Shown here in pieces: positions 1 through 64,000 of a stretch of 64,000 nucleotides of DNA. The stretch is from Sphaerolaimus hirsutus (taxonomy: Eukaryota; Nematoda; Chromadorea; Monhysterida; Sphaerolaimidae): positions 20,581,206-20,645,205 of the forward strand of contig OZ038459.1 in NCBI GenBank assembly GCA_964036195.1. Direction: 5' to 3'. Below the pieces are notes generated by a model, which saw only the letters and a program-made list of their open reading frames with translations, was not told where the DNA came from and made no database searches. Both the position numbers and the translations under genes were made by a program. Every line of letters starts with the position of its first letter. The stretch's first letter is position 1.

Positions 1-240
1 GCTTTAAGGCATAAACGCGTTACGCGTGGCCTTAAAGGGTTTCCCAACACACAAGCGCGCTGGCTCATGCATTCGCACAAATGCAAGCGCGCATAAACAC
101 GTCGCTTAAAGCGACTCCCAAATTATCGACGCGCAGGCGCGCACGTGCTAAAGTGTTTGCACTCTGGAAACACTCTGTTAAAGGGTTTCCATGAGCGCAA
201 GCGCTTTAAGGAAATATAAACGCGCTGGAAGCTCGTTTGA
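1..240. repeat. CpG-rich degenerate repeat patch
   Basis: The words AAAGGGTTTCC and GCGCAAGCGC recur in both orientations (for example 33-44, 178-190, 53-60, 203-212). CpG content is far above the rest of the window. It is probably the edge of a repeat that continues to the left. No reading frame of note. Confidence 0.4.
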
Positions 241-1494
241 ATGGGGGTTTGAATTCGGGGGTGCTGTTAACTGTCTCCATGACGCCAAACACATGCAATT
301 ACCTGCGATTCTATTGGAGGTGTTCCAATAGAAAGTGAGAAGTATGTACGGTAAAAATCAAATCCTTAGCAGACCTGTTTTGTCATTGCATTCAGGCACT
401 TTCAGTTCATTTATTTGCTTAATTTGCTCTGAAATAAACAATATACATACACCCAAATATTCACATGACTCTATTCATCAAAATTTGGTAACACTCTGTG
501 CAAAGGATGCAGTTCGATCATTATAAAATGTCATCACATTCATATCGTTATGGTATCACTAATATTCAAATTTGTAATTCTCACGGCACTTCAAATTTGC
601 ATTTTATGTTTCTGCTAATCGGCGCTGATTTTTCCACTCAGTTTGCAATATTTTCGGCACTTCGCCAAATGCCTTCATTTAACATTTTTGCGGTATGATC
701 ATAGACATTTCCCGCCGCCCATGTAAAACAAAGCAATCATCGATCCAGCCCCTTTTCAACTGTAGTCCAGCGACATTACACCTTGGTTCACGTGGTTCAC
801 ATTGGAAGCGTGCCAATGATATTTATATCACGCATACGATTTTCATAAAACGTTGAAACAGTTCATTGCTGTAATAACATTATAACGTTACACAAAAGAA
901 TTTGTTTCATATTTTTTTTAAATCTCATGCTTTGATTATTTTCATCATTGGCATGCTTCCAACGTGAGACATAAATAAGTGTGAGTGCAGAGTATCAAGT
1001 CCGCCAACTATAAACAGGGTGCATTCCATGTGTGGTGCCACCCAAATCAATAAGTTTGATGTTCCGCGTTTTATGCAGGGTGGCCCAAAATGCAATTGAA
1101 ATACAAATTTGGTAACTTTACTTTTTACTAATCATTTAGTTGTTTTAATATCGTTATCTTTGTGATGTGTGATTAGTGCCAAAATAGGTGTTTTTCAAAC
1201 AATATTTTTCAATGTAATCTCAGAAAATCTCTCAAGAAATATGTAATGAAATCTCTCTGAAAGATGCAGAGTAAATATAAATTGGACATTTTTATGTATT
1301 TATTTCTCATAAAATAAATGTAATAAAATCCCCCTGGCAAAACCTAGAGAAATTCTTTAGTTTTTCTTTTATTTAAAAAATATAAATCATCTGAGATTTT
1401 CGGAACACTCTGTTGATGGGCCACACTGGAAAAATTGTGGTTTTGGCAATGCCTGTCACACTATCTTCCCACAGTAGACCAAACAGAATGCATA
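241..1494. other. Intergenic, no gene seen; dispersed repeat pieces
   Basis: Only short, AT-rich, non-conserved frames are present. Positions 801-820 (ATTGGAAGCGTGCCAATGAT) are inverted near 943-962. The same inverted pair recurs near 40600-40760, so about 735-1010 is a copy of a dispersed element whose end carries GAGTATCAAGTCCGCC. ACAGGGTGCA and GCAGGGTGGCCC words near 1015 and 1077 are ends of the CAGGGTGGC family. Confidence 0.4.
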
Positions 1495-1864
1495 CAGGGT
1501 GGCTCAATTGTGCATTTCAAAAAACATTTTTCACATTTATTAGGCTTTGCCAGATTTGATAAAAAGTTATTCTACAATTATTTGATTTCTGGGAACTATT
1601 TAAAAAAATTTCCTTATAATTTTCATCTTCATTCAAGTGCATTGTTTCAGTGTGTGAATAGTGATTGCATGCTGTTTTGAAAAGCTATGTAATAAAGTGA
1701 ATAGTTCTGCTTTTTATCATACAGGGTGGCATTTATTCATCAAATTATCATATTATATGTGAAAAGTATGACAAATGTATAATGTAGGGTTTTTTTTAAA
1801 AAGGTCATGTAATGTAAATTTATGAAATTACACCATAAAGCGATGCTGTATGCGAGCCACCCTG
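1495..1864. mobile_element. TA-flanked CAGGGTGGC element
   Basis: The ends are CAGGGTGGCTC and GAGCCACCCTG in inverted orientation, with TA on both sides (1493-1494, 1865-1866). This fits a Tc1/mariner-like non-autonomous element. An internal CATACAGGGTGGC at about 1718 suggests a nested or duplicated end. No transposase frame. Confidence 0.55.
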
Positions 1865-2235
1865 TATGCCCACTATATGGTTCACTCTGGACATAATCCA
1901 TACTTCAACTACATGTAAAGAAAATCAGTTTGCATACCATTATTCCATAGCAGAGGCGGGTAAAAAATTAAAAATAATGTCACAAAAAATATACCTATTT
2001 ATGTCAATGTATGAAAATTTACTTAGATTTTCTGATACAATTGGATAATGTAAATTCAAATGGGATGGATAATAGGTAATAGTCATCAAAGGCTTATAGA
2101 AAAATTATCTCCAACATCTCCCAAATTTCCCACCAATGATAGAAGTCTCACAAGGTACAACATATTATTTACAAAAGTGAAAGCCTGCCGAAATGCATGC
2201 TTTGATGCACCGCACCTGTATTGTGCCGGTTTCAC

Positions 2236-2479
2236 TACCGTATTTCCTCGAAATACCCCCCCTCAAAATTGGCACTATGTATTTGTGGTCCGGGAAATGC
2301 ATGACAGACGTTCAAAACACTTACCGTGTTACGTTAGCACATCGTTTATACCATATACATCATTATATAAGGCTGTAAAAACTTATAAATGGTGGTTATT
2401 GTTGCATTTTTCATGTTTTTCTCTCAAAATTCTCATTCTGAAAAATAAACCCCCGGGGGTATTTCGAAGAAATACGGTA
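2236..2479. mobile_element. CCGTATT-family element (short copy)
   Basis: Terminal inverted repeats are TACCGTATTTCCTCGAAATA and its complement ending AATACGGTA. TA at both ends may be the target duplication. The interior lacks the usual G-run paragraphs. See the larger copies at 18276, 30039, 35168 and 44365. Confidence 0.7.
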
Positions 2480-2574
2480 TTTGTTTGCCAGTATTCCAGT
2501 TTGATTGCCGCAGAAATTCCATTGATTGATTGTGAGTAGCCCTAAATACATCTTACTCCTATTCAAGATAAATA

Positions 2575-2654
2575 TTAGGTTGTCAACTAAGTAACATTAA
2601 TTTTTTGCGATCACACATACGCAAAAAATTAAGGTTACTTAGTTGACAACCTAA
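2575..2654. mobile_element. 80-bp palindromic mariner-type MITE
   Basis: Two 35-nt arms (2575-2609 and 2620-2654) are perfect complements except one base, with a 10-nt loop. The ends read TTAGGTTGTCAACTAAGTAA, resembling mariner ends, and TA flanks both sides (2573-2574, 2655-2656). This is a minimal non-autonomous element; single-stranded it would form a near-perfect hairpin. Confidence 0.8.
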
Positions 2655-3255
2655 TATAAAGCGGTGTATCTATATAGGCTAAGAAATAACGCACTCTATG
2701 ACTCAATTGCTTTTTGATTGTCTGCAAAGTAAATATATGGCGCCGCGCACACTTGTACACTACCGAAACAGTGAGTGCAAGGCCAGAGTATCATGTCCGC
2801 CGAGTACCTATGTAGAAGATGATTGAATGAATGTACATGCACTGACAAAAAACATTATTGATTGGGCAGTGGACAGCGCATTAAAATGTGCAGTGATTCA
2901 CAATTCGTTTTTTTATATCAGTATCAAGGCTGGTTGTGTATTCATTCATTCTGTCGATGCATTTTTGGGATGCCACATTTCAGCCATTTTCATTCGATTT
3001 AGATGCATGACAATTCAAAATGATTGGAAAAACACAGGGACGTCATTCCTGGGGTCGCTTTTGTCCTGTCACATCCGCGATTGCCCCAAATAGGTGGAAA
3101 TGTAGTAATTGGATCGTCCGTCACATCCCATGGATGACATTGCACTCAACATGTATACCATGTCGTATATTTATAGGTTAATGTCATTCATGAGTTGTGT
3201 CGATGACAACATATTTATATTTTACTGAGTTTATGGCAGAGGAGTGAGTGAAAAC

Positions 3256-3455
3256 NNNNNNNNNNNNNNNNNNNNNNNNNNNNNNNNNNNNNNNNNNNNN
3301 NNNNNNNNNNNNNNNNNNNNNNNNNNNNNNNNNNNNNNNNNNNNNNNNNNNNNNNNNNNNNNNNNNNNNNNNNNNNNNNNNNNNNNNNNNNNNNNNNNNN
3401 NNNNNNNNNNNNNNNNNNNNNNNNNNNNNNNNNNNNNNNNNNNNNNNNNNNNNNN
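3256..3455. other. Assembly gap of 200 N
   Basis: Exactly 200 undetermined bases, probably a scaffold gap of arbitrary size. Reading frames across it are artefacts. Sequence to the right resumes inside a CCGTATT-family element, so the missing piece probably contains C-runs that stopped assembly. Confidence 0.95.
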
Positions 3456-3608
3456 TCAGACGACAATTTCGTACTTTGTTTTCAAAAATTTTCTTGTGAA
3501 ATAATAACCCCCCCCTCGAAATACCCCCCCCCCTCGTTTGACCCCCCCCCTTCTCGGGACCACTATGAAACAATCACCCCCCGGGGGGTATTTCGAGGAA
3601 ATACGGTA
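3456..3608. mobile_element. CCGTATT-family element, right part
   Basis: C-run paragraphs end in GGGGGGTATTTCGAGGAAAT followed by ACGGTA at 3608. The left end is in or beyond the gap. The segment after the gap matches the body of copies near 38540 and 43195. Confidence 0.7.
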
Positions 3609-3795
3609 TGTTTCCAGCTTCGGGCAAATGTAACTTTTGAAAAAATGCATGTGTCCGCACTTGGAAACATACACACATGTATGTTCCCCATAATTTCGGG
3701 CACATACATTTCAGAAAAACGTGTATGTGCCCAGTTACGGGAACATACATACCTTTTAAAAATTATATGTGCCCGTGTTTGGAAACATACACTGG
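3605..3795. repeat. GTATGTGCCC / GGGAACATAC array
   Basis: About eight alternating, mutually inverted words (TATGTGCCC, GGGCACATACA, GGAAACATACA) spaced 20-40 bp apart. A second array is at 5505-5655. The alternating orientation makes it a chain of small hairpins; short frames rich in CMFP and ACAQ come from it. Confidence 0.6.
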
Positions 3796-3829
3796 AATAA
3801 TAACTGTGCTTGCCCCCCACTTTGTTTCA

Positions 3830-4400
3830 TTGCACTGAATAAATGCGCGGTCAGATAAATACTTGAAAATGTATCATTTATCATCGAAAAAAATTTTTGC
3901 TGCAATGAACAGGACATTTAAAATGAATTAAAATGGGCAATAACTTGTCTAAGAATTTCGCTTATTTTTCTATACATCATCTGATAAACAAGCGTGGCTA
4001 AAGGTATAAATTTAATACCTAATTGCATCATTTACAGCGCTGGTAAATAATTTAATGGCAGATTGAATTGTAATTATCGCAAATTCAATCCTCAAATCAA
4101 TTGCACTACAGCACAGGCAAGTTAATTGTGTTTTTCACACATTCAATCATGTAATTAATTGAGCAATTTGTATTTGCTAAAATGCTAATTGCTCTAAATT
4201 GCTAAGTTACAATTACTAAAATGTTTCATGGATATCATGAGTTTTAATTTAGCAAATGCAGGCAATTTGATTGAGCAATTGTATTAATTGCAATTGCAAA
4301 AGTGGTAATTGCTCAATAAAATTTTAAATGTTTTCACTATAGAAAAATTAATTACGAATTATATCACAAGATTTTGTTCATTAAATTATGGTAGGATTCT
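3830..4400. repeat. AATTGCAATT-rich stretch
   Basis: AT-rich sequence in which GCAATT, AATTGC and TTGAGCAATT recur in both directions, with no gene. It looks like old low-complexity repeat rather than a defined element. Confidence 0.35.
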
Positions 4401-4501
4401 GCGCATACTTTGTGGTCTGTCGAGTGTGTGTTTTTGACTCACATGATTTGCTATCACTATTACTGGGTGGTTCGAAATGTTTTACATATTTGTCACCATA
4501 G

Positions 4502-4865
4502 CATAGGCGGCGCAAGGTCCCAATTTGCGCTTGTGACATTCACATTGGTCAAAATTTCACCTTGTGACACCTTTTTATCAGAGCCCTCATGTGAGGTTGG
4601 CAGCCAGCCAAACATTTCGAAATCACTATAAATATAATTAAAATGAGCTACAGATAGGTATATAACCATGTAAATGGATGCAAATAGTGATAATATAGGT
4701 GAAAATTGTCAAAATGGGATAAATCTTAGCGATTTTTAGCTAATTTGAGGATTTCACCCTGGTTTGTACGATACACGCTTGTGAATGTCACAATGTGACA
4801 GTGAAATTTCCGCTTGTGACACCAAAAATTCCGCTTGTGACATTCAAAGCACTTACGCCGCCTAT
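4502..4865. mobile_element. MULE-like MITE, 9-bp target duplication
   Basis: Ends CATAGGCGGCGCAAGG and CTTACGCCGCCTAT are inverted. The flanks are an exact 9-bp duplication TCACCATAG (4493-4501, 4866-4874). Related copies are at 23339 and 61786. Nine-base duplications are typical of Mutator-like elements. The GCTTGTGACATTC word recurs inside. Confidence 0.75.
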
Positions 4866-4902
4866 TCACCATAGTGAAATTGCAGTGGCAGTGGATGCGA
4901 TG

Positions 4903-5147
4903 CGGGGTGGCCCAAAAATGGCTTGATCAGAGAACTCTTTCATCCACCAATGTTTTATGGATTTTAAGTGAAGATTTGTAAGATTTTTCCCTTATGGTGA
5001 AATAAAAATACCAAATTTTAAAATTTCAAAAACATTTTAGAATCTCCAAAATTTTGTTTGCAATCATTACTACTTTGATCTGATAGTTATTGGAGTATTA
5101 GTTAATAATTCTGTAAGAGTTGACCAAATACTTTTTGGGCCACCATG
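4903..5147. mobile_element. GGGGTGGCCCAAAA element
   Basis: GGGGTGGCCCAAAAATGG near 4904 is inverted as CTTTTTGGGCCACC near 5130-5144. It belongs with the CAGGGTGGC family at 1495. No coding sequence. Confidence 0.5.
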
Positions 5148-5504
5148 TACGCACAAGAAACTATGGCGGCACCACTCAAAGTAAATAAAATACGTTTCGT
5201 TTGGGTGTGATTTGAATTGAAGTGTCAGCTGTTATTGATTCACTCCTTGCTGCTAATCATTTTGTGTGTCCAATTATGTAGTTATAGACTTATTATTAGC
5301 ATAACTATTTGATAAATTGTGCAGCATTTATCGCAATTTATTTTGTTTCATTTATCTATTCTCGCTTCTATTTTTTGTCAATTTTTCAGCCAAACTTTTT
5401 GTCGCACATCCATGCACGTTCATTTACCTAGAGAATGATTCCGAGTAAATTTAGGTGCCCAGCTGATATCCCATTTTTTTGTTATCTAAAAAGTTTTTTT
5501 CAAA
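5148..5504. other. Intergenic or intronic, nothing recognised
   Basis: AT-rich sequence without a conserved frame, splice-phase-compatible exon or clear repeat. If gene 1 is intact it continues through here as an intron. Confidence 0.4.
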
Positions 5505-5655
5505 ATATGTATGTGCCCGCGATGGGGAACATACAAACATGCAAGTGCCCGGTGGTTTGGGCACATACAAACTGCAAACAAAAAGTATGTTTCCAAGTTT
5601 GGGCACATGCAAATTTGTATGTGCCCAGTGTACCCCAGTTTGTATGTGCCCCTCC
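5505..5655. repeat. GTATGTGCCC / GGGCACATAC array
   Basis: Second array of alternating inverted words TATGTGCCC, GGGAACATACA, GGGCACATACA. Same composition as 3605-3795, about 1.9 kb apart. Confidence 0.6.
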
Positions 5656-5661
5656 CGGACA

Positions 5662-5846
5662 GCCTGGTGACCATCCCAAGCCCTGTAAAGTGTCAAATGT
5701 ATAGTCAAATGCAAAGTAAAGTGTCAATTGTCATGCAAAGTTCAGTAATAAAATCTTTTCTTTTTTTGTTTTGATTGACACTTGACTTTGCATTTGACTT
5801 TACATTTGACACTTTGCTTTACACTTTACAGGGCTTGGGACTGCCC
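5662..5846. mobile_element. CCCAAGCCCTGTAAAGTG palindromic MITE
   Basis: CCCAAGCCCTGTAAAGTGTC at 5675 is inverted as CACTTTACAGGGCTTGGG ending at 5839, and the arms consist of TGTCAAATGCAAAG words. Relatives are at 10370-10478 plus 12410-12460 (split by another element), 21418-21590, 23985-24140, 24470-24560 and 58060-58450. Confidence 0.65.
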
Positions 5847-5988
5847 CCACGCTCCAATGCAAAACAATCCGGAAATGGCAAAAACTTATGCACCAGACCA
5901 ATACTTGAATGGCCGATTTTCATTCTTTTTGGCGATTTAAAATGGTAATTTTTCCAAAACTACAAAGTGAAAAGCCTTAACCACCCAC

Positions 5989-6156
5989 CTGTCAGTGCCA
6001 GCTTGCTGACACCGCTGCGCACAATCATCTGAACTGGGTGAATCTATGTCTGGCATCAGCAGATAATCTGCATCCAGATATCGCCGATCCGCGTGTTTGA
6101 CAGCTGTGGTCCGCAGGGCTGGTTCCCGCTCTCTGTACTCGCAGATGCCCTGGTGC
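5989..6156 (-). CDS. Gene 1 exon 7 (CTLD end, PAN start)
   Basis: 168 nt, three codons shorter than gene 2 exon 7, phase 2 at both ends. HQGICEYRE supplies the last CTLD cysteine; DDCAQRCQQAGTD is the PAN cysteine pair. Its acceptor (CATGCAG) lies just inside the end of a hAT-like element starting at 6169. Confidence 0.85.
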
Positions 6157-9100
6157 CTGCATGATGGCTAGGGTGTCAAATTTCCATTTTGGTAAATTTG
6201 TCTGTTTCTGTTCACAATCTATCAAAATTTTCCTGTTTTCATTCATTTTTTCTCCACTCATTTTCTGGTTTCTGGTTTAACTTTTTTTCAAGTATTTTTT
6301 GAATATTTTCCAAACTGGCTTTTTCTACCATGGTATTTATGCGTCACCTTACTCAAACTAAAACAAAACACCTTTGCCTTTCATAAATATTTCCAATTTC
6401 AGTTGTTTTATGCCACTCTGCCTTTCTTATATCCAAATGTAAAATGAAATGTAAAAAAACAAGAAACAATATTCTGATGCAGGTCGGGGATGCAAATTAA
6501 AATTTTTGATTTAGCTTTCAGATGTGATACTAGATTGTGATTTCATTCCACATGTAAATATGAGCTTCTGTTTACATTGAGGTAAATTTCTTTATATCAC
6601 ATTTTTCAACACACTAGGGATATGGCATTAGTTGAATATTTATAAAGTGCTGAGTTTTGCAGTTGACACAAGCTACCAAACACCAAGCATGGTGTTTGCT
6701 TTTGTGTCATAGTGTCATGCTGAAGATGCATGACAGCCACATCTTTTAGTATTGGCAACTATAAAGTCATTTCATACGATCACCTTTTATCAGAAGATAG
6801 GTCATATGGGGCATCTGCGATACCACTGACCCAAGCCACAAGCACAGCAGCAGCGACAATGTCCGGAGAGTCATTTGGCTGCCCACTTCCCCAGGGTCTG
6901 ATGAAGCTGCTGAACAATTCCCCATTGGTTTGTTCCTTGTGGGTGCTGTTCAGGGCCAGCTGCCAGCCATCAGAAGAACTTGATCTTGTTAGTTTGTCCT
7001 GCATTTTATGAAATTAAGCATCAAGAAAATCAAGGTGCCTAGGATAGGTCAAAAAATACATTGTCACATTGTGTCCAATTTGTGGGAATGTAGGTTAAGT
7101 GAAACTGTAATGGGAGAAAATGGAAATATTTATATTGAACTAACATTTATGGCACCAAGCCAATACAGATTATTTGGGTTCAGTCCTCCAACCAGATCTG
7201 CAACCACATTTGGCAGCTGGCCATCCACAGGCCAAGCCAGGTGCCCCTTGTATCCTGGTATGTGACCTGCAGCAATACTTTAGGCTAGCGATGGCAAAAC
7301 AGACAAAAGTACAAAACATGTTGTCTTAAAACTTTACAATAACTTGAAAATATTTAACATAAGAAATAATATAGTATTATGTATAAATTTGTCAGCATTA
7401 CTTTTAATTAAGCAGTAGCAGACTATTATGAAAAGTATTCTGCATTCTGGTGCCGGTTCCGCAAGTGAAAAAGTTAAGAGTTAAAAGTTAAGAGTTGAGT
7501 GAAATGATAAATGAAAAGTTAAGTGTAAAGTTAAAAGTTAAGAGTTGAGTAAAATCATTTGTCGGTTTACTCAACTCTAAACTCTTAACTCTACTCATAA
7601 CTTGTCATTTGTCATTTTACTCAACTCTTAAGTTTTAACTCTTAACTTTTCCACTTGCGGAACTGGCCACAGAAAAGTATTCTGAAAAAGCATTCTGCCT
7701 GTGTTGATCGAACATATTTTTTATTTTATCAATTCTCATGAATCTCAAATGCTCACAATGCTATTTATAAGTCAAGAATGGCCCTGACTAGGGTGTCAAA
7801 TTTCCGTTTTCCGTTTTCCGTTTCTGTTTTCCGCAAGCAATTTTTTTCCGTTTTCCGTTCCGTTTTCCGGCTGCTGAAATTTTTTTTCCGTTTTCCGTTC
7901 CGTTTTCCGGCAACTTTTTTTTTCCGTTTCCGTTTTTCCGGCTCATTTTCCGTTTTCCAGCTAAATTTTCAGTTTTTCCGCCTTTTTTCCGTTTTCCGCC
8001 TCAATTTCCAGTTTTTCCGTTTTTTTTCCATTTTCCGCCTCAATTCTCCATTTTTCCGCCTCATTTTACCTTTTTCTGGCCCAACTTTCTGTTTTCTGAT
8101 CAGCCAAACTGGTAAAAATTCATGCAGATTGTCAATGATGTGAAAAATTTTCTGTTTCCAGCAAAATTACTGCAAATTTTTTCCACTTCCAGCAAAATTT
8201 CAGCAAATTTTATCCATTTTCCAGCAAAATTTCAGCAAGTTTTACCATTTCCGTGCTAATTTGATTTTTCCGTTTCCGTTTTTCCGGCCTCTTTTTCCGT
8301 TTTCCGGCCACTGAAAATTTTTTTCCGTTTCCGTTTCCGTTTTCCGCCAAGTCCAATTTTTTTTCCGTATTCCGTTCCGTTTTCCGGACGCTGAAACAAT
8401 TTTTCCGTTTCCGTTTCCGTTTTCCGTAGAAAAATTTTGTTGACACCCTAGCCCTGACACACACTGGTTTACAACGACACCAAATTTTCAGAGTTGATTG
8501 AACTTACTGCAGCTGACGAGTATGTTGTACCACTGTGAATTATTTTTTATACATAAATAAAGTGAGACGGTTTTGACATTATTTGTATGAAAGAAATATG
8601 CTACCCCGAAACTTTTTGAAAATAAGTGGAATACTGTAAATTCACATATTTACCATGAATTGATAAATAATAAATTGATTAATTATTGTTCCGCCCTATT
8701 AAAGACTATGCGACAACTTGTTCGATAATGTTGGCTCAGTGACGAAAAATGTGGCGGTGACGAAGTGATTGTCACCGCCTGGTTTTCGGGTGTCACCGCC
8801 ACAAAACGGCATGTCATCGCGGTGACAATCACCGCCACAATTTGATCAGCAGTTCAGTGCCCTTTTAATTGTGCATGATTGTTGTGTGGAGAATTTTTGT
8901 GCTCATTCCATCTGAGCAACGCAGTGTAGGAGCAGCACATTAGCATTTTACACACAAAAACATTTGTGGCGCCAGTATGCAGCTGGCATTGAAGCGCAGT
9001 ACAATTCTAAATTCAAATTGTAGATTGTGCATTTGTATTTGCAGTTTAAAGGGGGACTAACAGTGTATTTACAATAATTTACAAATACACAAGGGTTCTT

Positions 9101-12100
9101 AGATATATCAATATCTTATTTGACATGTTGAAAGCACTAACTGATATCTATTGTGTCTAAAAATGAACAAAAGCTCCTGTAGTTATCGAAATTTGTCTTT
9201 TACTGTATTTTTCATCAAGATCTCACAATTTGTCTGCAAACCGATGGAAACTTATGTCGACAAATTGTGAAAGCTTGACATAATTTTTTCCTGAGAGCTA
9301 CTGGAGCCTTTTCGATAATTTATGGACATGGTTGGTTTTAGTAAAATTCTTTTTACTAAAATTGTATTTTATTTTTATTAAAATTGTATTTTATTTTTAT
9401 TTTATTCATGTTTCAGTTTATTTTATTTTACTTTATTCTGAAATGTCATTAATAAAATAAAATGAAACCATTTTTACAAAAAATCGGAAATCTTGGATGT
9501 AACCAGGATGAAATCAGGTAGTAACCTCGCAGAGGCTCCTGTGGTCCTGATCCCTTAAACTTAAACACAGTAGACTCAGTCTGCCTGTGTGGTGGTGATG
9601 TCTTTCCGCTGCAGTGCCCTGCTTTCCAGTGCAATACACAGCCCATGTGGTGGTCCGTCATGCTGCACAGGCACCTAGCCAACACATAGATGAAAAAATG
9701 CTTAGATTTCTGTCGGTGACAGTCAGTGACAGGTATTTCAGAGGAGGTGACAGTCCTCGAAACCCCCCCCCCCCAATCTAGTGTATAGAGAACGTAAATG
9801 ACAGAGGCTATTTACACAGGTCCCGGCCGGGGACCGGGACCCGGCAAAACATATTTTTTTTCAAAAGTGAATAATTGGCGTGTATGGGTTATTTGCATGT
9901 TAATAAGGTGAATTATCACCAAATTAGCATGCACAAAATTTGCAAGACGGTTATACCCGCCAATGCATATTCTTTGGGTGGGTGTGTAAAATTAATCCGA
10001 TTAGTCTCAAATTTGGCATGTGTGTACTCCTTCGTTTAGTGAGTAAATTTTAGCTCCGGGCGGTTACTGGTTTTTATTTTATTCATCTTTTAATTTTTTT
10101 TGATCACTGTATTTTTGTATAGTGATCGAAATCCTGCTGGGGCCCGGTCCCCGGCAATGTTGAAATGGCTCCGACCGGGGTCAAACCGAAGAATTTCGGT
10201 CCCCGACCGGGGACGTTAGTTTTTTCTATGATTTTTCCCTTACTTTTCAAAAGTTGCATGCTGTAGGTATTGTTAGCTAGCTGCAAGTGTAAAGTTACAA
10301 TAATTGATAAGACATGGTTTGCATTTTCAGTAGAAGGACTACTGGAGTGTGCTGGGCACATTTGTAAAATGTCATGCAAAGTGTCAATTGTAATGACAAA
10401 TGTAAAGTAAAGTGTCAATTGTCATGCAAAATGTCAAGTGTCATGTAAAATTTCAAGCAAAGTGGCAATTGTCATGACTAGGTTGTCAAATTTCCGTTTC
10501 CGTTTTCCGTTTCCGCCTTTCCGCAGGAAAAATTTTTACCTTTCCGTTTTCCGTTTTCCGGCAGCCGAAAAATTTTTACCTTTCCGTTTTCCGTTTTCCA
10601 GCAGCTGAAAAATTTTACCTTTTCTGTTTTCCGTTTTCCGGCAGCTGAAAATTTTTTACCTTTCCATTTCCGTTTTTCCGGCCCATTTTTCCGTTTTCTG
10701 GCAGCTGAAAAATTTTTACCTTTCCGTTTCCATTTTACCAGGCCATTTTTCCATTTTCTGGCTCGATTTTCAGTTTTCTGGCATTTTTCCATTGTTTTTC
10801 CAATCTGTATTTATCTTCAATTGGCTCATCCCATTGTGTTGTTTTTGTCTCTTGGAGCAGCATTGACAACTGGGATTTCAGGGTCAGTGAAACAGGTGCT
10901 GTGAACCCAATTGGGTCATATGCTGACACCAATAATTTATTCAAGTTTCATCTGGTTGGTGTTGTGATGCTGTCAATTTGAAATTTTGGTGTTGATATTG
11001 CCAGCATGTCTGTTCGGTGATTTTATTTCATGCCCAAGATTGCGACAATTTTATTCACCTTTGGACTCCTGTCGCTTTCTGCTATTTCAGTCATGACTGA
11101 TCTGGAGTTTGACAGCCATTCCCTCATGTTCATAGAACATTGGTTAAATAAAGCTTTGACTTTGTAATATAGTTCTAAAGCTTCAACTTCATTCGTGACA
11201 CTCATGATGAAGTTATCGACGTAAATGTTGTTTATTATCATCGCCAACTGGTTTCTTTCCCCTTCATTTTCTTCATATTCATTCATGTTTATTGTCACAT
11301 TTAAATTGTATTTTATGACTGCTCCCAAAATTGCTGGGCTGCAGACAAGTCCAAACAGTACGCGTTTAAAACAAAGTACTATTAAGTTATTTTCAGTTAC
11401 TGGTTTTGAGGCATCTTTCAGCCAGAAAAATCGTGTGTAGTCTCTAGCTTGGTCATGCAATCCTATTTGCACAAATGCCTTTTCAATATCGGCAATTAAT
11501 GCTAGATTGCCTGCCCTGAACCTCAGGAGTAGGCACAGTGCTAATGGTGTTGTAATTGGTCCTCTAAAAAGGCACTCATTGAAACTGGGCTTACCTGCCG
11601 ACCCATCGTACACGATTCTGCATGATGTCGATTTGCCCGGCGTGATTACTGGCTGGTGTGGCAGGTAATGAATCCCCTTGTTGTCTGTTTTGTCATCACA
11701 GATCTCAATTATTCCCTTTTCTAGTTGGTCGTCCAAAACTTTCTGGTATTGTTCGAATAAGTTTGGATCTTTGTTGAATCTTCTTATCAGTGATTTAAAC
11801 TGCACCAAGGCTTCTGCTTTTCCCGTGGGCAGGTCACTGATACTCTTTTTATACGGCCAGTCAATATAGTATCGTTTGTTGTTGTTGTTGAATTTTATGC
11901 TATTTATTATCATCTCCTCTGCAACGTTGTCATCAATTGCATAGGGGTCATCAGTGATTCCCACTGCTTCTAGACTGTGATATTGTCGTAGTGTTTCCTT
12001 TCCTATGGCCACTATGGCTACTTTTTGATGATTTTTTGTTGGTTCAGTTAAGCTTGAACTACAAGTGAAGTTACAGGCATGATCCATAGTTGCAGAATGT

Positions 12101-15100
12101 ACAGCTACCACAATCAAAGCCAAACAGGCAAACCTGCATGCAGGTTTTCCTTCTGCAAATTTGTCTATTACCGTGCTAATTTCACTTTATTTTTTTCCAT
12201 TTCCGTGAAAATTTTGCTTTCCGTTTTCCGTTTTCCGGCATTTCATTTTTCCGTTTTCCGTTTTCCGGCTGACAATTTTTTTTTACCTTTCCGTTTTCTG
12301 TTTTCCGGCAGAAATTTTTTTTTACCTTTCCGTTTTCCGTTTTCCGTAAAGTGAAAAAATTTTACCTTTCCATTTTCCGTTTTCCGTAAAAAATTTTTTT
12401 GACACCCTAGTCATGACACGACATGACATTTTACACTTTACAAAGCTTGGAACTGTCCCCCAGATCCATGAATAAACAGGTAGACACTCAAGCAATGAGA
12501 AATAATTTTACAAAAAATATGAATTTTAATACAATTATACAAAAATACAAATTTTTATACAATTTTACAAAAATTTTACAAAAATTTGAATTTTTATACA
12601 ATTTTTATTTTTATTCTTAAATTTTCCATTTTATTTTATTTTATTCTTAAATTTTCCATTTTATTTTTATTTTTTTCTGAGATTTTGCCAACCCTGGTCC
12701 TGACATCGTGTATACGACTGCCATTTTTCCATATTTATTCAATTTAATACGTGGAGCCCCGGCAGGGCAGTGCAATCACAGCGGCTAAATACCAGTGCAA
12801 GGGTGCAAGGCAAGGAAAAAGGGAGAGCAGAACATGGCAAATTCCTTCTTCACTGCCAAACACGGCACACCAGGATTCATGACATATTTATACCCCATGT
12901 TGCACTTGTAAACGCATTGTTCATGCAGCAACATGTTTTTAATGCTACAACTTCATTTGCAACTAAAGCTCATTAGAAAGCATCAAATTGGTATTGGAAC
13001 CAGTTGAGATTTGGTGTCATTGTTAGTCAACTAGTGTCTGTAGGTGTAGGGAAAATTTGTAGAAACAAATCCGACTACCAGTGCACTTGTCAGCCACGTG
13101 GTACCAGTTTGAGCCAGCGACCCCCTCGTCCCAGTACACGTAGCAGGAGCCCTCGTGGAACACACTCCGCTTGCCAGTTACATTCAGGTTGCAGTTAGCC
13201 TCTAAAGTAGTATCTGCACATTTAAAATCAGTGCTGCATTTAAAAATTCTTGAGCTTTAAAGTTCATTTTCATGTGTAAATAAATTTTGTCTGAGCCTAT
13301 CAAATTGTGAGTATACAAAGTACTTGAGTATCCGTATTCATCGAGTAAATGTAAACACCTTCCCGGTCAAGTAAGCCACCCATTTTTTTCTTTCACTTCG
13401 GAAGCTATATCTCGGGCTATGGTGGGGTTATAGAGTTCTGAATATATACTTGTAACATCCCTCTACTCTGCATCAATGGGGGGAGGCATGGCGACCAACT
13501 ACAGGGTGGGTTGCCCTTTATGCAACAATTTTTTGCCAGGTTTTCAGTGTCCCAAACAAGTACACCACCCACTTGATATGCTACACTAGAGGGGGTGTAT
13601 CTCCAGTTGTGGGGGTGGTAGAAAGCTAAAATTTTAGGGGTATTTTGGCAACACCCACCCCTACTATACGCCAGTGGGGCAGCTCCCGACGACCCACTAC
13701 AGTTTGTGCCGCACTGTATAAACTTGTTTTTTTTTCAAAAGCAACCCAAGTGTCCCAAGTAAGTTCACCACCTAAAGGAATGAAAATTTTTTTCGAGAAC
13801 ATACCTTATATAAAAACTGAATCAGGTTTTCACCCTAGTTCTGCAAATTAAATTTTTTTCCTTTGTTTAGCCACCCCCATCATAAATGGCAGACCAAAAA
13901 TTTCACTTTAAACCAATTTTTTGTTCCACACTTTAAAAGTTGGTTTACAAAGTTCAGTAGAGGAGGGTCTAAGGTTCAAAGTTACGTAAAAAACATGGCC
14001 TCCAAAATGGCAACGTAAGGAAATTTATTTGGGGTCAATTCTATGATGGCATAATGATGGCATTGCAGGAACAAAATTTTGCAGAATTTTCACTTTTTCA
14101 TTCCACCCAAATAAATTTACCTATGTCGCCATTTTGGAGGTCATGTTGTTTACGTAACTTTGAACCTTAGACCCTCCTCTACTGAACTTTGTAAACCAAC
14201 TTTTAAAGTGTGGAACAAAAGATTGGTTTAAAGTGAAATTTTTGGTCAGCCATTTATGATGGGGGTGGCTAAACAAAGGAAAAAATTCTAATTAGCAGAA
14301 CTAGGGTGACACCCTGATTCAGTTTTTATATAAGGTATGTTCTACAAAAATTTTTTAATTCCTTTCGGTGGTGAACTTACTTGGGACACTTGGGTCGTTT
14401 TTTTTAAAAAACAACAACTTTATACAGTGCGGCACAAACTGTAGTGGGTTGTCGGGAGCTGCCCCACTGGCGTATAGTAGGGGTGGGTGTTGCCAAGATA
14501 CCCCTAAAATTTTAGCTTTCTACCACCCCCACAACTGGAGATACACCCCCTCTAGTGTAGCATATCAAGTGGGTGGTGTACTTGTTTGGGACACTGAAAA
14601 CCTGGCAAAAAATTGTTGCATATAGGGCAACCATACCTGTAGTTGGTCGCCATGCCTCCCCCCATTGATGCAGAGTAGAGGGATGTTACAAGTATACCTA
14701 TATTCACAAAGTTTCAGCTCTATAACGCCACCATAGCCCGAGATATAGCTTCCGAAATGAAATAAAAAAATGGGTGGCTTACTTGACCGGGAAGGTGTTT
14801 AAATAGATTTTAACAACTAGGTATGCGCCAATCACTGAATTACTATGGTGTTGCACTGGCCTAGAATAGTGAAAGCGTTGTGGTGCCATTGTCATTATTT
14901 GCAATGAAATATACAGGAATACTCCACATGGAAACACCACGATAGAAAAGAAGTGTGCTTTTTAATAGATGCTGTAGGATGACCTACTACCTGAATTAGT
15001 GTAGTTTCTCCACTGGCACTGGGGTGTCAACTTTCCGTGTTCCGTTTTCCGTTTCCGCTTTCTGCAGGCAAATTTTTTTCCATTTCCGTTTTCCGGCTGC

Positions 15101-16948
15101 TAAATTTTTTTCCATTTCCATTTCCATTTTTCCGGCCCATTATTCGTTTTCCGGCTAAATTTTCAGTTTTTCCATCGTTATTATGTTTTCTGGCTCAATT
15201 GTCTATTTTGCCAACTTTTTTTCATTTTCCAGCTCAATTTTCTGTTTTCTGTTTCAGCCAAACTGGTAAACATGCATGCAGGTTCTCAGTTATGTGAATT
15301 TTTCTATTTCTAGCAAGATTTCTGCAAATTTTTTTATTTCTGGATAAATTTCTGCAATTTTTTTTTCTATTTCCAGCAAAATTTTGGCAATTTTTTTCTG
15401 TTTCCAGCATAATTTCAGTAAATTTTTCCGTTTCTGTTTTCCGGCCTTTCATTTTTCCGTTTTCCGGCAAGTGCAAATTTTTTTCTGTTTCCGTTTCCGT
15501 TTTCCGGGAAGTGCAAAAAAAATTTTCCGTTTCCGTTTTCCGCCAAAAAGTTTTTGTTGACACCCTAACTGGCACCAACTTTCCACCATTTGATGTGACA
15601 ATGCACCAGACTAAGTGCCTGGGGTGCCATGAGAAAGGAGAACGCCAATGGTTTTATGGCACACGTCACACTGCACCTTGGCACCTTCAAATGGTAAAAT
15701 ACCAATGTTATTCTATCAGTAGACACAACTTACGATCTGGAAGTGGTACACTCTTGTTGTAGACGAAATATTTCTCTTTGTCAAAAGGCGTTACCAATGC
15801 GATACGGTAGGAACCCTGCAATAATTTATGATTGAATATAAATTTCTTGAGAATGCCCCCTGAAATTTTGTGATGGGGGTAAATGCAAGAGTGTAAAAAT
15901 TGGTAGATTTTTGGTCATTCGATATTGCGTAAAAATTCTTCAGAGTGGCATTTTCAAGGCAATGTTGTTTATGCACTTCTGAATTTTTAACCCTGCTCTA
16001 GATGCACTGTAAACAGAGTTTCGGGAGAGTACCATTTTGGTGCTTAACTTTGGCAGATGGCATAAAACACGCAAAATGTTGCATGTTCCACACCGTAGAG
16101 AGTTGCTGAAGCCCCCCCCCGTTTGTGTATAGTGGGGGTGGTGTTAAACCTATGTACCCCTTAAGTATCAGGTTCATATCTCACACAGCTGGAGATATGT
16201 CTCTTGTAAAAATAGAAAAATTTATGCTGAACTTGATGTGGAAGCAGTTTAGGTATACCTACAATTGGAGGTAATATGGCATATTTATCAAAGATAATTC
16301 AGCTCACAGTTAGCCCAGCCTGCCTGAGCTGGTCAACTTTTTGCTCATATGGCGGTTGGAACCAAGCCAACTTGGCGCTGGGCCAGAGGAGTTGGCACTT
16401 GTCCCAGGCCTGTGTCCAGTTGAGCTGGTTGTCTGCGGTGCTGAAATAGCATTGCTTGTCCACCAGCGCGCTGCCGGACACCCCCGACTCTGCTGCCTTC
16501 GCTGTGCACTGTCCTCCGAACACTGACCGCACCGCATCTGATCAGTGGTATAATCATGATCAGAGATATAAATAGCACCAGGACGTTGGGCATTTGGTTC
16601 CTGGCACAATGCACAAATAACGCCAAGTGCCAAAAGCACCATGGCACTTTTCATGGACATCGCACCAAGCGCCAATGGCGCCACAGCAGGATAGCGCCAG
16701 CGCCAAAGACGCCATGGAGCTTTTGCTATGGCGCTAGCACCAGGCACCATTGTGGAACATGAAATTTTCAATGGTAAATATAGTATCATGACAGACATCA
16801 TCACAGTTTAGAAGCTAAAATACAAGAAAAGTTTATGCAAATTTACAACAAAAACTTCACCTGAAATCTTGCCATTATGAACCAGTGGCTGTTGCACTGC
16901 GCCATGGGCGCTGATCACAAACGCCAAAAGCAGCACTGCTGAGTTCAT
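5989..16948 (-). CDS. Gene 1: secreted CTLD-PAN protein, 3' part not found
   Basis: Paralogue of gene 2. Exons on the minus strand: 16861-16948, 16308-16537, 15734-15815, 13079-13213, 7145-7266, 6784-6998, 5989-6156, all with GT-AG borders and phases identical to gene 2. The product has a signal peptide (MNSAVLLLAFVISAHG), the first half of a CTLD (exons 2-3), a complete CTLD (exons 4-7) and the start of a PAN/apple domain. The CTLD sugar-site motif reads QPN (WGSGQPND) where gene 2 has EPN. The last donor (ACAG|GTGGGT) is good, but no homologue of gene 2 exons 8-11 was found between 1 and 5988, so the gene either continues past the window or is truncated. Introns carry a 1.45-kb foldback (13354-14799) and hAT-like elements (6169, 7789, 10479, 15020). 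Role inferred from domains: extracellular carbohydrate or protein recognition. Confidence 0.8.
6169..6290. mobile_element. Truncated TAGGGTGTCAAA hAT-like element
   Basis: Starts TAGGGTGTCAAATTTCCATT like the full copies at 7789 and 15020, but no right end is found; the right limit is approximate. It directly abuts the intron side of the gene 1 exon 7 acceptor, so the polypyrimidine tract there is element-derived. Gene 2 lacks it at the same place. Confidence 0.6.
6784..6998 (-). CDS. Gene 1 exon 6 (sugar-site loop)
   Basis: 215 nt, acceptor AATGCAG|GACAAA, donor AAAAG|GTGATC. Contains SDGWQLALNSTHKEQTNGEL and WGSGQPND. The two loop cysteines of a classical CTLD are absent, as in gene 2. Confidence 0.86.
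7145..7266 (-). CDS. Gene 1 exon 5
   Basis: 122 nt, acceptor GCTGCAG|GTCACA, donor ATAAAT|GTTAGT. Contains KGHLAWPVDGQLPNV and the YWLGA box (equivalent of WIGL). Separated from exon 4 by nearly 6 kb of nested repeats. Confidence 0.86.
7453..7664. mobile_element. Palindromic AAGTTAAGAGTT MITE
   Basis: GGTTCCGCAAGTGAAAAAGT on the left is inverted as CTTTTCCACTTGCGGAAC on the right; between them are runs of AAGTTAAGAGTTGAGT and their complements. Comparable GAGAAGTGAAATGAG palindromes are at 54385-54645 and around the element at 57711. Lies in gene 1 intron 4. Confidence 0.6.
7789..8450. mobile_element. hAT-like element H1, 8-bp duplication GCCCTGAC
   Basis: Termini TAGGGTGTCAAA and TTGACACCCTA; exact 8-bp duplication GCCCTGAC at 7781-7788 and 8451-8458. 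The body is two blocks of TTTCCGTTTTCCG words, both in the same orientation, around a core containing CCAAACTGGTAAA. No transposase. The 8-bp duplication and TAGGG end indicate the hAT superfamily. FRFPFSV-rich frames are translations of the word array, not genes. Confidence 0.85.
8748..8850. repeat. GTCACCGCC word palindrome
   Basis: TGTGGCGGTGAC on the left and GTGACAATCACCGCCACA on the right, with GTCACCGCC repeated between them. A very small element built from one word. Confidence 0.5.
8851..9326. other. Intron 4 sequence of gene 1, nothing recognised
   Basis: Unique-looking AT-rich sequence within the 5.8-kb intron. One stretch (9160-9320) has a weak inverted repeat around CACAATTTGTC. 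Confidence 0.35.
9327..9510. mobile_element. GGTTGG poly(A/T) hAT-like element, left end
   Basis: CATGGTTGGTTTTAGTAAAA followed by TTTTATTTTTATT runs and ATCGGAAATCTTGGATG. It matches the left part of the complete element 44474-45294. Its partner right end could be 12696, but the flanking eight bases do not match. Confidence 0.6.
9815..10214. mobile_element. CCGGGGACC word element
   Basis: GGTCCCGGCCGGGGACCGGG near 9815 and GGTCCCCGACCGGGGAC ending near 10214, with further GGCCCGGTCCCCGG words near 10140. The termini are built from one GC-rich word; the centre is AT-rich. Confidence 0.55.
10735..10944 (-). pseudogene. BEL/Pao pol fragment (after RT) inside H2
   Basis: Continues the pol fragment after a stop and frame change: VSAYDPIGFTAPVSLTLKSQ then QWDEPIEDKY, the conserved segment after the BEL/Pao reverse transcriptase (S-YDP-GF ... 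WD). Its C-terminus runs into the GGAAA word array, giving artificial NGK-rich text. Confidence 0.8.
11023..12123 (-). pseudogene. BEL/Pao pol fragment (reverse transcriptase) inside H2
   Basis: 366 uninterrupted residues. Reverse transcriptase motifs in order: PVITPGKSTSCRIVYDGSAG (fingers), LIADIEKAFVQIGL (motif A), LFGLVCSPAIL (motif B), IYVDNFIMSV (motif C with YVDN). Upstream text ACNFTCSSSLTEP resembles the protease-RT linker. The upstream gag and protease, the integrase and the LTRs are all missing, so this is a captured fragment and not a working element. The word TTTCCG array begins immediately beyond it. Confidence 0.85.
12410..12696. mobile_element. GGTTGG poly(A/T) hAT-like element, right end
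   Basis: After a CACTTTACAAAGCTTGGAAC end, runs of TTTTACAAAAATTT and TTTTATTTT lead to GATTTTGCCAACCCTG at 12696. It matches the right part of 57711-58701. Confidence 0.6.
13079..13213 (-). CDS. Gene 1 exon 4 (second CTLD start)
   Basis: 135 nt, one codon longer than gene 2 exon 4. Motif NCNLNVTGKRSVFHEGSCYV then DKC, the N-terminal cysteines of a long-form CTLD, with one N-glycosylation sequon (NVT). Phase 1 at both ends. Confidence 0.86.
13354..14799. mobile_element. 1446-bp foldback element, TA duplication
   Basis: A giant inverted repeat: AACACCTTCCCGGTCAAG at 13354 is mirrored as CTTGACCGGGAAGGTGTT ending 14799, and the arms (each about 700 bp, roughly 90 percent identical by eye) pair almost to the centre near 14075. 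TA flanks both ends (13352-13353, 14800-14801). No coding frame is kept. It lies in gene 1 intron 3, so the pre-mRNA would contain a very long hairpin. Confidence 0.85.
15020..15567. mobile_element. hAT-like element H3, 8-bp duplication ACTGGCAC
   Basis: Termini TGGGGTGTCAAC and TTGACACCCTA; exact 8-bp duplication ACTGGCAC at 15012-15019 and 15568-15575. TTTCCG word arrays around a core with CCAAACTGGTAAACATGCAT. Same family as H1 without the pol piece. Confidence 0.82.
15734..15815 (-). CDS. Gene 1 exon 3
   Basis: 82 nt, acceptor TTGCAG|GGTTCC, donor GATC|GTAAGT. Encodes GSYRIALVTPFDKEKYFVYN and onward, continuing the first CTLD. Same size and phase as gene 2 exon 3. Confidence 0.85.
16308..16537 (-). 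CDS. Gene 1 exon 2 (first CTLD, N-terminal half)
   Basis: 230 nt, the same length as gene 2 exon 2. The sequence DKQCYF ... WTQAWDKCQLLWPSAKLAWF is the CTLD first strand and helix. Donor ACT|GTGAGC. Antisense and other-frame readings of this GC-rich exon look open but are shadows. Confidence 0.88.
16618..16745. repeat. GGCGCCA / AGTGCCA word cluster in gene 1 intron 1
   Basis: Words CGCCAAGTGCCA, GCGCCAATGGCGCC and GCGCCAGCGCC in both orientations. Similar GGCGCC clusters are at 27545-27735 and 61112-61256. Confidence 0.5.
16861..16948 (-). CDS. Gene 1 exon 1 (signal peptide)
   Basis: ATG at 16948, 88 nt, ending in phase 1 at TTTCAG|GTGAAG. Encodes a hydrophobic leader of about 16 residues followed by AVQQPLVHNGKIS. 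The AVQQPLVH stretch is identical in gene 2 exon 1. Confidence 0.85.
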
Positions 16949-16994
16949 TTTACTACATCTGAAGTTTTTTTCTCGGTGTTATCTGAAAACTCAC

Positions 16995-17829
16995 CAACGA
17001 TGACAAAAACACAGAAACTCATTGAGTTTCTGTGTTTTTGTTTTACACAGAAACACGTGAAATTAAATTTTTTGAAAAACTAAAAACTCAAATGTCTTTT
17101 TTATTGGTCTCAAACAAAGAAACACGGAAACACAGAAAAGTTTTTTTGACTTTTTTCATTGGATTTGAGGAATACTCTGCTGTTTTGAACTGAACAAAAT
17201 AAGAAATGTGCACAAGTGCATATCAACAGATAGCAAATTTTCTAAATTTACAAGTAACAAAATACAACCTAAGTAACAAAATGGCACCTGGTGATTATGA
17301 CAGTGACTGGAATTGTGATTGATACTGACTGATTGACAAAGACACTTGCACGTGCACCCACTCCACAGAGTTGAGGGCTCACGCCAAAGCTGCCAAAAGC
17401 ATTACTTGGTCACTTGTAATGTATTATTTACAACTCTAATGGGTCAAAAGATGAGTTCATCAAGTGAAACCAGTGAAGTAAAATGTCATCAAAAATGCCA
17501 AATGTTACAACTTTGATTTGAAATTTTGCATGACTTTTTACATTTTTCAGCACATCCTACAAATTTGTAATGAGAATACCACTGTTTTTGCATTAAACCA
17601 CTGTATTTGGGTACTTGAATTTAAAAAAATATATTTTTAAAATAAAATAAAAAAATTAAAAAAATAAAAAGTTTTTAATGAAAGACTTGAGTTTTTACAA
17701 AAAAAACACAGAAATAAAAACAGAGTTACTCATGTTTTTCTGTGTGAAAAAACTCAAAACACAGGTATTCATTTTTGAAAAACTCAAAACACAGAAAGTG
17801 TTTTTTTCTGGAGAACTTACCCATCGTTG
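16995..17829. mobile_element. CAACGATG element in gene 1 leader
   Basis: CAACGATGACAAAAACACAG on the left, GAGAACTTACCCATCGTTG on the right; body of ACACAGAAACTC words. It sits between the gene 1 start codon (16948) and a region conserved upstream of gene 2 (from 17840), where gene 2 has only about 50 bp. The flanking eight bases do not match, so age or rearrangement has blurred the duplication. Confidence 0.65.
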
Positions 17830-17839
17830 GGCGACTTTC

Positions 17840-18000
17840 AATATAGTGTGCTTCAGTGCCTTCAATATACCATATAACGTGACAATTGTGTATTTATCAT
17901 GAATCCATGTATCTAACAACATCCAGCCTTATTGTTTTGTTGTTCGAGATCTGTCGAGACAAACGGGGGTTATGCAAGCAAGTGTACCAGTTAAAAACTT
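17840..18000 (-). promoter_or_regulatory. Conserved upstream region of gene 1
   Basis: On the minus strand, TATATGGTATATTGAAGGCA CTGAAG aligns with ATGTGGTATACTGAAGGCAC TGAAG upstream of gene 2 (58955-59115), while most surrounding sequence differs. Conservation between paralogues and a TATA-like TTATATGG suggest the core promoter. Inference only. Confidence 0.45.
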
Positions 18001-18275
18001 ATAGATCTAAGTAAAAATGTCTACATATCTCCTCGTCTTATAGAATTCTATAAAAATGAGATTGTCAAAAATATAGCATTTTGACAAAATATTAAGAATA
18101 AAATTGTAAGAAATATTACAAAATAATATACTAAATATATACTCATGTATTTTTATCAACATCAATTCGCTCTCACAACTCTCTGTAACATGATAGTTCA
18201 TGATAACTAACATGCAACGATGGGTAAGTTCTCCAAAAAAAACACTTTCTGTGTTTTGAGTTTTTCAAAAATGAA

Positions 18276-18718
18276 TACCGTATTACCTCGAATTATCCCC
18301 CCCCTTGAATTAACCCCCCCCTCGAATTAACCCCCCCTCAAAATGGGCTGGGGAAATAATAAACCCCCCCCCCTCGAAATACCCCCCCCCCCTTCGGAAT
18401 GATGTACGTCATGTACATAATAAATACGTCATGTACGCACTGTACATGATGTATATTACTGTTAATTTGCATTGCAGCTACACATAGAGTAGTTTGTGTA
18501 GCTATCTACGTTTTTATGTCCAAATATATCCTGTTTGGACACATTTATTACCTATTTTGGGTACGTAAATGCCTACTATTTACTACGATCCTTATGAAAA
18601 TTTCTGACGAAATAATAAAACCCCCCCTCGAATAAACCCCCCCCTCGAATTAACCCCCCCTCAAATTTTGCTGGCGAAATAATAAACCCCCATGGGGGTA
18701 TTTCGAGGTAATACGGTA
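18276..18718. mobile_element. CCGTATTACC subfamily element
   Basis: Ends TACCGTATTACCTCGAATTA and GGTAATACGGTA. C-run paragraphs on the left, G/C-runs on the right, and a conserved core containing CATTGCAGCTACACATAGAG and ATATATCCTGTTTGGAC. This copy preserves the empty site of the insertions at 46194 (ATAG). Confidence 0.8.
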
Positions 18719-19206
18719 CCTGTGTTTTGAGTTTTTTTCATGAAAAAAACTTGAGTCACTCTGTTTTTATTTCTGTGTTTTTTGTAATAACTCGAGTTTT
18801 TTGAGTTTTTTCTTAAAAAAACTGGAGTTTTTTTCCAAAAAACTTGAGTTTTTCCCTAAAAATTCTGTTTTACAGCATTTCGATGGGGAAACAGCTGTTT
18901 TCTTATAAAATGTTGGTTTTGTAGCATTTGTGTATTCATTCAAGTGTTGAAAAAGTCCATAAAAATGTCCACAATGAGGACATCCACATCACAACACCAG
19001 CATCAACAAAATGACCACAAACAACAATTTACACAGTACTCCAAAATGCTTCAATGGATGTGCACTGTATGGAAGACTACAGAATTGATTTGAACTACAA
19101 ACTTTACATAAACATATGGAAACTTAAATTGTCAAATCCACCAGAAGGTGCACGTCATCTTTAATTTCTTTTTTTTCCATCATAAAACATGGATACATTA
19201 TGTACA

Positions 19207-19608
19207 TACCATATTTCCTCGAAATACCCCAGGGGGTTTATTTTTTCACATTTGAAATCGTGAGGGGGGTATTTCGAGGGGTGTTTATTATTTCACCAGA
19301 ACTTTTCGAACTCCCAGTACTAATTCGTTAATTGTAACATACACAGATGTACAAAAATGCAACAATAACTGACAAGAATAAGTGTTTATAGAATTATAAA
19401 AGTATTTAGATGGTATAAACTAACCCTGTTCTCACATAAAGCAGTCATTGTTTTAACATGTGTTCTGGATTGCCCGATCACAAACAGCAGCTTTTGTCAT
19501 TTACACGACCTTTACACTCAATTTGGGGGGTATTTCAAGGGGGTCATAAGTTCATAGTGCCCATTTTGAGGGGGTATTTCACGGTTGGTATTTCGAGGAA
19601 ATATGGTA
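19207..19608. mobile_element. CCGTATTTCC subfamily element
   Basis: Ends TACCATATTTCCTCGAAATA and TTTCGAGGAAATATGGTA. Core shares GTTTTAACATGTGTTCTG and CGATCACAAAC with copies at 22600 and 30300. Confidence 0.75.
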
Positions 19609-21130
19609 CTATACATGCATATATTATCATGTTTAGTTTAAATAACTGAATTCATGTGCATTCAACTGCCTCTCTGAAAAAAACTCAAAAAACTCCAAAA
19701 ACTTTTCTGTGTTTTCGTGTTTCTGTGTTTCTGTGTTCTCCAAAAAAAAACTCATTTGAGTTTTGAGTTTTTCAAAATTTGTGAGTTTCCGTGTTTCTGT
19801 GTAAAACAAAAACACAGACACTCAATGAGTTTCTGTGTTCAATTTCTGTGTTCTTGCCATCGTTGCTAACATGATACCCATTTCATAAGTGGTTCTCGTT
19901 GTCTCACTCACTCCGGAACAAACAAGCTAAGCTGACAGGTTAAGAAGAAAGAAACTATCTTGCAAGTTTTCTCATGGTTGTGAAGGGAACTGTGGAACAT
20001 TGTTGTTAAAATGTATTTACGTTTACTGAAAAAATACATACGCTGTGACGTGAATACTGTGTAAATGAGATTTACGTTTCCTATATGAAAGAAAATACCC
20101 ATACTCACCTTTACCTACGTGTACTTTAGTACTCGAGTGCAGAAAACGTATTTCGGATTGGCTTTTATATCAGCTTTTTCACAGCAAGGGGAAAAATGGA
20201 AGAAAGCTAAAAATAAGGGAACATAATACCTAATCACAATTGTGTATATAAACAAGCCAAAAGCAGATGAACTAGTGAGCTTGAAAGTGAAAATTGTCAA
20301 AAAGATATGAAAAGTAGAGAATTTGGTAGTGAAAATAGGCAAAATAATATGAAAATTTGTGATTTGAGTGAAAATTGGGGGACAATTTCTAAAAATACTG
20401 ACTTTTACATCATCCTGGGAAAATAATTCTACTCACGTTTACTCAAGAGTACAAGTAGTATTTAAAACATGACATTTTCTGAGGTCAGGTCCAGGGTGAG
20501 TAAAAAATACTTTATGTTTACGTTTACCTTGAAAAGGTTCAGTACTTTTAACAACTCTGCTGTGGAACTGTGCTTACTCGTTACAAAAGTGATCAATCCA
20601 CGGCGATTCCATGGCGATTCCATGGAGATGATACAATGACATTTTGTCGCAGTGGCCATGCGCACACTAGTTTTCGGACGAAATTTCGAAAACTCATGAG
20701 TTTGGACGTGTTTGAGTTTTCCACAATGAGTCAGTTTTTATTTCCGCCAACTGTAGTTGATGCCCATCTCATTGTAGAAAACTCAAAACTCAAATGCATT
20801 CTTAGCTGATTTGTGAGTTTTCAAAATTTTGTGTGAAAACTAGTGTGCGTAGGCACATTGGGACCAGGTGAGACAAAAACGATGGCTGGAATTGACGCTC
20901 GCTCAATATCACGCGGTTTACTTGACTGAATCTTGACCCATCTATATCCATGTGTATTACGTACTGTATATTTCATGCACATATTTATTTTACGAAAGCA
21001 ATTTACGCTGTAATCGAACCTTTAACGGGAACAAAGTTTTATTCGTTATTATAAGAGTTGCAGCTACCGTATTTCCTCGAAATACCCCCAGGGGGTTTAT
21101 TTTTTCAGAGTGAAAATTTTGAGGGGGGGG

Positions 21131-22374
21131 TAACGATGGCAAAAAAAGATTCGAAAATTCGAAAACATTTTCGAATTTTCGAATTTTTCCGGAATTTTCG
21201 AATTTTTATTTCACCTCTAGAAAAAACACTTAAAAATCGATTTATTTTTCAAAAAATTCAAAAATTCGAAAATTCGAAAATTTAAAAATACTTTTCGAAT
21301 TCAGGCAATTCAAGGCACTCTTAAGTTCAGCGTACTAAATACAACGACAATTGATACGCGGTGCTTATGCAAAAGCGAAACAAAACAGAAAAAACGTCCA
21401 AAAACATTGAAATGTAAACTGCCCTGTAAAATGTGAAATGTCATGCGAAGTGTCAAAAGTTATGAAAATGCCATGGAAAAATGGCAAACATATTTGCCAT
21501 TTTCCACAGCATTTCCATGACTTCAGACACGTTGCATAACATTTGACATTTCACAGAGCATTTTACAGGTGTCTGGGACTGCACATAGGAACTGCACATA
21601 TTTATAAGTAAAAGAGATGTGATCAAAGATATACTCCAGCGACATTACACTTTACAATGAAACCTACCATATGCCATCTGAATAAAATAACAAAATATAA
21701 AATTTTTTCATCATATTAATTAAATTGCTTTGATAAATAGGTATGATGAAAAATTTTTCAGATGGGTCATGGTAGATTTCATTGTAGGTGTAATGTCGCT
21801 GGAGTATAAGAGTGGTTTTGAGTATTGGTTTGAGAAGTACCCATATTTCATGCAGTTAGCACTGTATGCACTGAGTACGCTCAGTGTGCTACACTTGGGC
21901 GACATTACACCGTACATTTTTCTGGTGGTAACACTCCATCATGACGTCATAACCGCAGTCCGCAGTGAACTTACGGCTGACTGAACTGGTTCGGAGTCAG
22001 GATGAAATAGAGTGGAGTGGTGAATCAGTTCACAAGTTTTCAGTTGGCTGTCTGCCAGCCAAAGATATAAATCATATCTATTTGTAGATTAGCATGTCTG
22101 CCGAGTATAGCCACTTCCAAAACAGTCCAAATTCTGTGTTTAAAGCTTCAGATTCAACATTTTTCCAAAAAAATTCAAAACCTATTCGAAAAAATTCAAA
22201 AAATAGCCAAAAAATTTGAAAATTGCCAAAAAAGATTTGAAAATTCGAAAATTCAAAAATTAAATCCGAAATTCAAAAATTAATTTCAGGAAAAATTCGA
22301 AAATTCGAAAATTCATTTAGGAAAAAACACTTAAAAATTTAAATACTTTTTTTTTGGAGGGTTTGCCATCGTTA
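21131..22374. mobile_element. TAACGATGGCAAA element, TTCGAAAATTCGAA words
   Basis: Termini TAACGATGGCAAA and TTTGCCATCGTTA, body of self-complementary TTCGAAAATTCGAA words. It sits within a run of G, so an 8-bp duplication cannot be proven but is compatible. It contains a CCCTGTAAAATG palindrome (21418-21590) and the element 21630-21808. A further copy starts at 63862. Confidence 0.7.
21630..21808. mobile_element. TATACTCCAGCGACATTAC palindromic MITE
   Basis: TATACTCCAGCGACATTACA at 21630 is mirrored by TGTAATGTCGCTGGAGTATA ending 21808, and the arms pair with mismatches towards the centre. CAGCGACATTACACC also occurs at 770-784, and GGGCGACATTACACCG at 21898. Confidence 0.65.
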
Positions 22375-22750
22375 GGGGGGGTTAACCGATGGGGGGGGGG
22401 GGGTTTCGAGGGGGGGGGGGGTTTCGAGGGGGGTGGGGTTATCCTTTCGGCAGAAATTTGTCTGAATTCCCAGTACTTAATTGTCGTCTGAAACGCACGC
22501 AGACGTTGAAAAATGCAACAAAAACTGCCATTTTTATAACTCTATAGACTGTCAATGTATGTATACCATATAAACACTGTTCTCACGGAACACAGTCATT
22601 GTTTTTAAGTATGTTCTGCACTGCCCCGATCACAAACCGCACCTTTTATCATGTACGTTCTGTATACACTAAATTGGGGGGGGGGGTATTTCGAGGGGGG
22701 AGTTATAAGTTTATAGTGTCCATTTTGAGGGGGGTATTTCGAGGGGGCCA

Positions 22751-22930
22751 GGCCTCTTCCACACATAAGCCTGTTTCGCACAAATGCCCGTCTTGCACAT
22801 GCATGAAACCCATTTCGCACAAAACGCCCATTTCGCACAAAAATGATGTGTGTGCGAAATGGGCCTATGTGCGGAAAGCAGGCGTATGTGCGTGTGCGTC
22901 GAGCGTGTGACTGGGCACCACAACTTTACC
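22751..22930. repeat. CATTTCGCACA word cluster
   Basis: CCCATTTCGCACAAA repeated and then inverted as TGTGCGAAATGGGCC within 180 bp. Another one-word element. Confidence 0.5.
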
Positions 22931-22942
22931 CCCCCCCCCCCC

Positions 22943-23887
22943 TAGGGCTCGAAACTCAATTTTTTTCAAACTTGAGTTCGAGTCGCAACCGCAAATTTTT
23001 TCCGGTCGAGTCGGCGAGTCAGGCAAGACACTGAAAAGTCGAGTCGAGTCTGCCAAAAATCTTGAGTCTCGAGTCAAGTCGGATGCATTACTTTTTGGTA
23101 TGACCCTTGCGGAAATTTTTGATACTGGTTTCTCTTCCAATGTTTTCACACACACTTAATGAAGTCTAAATGTCAACAGTTCATTTAAATATAAAGATAA
23201 AGCAAAAATAGAACTTTTTATCACTCATGTTGCTACAAATAAAGTTGCAAAAATCAGCCTACGGATGGATAATTAACATCTTTTACAGCATTTTTTTGGA
23301 TCAGTGCCAACATTGTGCAATGCATTTGAGGTGGTGTGCATAGGCGGCGCAAGGTCCCAATTTGTGCTTGTGACATTCACAATTACATTGGCCAAAATTT
23401 GACCTTGTGCACTTTTTACTAAGTAAACATAGGGATTTCTGCTTGTGACACCGAAAATTCCGCTTGTGACATTCACAAGCGCACAAGCACTTACGCCGCC
23501 TATGGTGGTGTGTATATCATGGATGGTGTGTGTATTGCATTATGTAGAATTGTATGGTAACAAGAAATTTGAGTTTTAACACCATTCAATACATACGTCA
23601 AGCCAATTGACAATATATCACACATGTGGTATGGAAATGCGCACTCGCGCGCAAAATTATTGGAAAATATGTTAAAAAGTTCATATCAAAATCAGTTTTT
23701 TAGGACAGTATTCAATGGAAACCCTGACTCGAAATTTGCCAAAATTTCGAGTCGAGTCAGGCAAAAACCTCGAGTCTCGAGTTTGGGCCAAATTTTTCCG
23801 GTCAAGTCAGACGAGTCGAGTCGGTATCCTGTTTTACCATCGAGTCTCGAGTTGAGTCGAGTCAAGTCGAGTCGAGTTCGAGCCCTA
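22943..23887. mobile_element. TAGGGCTCGAA element, GAGTCGAGTC words
   Basis: Termini TAGGGCTCGAAACTC and GAGTTCGAGCCCTA, flanked on both sides by runs of C (8-bp duplication of C compatible). Subterminal GAGTCGAGTC arrays on both sides. The 9-bp-duplication element 23339-23503 is nested inside. Confidence 0.7.
23339..23503. mobile_element. MULE-like MITE, 9-bp duplication GGTGGTGTG
   Basis: CATAGGCGGCGCAAGG to ACGCCGCCTAT; exact 9-bp duplication GGTGGTGTG at 23330-23338 and 23504-23512. 165 bp, nearly the same as 61786-61950, which explains the look-alike frames found at both places. Confidence 0.85.
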
Positions 23888-23984
23888 CCCCCCCCCCCCC
23901 CAGCAAATTTGGTTCCAGGCGACGCCTGCTGGCTGTATGATGTGCAGACAATGCAACATCTTGAATGGTGCAATGCAACAGGGT

Positions 23985-24140
23985 TTCAGTCTCAAAAGTC
24001 ATGGAAAATGCCCTGCAAAATGGAAACTCGGTTGCCATTTTGCAGGGCATTTTCCATGACTTTTGACCATGTAAAATGTCAAATGTCATGCAAAGTGTCA
24101 AAATTCATGGAAAATCCCTTCAAAATGACAAATCAGACAG
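23985..24140. mobile_element. CATGGAAAATGCCCTG palindrome
   Basis: GTCATGGAAAATGCCCTGCA is mirrored as GCAGGGCATTTTCCATGAC about 50 bp later, followed by TGTCAAATGTCATGCAAAG words. Family of 5662. Confidence 0.55.
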
Positions 24141-24199
24141 CCGGCGCCACCTGGAACTCATTGTGCTGTGGGGAAGGGGGGGGGGGGGATGTGGGTGCA

Positions 24200-24360
24200 C
24201 AGCAGAGTTGTGCAAATACTGGTATTTTTGTAAAACGTAAATGTAAACGTAAATACCTTTTCCAAATAAAAAGTATAAATACTAAAACGTAAGGTATGTT
24301 TAAAATACCAAGGAATACGTAAAAAAACGTAAACGTAAAAATTTTTACACACATATTTGC
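24200..24360. mobile_element. CAGAGTTG element with CGTAAACGTAAA words (partial)
   Basis: Starts CAGAGTTGTGCAAATACTGG; body of GTAAACGTAAATAC words. It matches the ends of 35240-36108. No right terminus identified. Confidence 0.5.
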
Positions 24361-24693
24361 CATTGTGCTTTGGAATATACCATAATTTTCACCTTCAGGT
24401 GGGTTAATCATTCCGTCTGCACTACTTTCTGTAGTAAGTGTGGCTAAATCCAACTAACGCTGGTGATTCTGGGGGAGTCCCAGACCCTGTAAAATGCCTT
24501 GTAAAATGTCAAATGGCATGCAAAGTGTCTAAAGTCTTGTGCCCTGGAAGGTGGCAAATCTTTGCCATGGGGCTGCCATGGGGGGTGGCTTATTCGACGG
24601 GGGTTATTCGGGGGGGGGGGGTCGTAATTCGTAAGGGTCATGATAAATAGTAGACATTTGCGTACCTGAAACAGGTAATAAATATGTCCAAAC

Positions 24694-26262
24694 TAGGGTG
24701 TCAAAAAAATTTTTTTACGGAAAACGGAAAACGGAAAGGTAAAATTTTTTCACTTTACGGAAAACGGAAAACGGAAAGGTAAAAAAAAAATTTCTGCCGG
24801 AAAACGGAAAACGGAAAGGTAAAAAAATTTCACTCAGCGGAAAACGGAAAACGGAAAGGTAAAAAAAAATTGTCGGCCGGAAAACGGAAAACGGAAAAAT
24901 GAAATGCCGGAAAACGGAAAATGGAAAGCAAAATTTTCACAGAAACGGAAAAAAATAACGTGAACTTTGCACGGTAATAGACAAATTTGCAGAAGGAAAA
25001 CCTGCATGCAGGTTTGCCTGTTTGGCTTTGATTGTGGTAGCTGTACATTCTGCAACTATGGATCATGCCTGTAACTTCACTTGTAGTTCAAGTAATCACG
25101 CCGGGCAAATTGACATCATGCAGAATCGTGTACGATGGGTCGGCAGGTAAGCCCAGTTTCAACGAGTGCCTTTTTAGAGGACCAATTACAACACCATTAG
25201 CACTGGGCCTACTCCTGAGGTTCAGGGCAGGCAATCTAGCATTAATTGCTGATATTGAAAAGGCATTTTTGCAAATAGGATTGCATGACCAAGCTAGAGA
25301 CTACACACAATTTTTCTGGCTGAAAGATGCCTCAAAACCAGTAACTGAAAATAACTTAATAGTACTTCGTTTTAAATGCATACTGTTTGGACTTGTCTGC
25401 AGCCCAGCAATTTTGGGAGCAGTCATAAAATACCATTTAAATGTGACAATAAACAACATGAATGAATATGAAGCAAATGAAGGGGAACAAAACCAGTTGG
25501 CGATGATAATAAACAACATTTACGTCGATAACTTCATCATGAGTGTCACGAATGAAGTTGAAGCTTTAGAACTATATTACAAAGTCAAAGCTTTATTTAA
25601 CCAATGTTCTATGAACATGAGGGAATGGCTGTCAAACTCCAGATCAGTCATGAATGAAATAGCAGAAAACGACAGGAGTCCAAAGGTGAATAAAATTGTC
25701 GCAGTAATGAGCATGAAATAAAATCACCAAACGGACATGCTGGCAATATCAACACCAAAATTGCAAATTGACAGCATCACAACACCAACCAGACAAAACT
25801 TGAATAAATTATTGGTGTCAGCATATGACCCAATTGGGTTCACAGCACCTGTTTCACTGACCCTGAAATCCCAGTTGTCAATGCTGCTCCAAGAGACAAA
25901 AACAACACAATGGGATGAGCCAATTGACGATAAATACAGATTGGAAAAACAATGGAAAAATGCCAGAAAACTGAAAATCGAGCCAGAAAATGGAAAAATG
26001 GCCTGGTAAAATGGAAACGGAAAGGTAAAAATTTTTCAGCCGGAAAACGGAAATATGGGCCGGAAAAACGGAAACGGAAAGGTAAAAAATTTTCAGCTGC
26101 CGGAAAACGGAAAACGGAAAGGTAAAAATTTTTCAGCTGCCGGAAAACGGAAAACGGAAAGGTAAAAATTTTTCGGCTGCCGGAAAACAAAAAACGGAAA
26201 GGTAAAAAATTTTCCTGCGGAAAGGCGGAAACGGAAAACGGAAACGGAAATTTGACACCCTA
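24694..26262. mobile_element. hAT-like element H4 carrying BEL/Pao pol
   Basis: Termini TAGGGTGTCAAA and TTTGACACCCTA; exact 8-bp duplication GTCCAAAC at 24686-24693 and 26263-26270. GGAAAACGG arrays at both ends; BEL/Pao pol in sense orientation inside. Relative to H2 the pol part has lost about 0.4 kb upstream of the RT, so the two are separate deletion derivatives of one composite. Confidence 0.87.
25065..26009 (+). pseudogene. BEL/Pao pol fragment inside H4
   Basis: 25065-25721 reads ITPGKLTSCRIVYDGSAGKP, LIADIEKAFLQIGL, LFGLVCSPAILGAV and IYVDNFIMSV; 25737-26009 reads VSAYDPIGFTAPVSLTLKSQ and QWDEPIDDKY. The order and the stop between the two pieces are as in H2. It is not a complete element, and the frame ends in the word array. 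Confidence 0.83.
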
Positions 26263-26739
26263 GTCCAAACAGGATATATTTGGACATAAAAAAGTAGATA
26301 GCTATTCGTAGATACACAAACAAGGTAGTCTACCTAAATATGTGTAGCTGCGATACAAATTACGATACGATTTGCGATAAATACATCATGTACATTGCAT
26401 ACATGATGCACATCATTCCGGATGGGGGGTATTTCGACGGATTACAGGTACTTTTCCCCCAGTGGACAACTTGCCCCCGGAGTGTGTTGTATTAGCGTTT
26501 TGTCCGTGTTGCATTAGCGTTTTGTCATGTTGCATTACCGTTTTGTCGTGTTCCATTAGCGTTATGTCCGCACGGACATAACGCTAATGCATCACACCAC
26601 GGGGGGAAGAAGTCCATGGGGGGAAACGTGAAGTTAACGATTTCGACGGGGGGTTATTTTTTCCCCAGCCCATTTAGAGGGGGGTTTAATTCGATGGGGG
26701 TTAATTCATGGGGGAGGGGTAATTCGATGTAATGCGGTA

Positions 26740-27544
26740 AATATCTGTGTGTTAACTTTGTCCTCCATGAAGATACATGCTATGCTTGTTTCCTGGAAAT
26801 TGTAAACGTGTCAACAGAAATCATCTACACTCCATCTGAGAAATCATCTACACGTCATTCTACATCATCATCTAAGTTGTTTTTCAAGTAAATATTATTC
26901 CCACAATGAGTTTTCAACTTGTGTTCCTCAAAAATGTATTTATTTGAATCTCATTGTGAACCTTCTATTCGTCATTGTTACCTACAACCACTGCACTGGC
27001 AGTTTGGATGTCTACCATCAATGTATTGGACAAAACAAATTGGTGAATAAATGGCTGGATCGATAACCTTGATACATCTTTGACTGTGCAACAATATCCT
27101 CATTTTACTCTGTGTATAAATAAGTGTGTATGATACCCTGCGTGTGCTACAAATGGTTCTCCAACACTTTATTTCACACAATCACTTCTTTAATTATGTT
27201 CTCTAGCATGTAATCAACAAAAACGAAACTAGCAAAAAAATTTTTGCATAAAATCATATTTACTCACGCGTGAATTTTAATTCAAACGCAATGAAAATTG
27301 TCGCAAAGCATTCACCTCAAATAGATTTTTACAATGGATGTTTTTTGAAGTGGATAAAAACGGAATTAAAACGATTTGAATCCGTTGATTGACGAGTTTG
27401 TAGGTTGCACGGCCCATTATTCCAGCCGAAGTGTCTGGAAAACCATTGGACGAACGATTTCAATCCACTGTCACCACGTGTATTTTTCCAGCGAATTTCG
27501 ATTATCCACGGGCGCGCTTTTTTTTATTTTATTGTTTTCGCAGC
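26740..27544. other. Intergenic, no gene seen
   Basis: AT-rich. 27240-27400 (ATAAAATCATATTTAC ... TTTGAATCCGTTGATTGAC) resembles 29715-29780, 36360-36440 and 57085-57150, an uncharacterised dispersed repeat with GGAATCCATCCG-type ends. Confidence 0.35.
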
Positions 27545-27735
27545 GCTCACCTTGAAATCCTGCTGGCGCCATTTTGGCGCCCTTTTAAAGCAGGGCGCCA
27601 CGGAAAAAGGGCGCCAAGCGCCAAGGGCGCCATGGCGCCTTTCAGAAAGTGGGCGCCACAGAAAAAAAGCGCCAAGCGCCAATGGCGCCATGGCGCGGCG
27701 CCCTTTGGCGACCTTAAAAGGCGCCATTCCATCAC
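27545..27735. repeat. GGCGCC word element
   Basis: GGCGCCATTTTGGCGCCC, AGCGCCAAGGGCGCC and related words throughout, ending GGCGCCATTCCATCACTAC. The PCAATGATG/CATCACTA ends resemble 61112 and 49532, which suggests a hAT-like origin. The six-frame open stretches here are translations of the array. Confidence 0.55.
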
Positions 27736-27887
27736 TACATGGTACTGTGTTTTTGAATGTTCTTCACATAATAGTGAAGATAGCATAATGAATCATGAAT
27801 GGATAAACACAGGGCTATAACATAATTGTTAAAACAACAGTTGGTTGTATAAATATTATTTGTATACAAATTGTAATAATTATGCAA

Positions 27888-28008
27888 TCAGGGGTCATCA
27901 GTTAAAGGCCTGGCATATGTGGGCTGCTTAGCGTTGATAGCGGACACGGGGTACAGCGTGCACTGCTGCAGCGCCGAGCTGAAGTCGAACGACACGCACG
28001 ACCTGTGT
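27888..28008 (-). pseudogene. Orphan last exon of a CTLD-PAN gene (PAN C-terminus)
   Basis: 121 nt, the same length as gene 2 exon 11, acceptor GTCTCAG|ACACAG, ending GACCCCTGA. Encodes HRSCVSFDFSSALQQCTLYP then YARPLTDDP, about 77 percent identical to gene 2. The other exons of such a gene were not found between 28 and 41 kb, although a third copy of the upstream region exists at 41.0-42.5 kb. Probably a relic of a third gene; an alternative last exon of gene 2 is possible but would need a 15-kb jump. Confidence 0.7.
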
Positions 28009-28764
28009 CTGAGACAAGACATGTGAAATTGTCCATTTTGTCATTACTGTCACTACTCTCACTACCAAATTCATCATTCTGCCTTTCCTTCTCAAAATAG
28101 CCCCCCTTGGAGTCTACCCACTGCTGTTGAACACAGGTAATGTGCCCACTACACATTAGTAAATGAAACAGGGAAATGTTATCCACATAATTCATTTATT
28201 GTACATTACAAAACAACATTAAAATCACTGCAATACAACATGATCTCAGATGATCACCAAAAACACCCATCACAGTTCCCACGTTTCCCAGGTTTCACCC
28301 TGATCTGCGTATTAATTTTACTTTAAGCAATAATGTGTATGAAAGTGTTGAATACTATCAGCACATTGACAACACACTGGCTCACACTAGCCAAAGTTTC
28401 ATGATCACAACTTAAAGCAGCATTGAGCTAGAGCACCATTTGTACATCAGTACAAAATGACCGAAATTGTAACCCCCACAGTTCGTCAGTGGGCGGAGCT
28501 AGAGAGGTGAAATTTTTAGTGAAAACTCAAAACACCTGATATCTTAACCTGTCAAAAATTTATGACTGTACCTTACCTCTAGCGCGAATGGCGAGCACTG
28601 CCTGGGGACTTTTCAGCCGGACCATGTACTTGAGTTGGAATTGAACAAGGTACATCCAAATGGGGAGCAAAAAATTGGGATGGATGAACCCCCAGAGCCC
28701 AGACATTTCTCCCATTTCTCTATGGTGAAGAGTTTCAACTATCCTACACGGTAGTCTATTTTCA
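28009..28764. other. Non-coding, nothing recognised
   Basis: If the orphan exon is spliced this is intron. There is no convincing exon of the CTLD-PAN type and no clear element. Confidence 0.35.
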
Positions 28765-29105
28765 CAGCAAAAAATAGAGCCGTGAAGCGTGTGGAAGCGG
28801 GCTGGATGCGCGTGACGCTTCAACACGCTTCCACCAACATCACAAGATTCTGGGTGAAGTGTTTTCCACACGCTTCACCTAGCCTTACCGCGCGCTTCAC
28901 ACGCATCCAAACATGTGGAAGACACTTCACGCCGCTGGCGCTTCCACACGCTTCCCCCGCGTATAAATTTGTGTGGGAGCGCCATATTAAGAAGCGTGAA
29001 GTGCTTTCACTCATTTTTTCGTTAACTGTGTGGAAGCGCTGGCATGCTTGGCGAAGCGTTCGGGAAGTGTCGGCGTGAAGACACTTCCCGACGCTTCACC
29101 GCGCA
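28765..29105. repeat. GAAGCGTGTGGAAGCG word element
   Basis: GTGAAGCGTGTGGAAGCG on the left and CGACGCTTCACCGCGCATCC on the right, with GAAGCG / CGCTTC words in both orientations across 340 bp. AAAAAATAG and CCATTTTTT at the ends may be the termini. Confidence 0.55.
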
Positions 29106-30038
29106 TCCACACACCCATTTTTTGGAGTGTTTGTCATGATTTTATGCTGACCAGTCTAGCTGCAATCGCTGCAGCCGCACTGTCCCATTTTACCCGCTGA
29201 ACTGTTGAGGGTGCCGTTCTATTGGAGGCTGCCATTATATTCTTTTCAGCAATCGTTTTCACCGATTTCTCATCTGATTGAACATGTAAACTTGGCAGAC
29301 AACGTTCTAAACGATCTTTGTACAAGTGTGGCTTATGTGAACTTGTCACAAGTCCAACTCGGCAGAGTTCAAATTATACAAACGAGAGTGAAAGATGCAG
29401 GATTTCCATCTGTGTCATCGTGCTATCAATTGACCATAAATAACAATGTGTGTCAACTATTTACCTAGTGTGTGACTCGCCGTGAGCAATCTCGTTAGCG
29501 CCGCCTTTGATTAATTGCATTCCGCGGCCATTATTGGTGACGCGAACAGAAATCCTGCTTGTTTTATTCATTTGTATAATACGCAACCGTAACATGGACA
29601 CGGGCAGAGTTCTTTTTCGTCCCTTTTTTGGGTAATGTGTCAGGGCTGCGGCGACAATTTACCTAGTTTAATATTTGTTTCCGTTTGACGATGTGTTGGG
29701 CAAATTCGTTTTTTCGCATAAAAATCATATTTAGAAAAATCTATCTTGAAACAAATTGAATCCATTCATTCACTATCGAATTTGACGGTATTGGTAAAGG
29801 CAACTAAAGGCAACAACATTTGTAGCGTCTCATGTTTGCCGCGTTTATTCTTAATGCAACATGATCAACATTTTAATATCAGAGCATGAATTCAAACAAG
29901 ATGAAATGTGAAAACAACCCCTAAATCACAGTATGAACACTTTAGATGTTCTTATCAGTAGCCATTTTGCAAATTGTTTTTTTGGCACTCTTCCAGCATA
30001 ATTTCTAGCTGCCATTCTATTGGAGGTGCAATTCTATT
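29106..30038. other. Start of duplicated block A, no gene seen
   Basis: 29875-30035 aligns with 60850-61020 (AGAGCATGAATTCAAACAAG, TTTTGGCACTCTTCCAGC, GCCATTCTATTGGAGG). A frame of 87 codons at 29205-29468 falls in similar repeat material (compare 59950-60030) and is not supported as a gene. Confidence 0.45.
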
Positions 30039-32221
30039 TACCGTATTTCCTCGAAATAGCCCCCGGGGGTTTATTTTTTCAGAGTGGAAATTTTGAGGGG
30101 GGTTAAACGAGGGGGGTATTTCGAGGGGGGGTTATTATTTCGCCAGGAATTTTTTGAAATCACAGTACAAAATTGTCGTCTGAAACGTACGCAGACGTTG
30201 AAAAATGCAATAAAAACTGCCATATTTATGACTCTATAGACTTGTATATGTATGTATCTAGATGGTATAAACACTGTTCTCACGGAACACAGTCATTGTT
30301 TTAAGTGTGTTCTGCACTGCCCCGATCACAAACCGCACCTTTTGTTATGTATTTACGTTCCGTATACACTAAATTGGGGGGGGGGGGTATTTCGAGGGGG
30401 GGGGGGTTTATAATTTCATAGTGGCCCCAGGGGGTTTATTATTTCGCCAGCAAAATTTGAGGGGGATAATTCGAGGGGGGTGGTTTATTCGAGGGGGGTC
30501 TATTATTTCGCCAGAAATTTTCGGAAATTCCCCATACGCAGACGTAGAAAAATCGAACAATTACATAGATGTATATGTGTTTATAGGTACACCCCCGTTC
30601 ACCATGGTTGGCACCATTGAGATATTTTCAGAAAACAATTCATAACTTTGCTATACAGAATTGTATTTGGCCAAGTGGGGTATCCCCTTGTAGGGCAATT
30701 CAAGCCCTACAAGTGCATATAGGGCACAACTGATTATCTCTTCTCTAGGGCATTTCATGGGCCAGATAAATTCTTTTATTCATTTAAAGCTGATCACCAT
30801 GGTTGGCACCCTAGTGTTTTTTGGTCTTAAATCTTGATTTTCAAGGCTGCATTCTGCATCAAATGGCAGATTTGAAGAAGTATGGAACCCAGCCAGCTCT
30901 GAGTGTCAAGGCCCAGTTTGAAATGCATTTTGATGATTGTTTTCCTTCTATTTTCTGGAACATGGCAGCAGATGATAAAAATAGCTATTTTAGCCATTTC
31001 CATTGCTTTTCAGTTGCTGAAAATGCCTTGGCTGATGAATATGTCATCCACATCATGTGTTATGACTTTGTCATGGCTGCATATGTTTTGTCAATGTACT
31101 GGGGATGTCCAAGTACTGATGTTGATTTCATTAATGGCTGTTTCTCTAGACATAAGGCCCTCATGTTCAAGCAGTTTGTAAAGGCCCAATTGCTGACTGT
31201 AAGAGGAATATTCAAGCTTTAAAATTAGTGCCTCCATGCATTAATCTGTTCACACAAATATGAGATTGGCCATCTCAAAAATCATGTTATCACAAAAATT
31301 GTAAATTCAGTAGTAAATAGGCAAGATAATGGCAGTAACAATTTCGCTTTAGCATATCTCACATTTGTGTGAACAGATTTATGCATGAAAGCACTCATTT
31401 TAAAGCTTGAACATTGCTCTTACAGTCACATATGTTTCCTTTACAAACTGCTTGAACATGAGGGCCATATGTCTGGAGAAACAGCCATTGATGAAATCAA
31501 CATCAGTACTTGGGCATCTCCAGTACATTTACAAAACATATGCAGCCATGACAAAGTCATACCACAGCATGTGGATGACATATTCATCAACCAAGGCATT
31601 TTCAGCGACTGAAAAGCAATGAAAATAGCTAAAATAGCTATTTTTATCATCTGCCGCCATGTTCCAGAAAATAGAATGAAAACAGTCATCAAAATGCATT
31701 TCAAGCTGGGCCTTGACACTCAGAGCTGGCTTGGTGCCAAACTTCTTCAAATCTGGCTATTGTTGCAGAATGCAGCCTTGGAAATCAGGATTTAAGACCA
31801 AAAAACGCTAGGGTGCCAACCATGGTGATCAGCTTTAAATGAATTAAAGAATTTGTCTGGCCCATGAAATGCCCTAGAGAAGAGATAATCAGTTGTGCCC
31901 TATATGCACTTGTAGGGCTTGAATTGCCCTACAAGGGATACTCCACTTGACCAAATACAATCCTGTATAGTGAAGTTATGAATTGTTTTCTGAAAATATC
32001 TCAATGGTGCCAACCATGGTGAACGGGGGTGTACATATAACTGTATATACACAAAACACCTTCCCTAACGTCACTTAATCATCAGTTTTTACGTGTGTTC
32101 TGCATTGTACAGAACACAAACTGCGGTATTTGTCATGTACGTTCACGTTACACTCAATTTTATGGTGGGCATTTCGAGGGGGGGTTAATTCAAGGGGGGG
32201 TTAATTCGAGGTAATACGGTA
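30039..32221. mobile_element. CCGTATT element(s) enclosing a foldback
   Basis: TACCGTATTTCCTCGAAATA at 30039 and GAGGTAATACGGTA at 32221. Two G-run bodies appear fused around 30420; the foldback 30590-32031 interrupts the core. Confidence 0.7.
30590..32031. mobile_element. 1442-bp foldback element, TA duplication
   Basis: CACCCCCGTTCACCATGGTT at 30590 is mirrored as AACCATGGTGAACGGGGGTG ending 32031, with TA on both sides (30588-30589, 32032-32033). The arms are about 640-700 bp and about 90 percent identical, with the centre near 31310. Both arms contain the same coding-like stretch (PALSVKAQFEMHFDDCFPSI in one; PALSVKAQLEMHFDDCFHSI in the other), but the second arm has a stop and a shift, so no function is claimed. 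Different in sequence from the foldback at 13354. Confidence 0.85.
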
Positions 32222-32233
32222 AGTACTATTAAT

Positions 32234-32430
32234 TTTGATTGCATACGCATAAATTTTTTGATGGTGCCTATTTGTCATTGATTAGATGGACACTAGAAAC
32301 AGCCAGTAAAAAATATTTATGAAAGGTTCAGTCATTCAGGTTTCTTTGAGAAAAACCATCTTCTTTACAGTACACAAAATAATACAGTAATGGAATTGCA
32401 GTAATGAAATTGCGCGGTTGTCTCATAAAC
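32234..32430. repeat. Duplicated block A segment
   Basis: TTTTGATTGCATACGCATAA, TTTGTCATTGATTAGATGGA and TGGAATTGCAGTAATGAAAT align with 61275-61470. Evidence for the block duplication that includes the mucin-like genes. Confidence 0.55.
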
Positions 32431-32577
32431 ATTTCTGGCACACTGCCAGCTATGACTCTTATTCTTTTTGGATCTAAAACAATGAAAAATTGCACCTTTT
32501 TTTGGAGGATCCCTCTTGGAGATAACCTCCTATTGATGAAATACAGTATTGTTGGACATCAAACAATATGTTATAGC

Positions 32578-32718
32578 CAGACTTGATTTTAGTAAAAAAT
32601 TTTTACTAAAATTGTAGTAGAATTGTATAAAAATTGTATTTTTCGAAATTTATTCGTCAATTTTCTATTTTGTTTTTATTTTATTTTTATTTTTTTCCCT
32701 GATATTTTGCCAAACCTG
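32578..32718. mobile_element. Short GGTTGG-family hAT-like element
   Basis: CAGACTTGATTTTAGTAAAA to ATTTTGCCAAACCTG, 141 bp, flanked by GTTATAGC and GTTACTGC (6 of 8 identical). Confidence 0.55.
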
Positions 32719-33308
32719 GTTACTGCATCATCTCCTTGATTGATTGGTATAATAATTGTTGATCATTTTATGTACTGAAATGGAGTGGAGTGTAACTGGA
32801 AAAATAAATATAAAATAAAAATTGTAATAAGGTTTTGTCTTATTGATTTAAAATTGTCTTGTTGAAGTCTAGTCTAATAAGTCTAAATCAATTAAAATTG
32901 TCTTGTTGAACAAATTTGTTTGTCCCCGTCACTACTCAATGAAATGCTTAAAATGTTGTTTGCTTTTGTGCACAATGTTTACATTACCGATAGAATCAAA
33001 TTCATTTAAAACTTGGATAGACTGTCAGAAAAGGAAAAATCATAAACTCAAACTATCAATTAAGTAAATTCACAAAACATTGAATTTACAGTCACACTTC
33101 ATCACTCACATGTAAAATGTCAAGTAGCGAGACCAAATTTATCAACCTTAGATATAGTTTTAAGTCAAAATTGAAACTTTCACACCCATATTTTTAAATC
33201 TACTATGACAGATTCTACAGTTGACCACCGAGTTACTGGCAAAATGCCAAACCACCACCAAAGGTCCTCTAAATGACATTCTACAGAGTGCATCCGATGT
33301 CACACAGT

Positions 33309-34304
33309 TCACTTCGGTGGTCCTGGATACACTGTGGTGGTTTCTTCCATCGGTGGACCTGGATACACTGTGGTGGTTTCTTCCATTGGTGGTCCTGGAT
33401 ACACTGTGGTGGTTTCTCCCATCGGTGGTCCTGCATACACTGTGGTGGTTTCTTCCATCGGTGGTCTTGGATACACTGTGGTGGTTTCTTCCATTGGTGG
33501 TCTTGGATACACTGTGGTGGTTTCTTCCATCGGTGGTCTTGGATACACTGTGGTGGTTTCTTCCATTGGTGGTCTTGGATACACTGTGGTGGTTTCTTTC
33601 ATTGGTGGTCTTGGATACACTGTGGTGGTTTCTTCCATTGGTGGTCTTGGATACACTGTGGTGGTTTCTCCCATTGGTGGTTGTGGATACACTGTGGTGG
33701 TTTCTCCCATTGGTGGTCTTGGATACACTGTGGTGGTTTCTCCCATTGGTGGTCTTGGATACACTGTGGTGGTTTCTTCCATTGGTGGTCTTGGATACAC
33801 TGTGGTGGTTTCTTCCATCGGTGGTCCTGGATACACTGTGGTGGTTTCTTCCATCGGTAGTCCCACAGGTGCAGTGGTGCTGATGAAGCTCATGCGCTTG
33901 CCCACATGTCTGGCTGGTGCTGTGGGCATTGGGCTGATTATGAAGAAAGAAACACCAATGCAGAGTTGTTATAAGTACCAAAAGTTTTGAAAAGTATCTG
34001 TACTGATAAATACTTTCATTTTTACTCATGCTAAAAAAATACCCAGGTAAAATACTTTGTTTTTTACACAGTACTTGGGTAAAATTGTGTAAAAGTATTT
34101 TTACGCTTACAGTATCCATACTCAAAATTTGGAAAGTGTATTTATGCTTACACTTACACTTTCCAAAAATACCAGTATTTTAACAACTTTGCTCACTGCA
34201 GAGTCAGTTGCTGTATATGTAAGTGCACCAGGCAAAAACAACCGATACGTACCCACAACAAGCAGGGCGCACAGGCACAGCAGAACTAGTTTTATTTTCG
34301 ACAT
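33309..34304 (-). CDS. Secreted mucin-like protein A
   Basis: Two exons: 34249-34304 (ATG at 34304, signal peptide MSKIKLVLLCLCALLVVGT, donor GGTAC|GTATCG, phase 2) and 33309-33933 (acceptor ATAATCAG|CCCAATG), stop TGA at 33309-33311; 226 residues. Exon 2 starts PMPTAPARHVGKRMSFISTT and then has fifteen 12-residue repeats of the type PMEETTTVYPRP (36-bp unit). Threonine and proline richness suggests dense O-glycosylation and an extracellular role. The frame was chosen because the related exon at 63576 keeps the same start (MPTAPAR, GKRMS) and the same stop (AAG TGA), while the other frames are open only because 36 is divisible by three. No transmembrane segment. The small intron carries the element 33961-34191. 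Confidence 0.72.
33320..33860. repeat. 36-bp tandem repeat, about 15 units
   Basis: Unit GGTGGTCTTGGATACACTGT GGTGGTTTCTTCCATT with a few variable positions. It forms the repeat domain of mucin-like protein A. Unit number is likely to vary between alleles. Confidence 0.9.
33961..34191. mobile_element. CAGAGTTG element in the mucin A intron
   Basis: CAGAGTTGTTATAAGTACC to ATTTTAACAACTTTG with CTTACACTTACA words. Family of 35240-36108. The flanking eight bases do not match. Confidence 0.55.
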
Positions 34305-34436
34305 GGTTAAAATACTGAATTTCAAATTGTGGAATTTGAAATGTGATTTTTGAAGGATTGTTGAAGAGATGAAAGGGATTTCAATTGAGCTTTCCTTTGA
34401 ATTGGACCCATTTTTATACTGTCCCGGGCCAAACAC

Positions 34437-35029
34437 CAGAGTTGTTAAAACACTGTTATTTTTGAAAAGCATAAGCTTGAGCAAAAATAGACTTTCCAGA
34501 TTCAGAGTATTTATACTAAAGCATAAGGTATCTTTAAAATACCCAGGAAAGCGTAAAAACTTTTTTAGACGGTACCGTCGCTGCTGAGCAGCAGAAAACA
34601 CCACTGTTTTTATTTTTGTGTATAATAATTAATCATTTCCATGCATAATTGGAGCAGAAGCCTCACACAAGTCTGGAGTTGCTTTATTCTGTAACCCAAA
34701 CTTTGTGCTGTCAGTGACAGTGATATCGTCATCGGAAGCCATTTTATAAGCCACAAAATTTCATACCATTACATATTTACATATTTAATCAATATATTGG
34801 TGTTAACATATTCACAGTTATTGACATTAATATTTATGCCCATATATTCAGTGCAAAACTGCATGTGTACGATTTTTTTTTGTTGAAAAAACCACAGATC
34901 AACACGCTAAGGCCAGGAAACCGTAACAAAGCGTAAGGGTATTTTCTGAAAGTGTAAGCATAAGCGTAAGTATAAATGCCCAAATACTCGGTTATTTCGG
35001 GTAATCGTGAATATGCTTTTGCAACTCTG
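34437..35029. mobile_element. CAGAGTTG element upstream of mucin A
   Basis: CAGAGTTGTTAAAACACTG to CTTTTGCAACTCTG; words GCATAAGC, GTAAGTATAAATGCCC. No matching 8-bp flank, so possibly a recombinant of two copies. It lies about 130 bp 5' of the mucin A start codon and may hold its promoter. Confidence 0.5.
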
Positions 35030-35167
35030 CGAATATATGAACATCGGGAGTGTTTATTTAGCTGCAGAATGGTGTTCGTTTGTTTTACTTATGGTATGGG
35101 TATGGGCCATCTCAGCTTCGAAAGCAATACAAAATTTGTCGAATGTTGTCTACAATTAATGTTTGCA

Positions 35168-36154
35168 TACCGTATTTCCTCGAAATACCCCCCCCCTCGT
35201 TTAACCCCCCCCCCCCCCCCTCTCGGGAGCACTATAAAACAGAGTTGGAAAAACGTATTTACGTTTACCCGAAATACCCGGTTATTCGGGTATTTATACT
35301 TACGTTTACGTTTACGTTTTCCAAAAATACCATTACGTTTTGTTACGTTTTCCTGACCAAAATACCCAGGTACTGTGGAAAACGTAAAAATCGTATGGAA
35401 AACAGAAAAGCTGTTATTTATTTGAAATATTTTCAAAACCCTATGCATAAAGTTCGTGCGCGGCGACTTTTGGTGTCTTTATGTATTGCGATTCATTATG
35501 ACAATGCGCTAGGGTGCTGATATTGGTCGAAAAAGATAGCCAAAACATTTATCTACCAACGTATAAAATGCACCCTAGCTTTATCCTACCCCCATCCCGT
35601 ATAGAGTCCCGAAAATGAAATTGGCGTAGACAAAAAATTCATGCGCCAGGAATAAACGTTCATTTCTATGATAACGCTAGTAGGTACAATAAAGTTGGAA
35701 GGCTGGAATTTCATACTTTGGTAATGAAATGTTCTGGCTATATTTTGATACAAAAATCAGCCCCACCTAGCACATCGTTATCACAAATCGCAATTATAAA
35801 TGCACAAAAGTTGCCCGTGCAGGAACCTTATGCACTGGGTGTATTAGATTGCACTCACCGTGTACTTGACAATGAATAAATACTTCACATTATTCATCAT
35901 GTTCATCAAACTGTAAAAATAGGTGACTTTGTTTCACATGCTCTGATGATGGGAGTGCTTCAAAATATATTTACGTTTACGTTTTTTTTACGTTTACCCG
36001 GGTACTTTCAAAGTATTTTACGCTTTTGGTATCAATACTTAAAATTGAGAAAAGGTATTTACGTTTACGTTTACGTTTTCCAAAAATACCGGTATTTGTA
36101 CAACTCTGCTATAAAACAATCAGCCCCCGGGGGGTATTTCTTGGAAATACGGTA
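35168..36154. mobile_element. CCGTATTTCC element split by a hAT-like element
   Basis: TACCGTATTTCCTCGAAATA at 35168 and TTGGAAATACGGTA at 36154, interrupted by 35240-36108. Without the insert it would be only about 110 bp and almost pure C-run text. Confidence 0.75.
35240..36108. mobile_element. CAGAGTTG hAT-like element, 8-bp duplication CTATAAAA
   Basis: CAGAGTTGGAAAAACGTATT to TTGTACAACTCTG; exact 8-bp duplication CTATAAAA at 35232-35239 and 36109-36116. Subterminal TTTACGTTTACG arrays at both ends around unique sequence. Confidence 0.82.
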
Positions 36155-36298
36155 TGTGGTTTTTCAGTGTGCATGGGTGGAAAATGTGTGGCTGTATGAA
36201 TTTTTTTTCATAAGTACTCATTTTTGATAAACTCAAAACGCAATGCATTTTTTGTCATTCATTCATTGGCTTTCACGGCTGCGGCGATGCGATACCAT

Positions 36299-36340
36299 AG
36301 TATGACGTCTTATGACGTCTGATTTCTTATGACGTCAAAC
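36299..36340. promoter_or_regulatory. Three clustered TGACGTC (CRE-like) sites
   Basis: TATGACGTCTTATGACGTCT and TTATGACGTCAAACC within 40 bp; the last contains the full TGACGTCA palindrome known as the CREB/ATF site in animals. No gene start is near, so it may be a chance feature of repeat sequence. Confidence 0.25.
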
Positions 36341-36459
36341 CACGTTCATCAAATTCTATTTGATTTAGCATAAAAAATCACATTCTATAAAATCTACCTT
36401 GCACCGAGTGGAATCCATCCGGTTCAAATTAGAGTTCAACAACATACCCTAAATCCTCG

Positions 36460-36585
36460 AATAAGACCACAGGGGAGTTATATTTTCCTCAGAGGTTTTG
36501 GAGGGAGGTGTTATTCAAGGGGGGAGTTATTCGAGGGGGGGGGGGGAGTTATTTTTTCCTCAGAAAACTTCAACTTAATTCATTG
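36460..36585. repeat. Degenerate CCGTATT-family remnant
   Basis: CCTCGAATAAG, then GGGGGGAGTTATTCGAGGGG and TTTTTTCCTCAG words without intact ends. Confidence 0.45.
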
Positions 36586-38250
36586 CACAGATGTATGCTG
36601 TAAACTCATGTAATTCATGTATTTCATGTATCTACTGTCGCTGCTGCAGGCTAATATTCTTTTGTATTTTTGTTTGTATTTTCGCCATCCAACAGGGGGA
36701 CATTTTCCAGTCGACAGTTTTGACGTTAAACAATTATTTCTATGCCTGGAGTTTGTGTTATCTTGTCATATTTTGAAAGTAAGTGTCGCGTACATAAACT
36801 AACATTAACAAAATACCGCTTCTGCTGCCCATGATTTTACTCTGGTTCTGTCAAGTTATACCACGCTTATTCCAAAAAAATATTTTCATCGTGGTTAGCA
36901 TTCGAAAAAATCACTGATTTTTTGGAAAATATATATAAATATATCACTCCAATATTGGAAAAAATATAAATATATATAAATCACTCTAGGTCTCCAGAAA
37001 ATATAATTAAATTACTGAAAAAATAACTCTAAGCTCGAAAAAAATCTCAAAAAATCACTTGTGCTTTATTTCAATTTCAAGCAATATTCTGGGCTTTATT
37101 TACCATTTGCAAGCACAAAAAATGTACTAATATACCACAGTCCATTTATTATCATTCCACAAGCAGTATTCAGTTATCCAATATTTTACAAGTGAAATCA
37201 TCAAGCAAATATCACAGAAAAATTCAACCTTTAGTTCAACCTCAATGAAAACTTCAAAAATATTTTGCACTGCAAATATTTAGCACTCAACCTATAGCGC
37301 CTGGTTGTGGCAATGGATGTTCGACTAAATAGGTGCTCATGCTCCGCACTTTTTCAATAACGATGTGCTGTGAAAACTCATTTTTGGACACATGGCTACA
37401 TTTTGGCAACATTGTGATGACACTAGTGGCACTGGTGACACCATGGTGACAGTTTTCCACAATTGTTCCCCATATTTGAAAACAGCTCACATTGGTGCAT
37501 GTCACCAAGCATTGTCAGTTTTCAAAAATGGTAAACTGAGTATTCAATTACTGTAGATAAATTTTGATCACATCAAATTGGTATTTTTTGATTCAAAGTC
37601 ATGTTTTATTTCAGAAAAGTATGTTATAAGATAGAGAGATGCTTTACACCATAAAGATAGCCATATAATTCATAGCAGGATGACATAAATAAAACGTTAC
37701 TAAAACAGTTTACATTTCTGTCACATACAAAATGAAAACTAATTGATGGTGATGTCACCATTTGTCATCATTTGAGTTTTGTAATCAAACTAGTGATTTG
37801 CCAACACCACCCACCAAAATTCATGCCATTTGTGAAAACTGAACATACCAGGTGGCACACGTCAGACACACAGTTTCAATCTGCTTCCAACATGTCAATT
37901 TTTAATGAAAAGTGCTGAAATTTGGTATATCAGTAGATAAATGTACCCCATTTAGTATGTTAAGAGCACACATTCATATTGATAAATTTTCACATACATC
38001 AAACCATATGAAATATCATCACTCCACAGAACCACCACCATTATTGCAATATGATAATACCCAAATGATTAAGCATTTCACCCACAACGCATGCTAGGCA
38101 AAATTTCATTGAATTGCTGGACCATCAGATTCTTCAACTGCTCAATGTCCATCATTTTGGGCAACTGTGGACTGTGGACCTTCTCCTTCACATAACTCCA
38201 AAGTAAAAAATCCATTCAATGTGCTACATGTTCCAACATAAAAATATTGC
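36586..38250. other. Intergenic, no gene seen
   Basis: AT-rich, including TATATAAATATAT near 36930-36990. Only short frames, none with splice-phase or homology support. Confidence 0.4.
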
Positions 38251-38673
38251 TACCATATTTCCTCAAACCCCCCCCCCCCGCTTCGTTTGACCCCCCTCCC
38301 CTCTCGAGACCACTATGAAACAATCACCCCCCCTCGAAATACCCCCCCAAATTGAGTGTAAAGAGAACGTACATGAAAATTCTGTAGTTTGTGTTCTGTG
38401 TAGTGCAGAACAGACGTTAAAACAATGTTGGAATCACGTTAGAACAGTGTTTATACCATCTACATACTAAATTAGTCTACAGGAGTCTTTACATGTCAGT
38501 TATTGATGCATTTTTCTACCCCAGCGCACATCACAAACAACGATTTTGTAGTAGGATTTCAGAAAAGTTCTTGTGAAATAATAACCCTCCCCCCTCAAAA
38601 TACCCCCCTCGTTTAACCCCCCCCCCTCTCGGGAGCACTATGAAACAATCACCCCCAGGGGGTATTTCAAGTT
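38251..38673. mobile_element. CCGTATTTCC element
   Basis: TACCATATTTCCTCAAACCC at the left, C-run paragraphs, core with GTAGTGCAGAACAGACGTTA, right end truncated after GGGGGTATTTCAAG. The core is also in 43020-43200. Confidence 0.65.
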
Positions 38674-38929
38674 TCCCTTGATATACATCTTTTGATAGCT
38701 CGATAAGAAAATGGCATGGTATATGATATATAACTTTTGTGCATTCAAAAGCATACACATGTTTAGGTGCAGCGCCCACTTTTTGTTGGCTTTAGCCATT
38801 TTTTATGGGATATACTTCTTTTTGAGGGCCACAGGCCCAAATTATATAAGTTATTGCAAATCAAGCAAATGTCAAATGTGGCACTGAGCAATACAATCTA
38901 TAGTCAAGAAGAAGCCAAATACTAAGATT

Positions 38930-40110
38930 CAAAAGATTTTCAACATGACATTTAGAACCTGAAAGTTATCACTTGACATTTATGACTTGAAATTACCCAC
39001 TTGACAATAACTTGACATAAACCACTTGACATTTATGACTGAATGGCATCACTTGATATTTATGACTTTACATGAACTGCTTGCCATTTTTTCACCTGAT
39101 AGTTTTCACTTGACATAAACAACTTGACAGGTATCACCTGAAATTTGTTACTTGACATATTACTTGACATTTGACATGACATTTATCACTTGACATTAAA
39201 CTTGACATTTCACTTGAAATTTATCACTTGACGTTAAACTTGACATTTGACATGACATTTATCACTTGACATTAAGCTTGACATTTAACTTGACATTTGA
39301 CTTGAAATTTATTACTTGACATTTCACTTGAAATTTATCACTTGGCATTTGACTTGACATTTCAATTGAAAGTTATCACTTTATATTCACCTTGACATTT
39401 ATCACTTAACATTTGACTTGACTTGACTTTAGACTTGACATTTATAACTTGACATTTGACTTGATATTTGATCACTTGACATTAAACTTTACATTTGACT
39501 TGACATTTCTCACGTGAAATTTGACTTGACATTTCACTTGAAATTTGTCACTTGACATTTCACTTGAAATTTGTCACTTGACATTTGACTTGACATTTCA
39601 CTTGAAATTTGTCACTTGACATTTCACTTGAAATTTGTCACTTGACATTTGACTTGACATTTCACTTGAAATTTATCACTTGACATTTATCACTTGACAT
39701 CTATCACTTGACATTTATCACTTGACATTTCACTTGAAATCTACCACTTGATATTTATCACTTGATATTTGACTTGATATTTTATCACTTAATATTTTAT
39801 CACTTGACATCTATCACTTGACATTTATCACTTGACATTTGGCCTGACATTTATTGCTTGACATTTATCACTTGACATTTCACTTGAAATCTACCACTTG
39901 ACATTTCACTTGAAATCTACCACTTGACATTTATCACTTGATATTTGACTTGATATTTTATCACTTAATATTTATCTCTTGACATCTATCACTTGACATT
40001 TATCACTTGACATTTGCCATGACATTTATTGCTTGACATTTATCACTTGACATTTGACTTGACATTTATAACTTGACATTTGACTTGACATTAACCACTA
40101 GATATTTATG
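38930..40110. repeat. CACTTGACATTTAT minisatellite
   Basis: About 1.2 kb of degenerate tandem copies of (CA)CTTGACATTT(AT) about 13-15 bp long, with higher-order pairs such as TTTCACTTGAAATTTGTCAC repeated exactly four times at 39530-39680. All frames have frequent stops. It shares the TGACATTTGAC word with the CCCAAGCCCTG palindromes. Confidence 0.8.
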
Positions 40111-40503
40111 ACCTGATAGTAATCACCATGCAAGGTCACATGCTCAGTATCACATCAAGCAGTAGTTCAGGCATGTTTGCACTTTTTACACAAAATAAGC
40201 AAACTTGAATAACTTTTGTAAATCTGTACCAAAATTGCCAAAAATTGGCTCATTTGAAAGCTCTAGTCATGGCGCACATCAACAAATTTTTTTTTATTGC
40301 CGCATTTGTATTCAAATTTTAAATTTATTGATGTTTGAAAATTTCAAACAGATACCGTCCCAAAGTGGGCGGAGCCTGTGAAAAAATTCCCGAAAATAAG
40401 AAATGGCATCATATGCTCTTTCATATGAGCCATCAACCATGAAAATCGGTCGTGTTTCAAGGAAGTTATTGCAGTTTGAAGATTGTCGGGAGAACAAGAT
40501 GAA
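40111..40503. other. Non-coding, nothing recognised
   Basis: No frame or repeat end of note. Confidence 0.35.
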
Positions 40504-40538
40504 GAACAACAACAACAACAACAACAACACTGCCTAGA
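40504..40538. repeat. (AAC)n microsatellite
   Basis: About ten uninterrupted AAC units. Confidence 0.85.
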
Positions 40539-40544
40539 AAAGAA

Positions 40545-40800
40545 AATGTGTATACTCTGAGGACATGATACTCTGCCCTCGCACTGATTTATGTCTCTCG
40601 TTGGAAGCGTGCCAATGATGATAAAGCATGCGATTTTTGTGTGAAAGATGAAGAAAATCATCGTTGTGAATGAGTTAACGTATAGCGTTATAACAGCGAT
40701 GACTTTTCAACTTTTTTATGAAAATTGCATGCGTAAAAAAAGTTGGCACGCTTCCAACAGGAACCACGCGTGATGGGTGTAAAGTGACTGGAGTATAATA
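40545..40800. repeat. Copy of the TTGGAAGCGTGCC dispersed repeat
   Basis: GAGGACATGATACTCTG near 40558, TTGGAAGCGTGCCAATGATG near 40601 and GGCACGCTTCCAAC inverted near 40744, as in 735-1010. Confidence 0.5.
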
Positions 40801-41198
40801 ACTTCCTCCCGACTCAACCATTTGATCTGAAAATTTGCATGGGGGTACTTTTCAACACGGGCTATTCAATGGTATCATGGGTTTTGCCGTAGCTTGTCGC
40901 GTTCCGAAGTTTTGCGATTAAAATTTGCGATTTCCGCATTTTGGTGTGTCTGACCATATTATGGGTGGGTCGCTTGCGCCCTCCCTCGGCAGCGAGGGAT
41001 GGCGCTGGCGCGCCCACCCGATGCAAACATGTGTACCAGTCAAATAAACTTATAGATCTAATTAAATATGTCTACATACATACATATCTCCCCGTCTTAT
41101 AGAATTCTATAATAATGAAATTGGCAAAAAGTATGGGATTTTGACAAAATAATATAAATAAAATTATATGAAATATTACAAAATAATAATTTTTTATA
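40801..41198. other. Non-coding, start of upstream-region copy 3
   Basis: 41030-41198 aligns with 17975-18150 upstream of gene 1. 40801-41029 is unique, with a small GCGCCCTCCC...GCGCCC cluster. Confidence 0.4.
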
Positions 41199-41533
41199 TA
41201 CCGTATTTGCTTGAATAATCCCCCTGGGGGATTATTTTTTCGTCAGACTTTTTTGAGGGGGGAACTAATCGAGGGGGGAATTATTCGAGGGGGGGAATTA
41301 TTATTTCGTCAACAATTTCAACCATGTTTCTATCAACTCATTTGATGAAATATGCTTTATTCACACAAAAACGTGTCATTTTTGTTCAAATTGGGCACAA
41401 TAAATTGAGCAAATCTCTTAAGGGGGGGATTATTCGAGGGGAGGAATTATTATTCCCTCACTTGTCTTACAGGGGGGGATTATTTGAGGGGGGGAATTAT
41501 TCAAGGGGGGGAACTATTCAAGCAAATACGGTA
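41199..41533. mobile_element. CCGTATTTGC subfamily element
   Basis: Ends TACCGTATTTGCTTGAATAA and TTCAAGCAAATACGGTA, G-run bodies between. The aligned copy near 18145 lacks it and has a single TA, supporting a TA target duplication. Confidence 0.75.
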
Positions 41534-42520
41534 TATACCAATGTATTTTTGGCAACATAAATGCGCTCTGTACCATGATATTTACCTCAACCCATTTCAA
41601 AAGTATCGCTGTCTCACTCACTCCATAACAAAATAAGTTGACAGGTTAAGAACAAAATAACTACCTTACAATTTTTCTTGTATATTGTTGTTGTTAAAAT
41701 TGTTGTTAAAATGTATTTAGGTACGTTTACTGAAAAAATACATACGCTGTGAGTACGGTGTAAATGAGATTTACGTTTCCTATGAAAGAAAATACCCATA
41801 CTCACCTTTACCTTCGTGTACTTTAGTACTCGAGTACAGAAAACGTATTTCGTATTGGCTTTTGTATCAGCTTTCTCACAGCAAGGGAAAAATTAGACGA
41901 AAGCTAAAATAAGGGAACATAATCAAAATTTTGTATATAAACACGCAAAAAGCGGATGAACTACTGAATTTGATAGTGAAAATTGGCAAAAAATATGAAA
42001 ATTAATGATTTGAGTGAAAATTAAGGGAAATTTCTGAAAAATAGCCACTTTTACATTATCCGGGGAAAAGTATTCTACTCACGTTTACTCAAGAGTACAA
42101 GTTAAAAAAAAACATTACATTTTCTGTGTTCAGGGGTGAGTAACAATTAATACCTTATGTTTACATTAACTTTTTAAAGTTCAGTACTTTTAACAACTCT
42201 GCTGTGGAAATATGCTTACTCAGTATGATTGTGATCAATCCATGGCGATTCCATGGCGATTCCATGGCGATTCCATGGATATGAAACAATAACATCGTGT
42301 CGCAGTGGTTCTGCACACACCAGTTTTCAAACGAAATTTCGAAAACCCATAAATGAGCTTTGAACATGTTTGAGTTTTTAACGAAGAGTTACTTTAAATC
42401 TCTGTAAACTGTAGTTGACACTTGACAGCCACCTCATTGTAGAAAACTAAAATGCGTTCTAAGCTGATTTGTGAATTTTCAAATTTTTGTGCGAAAACTA
42501 GTGTGCGCAGGCACATTGGG
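41534..42520. repeat. Duplicated upstream region (copy 3)
   Basis: Aligns with 19870-20880: GTCTCACTCACTCC, TACGCTGTGA, TTTAGTACTCGAGTACAGAA, TTTTAACAACTCTGCTGTGG, GTGATCAATCCATGGCGATT. It lies downstream of gene 2, as expected for the 5' flank of a further tandem gene, but the exons are missing. Confidence 0.55.
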
Positions 42521-42702
42521 ACCATGCGATAAAAGGTAAGAGGTGAGATAAAAAACGATGGATGTCCGGAATTGCCGGCTGCCGCTAGCTCGCATACCCC
42601 CCCCCCCCCTCAAAATACCCCCAAATAAATTGTAACCACGTAACCACGTAAATGCAAAGTAAATCAAAAGTAAATCAAATTGTAATTGAAATTAGATGCA
42701 AA

Positions 42703-43348
42703 TACCGTATTAGCTGGAAATACCCCCATGGGGGTTAATTATTTCGCCAGCAAAATTTGAGGGGGATTAATTCGAGGCGGGGGTTTACTCGAGGGTTTTT
42801 TATTATTTCGTCAGAAATTTTCGTAAGGATCGTAATAAAAAGTAGGCATTTGCGTACCCAAAACAGGTAATAAATGTGTCCAAACAGGATATATTTGGAC
42901 ATAAAAACGTAGATAGCTACACAAACTAGTCTACGTGTAGCTGCAATGCAAATTAACAGTAACATATATCATGCACATTGCACACATGACGTATTTATTA
43001 CGTACATGATGAATTTGAACAGCAAATACTGCAGTTTGTGTTCTGCGTAGTGCAGAACACACGTTAAAACAATGACGTAATCACGTTAGAACAGTGTTTA
43101 CATTTACCATCTACGTAAATTTACTACTATTAACAGGAGTTTATACATGTCAGTTATTGATGCATTTTTCTACCCCAGTGTACATCACAAACGACGATTT
43201 TGTACTAGGATTTGAAAAAATTTCTAGCGAAATAATAACCCCCCCCCCTCGAAATACCCCCCTCGAAATACCCCCCTCGTTTAACCCCCCCTCTCGGGAC
43301 CACTATGAAACAATCACCCCCCGGGGGGTATTTCAAGGCAATACGGTA
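42703..43348. mobile_element. Composite CCGTATT-family element
   Basis: TACCGTATTAGCTGGAAATA and GGCAATACGGTA ends; contains an unbroken ATGTGTCCAAACAGGATATA, the empty site of H4, at 42876-42895. Confidence 0.7.
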
Positions 43349-43399
43349 CTCAAAATCACATTTTGTGGACTTTTAGAATTCGACGCCTCAATTATGTAA

Positions 43400-43520
43400 T
43401 CAGGGGTCATCAGCGACGTGCCTGGCGTAGGTGGGCCCATTGCCGTTGATGGCGGGCGCGGGGTACAGCTTGCACTGCTGCAGCGCCGAGCTGAAGTCGA
43501 ACGACACGCACGAACTGTGT
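43400..43520 (-). CDS. Gene 2 exon 11 (PAN 2 end)
   Basis: 121 nt; HSSCVSFDFSSALQQCKLYP ... YARHVADDP, stop TGA at 43400-43402. Near-identical in form to the orphan exon 27888-28008. Confidence 0.87.
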
Positions 43521-46500
43521 CTGAGACAAGACATGTGAAAATGTTTGACCTTCTGAGGGTTTTTCAGTGGTGTATTTTAGTGTGGGTGATGATTGGGTGA
43601 CTGCTGGTAAACTGGGGTTTAAACAGTTATTTTTCTTTGTGTCATTTCCATGGGGTTATTTGAGGGAGAATTGATATCACTTTTAGGGCTTGAGTACAGT
43701 GCACAGCATAGTTGTTAAAACGTATTTACATTTACTCAAAAAATACATATTTATACTCGAGTACGGTGTAAATATGTTTATGTTTCGTCCTCAAAAAATA
43801 TCAGTACTCACTTACTCGCGTACTTTTTGAAAGTACGTGAGTACTTGGAACAAATCTCATATAGGCTTTTATATCGCTTTTTCCAGGCATTGAAGTGAAA
43901 AAAAACCTATGAAAAAACGTGAAAGTAGGAAAAATACCGTATTTCCTCTAATTAGGTACCCCCTGGGGGGTTTATTTTTTCAGAGTGGAAATTTTGAGGG
44001 GGGTTAAACGAGGGGGGTATTTCGATGGGGTTTGAAACGTACACAAACGTTGAAAAATGTTACAAAAACCGCCATTTATAACACTCTATGGACTTATATA
44101 TGTACGTAGTTGTAGACGGTATATAACCGGTTCTAACATAACACAGTCATTGTTTTAAACATGTGTTCTGCGTTTCCCGGATGACAAACCGCATCACATT
44201 CTCTATACAGTAAATTGGGGGGGGTATTTCGAGGGGGGGGGGGTTATTTCGAGACGGGGTGTATTTTGAGGGGGGAGGTATTTCGAGGAAATACGGTCGT
44301 CAAAATGTGTCATATATTTAAGCACATATATAGCCGGAAATAGCTGAAAATTGAAGAAGCCAAATACCGTATTTCCTAGATTTACCCTCCCCCCCCTTGA
44401 ATTAACCCCCCCCCCCCCGAAATCCCCCAGTTGTTTTTGAGCTGGGGAAAAAATCTGGAATTATGTACATGATCATGGTTGGTTTTAGTAAAATTATTTT
44501 TACTAAAATTGTATTTTATTTTTATTAAAATTGTATTTTATTTTTTTTTATTCATGTTTCAGTTTATTTTATTTTATTTTATTCTGAAATGTCATTAATA
44601 AAATAAAATGAAACCATTTTACAAAAATTTTATAAATATTTTACAAAAATTTTACAAAAAATCGGAAATCTTGGATGCAAGGACATAAAACAATGTGCAC
44701 GCTAGAAGCATGCAAATGAATACAAAAATTTTTTTTTGTAAACTTGTGACACGGGTTGCGAGGTAGGTATTTTGTATTTTGACCCTCAGGGGGAGCTAAT
44801 TGCTCCTCCCAAGGGAAGATAGCTAAAAGTGGGTTGTTGTTTTTTGGGTGGGGGGGGGCTTGCGGGATTCAATATATTTATAGGCTTTTTCAAGGTATGG
44901 AATGAAGAAAATAAATAAAAAATCACAAATTAGTGATTTTTAAGGTGAAAATGTGAAAATTGGCAATTTTGAGCAACAATATTTCTCAATCACAACAATG
45001 AAAGATACAACAAGGCACTAGTTCTGCAAATTGGCAGCAAGAAACTTAAGCAACATGATAGAAAACTTTCTATAGAATTGAACAGACACTTGAGTTTTTG
45101 TAAAATTTTACTAAAATTGTACAAAAATTCGAATTATTGTACAATTTTACAAAAATTTTACAAAAATTCGAATTTTAGTAAAATTGTATTTTTATTTTAT
45201 TAATTTTCCATTTTATTTTATTTTATTTTATTCTCCAATTTTCCATTTTATTTTTATTTTATTTTTATTTTTTCCTGAGATTTTGCCAACCCTGTACATG
45301 ATGTATACAATGTACATAACATATATATTGGTCGACAGTTTGCATCGCAACTACACATATACTAGTTTGTGTAGCGATAGACGTTGATATGTCCAATGAC
45401 GTTGATACTTGGACACGTTGATTACCTATTTAGGGTATATAAAAGCATACTCTTTACTATGAATTTGTGAAAATTTATGACGATATAATAACCCCCCCCC
45501 CTCGAATAAGCCCCCCTCTAAATATATCCCCTCACAATTTCCACTCTGAAAAAATAAACCCCCTTGGGGTATTTCGAGGAAATACGGTACGTTTACTTTG
45601 AAAAAGTTCCGTACTTTTAACAACTCTGGTGCAAAGGACCCTTTTTACACAAGGGCACAGACATCTGCCACGCGATGGCATACATTGAAACGTGCTCTTC
45701 TTCCATCATCGGCACTTTGCTCACTTGAGGCAGTGCCAGGCGCACTCCCTGCCCGCATATGGGTCCTGTGCGAACTGGGGGCCACTGAGGGTGCTCAGGG
45801 GGGTCACATCGGTCTGCACCCCCGCCGCCCCAGGCTGCACCCGCGCGTACGTCGCCACACCCGGTGCGTCTGCAAACGTGCAACATATTTCGGGTGCATT
45901 TGTGTTAAGGTGGATTCACAGTACAGTGACAAAAAAAGTGAAACGACAAATGAAACGTCACCGATAAATTAATTACCGTATTACCTCGAATTATCCCCCC
46001 CCCCTTGAATTAACCCCCCCCCCCCCCCTCGAATTAACCCCCCCTCAAAATGGGCTGGGGAAATAATAACCCCCCCCCCCCTCAAAATACCCCCCCCCTT
46101 CGGAATGATGTACGTCATGTACATAATAAATACGTCATGTACGCAATGTACATGATGTATATTACTGTTAATTTGCATTGCAGCTACACATAGTGTCAGA
46201 TATTTTATGTTTTTACTAATTTTACTAGCTTCCGTTTTTTACCACAAAATACGCCACTTGTCAAGTTGCCGCGGCAGAGAATTGTAAATTCCGGTCCCTT
46301 TGCGCTTAATTGCGTGCGTAATTAAATAAATGGTTGTTTTAATGGTACGGGGATTTTACACGCAAATCAGGAACAGAGCCAGTACCCCTTGGGGTCCTGA
46401 CAAGTTCCCGAGGACGGACACGGCAACTTACCAATCCCTTTCGTAATTGCAGCCGGCGTTTTACTTCAATTAATTGTTAATAAGCCGTAATTAATAAAAT

Positions 46501-49500
46501 CAAATTAAAATGCAAAGCAGTTAGTATGCTTCAGGGGGACCAAGTTGAATTTCACGGGAACTTTATTTAGCAATTTAGTCAGAGTCAATTTCACAATAGC
46601 ACAAGTGAGTCGTAAAGCCTCTAGTGGGTGAAAAAATGTAAAATCAGCGCGTTTTATAATCACCAGAAATCTACCATATCATCACTGAATACTACTTTTG
46701 AGACACAACAATTAACCATCTTTTGCACATTTTTTTTTGCTGGAAGTGGAAAAAATGTGCAGTAATTTTGCTGGAAAGAGAAATTTTTTACGTCATTGAC
46801 AATCTGCATGAATTTTTACCAGTTTGGCTGATCAGAAAACAGAAAGTTGAGCCAGAAAAAGGTAAAATGAGGCGGAAAAATGGAAAATTGAGGCGGAAAA
46901 TGGTAAAAAAGGCGGGAAAACTGGAAATTGAGGCGGAAAACGGAAAAAAAGCGGAAAAACTGAAAATGAGGTCGGAAAACGGAAAATGAGCTGGAAAAAC
47001 GGAAACGGAACAAAAAAGTTGCCGGAAAACGGAACGGAAAACGGAAAAAAAATTTCAGCAGCCGGAAAACGGAACGGAAAACGGAAAAAATTTGCCTGCA
47101 GAAAACGGAAACGGAAAACGGAAAACGGAAATTTGACACCCTAATCATGAGTGTCACGAATGAAGTTGAAGCTTTAGAACTATATTACAAAGTCAAAGCT
47201 TTATTTAACCAATGTTCTATGAACATGAGGGAATGGCTGTCAAACTCCAGATCAGTCATGAATGAAATAGCAGAAAACAACAGGAGTCCAAAGGTGAATA
47301 AAATTGTCGCAGTAATGGGCATGAAATAAAATCACCGAACGGTAATATCAACTGGCAATATCAACACCAAAATTGCAAATTGACAGCATCACAACACCAA
47401 CCAGACAAAACTTGAATAAATTATTGGTGTCAGCATATGACCCAATTGGGTTCACAGCACCTGTTTCACTGACCCTGAAATCCCAGTTGTCAATGCTGCT
47501 CCAAGAGACAAAAACAACACAATGGGATGCGCCAATTGAAGATAAATACAGATTGGAAAAACAATGGAAAAATGCCAGAAAACTGAAAATTGAGCCAGAA
47601 AATGGAAAAATGGCCTGGTAAAACGGAAACGGAAAGGTAAAAAGTTTTCAGCCGGAAAACGGAAAAATGGGCCGGAAAAATGGAAACGGAAAGGTAAAAA
47701 ATTTTCAGCTGCTGGAAAACGGAAAACGGAAAAGTAAAAATTTTTCAGCTGCCGGAAAACGGAAAACGGAAAGGTAAAAATTTTTCGGCTGCTGGAAAAC
47801 GGAAAACGGAAATGTAAAAAATTTTCCTGCGGAAAGGCGGAAACGGAAAACGGAAACGGAAATTTGACACCCTACATATCATCACTGAATACTACTTTTG
47901 AGACACAACATTTAACCGTAATTAAAAGAGTATAAGGCAAAAGCAATGATCACTTGAAAGCGAATAGCATAACGTGCGAGGCGCGGGAAAAATAAGTAAA
48001 TATGGGAAAAGTGATAATATGCAAAAATAAAATGAACTAATTAAATAAGGGTAACTGTGATTAATCTAACGTAATTAAAGTACAATTAAAATATCTCAGA
48101 GGTGAGTGTCATAAACTGGGTTTTTATTCAAAGGTTACGGTACAATTTAGAACAGGTGGTGTGACACTGTGTTATCACCCCCGCCACTTTAGGTGAAATA
48201 TTTTATAGCACGCCCGACCAAGGCCACTGAAAGAACACTCATTGCGGGGGTTTATTCAAGGTTATTTCATTGCCGGGTAAAGGGTTGGAACTTCGGGCAT
48301 GAACACACGCTACAAAGACACTAGCACTTTTGAGTTCACCAATCACCCTGGGTGATGGGAATAATTAATTGGCACTGCTGTGCTCTTCACTTCATACTGT
48401 GCTCTGCATGTGTCTTGCAGTCGCATGTCGACAATAATTGCTGTTTTGCCACTTTTCCGCCCATTACCTAGTCCTAAATAAAAATGCACTTGGTCGGGGA
48501 AATTTCTGAATGTTATCTGTCGGGGTGCTAATGTGTTTAACAGAGTGGACACCTTTAACTTAGCAAGAAATTTCAAAGCTTTTCTAACCCATTCTCAGAC
48601 ACTGCACCCTTTTGATCAACTATGTAAGCTAATAAAAATTTAAAAAATTGGAATAATATGTCTAAAAGTACATTCAACCAAAACGGAAGTAATCACTTAA
48701 CTTAAATGCAGGTAACTTAATTTACTTAATTAATGGAATGGGAAATGAAGCAATTAAAATCACATGGGGATAATAACGTAAGTAACGGAAAGAAAAATAC
48801 TTAATTAATTTCATGGCCGCAGTAGTTTCCATTCGGGCGTACCATCCTGGGGCTGCAGCCTCGTTGGCGGATTTGCAGTGCACAGCGAACCTCGCGTTCA
48901 CTGTGACTTCCCTGTGCACCGCGGGCAGTCATTCGGTCGCACATGGTCGTTTTCGAGTCGTCGGAGTGTCTGCACAAAATTGTCATTACGTTTTTACGCA
49001 TGATTGGCTAGCCATATTTCCACCTACAATAGAGTAGTTTGTGTAGCTATCTACCTTTTTATATCTAAATATATCCTGTTTGAACACATTTATTACCTAT
49101 TTTGTGTACGCAAATGCTTACTATTTACTACGATCCTTACGAAAATTTCTGACGAAATAATAGAAAAACCCTCGAATAAACCCCCCCCTCGAATTAACCC
49201 CCCCTCAATTTTTGCTGGCGAAATAATAAACCCCCATGGGGGTATTTTGAGGTAATACGGTATTTTCATGTTTTCAAGTTTTTTATTGAAAATTTATGTT
49301 CAATACTCCAATTTGAATGAAAAATTTATAATATGGAGATGTTAAATTGGAATTTGAATCAAAAACGTTGGATGAAAAATGGTCCACCGACAAATCAATT
49401 TCAGGTTGATTCCCTAAAATCAATTTGTCGTCGGTCATCGCATGCAGTGTGATTGAACATAATCCTGCAAGCACGTTTGCCTGTTTGGCTCTGATTGTGG

Positions 49501-52500
49501 TAGCTGAAATTATACCTAGTTGAGTAGTAGGTAGTGATGTTAAAGGCACCGGGAAAAATGGCACCGCACCGCACCGGCACCTTTGCCAACGCAAGAAAAG
49601 GGCACCTGGGACCTTGGTGCACCGGCCAGAAAATGACACCGCACCGCACCGGCACCGGTGCCTTTTGGAAAAACTGGCACCGGCACCGAAGGGCACCGGC
49701 GGGTTGCCGGTGCTAGCACCGAAAGGCACCGCACCGGGCTGGAATTTCTGAAGTAAATATCGGGCAGTTTCTCAATGGTCTCACCTTTGGAAGTGCATAT
49801 TTCCATGAATTTTCAACCGATTTTGATGGTTGAGCACTTAAAATGATCAGAATGATGTGGCAATCACTATTAGGAAGCAATTACAATGATTACAAATGAA
49901 AGAAAAAATATTTAATTCACTGCAATGTCCATAGCCACTATTGTCTACTGATCGGAGTTGTTGCTGTACAGAGAATGGAACTATCTCTGTCATAAACTGA
50001 CAACAAATTTTGAACAAACAAGTAAGATAAATATAAAATATACAAATGATTTAAAATTCAACAAAATTTTAGATTCACTCATCAGATCACGTATTGGGTA
50101 TAATGGATTACACAGTAGGTATATTTATTTGATGGGAGGTTTACAAAATAGGCAAAAATGGTTGGGTAAATATATCGCTGTTTTTAAAATATGAATAAGC
50201 ACATACTATGGACAAAATTGCACAGCACATGAAGCCTTGGCCGGTGCCTTTCCCGGTGCCTTTTACTTTGGCCCTGGTGCTAGCACCTTTGGCACCGGCA
50301 AAAAAATGGCACCGCACCGCACCGGCACCAGTGCTATTCTGAAAAAAATGGCACCAGCACCGGCATGGCACCCCTGGAGATTGCAATGGCACCGCACCAA
50401 CACCTGTGCTGGTGCCCTTCGGTGCCCAGCACCGGGGCACCGGTGCCCCGGTGCCTTTACATCACTAGTAGTAGGTAGTGTATCTGGGTTTCTCAACCTC
50501 AGACTATGGATGCCTTTGTGTGGTTTATCTCATAATGTTCACGTTATGTCCATTTGAACTTGTCAACCCCCACTTGCCTTTAACACAGAGAGCCTGGTGG
50601 AACTCATCCGGGGACACCTTCGAAATCTCTCCAGTGTTCGTGTCCAGTAGCCCTGTTACCTCTGCATGGTTGAGTGAGAATTGTGAAATTGTCATGAAAC
50701 TAATGGTTTGTCAATTCAATTTCAGTCTCTTCAAAAAAAAATTCACAAATTCTAGTCACACAATCCCCAAGGCGGGTCACAAAATTGCAAGAAAATGTAC
50801 CTCTGAGCTGTGGATATTCCACACTGGGCACATATAGATTATGACTGTCGCCGCTAATATCGCTAGTATCGTAGTGTGTATCTGTCCTGCTGCAAGGCAA
50901 TGTGGATAGGCGACATTTGTCATCTGAACTTGACCAGCTAAAGCAACGGCACCTGTATTAAATTCGACAGTGTCATTTTAGGGGTGCTCACTACTAATCC
51001 GATACCAGACTAGGTTGTCAAATTTCCATTGTCCGTTTTCTGTTTCCGTTTTCCGCAGGAAATTTTTTTCCGTTTTCCGTTCCAATTTCTGGCTGCTGAA
51101 TTTTTTCCCATTTTACGTTCCGTTTTCAGGCCACCAAATTTTTTTTCCATTCCATTTTTCCAGCTCATTTTCTGTTTTCCAGCTAAATCTTCAGTTTTCC
51201 GGCCACCTTTTTTCCATTTTCTGGCTCAATTTTCTGTATTTCCACCTTTTTTCCATTTTCCGGCTAAATTGTCTCTTTTTTTTACCTAATATTCCCTTTT
51301 TCCAGCTCAAATGTGTGTTTTCTGTTTTACTGGTAAAAACTGGTAAAACTGGTAAACTGGTAACAATGTATGCAGGTTTTCAATTATGTGAATTTTGACC
51401 ATTTTCCATCCAAATTTCAGCAATTTCCAGTCTTTTTCCATTTTCCAGCAAAATTTCAGCAATTTTTTTTCGGTTTCCATGCAAATTTCATTTTTCCCTT
51501 TCCCATTTTCTGGCCTTGTTTTCCGATTCCCAGCCGCTTAAGTGCAAAATTTATTCCGTTCCTTTCCTATTTCTGTTTTCTGGCAAGTGCAAAAAAATTT
51601 CCATTTCCATTATACATAAAAAATTTTTTTGACACCCTATACCAGACTGTAACCATGGCTTCGTGACAAGAGAAGTGGTTGATTTTGTGTGTTAATTTTT
51701 CATAGTTTTTTCTCCATAGTCTTCAAATTTAAATTTATTTTCTGTTGTTGTTTTTTTTTTGGGGGGGGGGGGGCATTTCAGAGTCAGACTTTTTGTTCAG
51801 ATTTTTTGCTTGTAGAAACTCTATTTTAGAAATAGAATGACATATAATTTTGTTTTATTTATTTTAGAAACCATTATATTTTTCCATCCACTTTTTACCT
51901 GCCATTGTATTGGAGGTGCCGTTCTATTGGAGGTTGAAGAACAACAAAAATATGAACTTTTATACAATTTGTCTAGGTAGGTGTTTTATTTTAAAATTTT
52001 CCATTACATATGATTTTGTGCATAAAATTTTATTTGAATTTTGTTCATTTTTTTCTGAGATTTTTCCAACCATAGTCACTACTGAATCTGACACACCTGT
52101 CACTGCCAGCTTGCTGACACTGCAGTGCACATTCATCTGCACTGCCAGGAAATGTTGAATCTTCCAGCATAAAATCATTGGTGAGTCTTAGATCATACGT
52201 GTGTCTGGCAGCAGAAACAGTTGTTGGTTGCAAGGCTTGTTTCAGCTCTCTGTACTCGCAGATGCCCTGGTGCCTGTGTGAGTGTTGTGAAAGTTACGGT
52301 GCGTGTATATGTGTGAACAGTTGACATCAAGCAGCAGAAGGTTTCGTTTCGGTCACAGTTTCAACTCCATGGCATCAATCAGCGAACTTTATAATTTTGA
52401 TTTAAAAAATGTTTTTTTTACATTTTGAATTTATAAAGACTGCAATTTGAATTTTTGTTGATTTTTGGAACTTTCACTTTGAAAATGTCTTAATGTTTTT

Positions 52501-55500
52501 ACTTTTACTCTGAATTAGAACGTAACCATGAGGTAATACAAAATTTTAACACATTCAACCTAGGTAGATTCAGAAATTATCACCTTTTATCAGGAGATAG
52601 GTCAGTTGTGGCGTCTGCAATACCACTGACTGCAGCCAGCAGCACAGCAGCGACGACAGTGTCGAGAGGATCATTTGGCTCCCCCTTTCCCCAGGGTCTG
52701 ATGAAGCTGCTGAACAATTCCCCATTGGTCTGTTCCTTGTGGGTGCTGTTCAGGGCCAACTGCCAACCGTCAGTGATACTCGTTCTGGACACTTTGTCCT
52801 TCATTATGTGAAATTAAGCATCAAACTGCGAATCAAGGTGCCTGCCTAGGATAGCACAAAAAGTACAGGGTGCGGCAATTTAGACCAACGCTTTAGATTT
52901 TGAATAACTTGACAGTCGGTTGCCGGATGGAAATTTTAGGTGAATATTAACAACTACATGGGAAAGGTTACCACCAAAAATGGCTGCTACAGGTTCACTT
53001 TGCCACAAGTTATTCATGCAAACACATAATTGTCACTTAACCACCACCTCGTGATAGGGTTCAAATGGGATCGACTTTTCGGGACTGGGATACAGATCGG
53101 GATTGTTGTTTCAGCAGTTTTTCTCTAATTAATTTCACAGCGCATGCCTAAATGCGTGTGCGCGTGCCACTAATCCGCCTTACCAATCAGGAAATTGGCA
53201 GATGCATGAGTAATTGGTTGTAGAGCGAGGTGGTTGTAAAGCAACGAGTATTGGTGTTTGCTTGAGTACCTATTCAACCAGTGAAGCGATCGCAGCCATA
53301 TTTTGTGAAAAGCTTTCCTATTTGGTTTTCATTGTTCACCTAAAATTTGACTTTCATCCGGTGATCCAGAGTCAAGTTATTCGAAATCTATAGTGTTGGA
53401 CTAAATTGCTGCACCCTGTATATTGTCACATTGTCTCCCATTTGTGTGTATGTAGTGTAAGTGAAACTGTAATGCAAGAGAATTCAAATGGTTTATATAA
53501 ATATTGAACTAACATTTATGGCACCAAGCCAATAAATATTATTACGGTCCAGTCCACCAACCAGCTCTGTGAGCACATTTGGCAGCTGGCCATCCACAGG
53601 CCAAGCCAGGTGCCCCTTGTATCCTGGTATGTGACCTGCAGCAATAGTTTATGCTAGCAAAAACAGAACACAGCAGAACATGTTGTCTTGTCTACCCTTA
53701 AAATATTACTAATCCTTGAAAAGGTTGATCATAAGAAAGTACTTTAATATTTTGTTTCAGCATTCTTTTTGCATAAAGCAGTACCAGGATGTCTTGGATT
53801 TTTTTGAAGAAATTGACTCTCCCTCCATTGGAAATGTTCCTGATTAATGCTCATGAACTTCAAAGGCTCACAATGCTATGACATTTTTTTAAAGAATTCG
53901 TAGAAACAAATCTGATTACCATTGCACTTGTCAGCAACTTGGTACCAGTTTGAGCCAGTGACTCCCTCATCCCAATACACGTAGCACGAGCCATCATGGA
54001 ACACACTCAGCTTTCCGGTTACATTCAAGTTGCAGTTACCCTCTAAAGTCTCTGCACATGTAAAACAATGAATCATGCAAAACATGATAGATCCCTGAGT
54101 TTTAAATTTGATTTGTCTTGTGTACTATTCCATCATTGTAGGTAGATAGAACTGGTGATGGAAAATCTTCAAAAAATCAATACCAAATACCAAAAGCACT
54201 ATGACACCATTAAAAAAGGACAGATAATCAAATTTAAAATAAAGAGAGCATTAAGCACTGAACACCTACACCTGCTATACAGCACCATGACATGTGCTTT
54301 TTATTAAATGCTTCTGGAAAAGTACTAGTACTGTACAAAGGTACTAGTACAAAAAGTATGAATAGTACAATGGGGTCAAGACAAGTCAGTCGGTACAAGG
54401 TGAGAAGTAAAAAAAGACAACTGAGAAGTTAGAAGTAAGATGAGAAGTGAAATGACATGTAAAAAGTAAAAAGCTATAATAATGAGAAGTGAAATGAGAT
54501 GTAAAAACTTAAAAGCAGGGTCAATATTTTACTTCCTTTCACTTCTCATTTTACTTTGCTTTCTATTTTTGTTACCATTTCACTTCTCATTTCTCACTTT
54601 ACTCCTCAAATGGTTTTTGCTTCTCAACTTGTGGAATTGACATCTGCGCTATGGTGAAATTCTATCAATACACAGCACAACTCACGGTCTGGTAATGGTG
54701 CACTCTTGTTGTAGACGAAATATTCCTCTTTGTGAAGTGGCGTGACCAATGCAATGCGGTAGGAACCCTGAAATAAATTATGATGAAATTAAAATATGAA
54801 AGGTAACTGGATTCAAACTGGCTTGATGCCTCTCCCGCTGATTTGAAGCACCACTGTTGTAGTGTCACTACAGTGTATTTATTCACATGTATTTATTCTA
54901 TTCTAAGTAAGATTTTGGGTATCACTTCTGAACCACTAAACTTCATGTTTCAACCAATCCTTTATAAGTGGCTGTTTGTGTTTGAGGATGTGTCACATGG
55001 TGACAGGTGCACAAATAATAGATCCACAGTGCACTTTGAATGCCTCCACTCCTCAACGTCAACAGCACCAGGTGAACCCAGCTTCACATTGCTGAGTCTC
55101 ACTTGTCGATCAGTGCCTCGGGTGTGCAACACCACCTGATGCGGTGCACCAAAACAAACACAGTGAAATGGTGCCAAAAGAACCATTAGCCATGTAATTA
55201 CTTAGTGGGCAAAAACATGCCAGGCTGCTCAATATAGGCCTAGTCAAGCCACAGTTCCAATATCTAACATTGGAAAAGTATGTTTGGTATCTGCCAAACT
55301 GCTACCAGACACAGTGTGTCAATGAACTATCACTATTGTTACCTGCATACTTGTGCTCACCCAGTGCTAGTGTACATGTGTACTTGCATACCGATATTCA
55401 GCAGCCAAATTCGCTCTCCTACACTAGCATATGAGAGTTGTGTATTTCCAGTAAATAAACTCACAAAAGCATGCACCTATATGTCCCAAAACAGCTGTGT

Positions 55501-58500
55501 GCAGAAACATATTTTATAAATGCCACCTAAAACAAACACCTAAATGTGTAAAGATACACCAGCTGCACGTGGCAGTGCACTCGCAGCTTACTAGCAAACC
55601 TACTAGTGTTGGTAATACACCAAATAATGGTGTTAGCTGTGCCTATTATAATGGAATTGTGCGCGCGCCTCAAAATATTGTGCAAGTGAGTGATGCTGAT
55701 GCTATGAGATGGAGTGCAATATAAACAATGTAAAATGCAGCTTAATATTATGGAGCTATCCAAACAATATGTGAAAAAGGGAATGCTAGATCTTGCTTGG
55801 AATGGTTTAAGCTATTTGGCGCACTACAGTAAGCCAGTTGGCTTGGTGCCAACAAGGTTGTCTTGTCTGAAATTTGAAAATTCAAATTTGAGGTTCCAAA
55901 TTTGAAAAGAGCTTGCATTTTCACCTGTCAGCTGTCAAGGAGAAGCTTAGGTAAGATCTAAGCTAAGATGATTGATGGCACTGACTTCAAAGGGAAAAGC
56001 TGGAACCCAAAAATGATTGACAGCTATTTTGGCTCACTACAGTAATCTGGGCTTGGTGCCATGCCAAAAAGATGGCTTGTCTAGACATTTGAAGCAAAAA
56101 CCTAGATAAGATCTAAAAACTGAAGCAAAAAGACAAGATAACGATCTAGAGCTGTCAATCATAATGCATAACTGACAGAAAGTGCACACATGTAGCAAAA
56201 ATGTTGAGCATTTGTTGACAAACAAGTGCAGGTGTTATTGTGCAACAATGCAAATATTCTTCCACAGAGAGTGTTGGTGGGGAAGTACCTTGTGCAAAAG
56301 CTATGGAATCATGACAGAAAATGTACCCAGTTTTGTGCTGATGCAAAAGTCACCAATTAAGGTGAAACTTCAGTCGTACACTAGGGTGTGTCTGTCTTAC
56401 ACACATGCCTAGTGAATTTACTTGCATCAAGCGTTTTTGAAAATCACTTACCTGCCTATGGTAAACTCCGCCCACTCAGGTAACAAAACTGGAGCCATCA
56501 TGTCAAATGGGAAAATCAAAATTGGTTTTGGAGCTGCAACCTTTTTGCTTGGAAAAATCAGTCTGACTTCCAATGAAAATACCTATTTGTTCCATAAACT
56601 TGGCGGACATTATGAAAGTCAATGGTCTAAGGAATTTGTGTACGAGTGCAGTATAAACTAATGATAGGGTCACATTTGAATTTGGCCCACATCCAAGTCG
56701 CCTTGCGGTTTGGGCAAATGAGAGCAAAAATGCAGGTTTTATGTTCATGTCACTGATTATGGCTGCAGAATGCAATGAATCGACCGGGAATGATCACAAC
56801 TGGTGGCCTAGTTGACACATTTGCGATCATTTCCAGCCACTTACCTAATTTGATTCCATAGACATAATGAGTAACACAAACGTAAATACTGCGTCATTCA
56901 CCTCATTCATATAATACGTAACCCAATGCGTGCCAAGTGAACATACCAGATATCTATCACATTCATACATTTTAGGAATTTGTTAGCACTGTTTGAGCGA
57001 GATATCTAGCTTTCCGACTCTGTATATTTATATCCATGCTTAATCTATTTATTTTTAACATTTGAAAGTACAATTGGTTTAAATAAACTGTGAATCGAAT
57101 GGAATCAGTCCGTTCAAATTCGAATTTGAGACATATCTTACTCGTACATAAAAGACGGAAAGCTGACTCGTTTCACGTATGCCGAGTTTAATAAGATGAG
57201 GTCATTTGTCAAAGATAAGACAGCTCACAGTTAGCCCAGCCTGCCTGAGCTGGTCAACTTTCTGCTCATATGGCTGTTTGAACCATGCCAACTTGGCGCC
57301 GGGCCAGAGGTTTTGGCAGCGGGCCCAGGCCTGCCTCCACTTGAGGTTGTTGTCCGTGGTGCTGAAGTAGCACTGCTCGTCCACCAGCGCGCTGCCGGAC
57401 ACCCCCGACTCTGCTGCCTTCGCTGTGCACTGCCCTCCGAACACTGACCGCACCGCATCTGGTCAATAATGGTGGATATGAGTAATGGGAAACATGCCAT
57501 GCCACCAGCGCTGTTATTTATACTTTGTTTTCATTTACCTATTTAGAGTTTATTGCTCTGTCTAGAGTTTAGAGGTTATAAAAGTGCGAAGTGAAATGGC
57601 AAACAATAAGTAGAAAGCAAATTAGTGAAAGAGAAGTGAACAGAAGTAAGATGTTTACTTTCGTTTAAAATTTTACATTTCATATCACTTCTTATTTTGT
57701 TGCTTTAGACCGGGGTTGGTTTTATAAAAATCATTTGTATACAAATTGTATAAAAATTGTATAAAAATGTATTTTATTTGAATTTTATTCTTGTTTCATT
57801 TTATTTTATTCCAAAATGTTAATAAAAAAATAAAATGGCCCATTTTACAAAAAAATTACAAAAATTTTACAGAAATTTTACAAAAAATCAGAATCTTGCA
57901 TGCAAGGCAAGAAAAATGTTATAATTAGACCTAAACATGAAAAACATGTGACAAATTTTTCCATTACTTTGCAGAAGTTGCATGCAGTAGGTATTGTTAG
58001 CTAGTTGCAAGTGTTAAGTTACAATTATTGATATGAATGGTTTGTATTGTCAGTGGAAGTACTACTAGTGTGCTGGCACATTTGTAAAAATAACATGCAA
58101 GGTGTTAATTGTCATGACAAATGTAAAGTAGAGTCAATTGACATCTCAAATGTCAAGCAAAGTGTCAATTGTCATGACAAATGTCATGCAAAGTATAAAT
58201 TGTGTATCCAAATCTTATGTTTTGGTATCCAAATATTAGGTTTTTGGTATCCAAATCTTATGTTTTTGTATCCAAATGTTCACATAAGATTTGATGCAAA
58301 AACAACATCAAGATTTGGATACAAAACATAAGATTTGGATACAATTTGCTTGACAGTTTCCACTTCAATTTATACTTGTCATGACAATTGACACTTTGCA
58401 TGACATTTCATATGACATTTGACACTTTATAGGGCTTGGGACTGCCCCAGTTCCGCAAATAAACAGGTTGAACCCCAAGCAACACAATAAAAAATTTTAC

Positions 58501-58907
58501 AAAAAAAAGATGAGTTTTTATACAATTTTTACAAAAATATGAATTTGTATACAATTTTACAATAATTTTACAAAAATTCTAATTTTTATACAATTTTTAT
58601 TTTTATTTTGAAATTTTCCATTTTATTTTTTTATAGTATTCTTAATTTTCCATTTTATTTTTATTTTATTTTTATTTTTTTCTGAGATTTTGCCAACCCT
58701 GCTTTAGACCTTTTACTAGCCATTTCACTTCTAAATTGAAACTTCGTGAACCGATACTCAAACCGAAATTGCTTGCAACCGATAACCGGAACCATAAATT
58801 TTAAAATTCACAACCCTACCTGATGATTTGCCCGCATGCACCAGTGGCTGTTGCACTGCTCCATTGGTGTTGACTACCAGTGCCAAAAGTAGGACTATTG
58901 AGTCCAT
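43400..58907 (-). CDS. Gene 2: secreted CTLD-CTLD-PAN-PAN protein
   Basis: Eleven exons: 58820-58907, 57229-57458, 54686-54767, 53920-54051, 53514-53635, 52584-52798, 52097-52273, 50801-50952, 50578-50661, 45725-45869, 43400-43520. They total 1548 nt with every phase agreeing, giving 515 residues. Layout: signal peptide 1-16; half CTLD 40-133 (C40, C59, C77); complete long-form CTLD about 134-297 (C140/C156 hairpin, C176 to C295, YWLGA at 212, EPN at 258-260); PAN 1 about 298-399 (C338, C342, C350/C352, C362); PAN 2 about 428-515 (C470, C474, C480, C492). The two loop cysteines of the CTLD are missing. Introns are GT-AG except intron 9 (GC-AG). No membrane segment, so a secreted carbohydrate- or protein-binding protein is inferred. 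Introns 9 and 10 hold about 7 kb of nested elements. Paralogue: gene 1. Confidence 0.88.
43935..44297. mobile_element. CCGTATTTCC element
   Basis: TACCGTATTTCCTCTAATTA and GAGGAAATACGGT; G-run bodies; in gene 2 intron 10. Confidence 0.7.
44365..45589. mobile_element. CCGTATT element split by a GGTTGG element
   Basis: TACCGTATTTCCTAGATTTA at 44365 and GAGGAAATACGGTA at 45589, with the insert 44474-45294. Confidence 0.72.
44474..45294. mobile_element. GGTTGG hAT-like element, 8-bp duplication TACATGAT
   Basis: CATGGTTGGTTTTAGTAAAA to GATTTTGCCAACCCTG; exact 8-bp duplication TACATGAT at 44466-44473 and 45295-45302. Subterminal TTTTATTTT and TTTTACAAAAATTTT words at both ends. Confidence 0.83.
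45725..45869 (-). CDS. Gene 2 exon 10 (PAN 2 start)
   Basis: 145 nt, markedly GC-rich; APGVATYARVQPGAAGVQTD ... AGRECAWHCL. Acceptor TTTGCAG, donor CTCAA|GTGAGC, phase 2. Antisense frames across it are shadows. Confidence 0.82.
46718..47874. mobile_element. H5: defective hAT-like composite with BEL/Pao piece
   Basis: 46718-47141 is an H1-like element without its left end, ending TTTGACACCCTA; it is joined to BEL/Pao pol (from ATCATGAGTGTC) and a second GGAAAACGG array ending TTTGACACCCTA at 47874. Confidence 0.72.
47147..47621 (+). pseudogene. BEL/Pao pol remnant inside H5
   Basis: MSVTNEVEALELYYKVKALF (47147-47329) and VSAYDPIGFTAPVSLTLKSQ (47373-47621) equal the last third of the H2 and H4 pol pieces. 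The catalytic RT motifs are gone. Confidence 0.8.
49263..49531. other. Gene 2 intron 9; short piece shared with H2/H4
   Basis: GTTTGCCTGTTTGGCTCTGA followed by TTGTGGTAGCTG at about 49473-49505 matches the BEL/array junction of H2 (12100-12135) and H4 (25012-25045). Otherwise nothing. Confidence 0.5.
49532..50467. mobile_element. TAGTGATG hAT-like element, GCACC words, duplication GTAGTAGG
   Basis: TAGTGATGTTAAAGGCACCG to CGGTGCCTTTACATCACTA; exact 8-bp duplication GTAGTAGG at 49524-49531 and 50468-50475. GGCACCGCACC arrays of about 200 bp at each end around about 500 bp of unique AT-rich sequence. Confidence 0.87.
50578..50661 (-). CDS. Gene 2 exon 9
   Basis: 84 nt; VTGLLDTNTGEISKVSPDEF then HQALCVK. 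Acceptor CATGCAG, donor TTAAAG|GCAAGT (GC donor with otherwise perfect consensus). If unspliced, the frame ends 17 codons later at a TAA near 50530, which could give a shorter one-PAN form. Confidence 0.78.
50801..50952 (-). CDS. Gene 2 exon 8 (PAN 1 end)
   Basis: 152 nt; CRCFSWSSSDDKCRLSTLPC then HNLYVPSVEYPQLR. Acceptor AATACAG|GTGCCG, donor CAGAG|GTACAT. Another frame reads as a hydrophobic helix, but its phases do not fit the neighbours. Confidence 0.82.
51011..51639. mobile_element. hAT-like element H6, duplication TACCAGAC
   Basis: TAGGTTGTCAAA to TTTGACACCCTA; exact 8-bp duplication TACCAGAC at 51003-51010 and 51640-51647. TTTCCG arrays, diverged. Sits in gene 2 intron 7, 60 bp upstream of the exon 8 acceptor. 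Confidence 0.84.
51640..52096. other. Gene 2 intron 7, remaining part
   Basis: Contains GCCATTGTATTGGAGG and GCCGTTCTATTGGAGG at 51901-51933, the recurrent ATTGGAGG motif, and a weak GGTTGG-type tail ending TTTTTCCAACCATAG near 52076. Confidence 0.4.
52097..52273 (-). CDS. Gene 2 exon 7 (CTLD end, PAN 1 start)
   Basis: 177 nt; HQGICEYREL then FMLEDSTFPGSADECALQCQ QAGSD. Acceptor ACACAG, donor GACAG|GTGTGT. Confidence 0.88.
52584..52798 (-). CDS. Gene 2 exon 6 (EPN loop)
   Basis: 215 nt; TDGWQLALNSTHKEQTNGEL, FIRPWGKGEPNDP. Acceptor AATGAAG (weak pyrimidine tract), donor AAAAG|GTGATA, phase 2. Confidence 0.88.
52866..53418. mobile_element. CAGGGTGCGGCAA element, TA duplication
   Basis: CAGGGTGCGGCAATTTAG to CTAAATTGCTGCACCCTG with TA on both sides (52864-52865, 53419-53420). 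The same intron in gene 1 (7018-7070) has a single TA and no insert, which proves the boundaries. Tc1/mariner-like end organisation; no transposase. Confidence 0.85.
53514..53635 (-). CDS. Gene 2 exon 5
   Basis: 122 nt; GHIPGYKGHLAWPVDGQLPN ... NNIYWLGAIN. Acceptor GCTGCAG, donor AAAT|GTTAGT. The reading continues past an internal GGACC|GTAATA that could be mistaken for the donor; conservation with gene 1 (where those bases are not GT) decides. Confidence 0.88.
53920..54051 (-). CDS. Gene 2 exon 4 (second CTLD start)
   Basis: 132 nt; QTLEGNCNLNVTGKLSVFHD, GSCYVYWDEG, VADKC. Acceptor GTGCAG, donor AATG|GTAATC. Confidence 0.88.
54385..54645. mobile_element. GAGAAGTGAAATGAG palindrome
   Basis: Runs of GAGAAGTAAAAAG on the left and their complements (TTCACTTCTCATTTTAC) on the right, ending CTTCTCAACTTGTGGAATTG. 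Gene 2 intron 3. Related to 7453. Confidence 0.55.
54686..54767 (-). CDS. Gene 2 exon 3
   Basis: 82 nt; GSYRIALVTPLHKEEYFVYN then KSAPLPD. Acceptor TTTCAG, donor GACC|GTGAGT. Confidence 0.88.
54768..57228. other. Gene 2 intron 2
   Basis: 55814-55880 and 56028-56095 are related (CACTACAGTAA ... GGCTTGGTGCCA ... TTGTCT). A minus-strand frame at 54962-55186 (VVLHTRGTDRQVRLSNVKLG) has a fair acceptor CATCAG but no counterpart in gene 1. No other candidate exon. Confidence 0.4.
57229..57458 (-). CDS. Gene 2 exon 2 (first CTLD half)
   Basis: 230 nt; GVSGSALVDEQCYFSTTDNN and WRQAWARCQNLWPGAKLAWF. Acceptor GACCAG|ATGCGG, donor ACT|GTGAGC. GC-rich relative to the introns. Confidence 0.9.
57711..58701. 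mobile_element. GGTTGG hAT-like element, duplication CTTTAGAC
   Basis: CGGGGTTGGTTTTATAAAA to GATTTTGCCAACCCTG; exact 8-bp duplication CTTTAGAC at 57703-57710 and 58702-58709. It contains a CCCAAGCCCTG-type segment and an inner palindrome of ATCCAAATCTTATG words (58204-58352). Inserted in a GAGAAGTG palindrome in gene 2 intron 1. Confidence 0.85.
58820..58907 (-). CDS. Gene 2 exon 1 (signal peptide)
   Basis: ATG at 58907; MDSIVLLLALVVNTNGAVQQ then PLVHAGKSS; donor CATCAG|GTAGGG, phase 1. The hAT-like element 57711-58701 lies in the following intron. Confidence 0.87.
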
Positions 58908-58954
58908 TTCTCTCAATCACTAATTTCTTAGATTTTAGCTTCAAACTGTGAAAT

Positions 58955-59115
58955 CTGTGAATGCTGTGAACTTCAGTGCCTTCAGTATACCACATAACAT
59001 GAGAATTGCATGTTTATCACGAATCCATCTGATGGATGATATTGATAATGGCCTTATTCTTTTGTTGTTCCAGATTTATGTGGACAAAAGGTTATGCAGA
59101 TTGCAGGTTTCTCAA
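58955..59115 (-). promoter_or_regulatory. Conserved upstream region of gene 2
   Basis: About 50-200 bp upstream of the start codon. ATGTGGTATACTGAAGGCAC TGAAG is shared with the gene 1 flank (17860-17890). Likely core promoter and leader; no experimental support. Confidence 0.45.
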
Positions 59116-59329
59116 CTGAGTGAGTAAATTTACTGATTTAAGTGTGTATAAGTGTGTAAGTATAACGTATAAGTATAACGTTATGCGAGAATGACAGAGA
59201 TTTTCAACTTTTTATTAAAATCGCATGCGTATGAAGTCCTTGGCCTATAAATCCAAAGGGAACCACGCGTGCAGGGTGTTGTTAAGTGACTGGTGTTTAC
59301 AAACATATAAGGTTCAAACAGGATCACGA
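59116..59329. other. Upstream flank of gene 2
   Basis: Contains CCACGCGTG and AAGTGACTGG words shared with 40760-40795. No gene. Confidence 0.35.
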
Positions 59330-59490
59330 TCTCGAATCCCGAAGCCCCAATACCGATCCCGATCCCGACCCCGAAATCTCAAAAAGCCAATCCCGATCTC
59401 GATCCCGAAAGGCCAATCCCGATACCGATCCCGAAAAGCCAATCCCGATACCGATCCCCATCCCGATCCCGAAAAGTCAATCCCGTTTGA
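59330..59490. repeat. CCCGATCCCGA word array
   Basis: CCCGATCCCGATCCCGAAAAG and variants (ATACCGATCCC) in direct orientation. The PDTDPDP and RSRSRS translations are artefacts. Confidence 0.7.
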
Positions 59491-60302
59491 ATCCTACGAA
59501 CATAGTTTTACAGTGTTTCGTACTGCTTTGTGAAGCAGTTCACCGAAATGGTCGAGCATATCATAATGGTGCACTAGTGTGCATGGGTTATGTTTTATTG
59601 TGTGCGTGGGTACATTACGTCATGATTTTGTGCAACCAGTTTCTGCAATCATCGCTTAACTGTGCCAATGATTCCAGAACAAACCTGCTACTGTAGGGTG
59701 TTAAACTGTGCTACATCGCGTTATTATAGTGATCAATCGTGAAGCCATGGCAGTTCCATGGGGATGCTCATTTGAACGCAATCGTATAATAATATTGCGC
59801 CGATGTGACGGCAATTCGCAGCGGAGCGGGGCCATGTGAGCACAGATTCGTAGAGACAAAAACGTTTCAAGTGAGAATACCGTATTTCTTGTGATAGAAA
59901 GTGTCGTTTTATTTTTTGTCGACTTTTTTACCTGCAGAACTATTGGAGTGGAGGGGCCGTTCTATTGGCTACCGTTATATTCGTTTCAGCAATATTTTCA
60001 CAGATTTTTCATCTGAACATGGTATTTTTATGAATAAACCGTATTTTATTAAAAAACGCCCAGGGGGGTTATTTTTTCATAGTGGGAATTTTGAGGGGGT
60101 ATTTCGGGGGGGGGGGGTATTATTTCGCCAGAAATGTTTGTAAAGGGTGGTAGGAAATAATGGGCTTTGATGTACCCAAAACAGTGATAAAAATGACCTC
60201 ACAATATATTTCCATACATATCAACATAGATAGGTAAAATACACATACACTAGTCTGTGTCGCTGCGATGCAAATTTACATCAATAAATATTGTACATCA
60301 TG
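59491..60302. other. Upstream-region copy 2 and CCGTATT fragments
   Basis: 59715-59870 aligns with 20575-20880 (GTGATCAATC, CCATGG, GTAGAGACAAAAACG). 59930-59990 has the GCCGTTCTATTGG motif. 60045-60130 is a CCGTATT-family fragment. Confidence 0.45.
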
Positions 60303-60744
60303 TACCCTATTTCCTCGAAATACCCCCCGAGGGTGATTGTTACAGAGTGAGAATTTTCAGGGGGGTTAAACGAGGGGGAGGTATGTCGAGGGGGAGGTAT
60401 GTCGAGGGGGGGCTCATTATTTCGCCAGAAATTTTTTGAAATTCCAGTACTAAATTGTCGTCTGTAACATACGCAGACGTAGAAAAATGCAACAATAACC
60501 GCTATATATAATAGTCTATTGACTTATATGAGTGTGTAACACTGTTCTAACGTAACAATTCATAGTTTTTAACGTGTGTTTTGTTTTGTCGCAGTTTTGT
60601 CATGTACGTTAACTGTACACTCAATTTGGGGGGGGTATTTCGAGGGGGTGGGTAATTATTTCATAGTGTCCATTTTGAGGGGGGGGGGGGATATTTCAAG
60701 ACGGGGGGTATTTCGAGGGGGGGGTATTTCGAGGAAATACGGTA
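60303..60744. mobile_element. CCGTATTTCC element
   Basis: TACCCTATTTCCTCGAAATA to GAGGAAATACGGTA; typical G-run bodies and CGTCTGTAACATACGCAGAC core. A further fragment follows at 60780-60845. Confidence 0.75.
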
Positions 60745-60849
60745 CATGTACATTACCTATATACATGATGTACCTTTTTCCAGACGGGAGGCGGGTATTT
60801 CGAAGGGGGAGTTAATTCAAGGTGGGTATTTCGAGGAAATACAGTAACT

Positions 60850-61470
60850 CATGAGAATCAGAGCATGAATTCAAACAAGACCATACGTGAAAACAGCCTA
60901 TAAATCACAGTTCTGAACACCTTAGATGCTCTAACCACACATTTTTCAAATATTTTTGTGTTTTGGCACTCTTCCAGCGTATATTTTAGCTGCCATTCGA
61001 TTGGAGGTGATGTTCTATTGGAGTTAGGTAGTCAAATCTATTAGAAGAAATATGGTCTGTGATAGAAAAACCAAGATGTATTCCATGATGCTTATTCAGG
61101 CGTGCATGCAATTAGTGATGCAATGGCGCCATGGCGCTGGCGCCCTTAAATGGCGCCAAAGATCACCAGCGCCATGGCGTCATTGGCGCCTGGCGCCATT
61201 TTCGCTGGCGCCGTTTGGCACTCCACCCGGCGCCATTTTTTTGGAGCTTTTCCATCACTGCCTAGATAAAATATACTCTTAATTTCGATTGCATACGCAT
61301 TTTTATCTTCTAATTATACCTATTTGTCATTGACTGGATGCCTGGATGGACACTAGAAAAAGGCAAACAAAAAATGCGAAAGGTTCAGCCGTTTAGATTC
61401 AGTTAATAAAATAAACCTTTGTCTAGACAGTACACAATACAATAATGGAATTGCGCGATTGTCTTATAAA
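60850..61470. repeat. Duplicated block B segment with GGCGCC cluster
   Basis: 60850-61025 aligns with 29875-30035 and 61275-61470 with 32234-32430. 61112-61256 is a GGCGCCATGGCGCC word element (TAGTGATGCAATGGCGCC ... TCCATCACTG) with no matching flank. Confidence 0.55.
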
Positions 61471-61785
61471 GTGATAGCACAACGAAAAATAGGAGCTGAA
61501 GCTATAAATTCAGTGTCGACAAATTACAAAACATTCACCCAGATAATCACCAGCCACAGGTTGTTTTTAAACACCATTTTTCAGAAGAAATAGGTACGGT
61601 AGTCGGAAAATGATGACGGACGCCTGAACTCACACAAAGTTGGAAAATGATGACGCTCCTACGGTAAGTGTCAAACAATGGCAAACGTCACCGACGTAAA
61701 TGCCTAAGTTACCAGGCGCTATGCAGCGACTGACAGATTGGCAACTGTGATTTGGTCGACGCGACGCTTCAAATGTCACTAATAG

Positions 61786-61950
61786 CATAGGCGGCGCAAG
61801 CACCCAATTTGTGCTTGTGACATTCACAATCACATTGGCCAAAATTTGACCTTGTGCACTTTTTACTAGGTAAACATAGGTATTTCTGCTTGTGACACCG
61901 AAGATTGCGCTTGTGACATTCACAAGCGCACAAGCACTTATGCCGCCTAT
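61786..61950. mobile_element. MULE-like MITE, 9-bp flank
   Basis: CATAGGCGGCGCAAGC to TATGCCGCCTAT; flanks CACTAATAG and GACTAGTAG (7 of 9). 165 bp like 23339-23503. Confidence 0.75.
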
Positions 61951-61988
61951 GACTAGTAGGTTCTAGAGCTGGTGCAAGACGTAAATAC

Positions 61989-62171
61989 TGTATTTCCTCG
62001 AAATACCCCCCCCCCCTTAAATTAACCGCTCCCCCTTGAAATACCCCCAGGTGTTTTCCAGCTGAGGAAAAAATAAACCCCCTCGAAATACCCACAGTCT
62101 GGAATAGGGTACATCATGTATGCGAGGGACATGATGTATTTATTGCTGCCATTTTGCATCGCAGTTACACA
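61989..62171. mobile_element. CCGTATTTCC element, left half
   Basis: CTGTATTTCCTCGAAATACC and C-runs up to the core GCATCGCAGTTACACATA, where the element 62172 follows. The right half was not found. Confidence 0.65.
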
Positions 62172-62594
62172 TACCGTAAATGCTCTAATAATACGACAGG
62201 TCTCCAATAATACGACATCTCCAATAGTGCGACAGGTTTGGGCACGTTGTGTGAAAATAATCCGACACTCTCCAATAATGCGACACTCTTCAATAATGCG
62301 ACACCTGAGAAATAAAAAGAAAAAGCGCCGTAACGATGTGGCAATTTGCGGAAATCGCGGATTCGGCGCTTTTGGACAAAGCGGCGGCTGGCGGCAGTTC
62401 ACAAGAGTCGCTCGGCAGTTCGCAAGGGCGCCAGCCGCCTCACAACCGCCACTATTCACTGGCTGAGAAGTTGTTGATTCGACGTAAACAATAATGCGAC
62501 ACTCTCTAATAATGCGACATCTCCAATAGTACGACACCTAAAAATGTGCTGAAAAAAATAGTACGACTGTCGTATTATTAGAGCATTTACAGTA
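62172..62594. mobile_element. CCGTAAATGCTCTAATAATA element
   Basis: TACCGTAAATGCTCTAATAA and TTATTAGAGCATTTACAGTA are inverted; subterminal AATAATGCGACACTCTCC words on both sides of a GC-rich centre. TA at both ends. The translated stretch RHSPIMRHSSIMRH is the array. Confidence 0.7.
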
Positions 62595-63029
62595 GGGTGT
62601 CAAATTTCTGTTTTCCGTTTTCCGTTTATGTTTTTCCAGCTCATTGTCCATTTTCCGGCTAAATTTTCAGTTTTTCTGGCTTTTTTCCATTTCTGGCTAA
62701 ATTTTCTGTTTCTCCACTTTTTTTTCCATTTTCCACCTCATATTCCCCTTTTCCGGCTCAACTGTCTGTTTTCTGTTTCAGCCAAACTGGTAAACATGCA
62801 TGCAGGTTTTCAATTATGTAATTTTTTTCCATTTTCCATCAAAATTTCGGCAATTTTCACCAATTTCAGCAAATTTCAGGAATTTTCTTCCGTTTTCCAG
62901 CAAAATTTCAGCAATTTTTTCTGTTTCCGTGCAGATTTCATTTTTCTGTTTCCATTTTTCCGGCTTTGTTTTCTGGCTGCTGAAATTTTTGTTCCGTTTC
63001 CTTTTCCGTTTTCCGGCAAGTGCAAATTG
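62593..63029. mobile_element. hAT-like element H7, right end lost
   Basis: TAGGGTGTCAAATTTCTG start, TTTTCCG words, core CCAAACTGGTAAACATGCAT as in H3; ends abruptly in CACAGAAA-type words at 63030. Confidence 0.7.
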
Positions 63030-63180
63030 TGCAAGTGTTTCTGTGTTCTCCAAAAAAAACTCATTTGAGTTTCTGTGTTTTTCAAAATTGTTGAGTTACC
63101 GTGTTTCTGTATTAAACAAACACACTGAAACTCAATGAGTTTCCGTATTTGATATGTGTGTTTTTGCAATCGTTGGTCAG
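63030..63180. repeat. TTTCTGTGTTCTCC word fragment
   Basis: GTTTCTGTGTTCTCCAAAAA and GAAACTCAATGAGTTTCCG, ending TTTTTGCAATCGTTGG; the end of a CAACGATG-family element like 18215-19865. Confidence 0.6.
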
Positions 63181-63575
63181 TCACTACTCAATAAAATGTT
63201 TAAAATGTTGTTTGGTATTGCGCACAAAGTCAGCATTCTCAGCAGACTGTAAATTCATTTGAAAGTTGGATAAACACACTTAGAAAAGAAAAAATCATGA
63301 ACTCAAACTATCAATAGAGTAAATTCACAATAACATCGAATTTAGAGTCACACCTCATCACTCACATATAAAATGTCAAATAGCAAAACCAAATTTTCAC
63401 AATTCTTAAATAGAGTTTGAAGTCTAAATTGATACATTCCCACGCACTGTGGAAAAGTATCAATATTGCATTTAAATCGACTATAACAGATTTTACGACC
63501 GGGTAAGTTGGCAAAGTGCCAAACCACCACCAAAGGCTTATGACAATCTACAGAGTGCATCCGATGTCACCCAGT
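63181..63575. repeat. Duplicated block B, 3' flank of mucin B
   Basis: Aligns with 32930-33308 (CACTACTCAATAAAATG, CTCAAACTATCAATAGAG, AACCACCACCAAAGG, GAGTGCATCCGATGTCAC). Confidence 0.65.
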
Positions 63576-63797
63576 TCACTTCGATTGTGGTGGTTGTGGT
63601 GGTGGCACCGTAGTTGTGGATGGTGGCACCGGCTCGGCCATGGTAGTTGTGAATGGTGGCGTGGGCATGGGGGTAGTGAATGGTGGCGTTTCCCAGTTCA
63701 CTGTGGTGCTTGGTTCCATCGGTGGTCCCGTGGTGGTGGTTATGACGCTCATGCGCTTGCCCACTCGCATTCGCCTGGCTGGCGCTGTGGGCATTGA
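63576..63797 (-). pseudogene. Mucin-like exon B (diverged or broken)
   Basis: Counterpart of mucin A exon 2: SMPTAPARRMRVGKRMSVIT, then a T/P-rich stretch (PPFTTPMPTPPFTTTMAEPV) instead of the 36-bp repeats, stop AAG TGA at 63576-63578 as in A. At the acceptor position A has CAG but B has CGG, so splicing there would fail unless another site is used. Exon 1 would lie beyond 63862, where a mobile element begins. Confidence 0.55.
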
Positions 63798-63861
63798 CCC
63801 GAGGATACATAGGTATGTTTCGAGTAAACGTGAAGATGTGTAGGTGAACAAGTATGGTCAC

Positions 63862-64000
63862 TAACGATGGCAAACCCTCTCGAAAAACAATCTTTTTACC
63901 TAAGTGTTTTTTTTTAAACGAATTTTCGAATTTGGAAGTTTTTTTGAAAATAGTTATTGAATTTTCGAATTTTTGAATCTTTTTGATGACCTTTCGAATT
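63862..64000. mobile_element. TAACGATGGCAAA element, left end at window edge
   Basis: TAACGATGGCAAACCCTC followed by TTCGAATTTTCGAA words; same family as 21131-22374. Right end outside the window. Confidence 0.65.

What the first reader, a model, noticed from the sequence alone, without database searches (positions are those of the whole stretch)
10479..26262. hAT-like elements that carry a piece of BEL/Pao polymerase
H2 (10479-12409) and H4 (24694-26262) each have TAGGGTGTCAAA-type ends and their own exact 8-bp duplications (GTCATGAC, GTCCAAAC), so each moved as a DNA transposon. Both contain the same BEL/Pao pol segment between the same GGAAAACGG arrays, with different internal deletions. 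H5 (46718-47874) has a third, shorter version. Sisters H1, H3 and H6 have the same ends without pol. A retroelement coding fragment was thus captured once and multiplied by a cut-and-paste element.
Basis: partly seen in the sequence, partly recalled or inferred. Interest (0 to 1): 0.75.

Follow-up and report, generated by a model that had tools for sequence, protein, structure and literature searches.

The report
hAT transposon multiplying a retrotransposon fragment
A cut-and-paste transposon swapped its own middle for a piece of an unrelated retrotransposon's polymerase gene once, and then spread that chimera to about a thousand places in an animal-like genome, many more than the few-copy animal captures in the papers seen here.

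Summary
H2 and H4 have matching ends, exact and different 8-bp duplications, and one shared BEL/Pao fragment. The window's 348-Mb genome could be searched. A pattern inside the fragment occurs at 994 places. Of the 30 best protein-matched copies, 30 share one in-frame stop; of 29 with both ends, 26 have perfect, different 8-bp duplications. Left junctions agree in 29 of 29 aligned copies, right ones in 28 of 29.

The family is hAT: eight elements with such ends, AAACGG arrays and exact duplications carry a hAT transposase C-terminal domain. Target sites read GTnnnnAC, within the hAT rule nTnnnnAn. H4's ~400-bp deletion occurs at 14 places and moved on its own.

Corrections: H5 is a nest, an H1-like element inside the pol copy, flanked by a 43-bp direct repeat. 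The fragment spans about 10,798-12,018. No donor BEL and no complete hAT with these ends were found. Verdict: a very high-copy Pack-hAT, a new variant of a known kind.

The parts
10479..12409 (-). H2, full-length chimeric element (1,931 bp), minus strand in pol sense
   Evidence: TIRs and exact duplication GTCATGAC at 10471-10478 / 12410-12417
10798..12018 (-). Captured BEL/Pao fragment in H2 (boundaries about +-20 bp): region before RT, RT, first third of Peptidase_A17
   Evidence: hAT homology to sister elements stops at H2rc ~389-391 and resumes ~1612; RVT_1 4.6e-6; Peptidase_A17 on the matching H4 piece
12019..12409 (-). hAT left flank: TIR, AAACGG array, inner hAT sequence
   Evidence: Aligned to hAT-domain elements L010, L013, L029
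10479..10797 (-). hAT right flank: inner sequence, AAACGG array, TIR
24694..26262 (+). H4, deletion derivative (1,569 bp) with its own duplication GTCCAAAC
   Evidence: deletion junction at 14 places in the genome, 10 of them exact
25092..25946 (+). BEL fragment remaining in H4 after a ~400-bp deletion (right border estimated from H2)
47144..47874 (+). H5 outer part: right half of a pol-bearing element
   Evidence: 96.9% to H4 over 731 columns
46735..47143 (-). H1-like element nested in H5, one end only
   Evidence: 94.4% to H1 1-409; TIR abuts pol sequence
46675..46717 (+). 43-bp direct repeat left of H5 (partner 47875-47917)
   Evidence: 98%
47875..47917 (+). 43-bp direct repeat right of H5
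7789..8450 (-). H1, sister element without pol, duplication GCCCTGAC
15020..15567 (-). H3, sister element without pol, duplication ACTGGCAC
51011..51639 (-). H6, sister element without pol, duplication TACCAGAC

Best explanation
The elements are non-autonomous hAT transposons. In one founder, the internal region (in sisters it holds the end of the transposase gene) was replaced by about 1.2 kb of a BEL/Pao polyprotein gene, in the orientation opposite to the transposase. The likely route is faulty repair or replication of the element with template switching (inferred). The founder carried or soon gained an in-frame stop. A hAT transposase supplied elsewhere (inferred) then moved the chimera as an ordinary cut-and-paste cargo to about a thousand places; sampled copies each have their own 8-bp duplication (shown). 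A copy that lost ~400 bp (H4 type) gave a further, smaller lineage (shown). The fragment decays about as a neutral passenger (partly shown).
For: 994 genome places match a 35-nt family pattern spanning the stop, reversed control 0. 26 of 29 copies with both ends have perfect, all different duplications. Same junctions. Shared stop 30 of 30. Mean pairwise identity 97.1% over whole elements in 29 copies, with short inner branches. hAT domain within elements of these ends: L009, L010, L014, L028, L029, L030, L033, L036 with perfect duplications, L013 with one mismatch; rescanned for three of them, best E 4.4e-18 (L009), and Hermes structures 2.5e-8. Target consensus: T2/A7 at 49 of 76 half-sites, P 2e-9 on an assumed background of 0.31; Hermes rule nTnnnnAn (PMC2803484, passages). 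AAACGG, a repeat of Ac subterminal regions (PMC3260210, passages), occurs 4-25 times per window element, always on one strand. H4-type junction at 14 places; of 6 fetched, 4 have perfect different duplications, 1 has one mismatch, 1 (L074) is nested and its far end lay outside the fetch.
Against: No complete hAT transposase with these ends was seen around 28 domain matches (only 3.2-kb loci viewed), only fragments. Four sampled BEL elements of this genome are just 42-45% identical in protein over the larger piece and 31-35% over the smaller, so none is the donor. Three of 29 copies lack a matching duplication (L040, L054, L065). The 30 copies were picked by protein score and are not a random sample. 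Two of eight end-matched loci (L002, L008) have no BEL piece within 1.5 kb. Template switching is inferred: the breakpoints cannot be fixed to the base without the donor.
Confidence: 0.9

Rival explanations
1. The elements belong to another 8-bp-duplication superfamily, most plausibly P elements, whose preferred target (recalled: GTCCGGAC-like) also fits GTnnnnAC.
For: 8-bp duplications; G1/C8 at 44 of 76 half-sites.
Against: hAT dimerisation domains lie inside elements of these ends with exact duplications; the solved relatives are Hermes transposases. No P-element search was run.
Confidence: 0.03
2. The BEL fragment entered each element separately, or the copies are segmental duplications rather than transpositions.
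For: BEL sequences are very abundant here: 150 Peptidase_A17 matches scored of 2,290 first-look candidates, which may include the captured pieces.
Against: Same junctions, shared stop, different 8-bp duplications directly at the ends.
Confidence: 0.02
3. The captured ORF is kept by selection and makes a truncated RT protein (domesticated or dominant-negative).
For: The 107 scored matches cover at least 386 of 387 residues, and 33 of 107 have no inner stop (counted by eye). In the 30 copies the synonymous fraction in the frame is 0.38 against 0.27 expected.
Against: Those copies were chosen by protein score, which by itself favours synonymous change. Stops arise at about the neutral rate (18 of 463 single-base codon changes, 3.9% vs 3.4% expected). 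H2 and H4, not so chosen, differ by 18 nonsynonymous and 2 synonymous codons over the frame, hAT-derived codons included. After the stop the synonymous fraction is 0.10 against 0.30 expected, a figure probably distorted by L052.
Confidence: 0.04

Closest known systems
Pack-TIRs of animals, including Pack-hAT-N8_XT of frog (PMC8277862; passages and sections 9 and 14 read)
   Same: TIR transposon carrying a copied foreign segment; multicopy cases share one chimeric structure with different duplications; FoSTeST model
   Different: Four multicopy cases are named for frogs and alligators plus Ssk-FB4 in flies; the two described in the section read have three copies or three to four; here about a thousand places. 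Their screen demanded a unique parent without flanking TEs; here the cargo is itself a retroelement fragment
Maize Ds-like elements with captured DNA, e.g. Ds-l4-483 with an LTR-retrotransposon polyprotein fragment (PMC3260210; passages and section 12 read)
   Same: hAT ends, 8-bp duplication, AAACGG subterminal repeats, retroelement coding fragment inside
   Different: Ds-l4-483 is described as one compound 7.3-kb element; here a compact chimera (mostly 1.9-2.0 kb) replaced the inner part and multiplied
Pack-TYPE elements of plants (PMC8903248; passages and start of abstract seen)
   Same: Non-autonomous cut-and-paste elements with captured DNA, Pack-hATs included
   Different: Plants; the passages seen deal with captured host genes
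Hermes (hAT)
   Same: Target rule nTnnnnAn, C-terminal dimerisation domain
   Different: Hermes is autonomous; only domain fragments were found here

Membership tests
hAT superfamily (non-autonomous) | 8-bp target duplication | tested here: met
   5 of 5 two-ended window elements, 26 of 29 pol copies
hAT superfamily (non-autonomous) | Target consensus nTnnnnAn | tested here: met
   49 of 76 half-sites, P 2e-9
hAT superfamily (non-autonomous) | hAT transposase between the same ends in related elements | tested here: met
   Only C-terminal domain fragments: eight elements with perfect duplications, one with one mismatch (three rescanned)
hAT superfamily (non-autonomous) | A complete autonomous partner | tested here: inconclusive
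hAT superfamily (non-autonomous) | Ac-type AAACGG subterminal repeats | tested here: met
   4-25 per window element against 16 in the other 57.5 kb, five of those in the 62.6-63.0 kb remnant
Pack-TIR / Pack-hAT | Foreign segment between the TIRs, inside the duplication | tested here: met
Pack-TIR / Pack-hAT | Parent copy identified elsewhere | tested here: inconclusive
   Four sampled BEL elements (of 150 scored matches) 42-45% identical, none is the donor
BEL/Pao retrotransposon | Complete element with LTRs and full polyprotein | tested here: not met
   Only an RT segment and profile positions 1-56 of 162 of Peptidase_A17, inside hAT ends; it is a fragment, not a member element

The most novel reading that the evidence does not exclude
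The chimera is the last relic of a BEL/Pao lineage now gone from this genome, and its thousand-fold spread helped to remove that lineage: fragments read in both orientations from neighbouring promoters would feed small-RNA silencing of the donor, so a cut-and-paste element acted as a mobile silencing template.
Probability: 0.05. Interest if true: 0.8.

Novelty: new variant of a known kind. Interest (0 to 1): 0.45.

Why it matters
In the animal survey that I read (PMC8277862) captures by cut-and-paste transposons are mostly single-copy, with a handful of few-copy families. Here one capture became a family of about a thousand, with a traceable order: hAT element, capture, burst, deletion, second small burst. 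That makes it a good natural case for testing how captures arise and why one succeeds. It also warns annotators: about a thousand "BEL polymerase" hits in this genome are hAT cargo and would inflate retroelement counts and mislead RT trees.

Tried and rejected
P-element origin, considered because of the GTnnnnAC sites, was set aside once hAT domains were found inside elements of these ends. I first placed the left hAT-BEL border at H2rc ~355 (note), which would have put H4's deletion at the junction; alignment to L013, L010 and L029 moved it to ~391, so the deletion is ordinary. The stretch around L023 proved not to be an autonomous hAT. Viral contigs and genome contigs gave no confirmed relative (1 and 45 pattern matches failed confirmation). 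The only solved-structure matches of the RT piece were secretin chains at E 0.23 or worse, ignored. Nineteen other window frames (of 231 of 70 aa or more) gave no transposase, only weak matches under the cut-offs. A synonymous excess in the frame was discounted for ascertainment; the part after the stop showed the opposite, probably because L052, which has no right end, is misaligned there. Literature searches without useful hits: no papers; 91 papers, ten titles seen. Structure prediction and fold search were not used.

Full report
What was checked. The five window elements with both ends (H1, H2, H3, H4, H6) have TAGGGTGTCAAA-type ends and exact, different 8-bp duplications. H2, reverse-complemented, aligns with H4 from end to end: left array 95.1%, pol frame 97.1%, part after the stop 97.6%, right array 95.8%. 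Identity is thus similar across arrays and cargo, as expected if they travel as one unit. H4 lacks about 400 bp.

H5 is not simply a shorter version. Its left part (46735-47143) is one end of an H1-like element, 94.4% identical to H1, whose terminal TTTGACACCCTA abuts pol sequence at 47144. The right part (47144-47874) is the pol element. So an H1-like element jumped into a pol element, and the far sides of both were lost (inferred from this order). The flanks are a 43-bp direct repeat, 98% identical; blastn of both flanks found no third copy in the window. L074 shows the nesting intact elsewhere: a complete H1-like element (663 bp, 95.3% to H1, duplication ATTGTCAC) sits inside an H4-type copy, which continues on its other side.

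What the cargo is. The H2 frame of 387 aa matches RVT_1 weakly (4.6e-6, 26.9 bits, below Pfam's cut-off of 29.6). The next piece in the same frame after a TAA stop, read apart in H4, matches Peptidase_A17, the Pao retrotransposon family, at 4.5e-7 over profile positions 1-56 of 162. The pieces also align with RT regions of BEL elements of the same genome. So it is a BEL/Pao fragment cut off within the A17 region.

Where the borders are. Sister elements that carry hAT transposase remnants (L013, L010, L029) align with H2 up to H2rc ~389-391 on the left; on the right the clear homology resumes at ~1612 with L013, while L010, L014 and L029 give looser starts. L014's left homology ends earlier, at 333. 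The BEL piece is therefore about window 10,798-12,018; the bases between array and pol on the left are hAT sequence. A 46-bp stretch of this hAT sequence also occurs at 49461-49506, 91% identical.

Whole-genome evidence. The window lies in a 348-Mb assembly of 762 contigs. The end pattern TAGGGTGTCAAATTTCCGTTTCC occurs 5,797 times at up to 2 mismatches (reversed control 0). Of eight zero-mismatch places cut out, 6 of 8 carry the BEL fragment at 93-97%, some with gaps; L002 and L008 do not. These eight lie at the start of one contig and are best matches, so they are no random sample. A 35-nt pattern around the stop, written from letters common in the listing, occurs at 994 places at up to 3 mismatches (control 0); an H2-specific version gave 600. 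The protein search scored 107 of 4,264 first-look candidates; the 107 cover at least 386 of 387 residues.

Independent transposition. Of the 30 best loci, 29 had both ends within the locus (L052 had no right end), and 26 of 29 had perfect 8-bp duplications, all different; L040, L054 and L065 did not match. Left junctions agree without gaps in 29 of 29 aligned copies (L052 left out, reference L037 counted), right junctions are present in 28 of 29 (L056 lacks that stretch; L060 and L064 have 1-2 gap positions). The stop codon is shared by 30 of 30. The 29 copies are 97.1% identical on average (95.6-99.3) with short inner branches, which looks like a burst. H4's deletion junction occurs at 14 places, 10 exact; of six fetched, four have perfect and different duplications, L076 has one mismatch, L074 is nested and its far end was not fetched. 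So a deletion derivative has moved on its own as well.

Why hAT. A search for the hAT dimerisation domain gave 28 matches. Eight lie in elements with TAGGGTGTCAA[A/C] ends, AAACGG arrays and perfect 8-bp duplications; L013 has one mismatch; L027 has loosely matching ends but no matching duplication; in most of the other loci no such pair of ends was seen. The domain of L009 scores 4.4e-18 and its solved relatives are Hermes transposases (2.5e-8). In these nine the transposase piece runs opposite to the AAACGG strand, whereas the BEL piece runs along it (strands, and 16 and 45). Over 38 distinct duplications the target reads GTnnnnAC, T2/A7 at 49 of 76 half-sites, in line with nTnnnnAn of Hermes (PMC2803484, passages seen). 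AAACGG is the repeat found in Ac subterminal regions (PMC3260210, passages); that Ac transposase binds a hexameric subterminal repeat is stated there, and that it is this hexamer I recall.

How it most likely arose and works. Inferred: a hAT copy suffered a break or stalled fork in its middle; repair switched to a BEL element and back, so that 1.2 kb of BEL replaced the transposase remnant. The arrays on both sides are repetitive, as are the ends of FB4, for which template switching and transposition were proposed (PMC8277862, section 9). Shown: the chimera then moved as cargo. Inferred: the transposase came from a complete relative that I did not find. H2 and H4 differ by 18 nonsynonymous and 2 synonymous codons, and stops appear at about the neutral rate in the 30 copies (18 of 463 changes), so the cargo looks like a passenger. 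Against this, the synonymous fraction in the frame of those 30 was 0.38 where 0.27 is expected; they had been picked by protein score, so I do not read it as selection, but it is not excluded.

What was not found. Four BEL elements sampled from the 150 scored A17 matches (of 2,290 candidates) are 42-45% identical to the larger piece in protein. The donor is thus not among these four; the rest were not compared. No complete hAT with these ends was seen.

Comparison with print. Capture by hAT elements is known: Ds and Ds-like elements of maize hold gene fragments, and Ds-l4-483 holds an LTR-retrotransposon polyprotein fragment (PMC3260210, section 12 read). In 100 animal genomes 370 Pack-TIRs were reported, with four multicopy cases in frogs and alligators (PMC8277862, sections 9 and 14 read). 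Plant Pack-hATs are also known (PMC8903248, passages). Searches for retroelement or BEL cargo in hAT elements showed no such family in the titles and abstract starts listed; the held library lacks most subscription journals, and Repbase was not available. The kind is known; the copy number and the retroelement cargo in an animal-like genome make it a new variant.

Noticed in passing
46675-46717 and 47875-47917: 43-bp direct repeat flanks the nested H5 instead of 8 bp, and the left ends of both elements are missing; it looks like aberrant repair after nesting.
   Followed up: partly
62593-63027: Partial sister element with a left TIR and AAACGG-type array but no recognisable right end.
   Followed up: no
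6169-6300: Isolated TAGGGTGTCAAA end without AAACGG array or partner.
   Followed up: no
G000: Many BEL/Pao elements with very long stop-free frames (many of 2,400-2,957 aa) in this genome, suggesting recent activity.
   Followed up: no
38946-40109: Long TTGACATTTATCAC-type tandem array (14-38 bp periods), and many scattered CCCCCCTCGAATTAACC-type short repeats across the window.
   Followed up: no
L067 (C7:14194500-14200000): A 287-codon frame that looks like a seven-helix receptor (by eye, no search), near a truncated hAT element.
   Followed up: no
L014, 1055-3004: A 1,950-bp hAT element with these ends, a transposase domain fragment and extra unidentified inner DNA, a possible second capture.
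   Followed up: no
L074, 902-1564: An H1-like element sits inside an H4-type copy with a perfect duplication, so these elements nest in each other more than once.
   Followed up: yes
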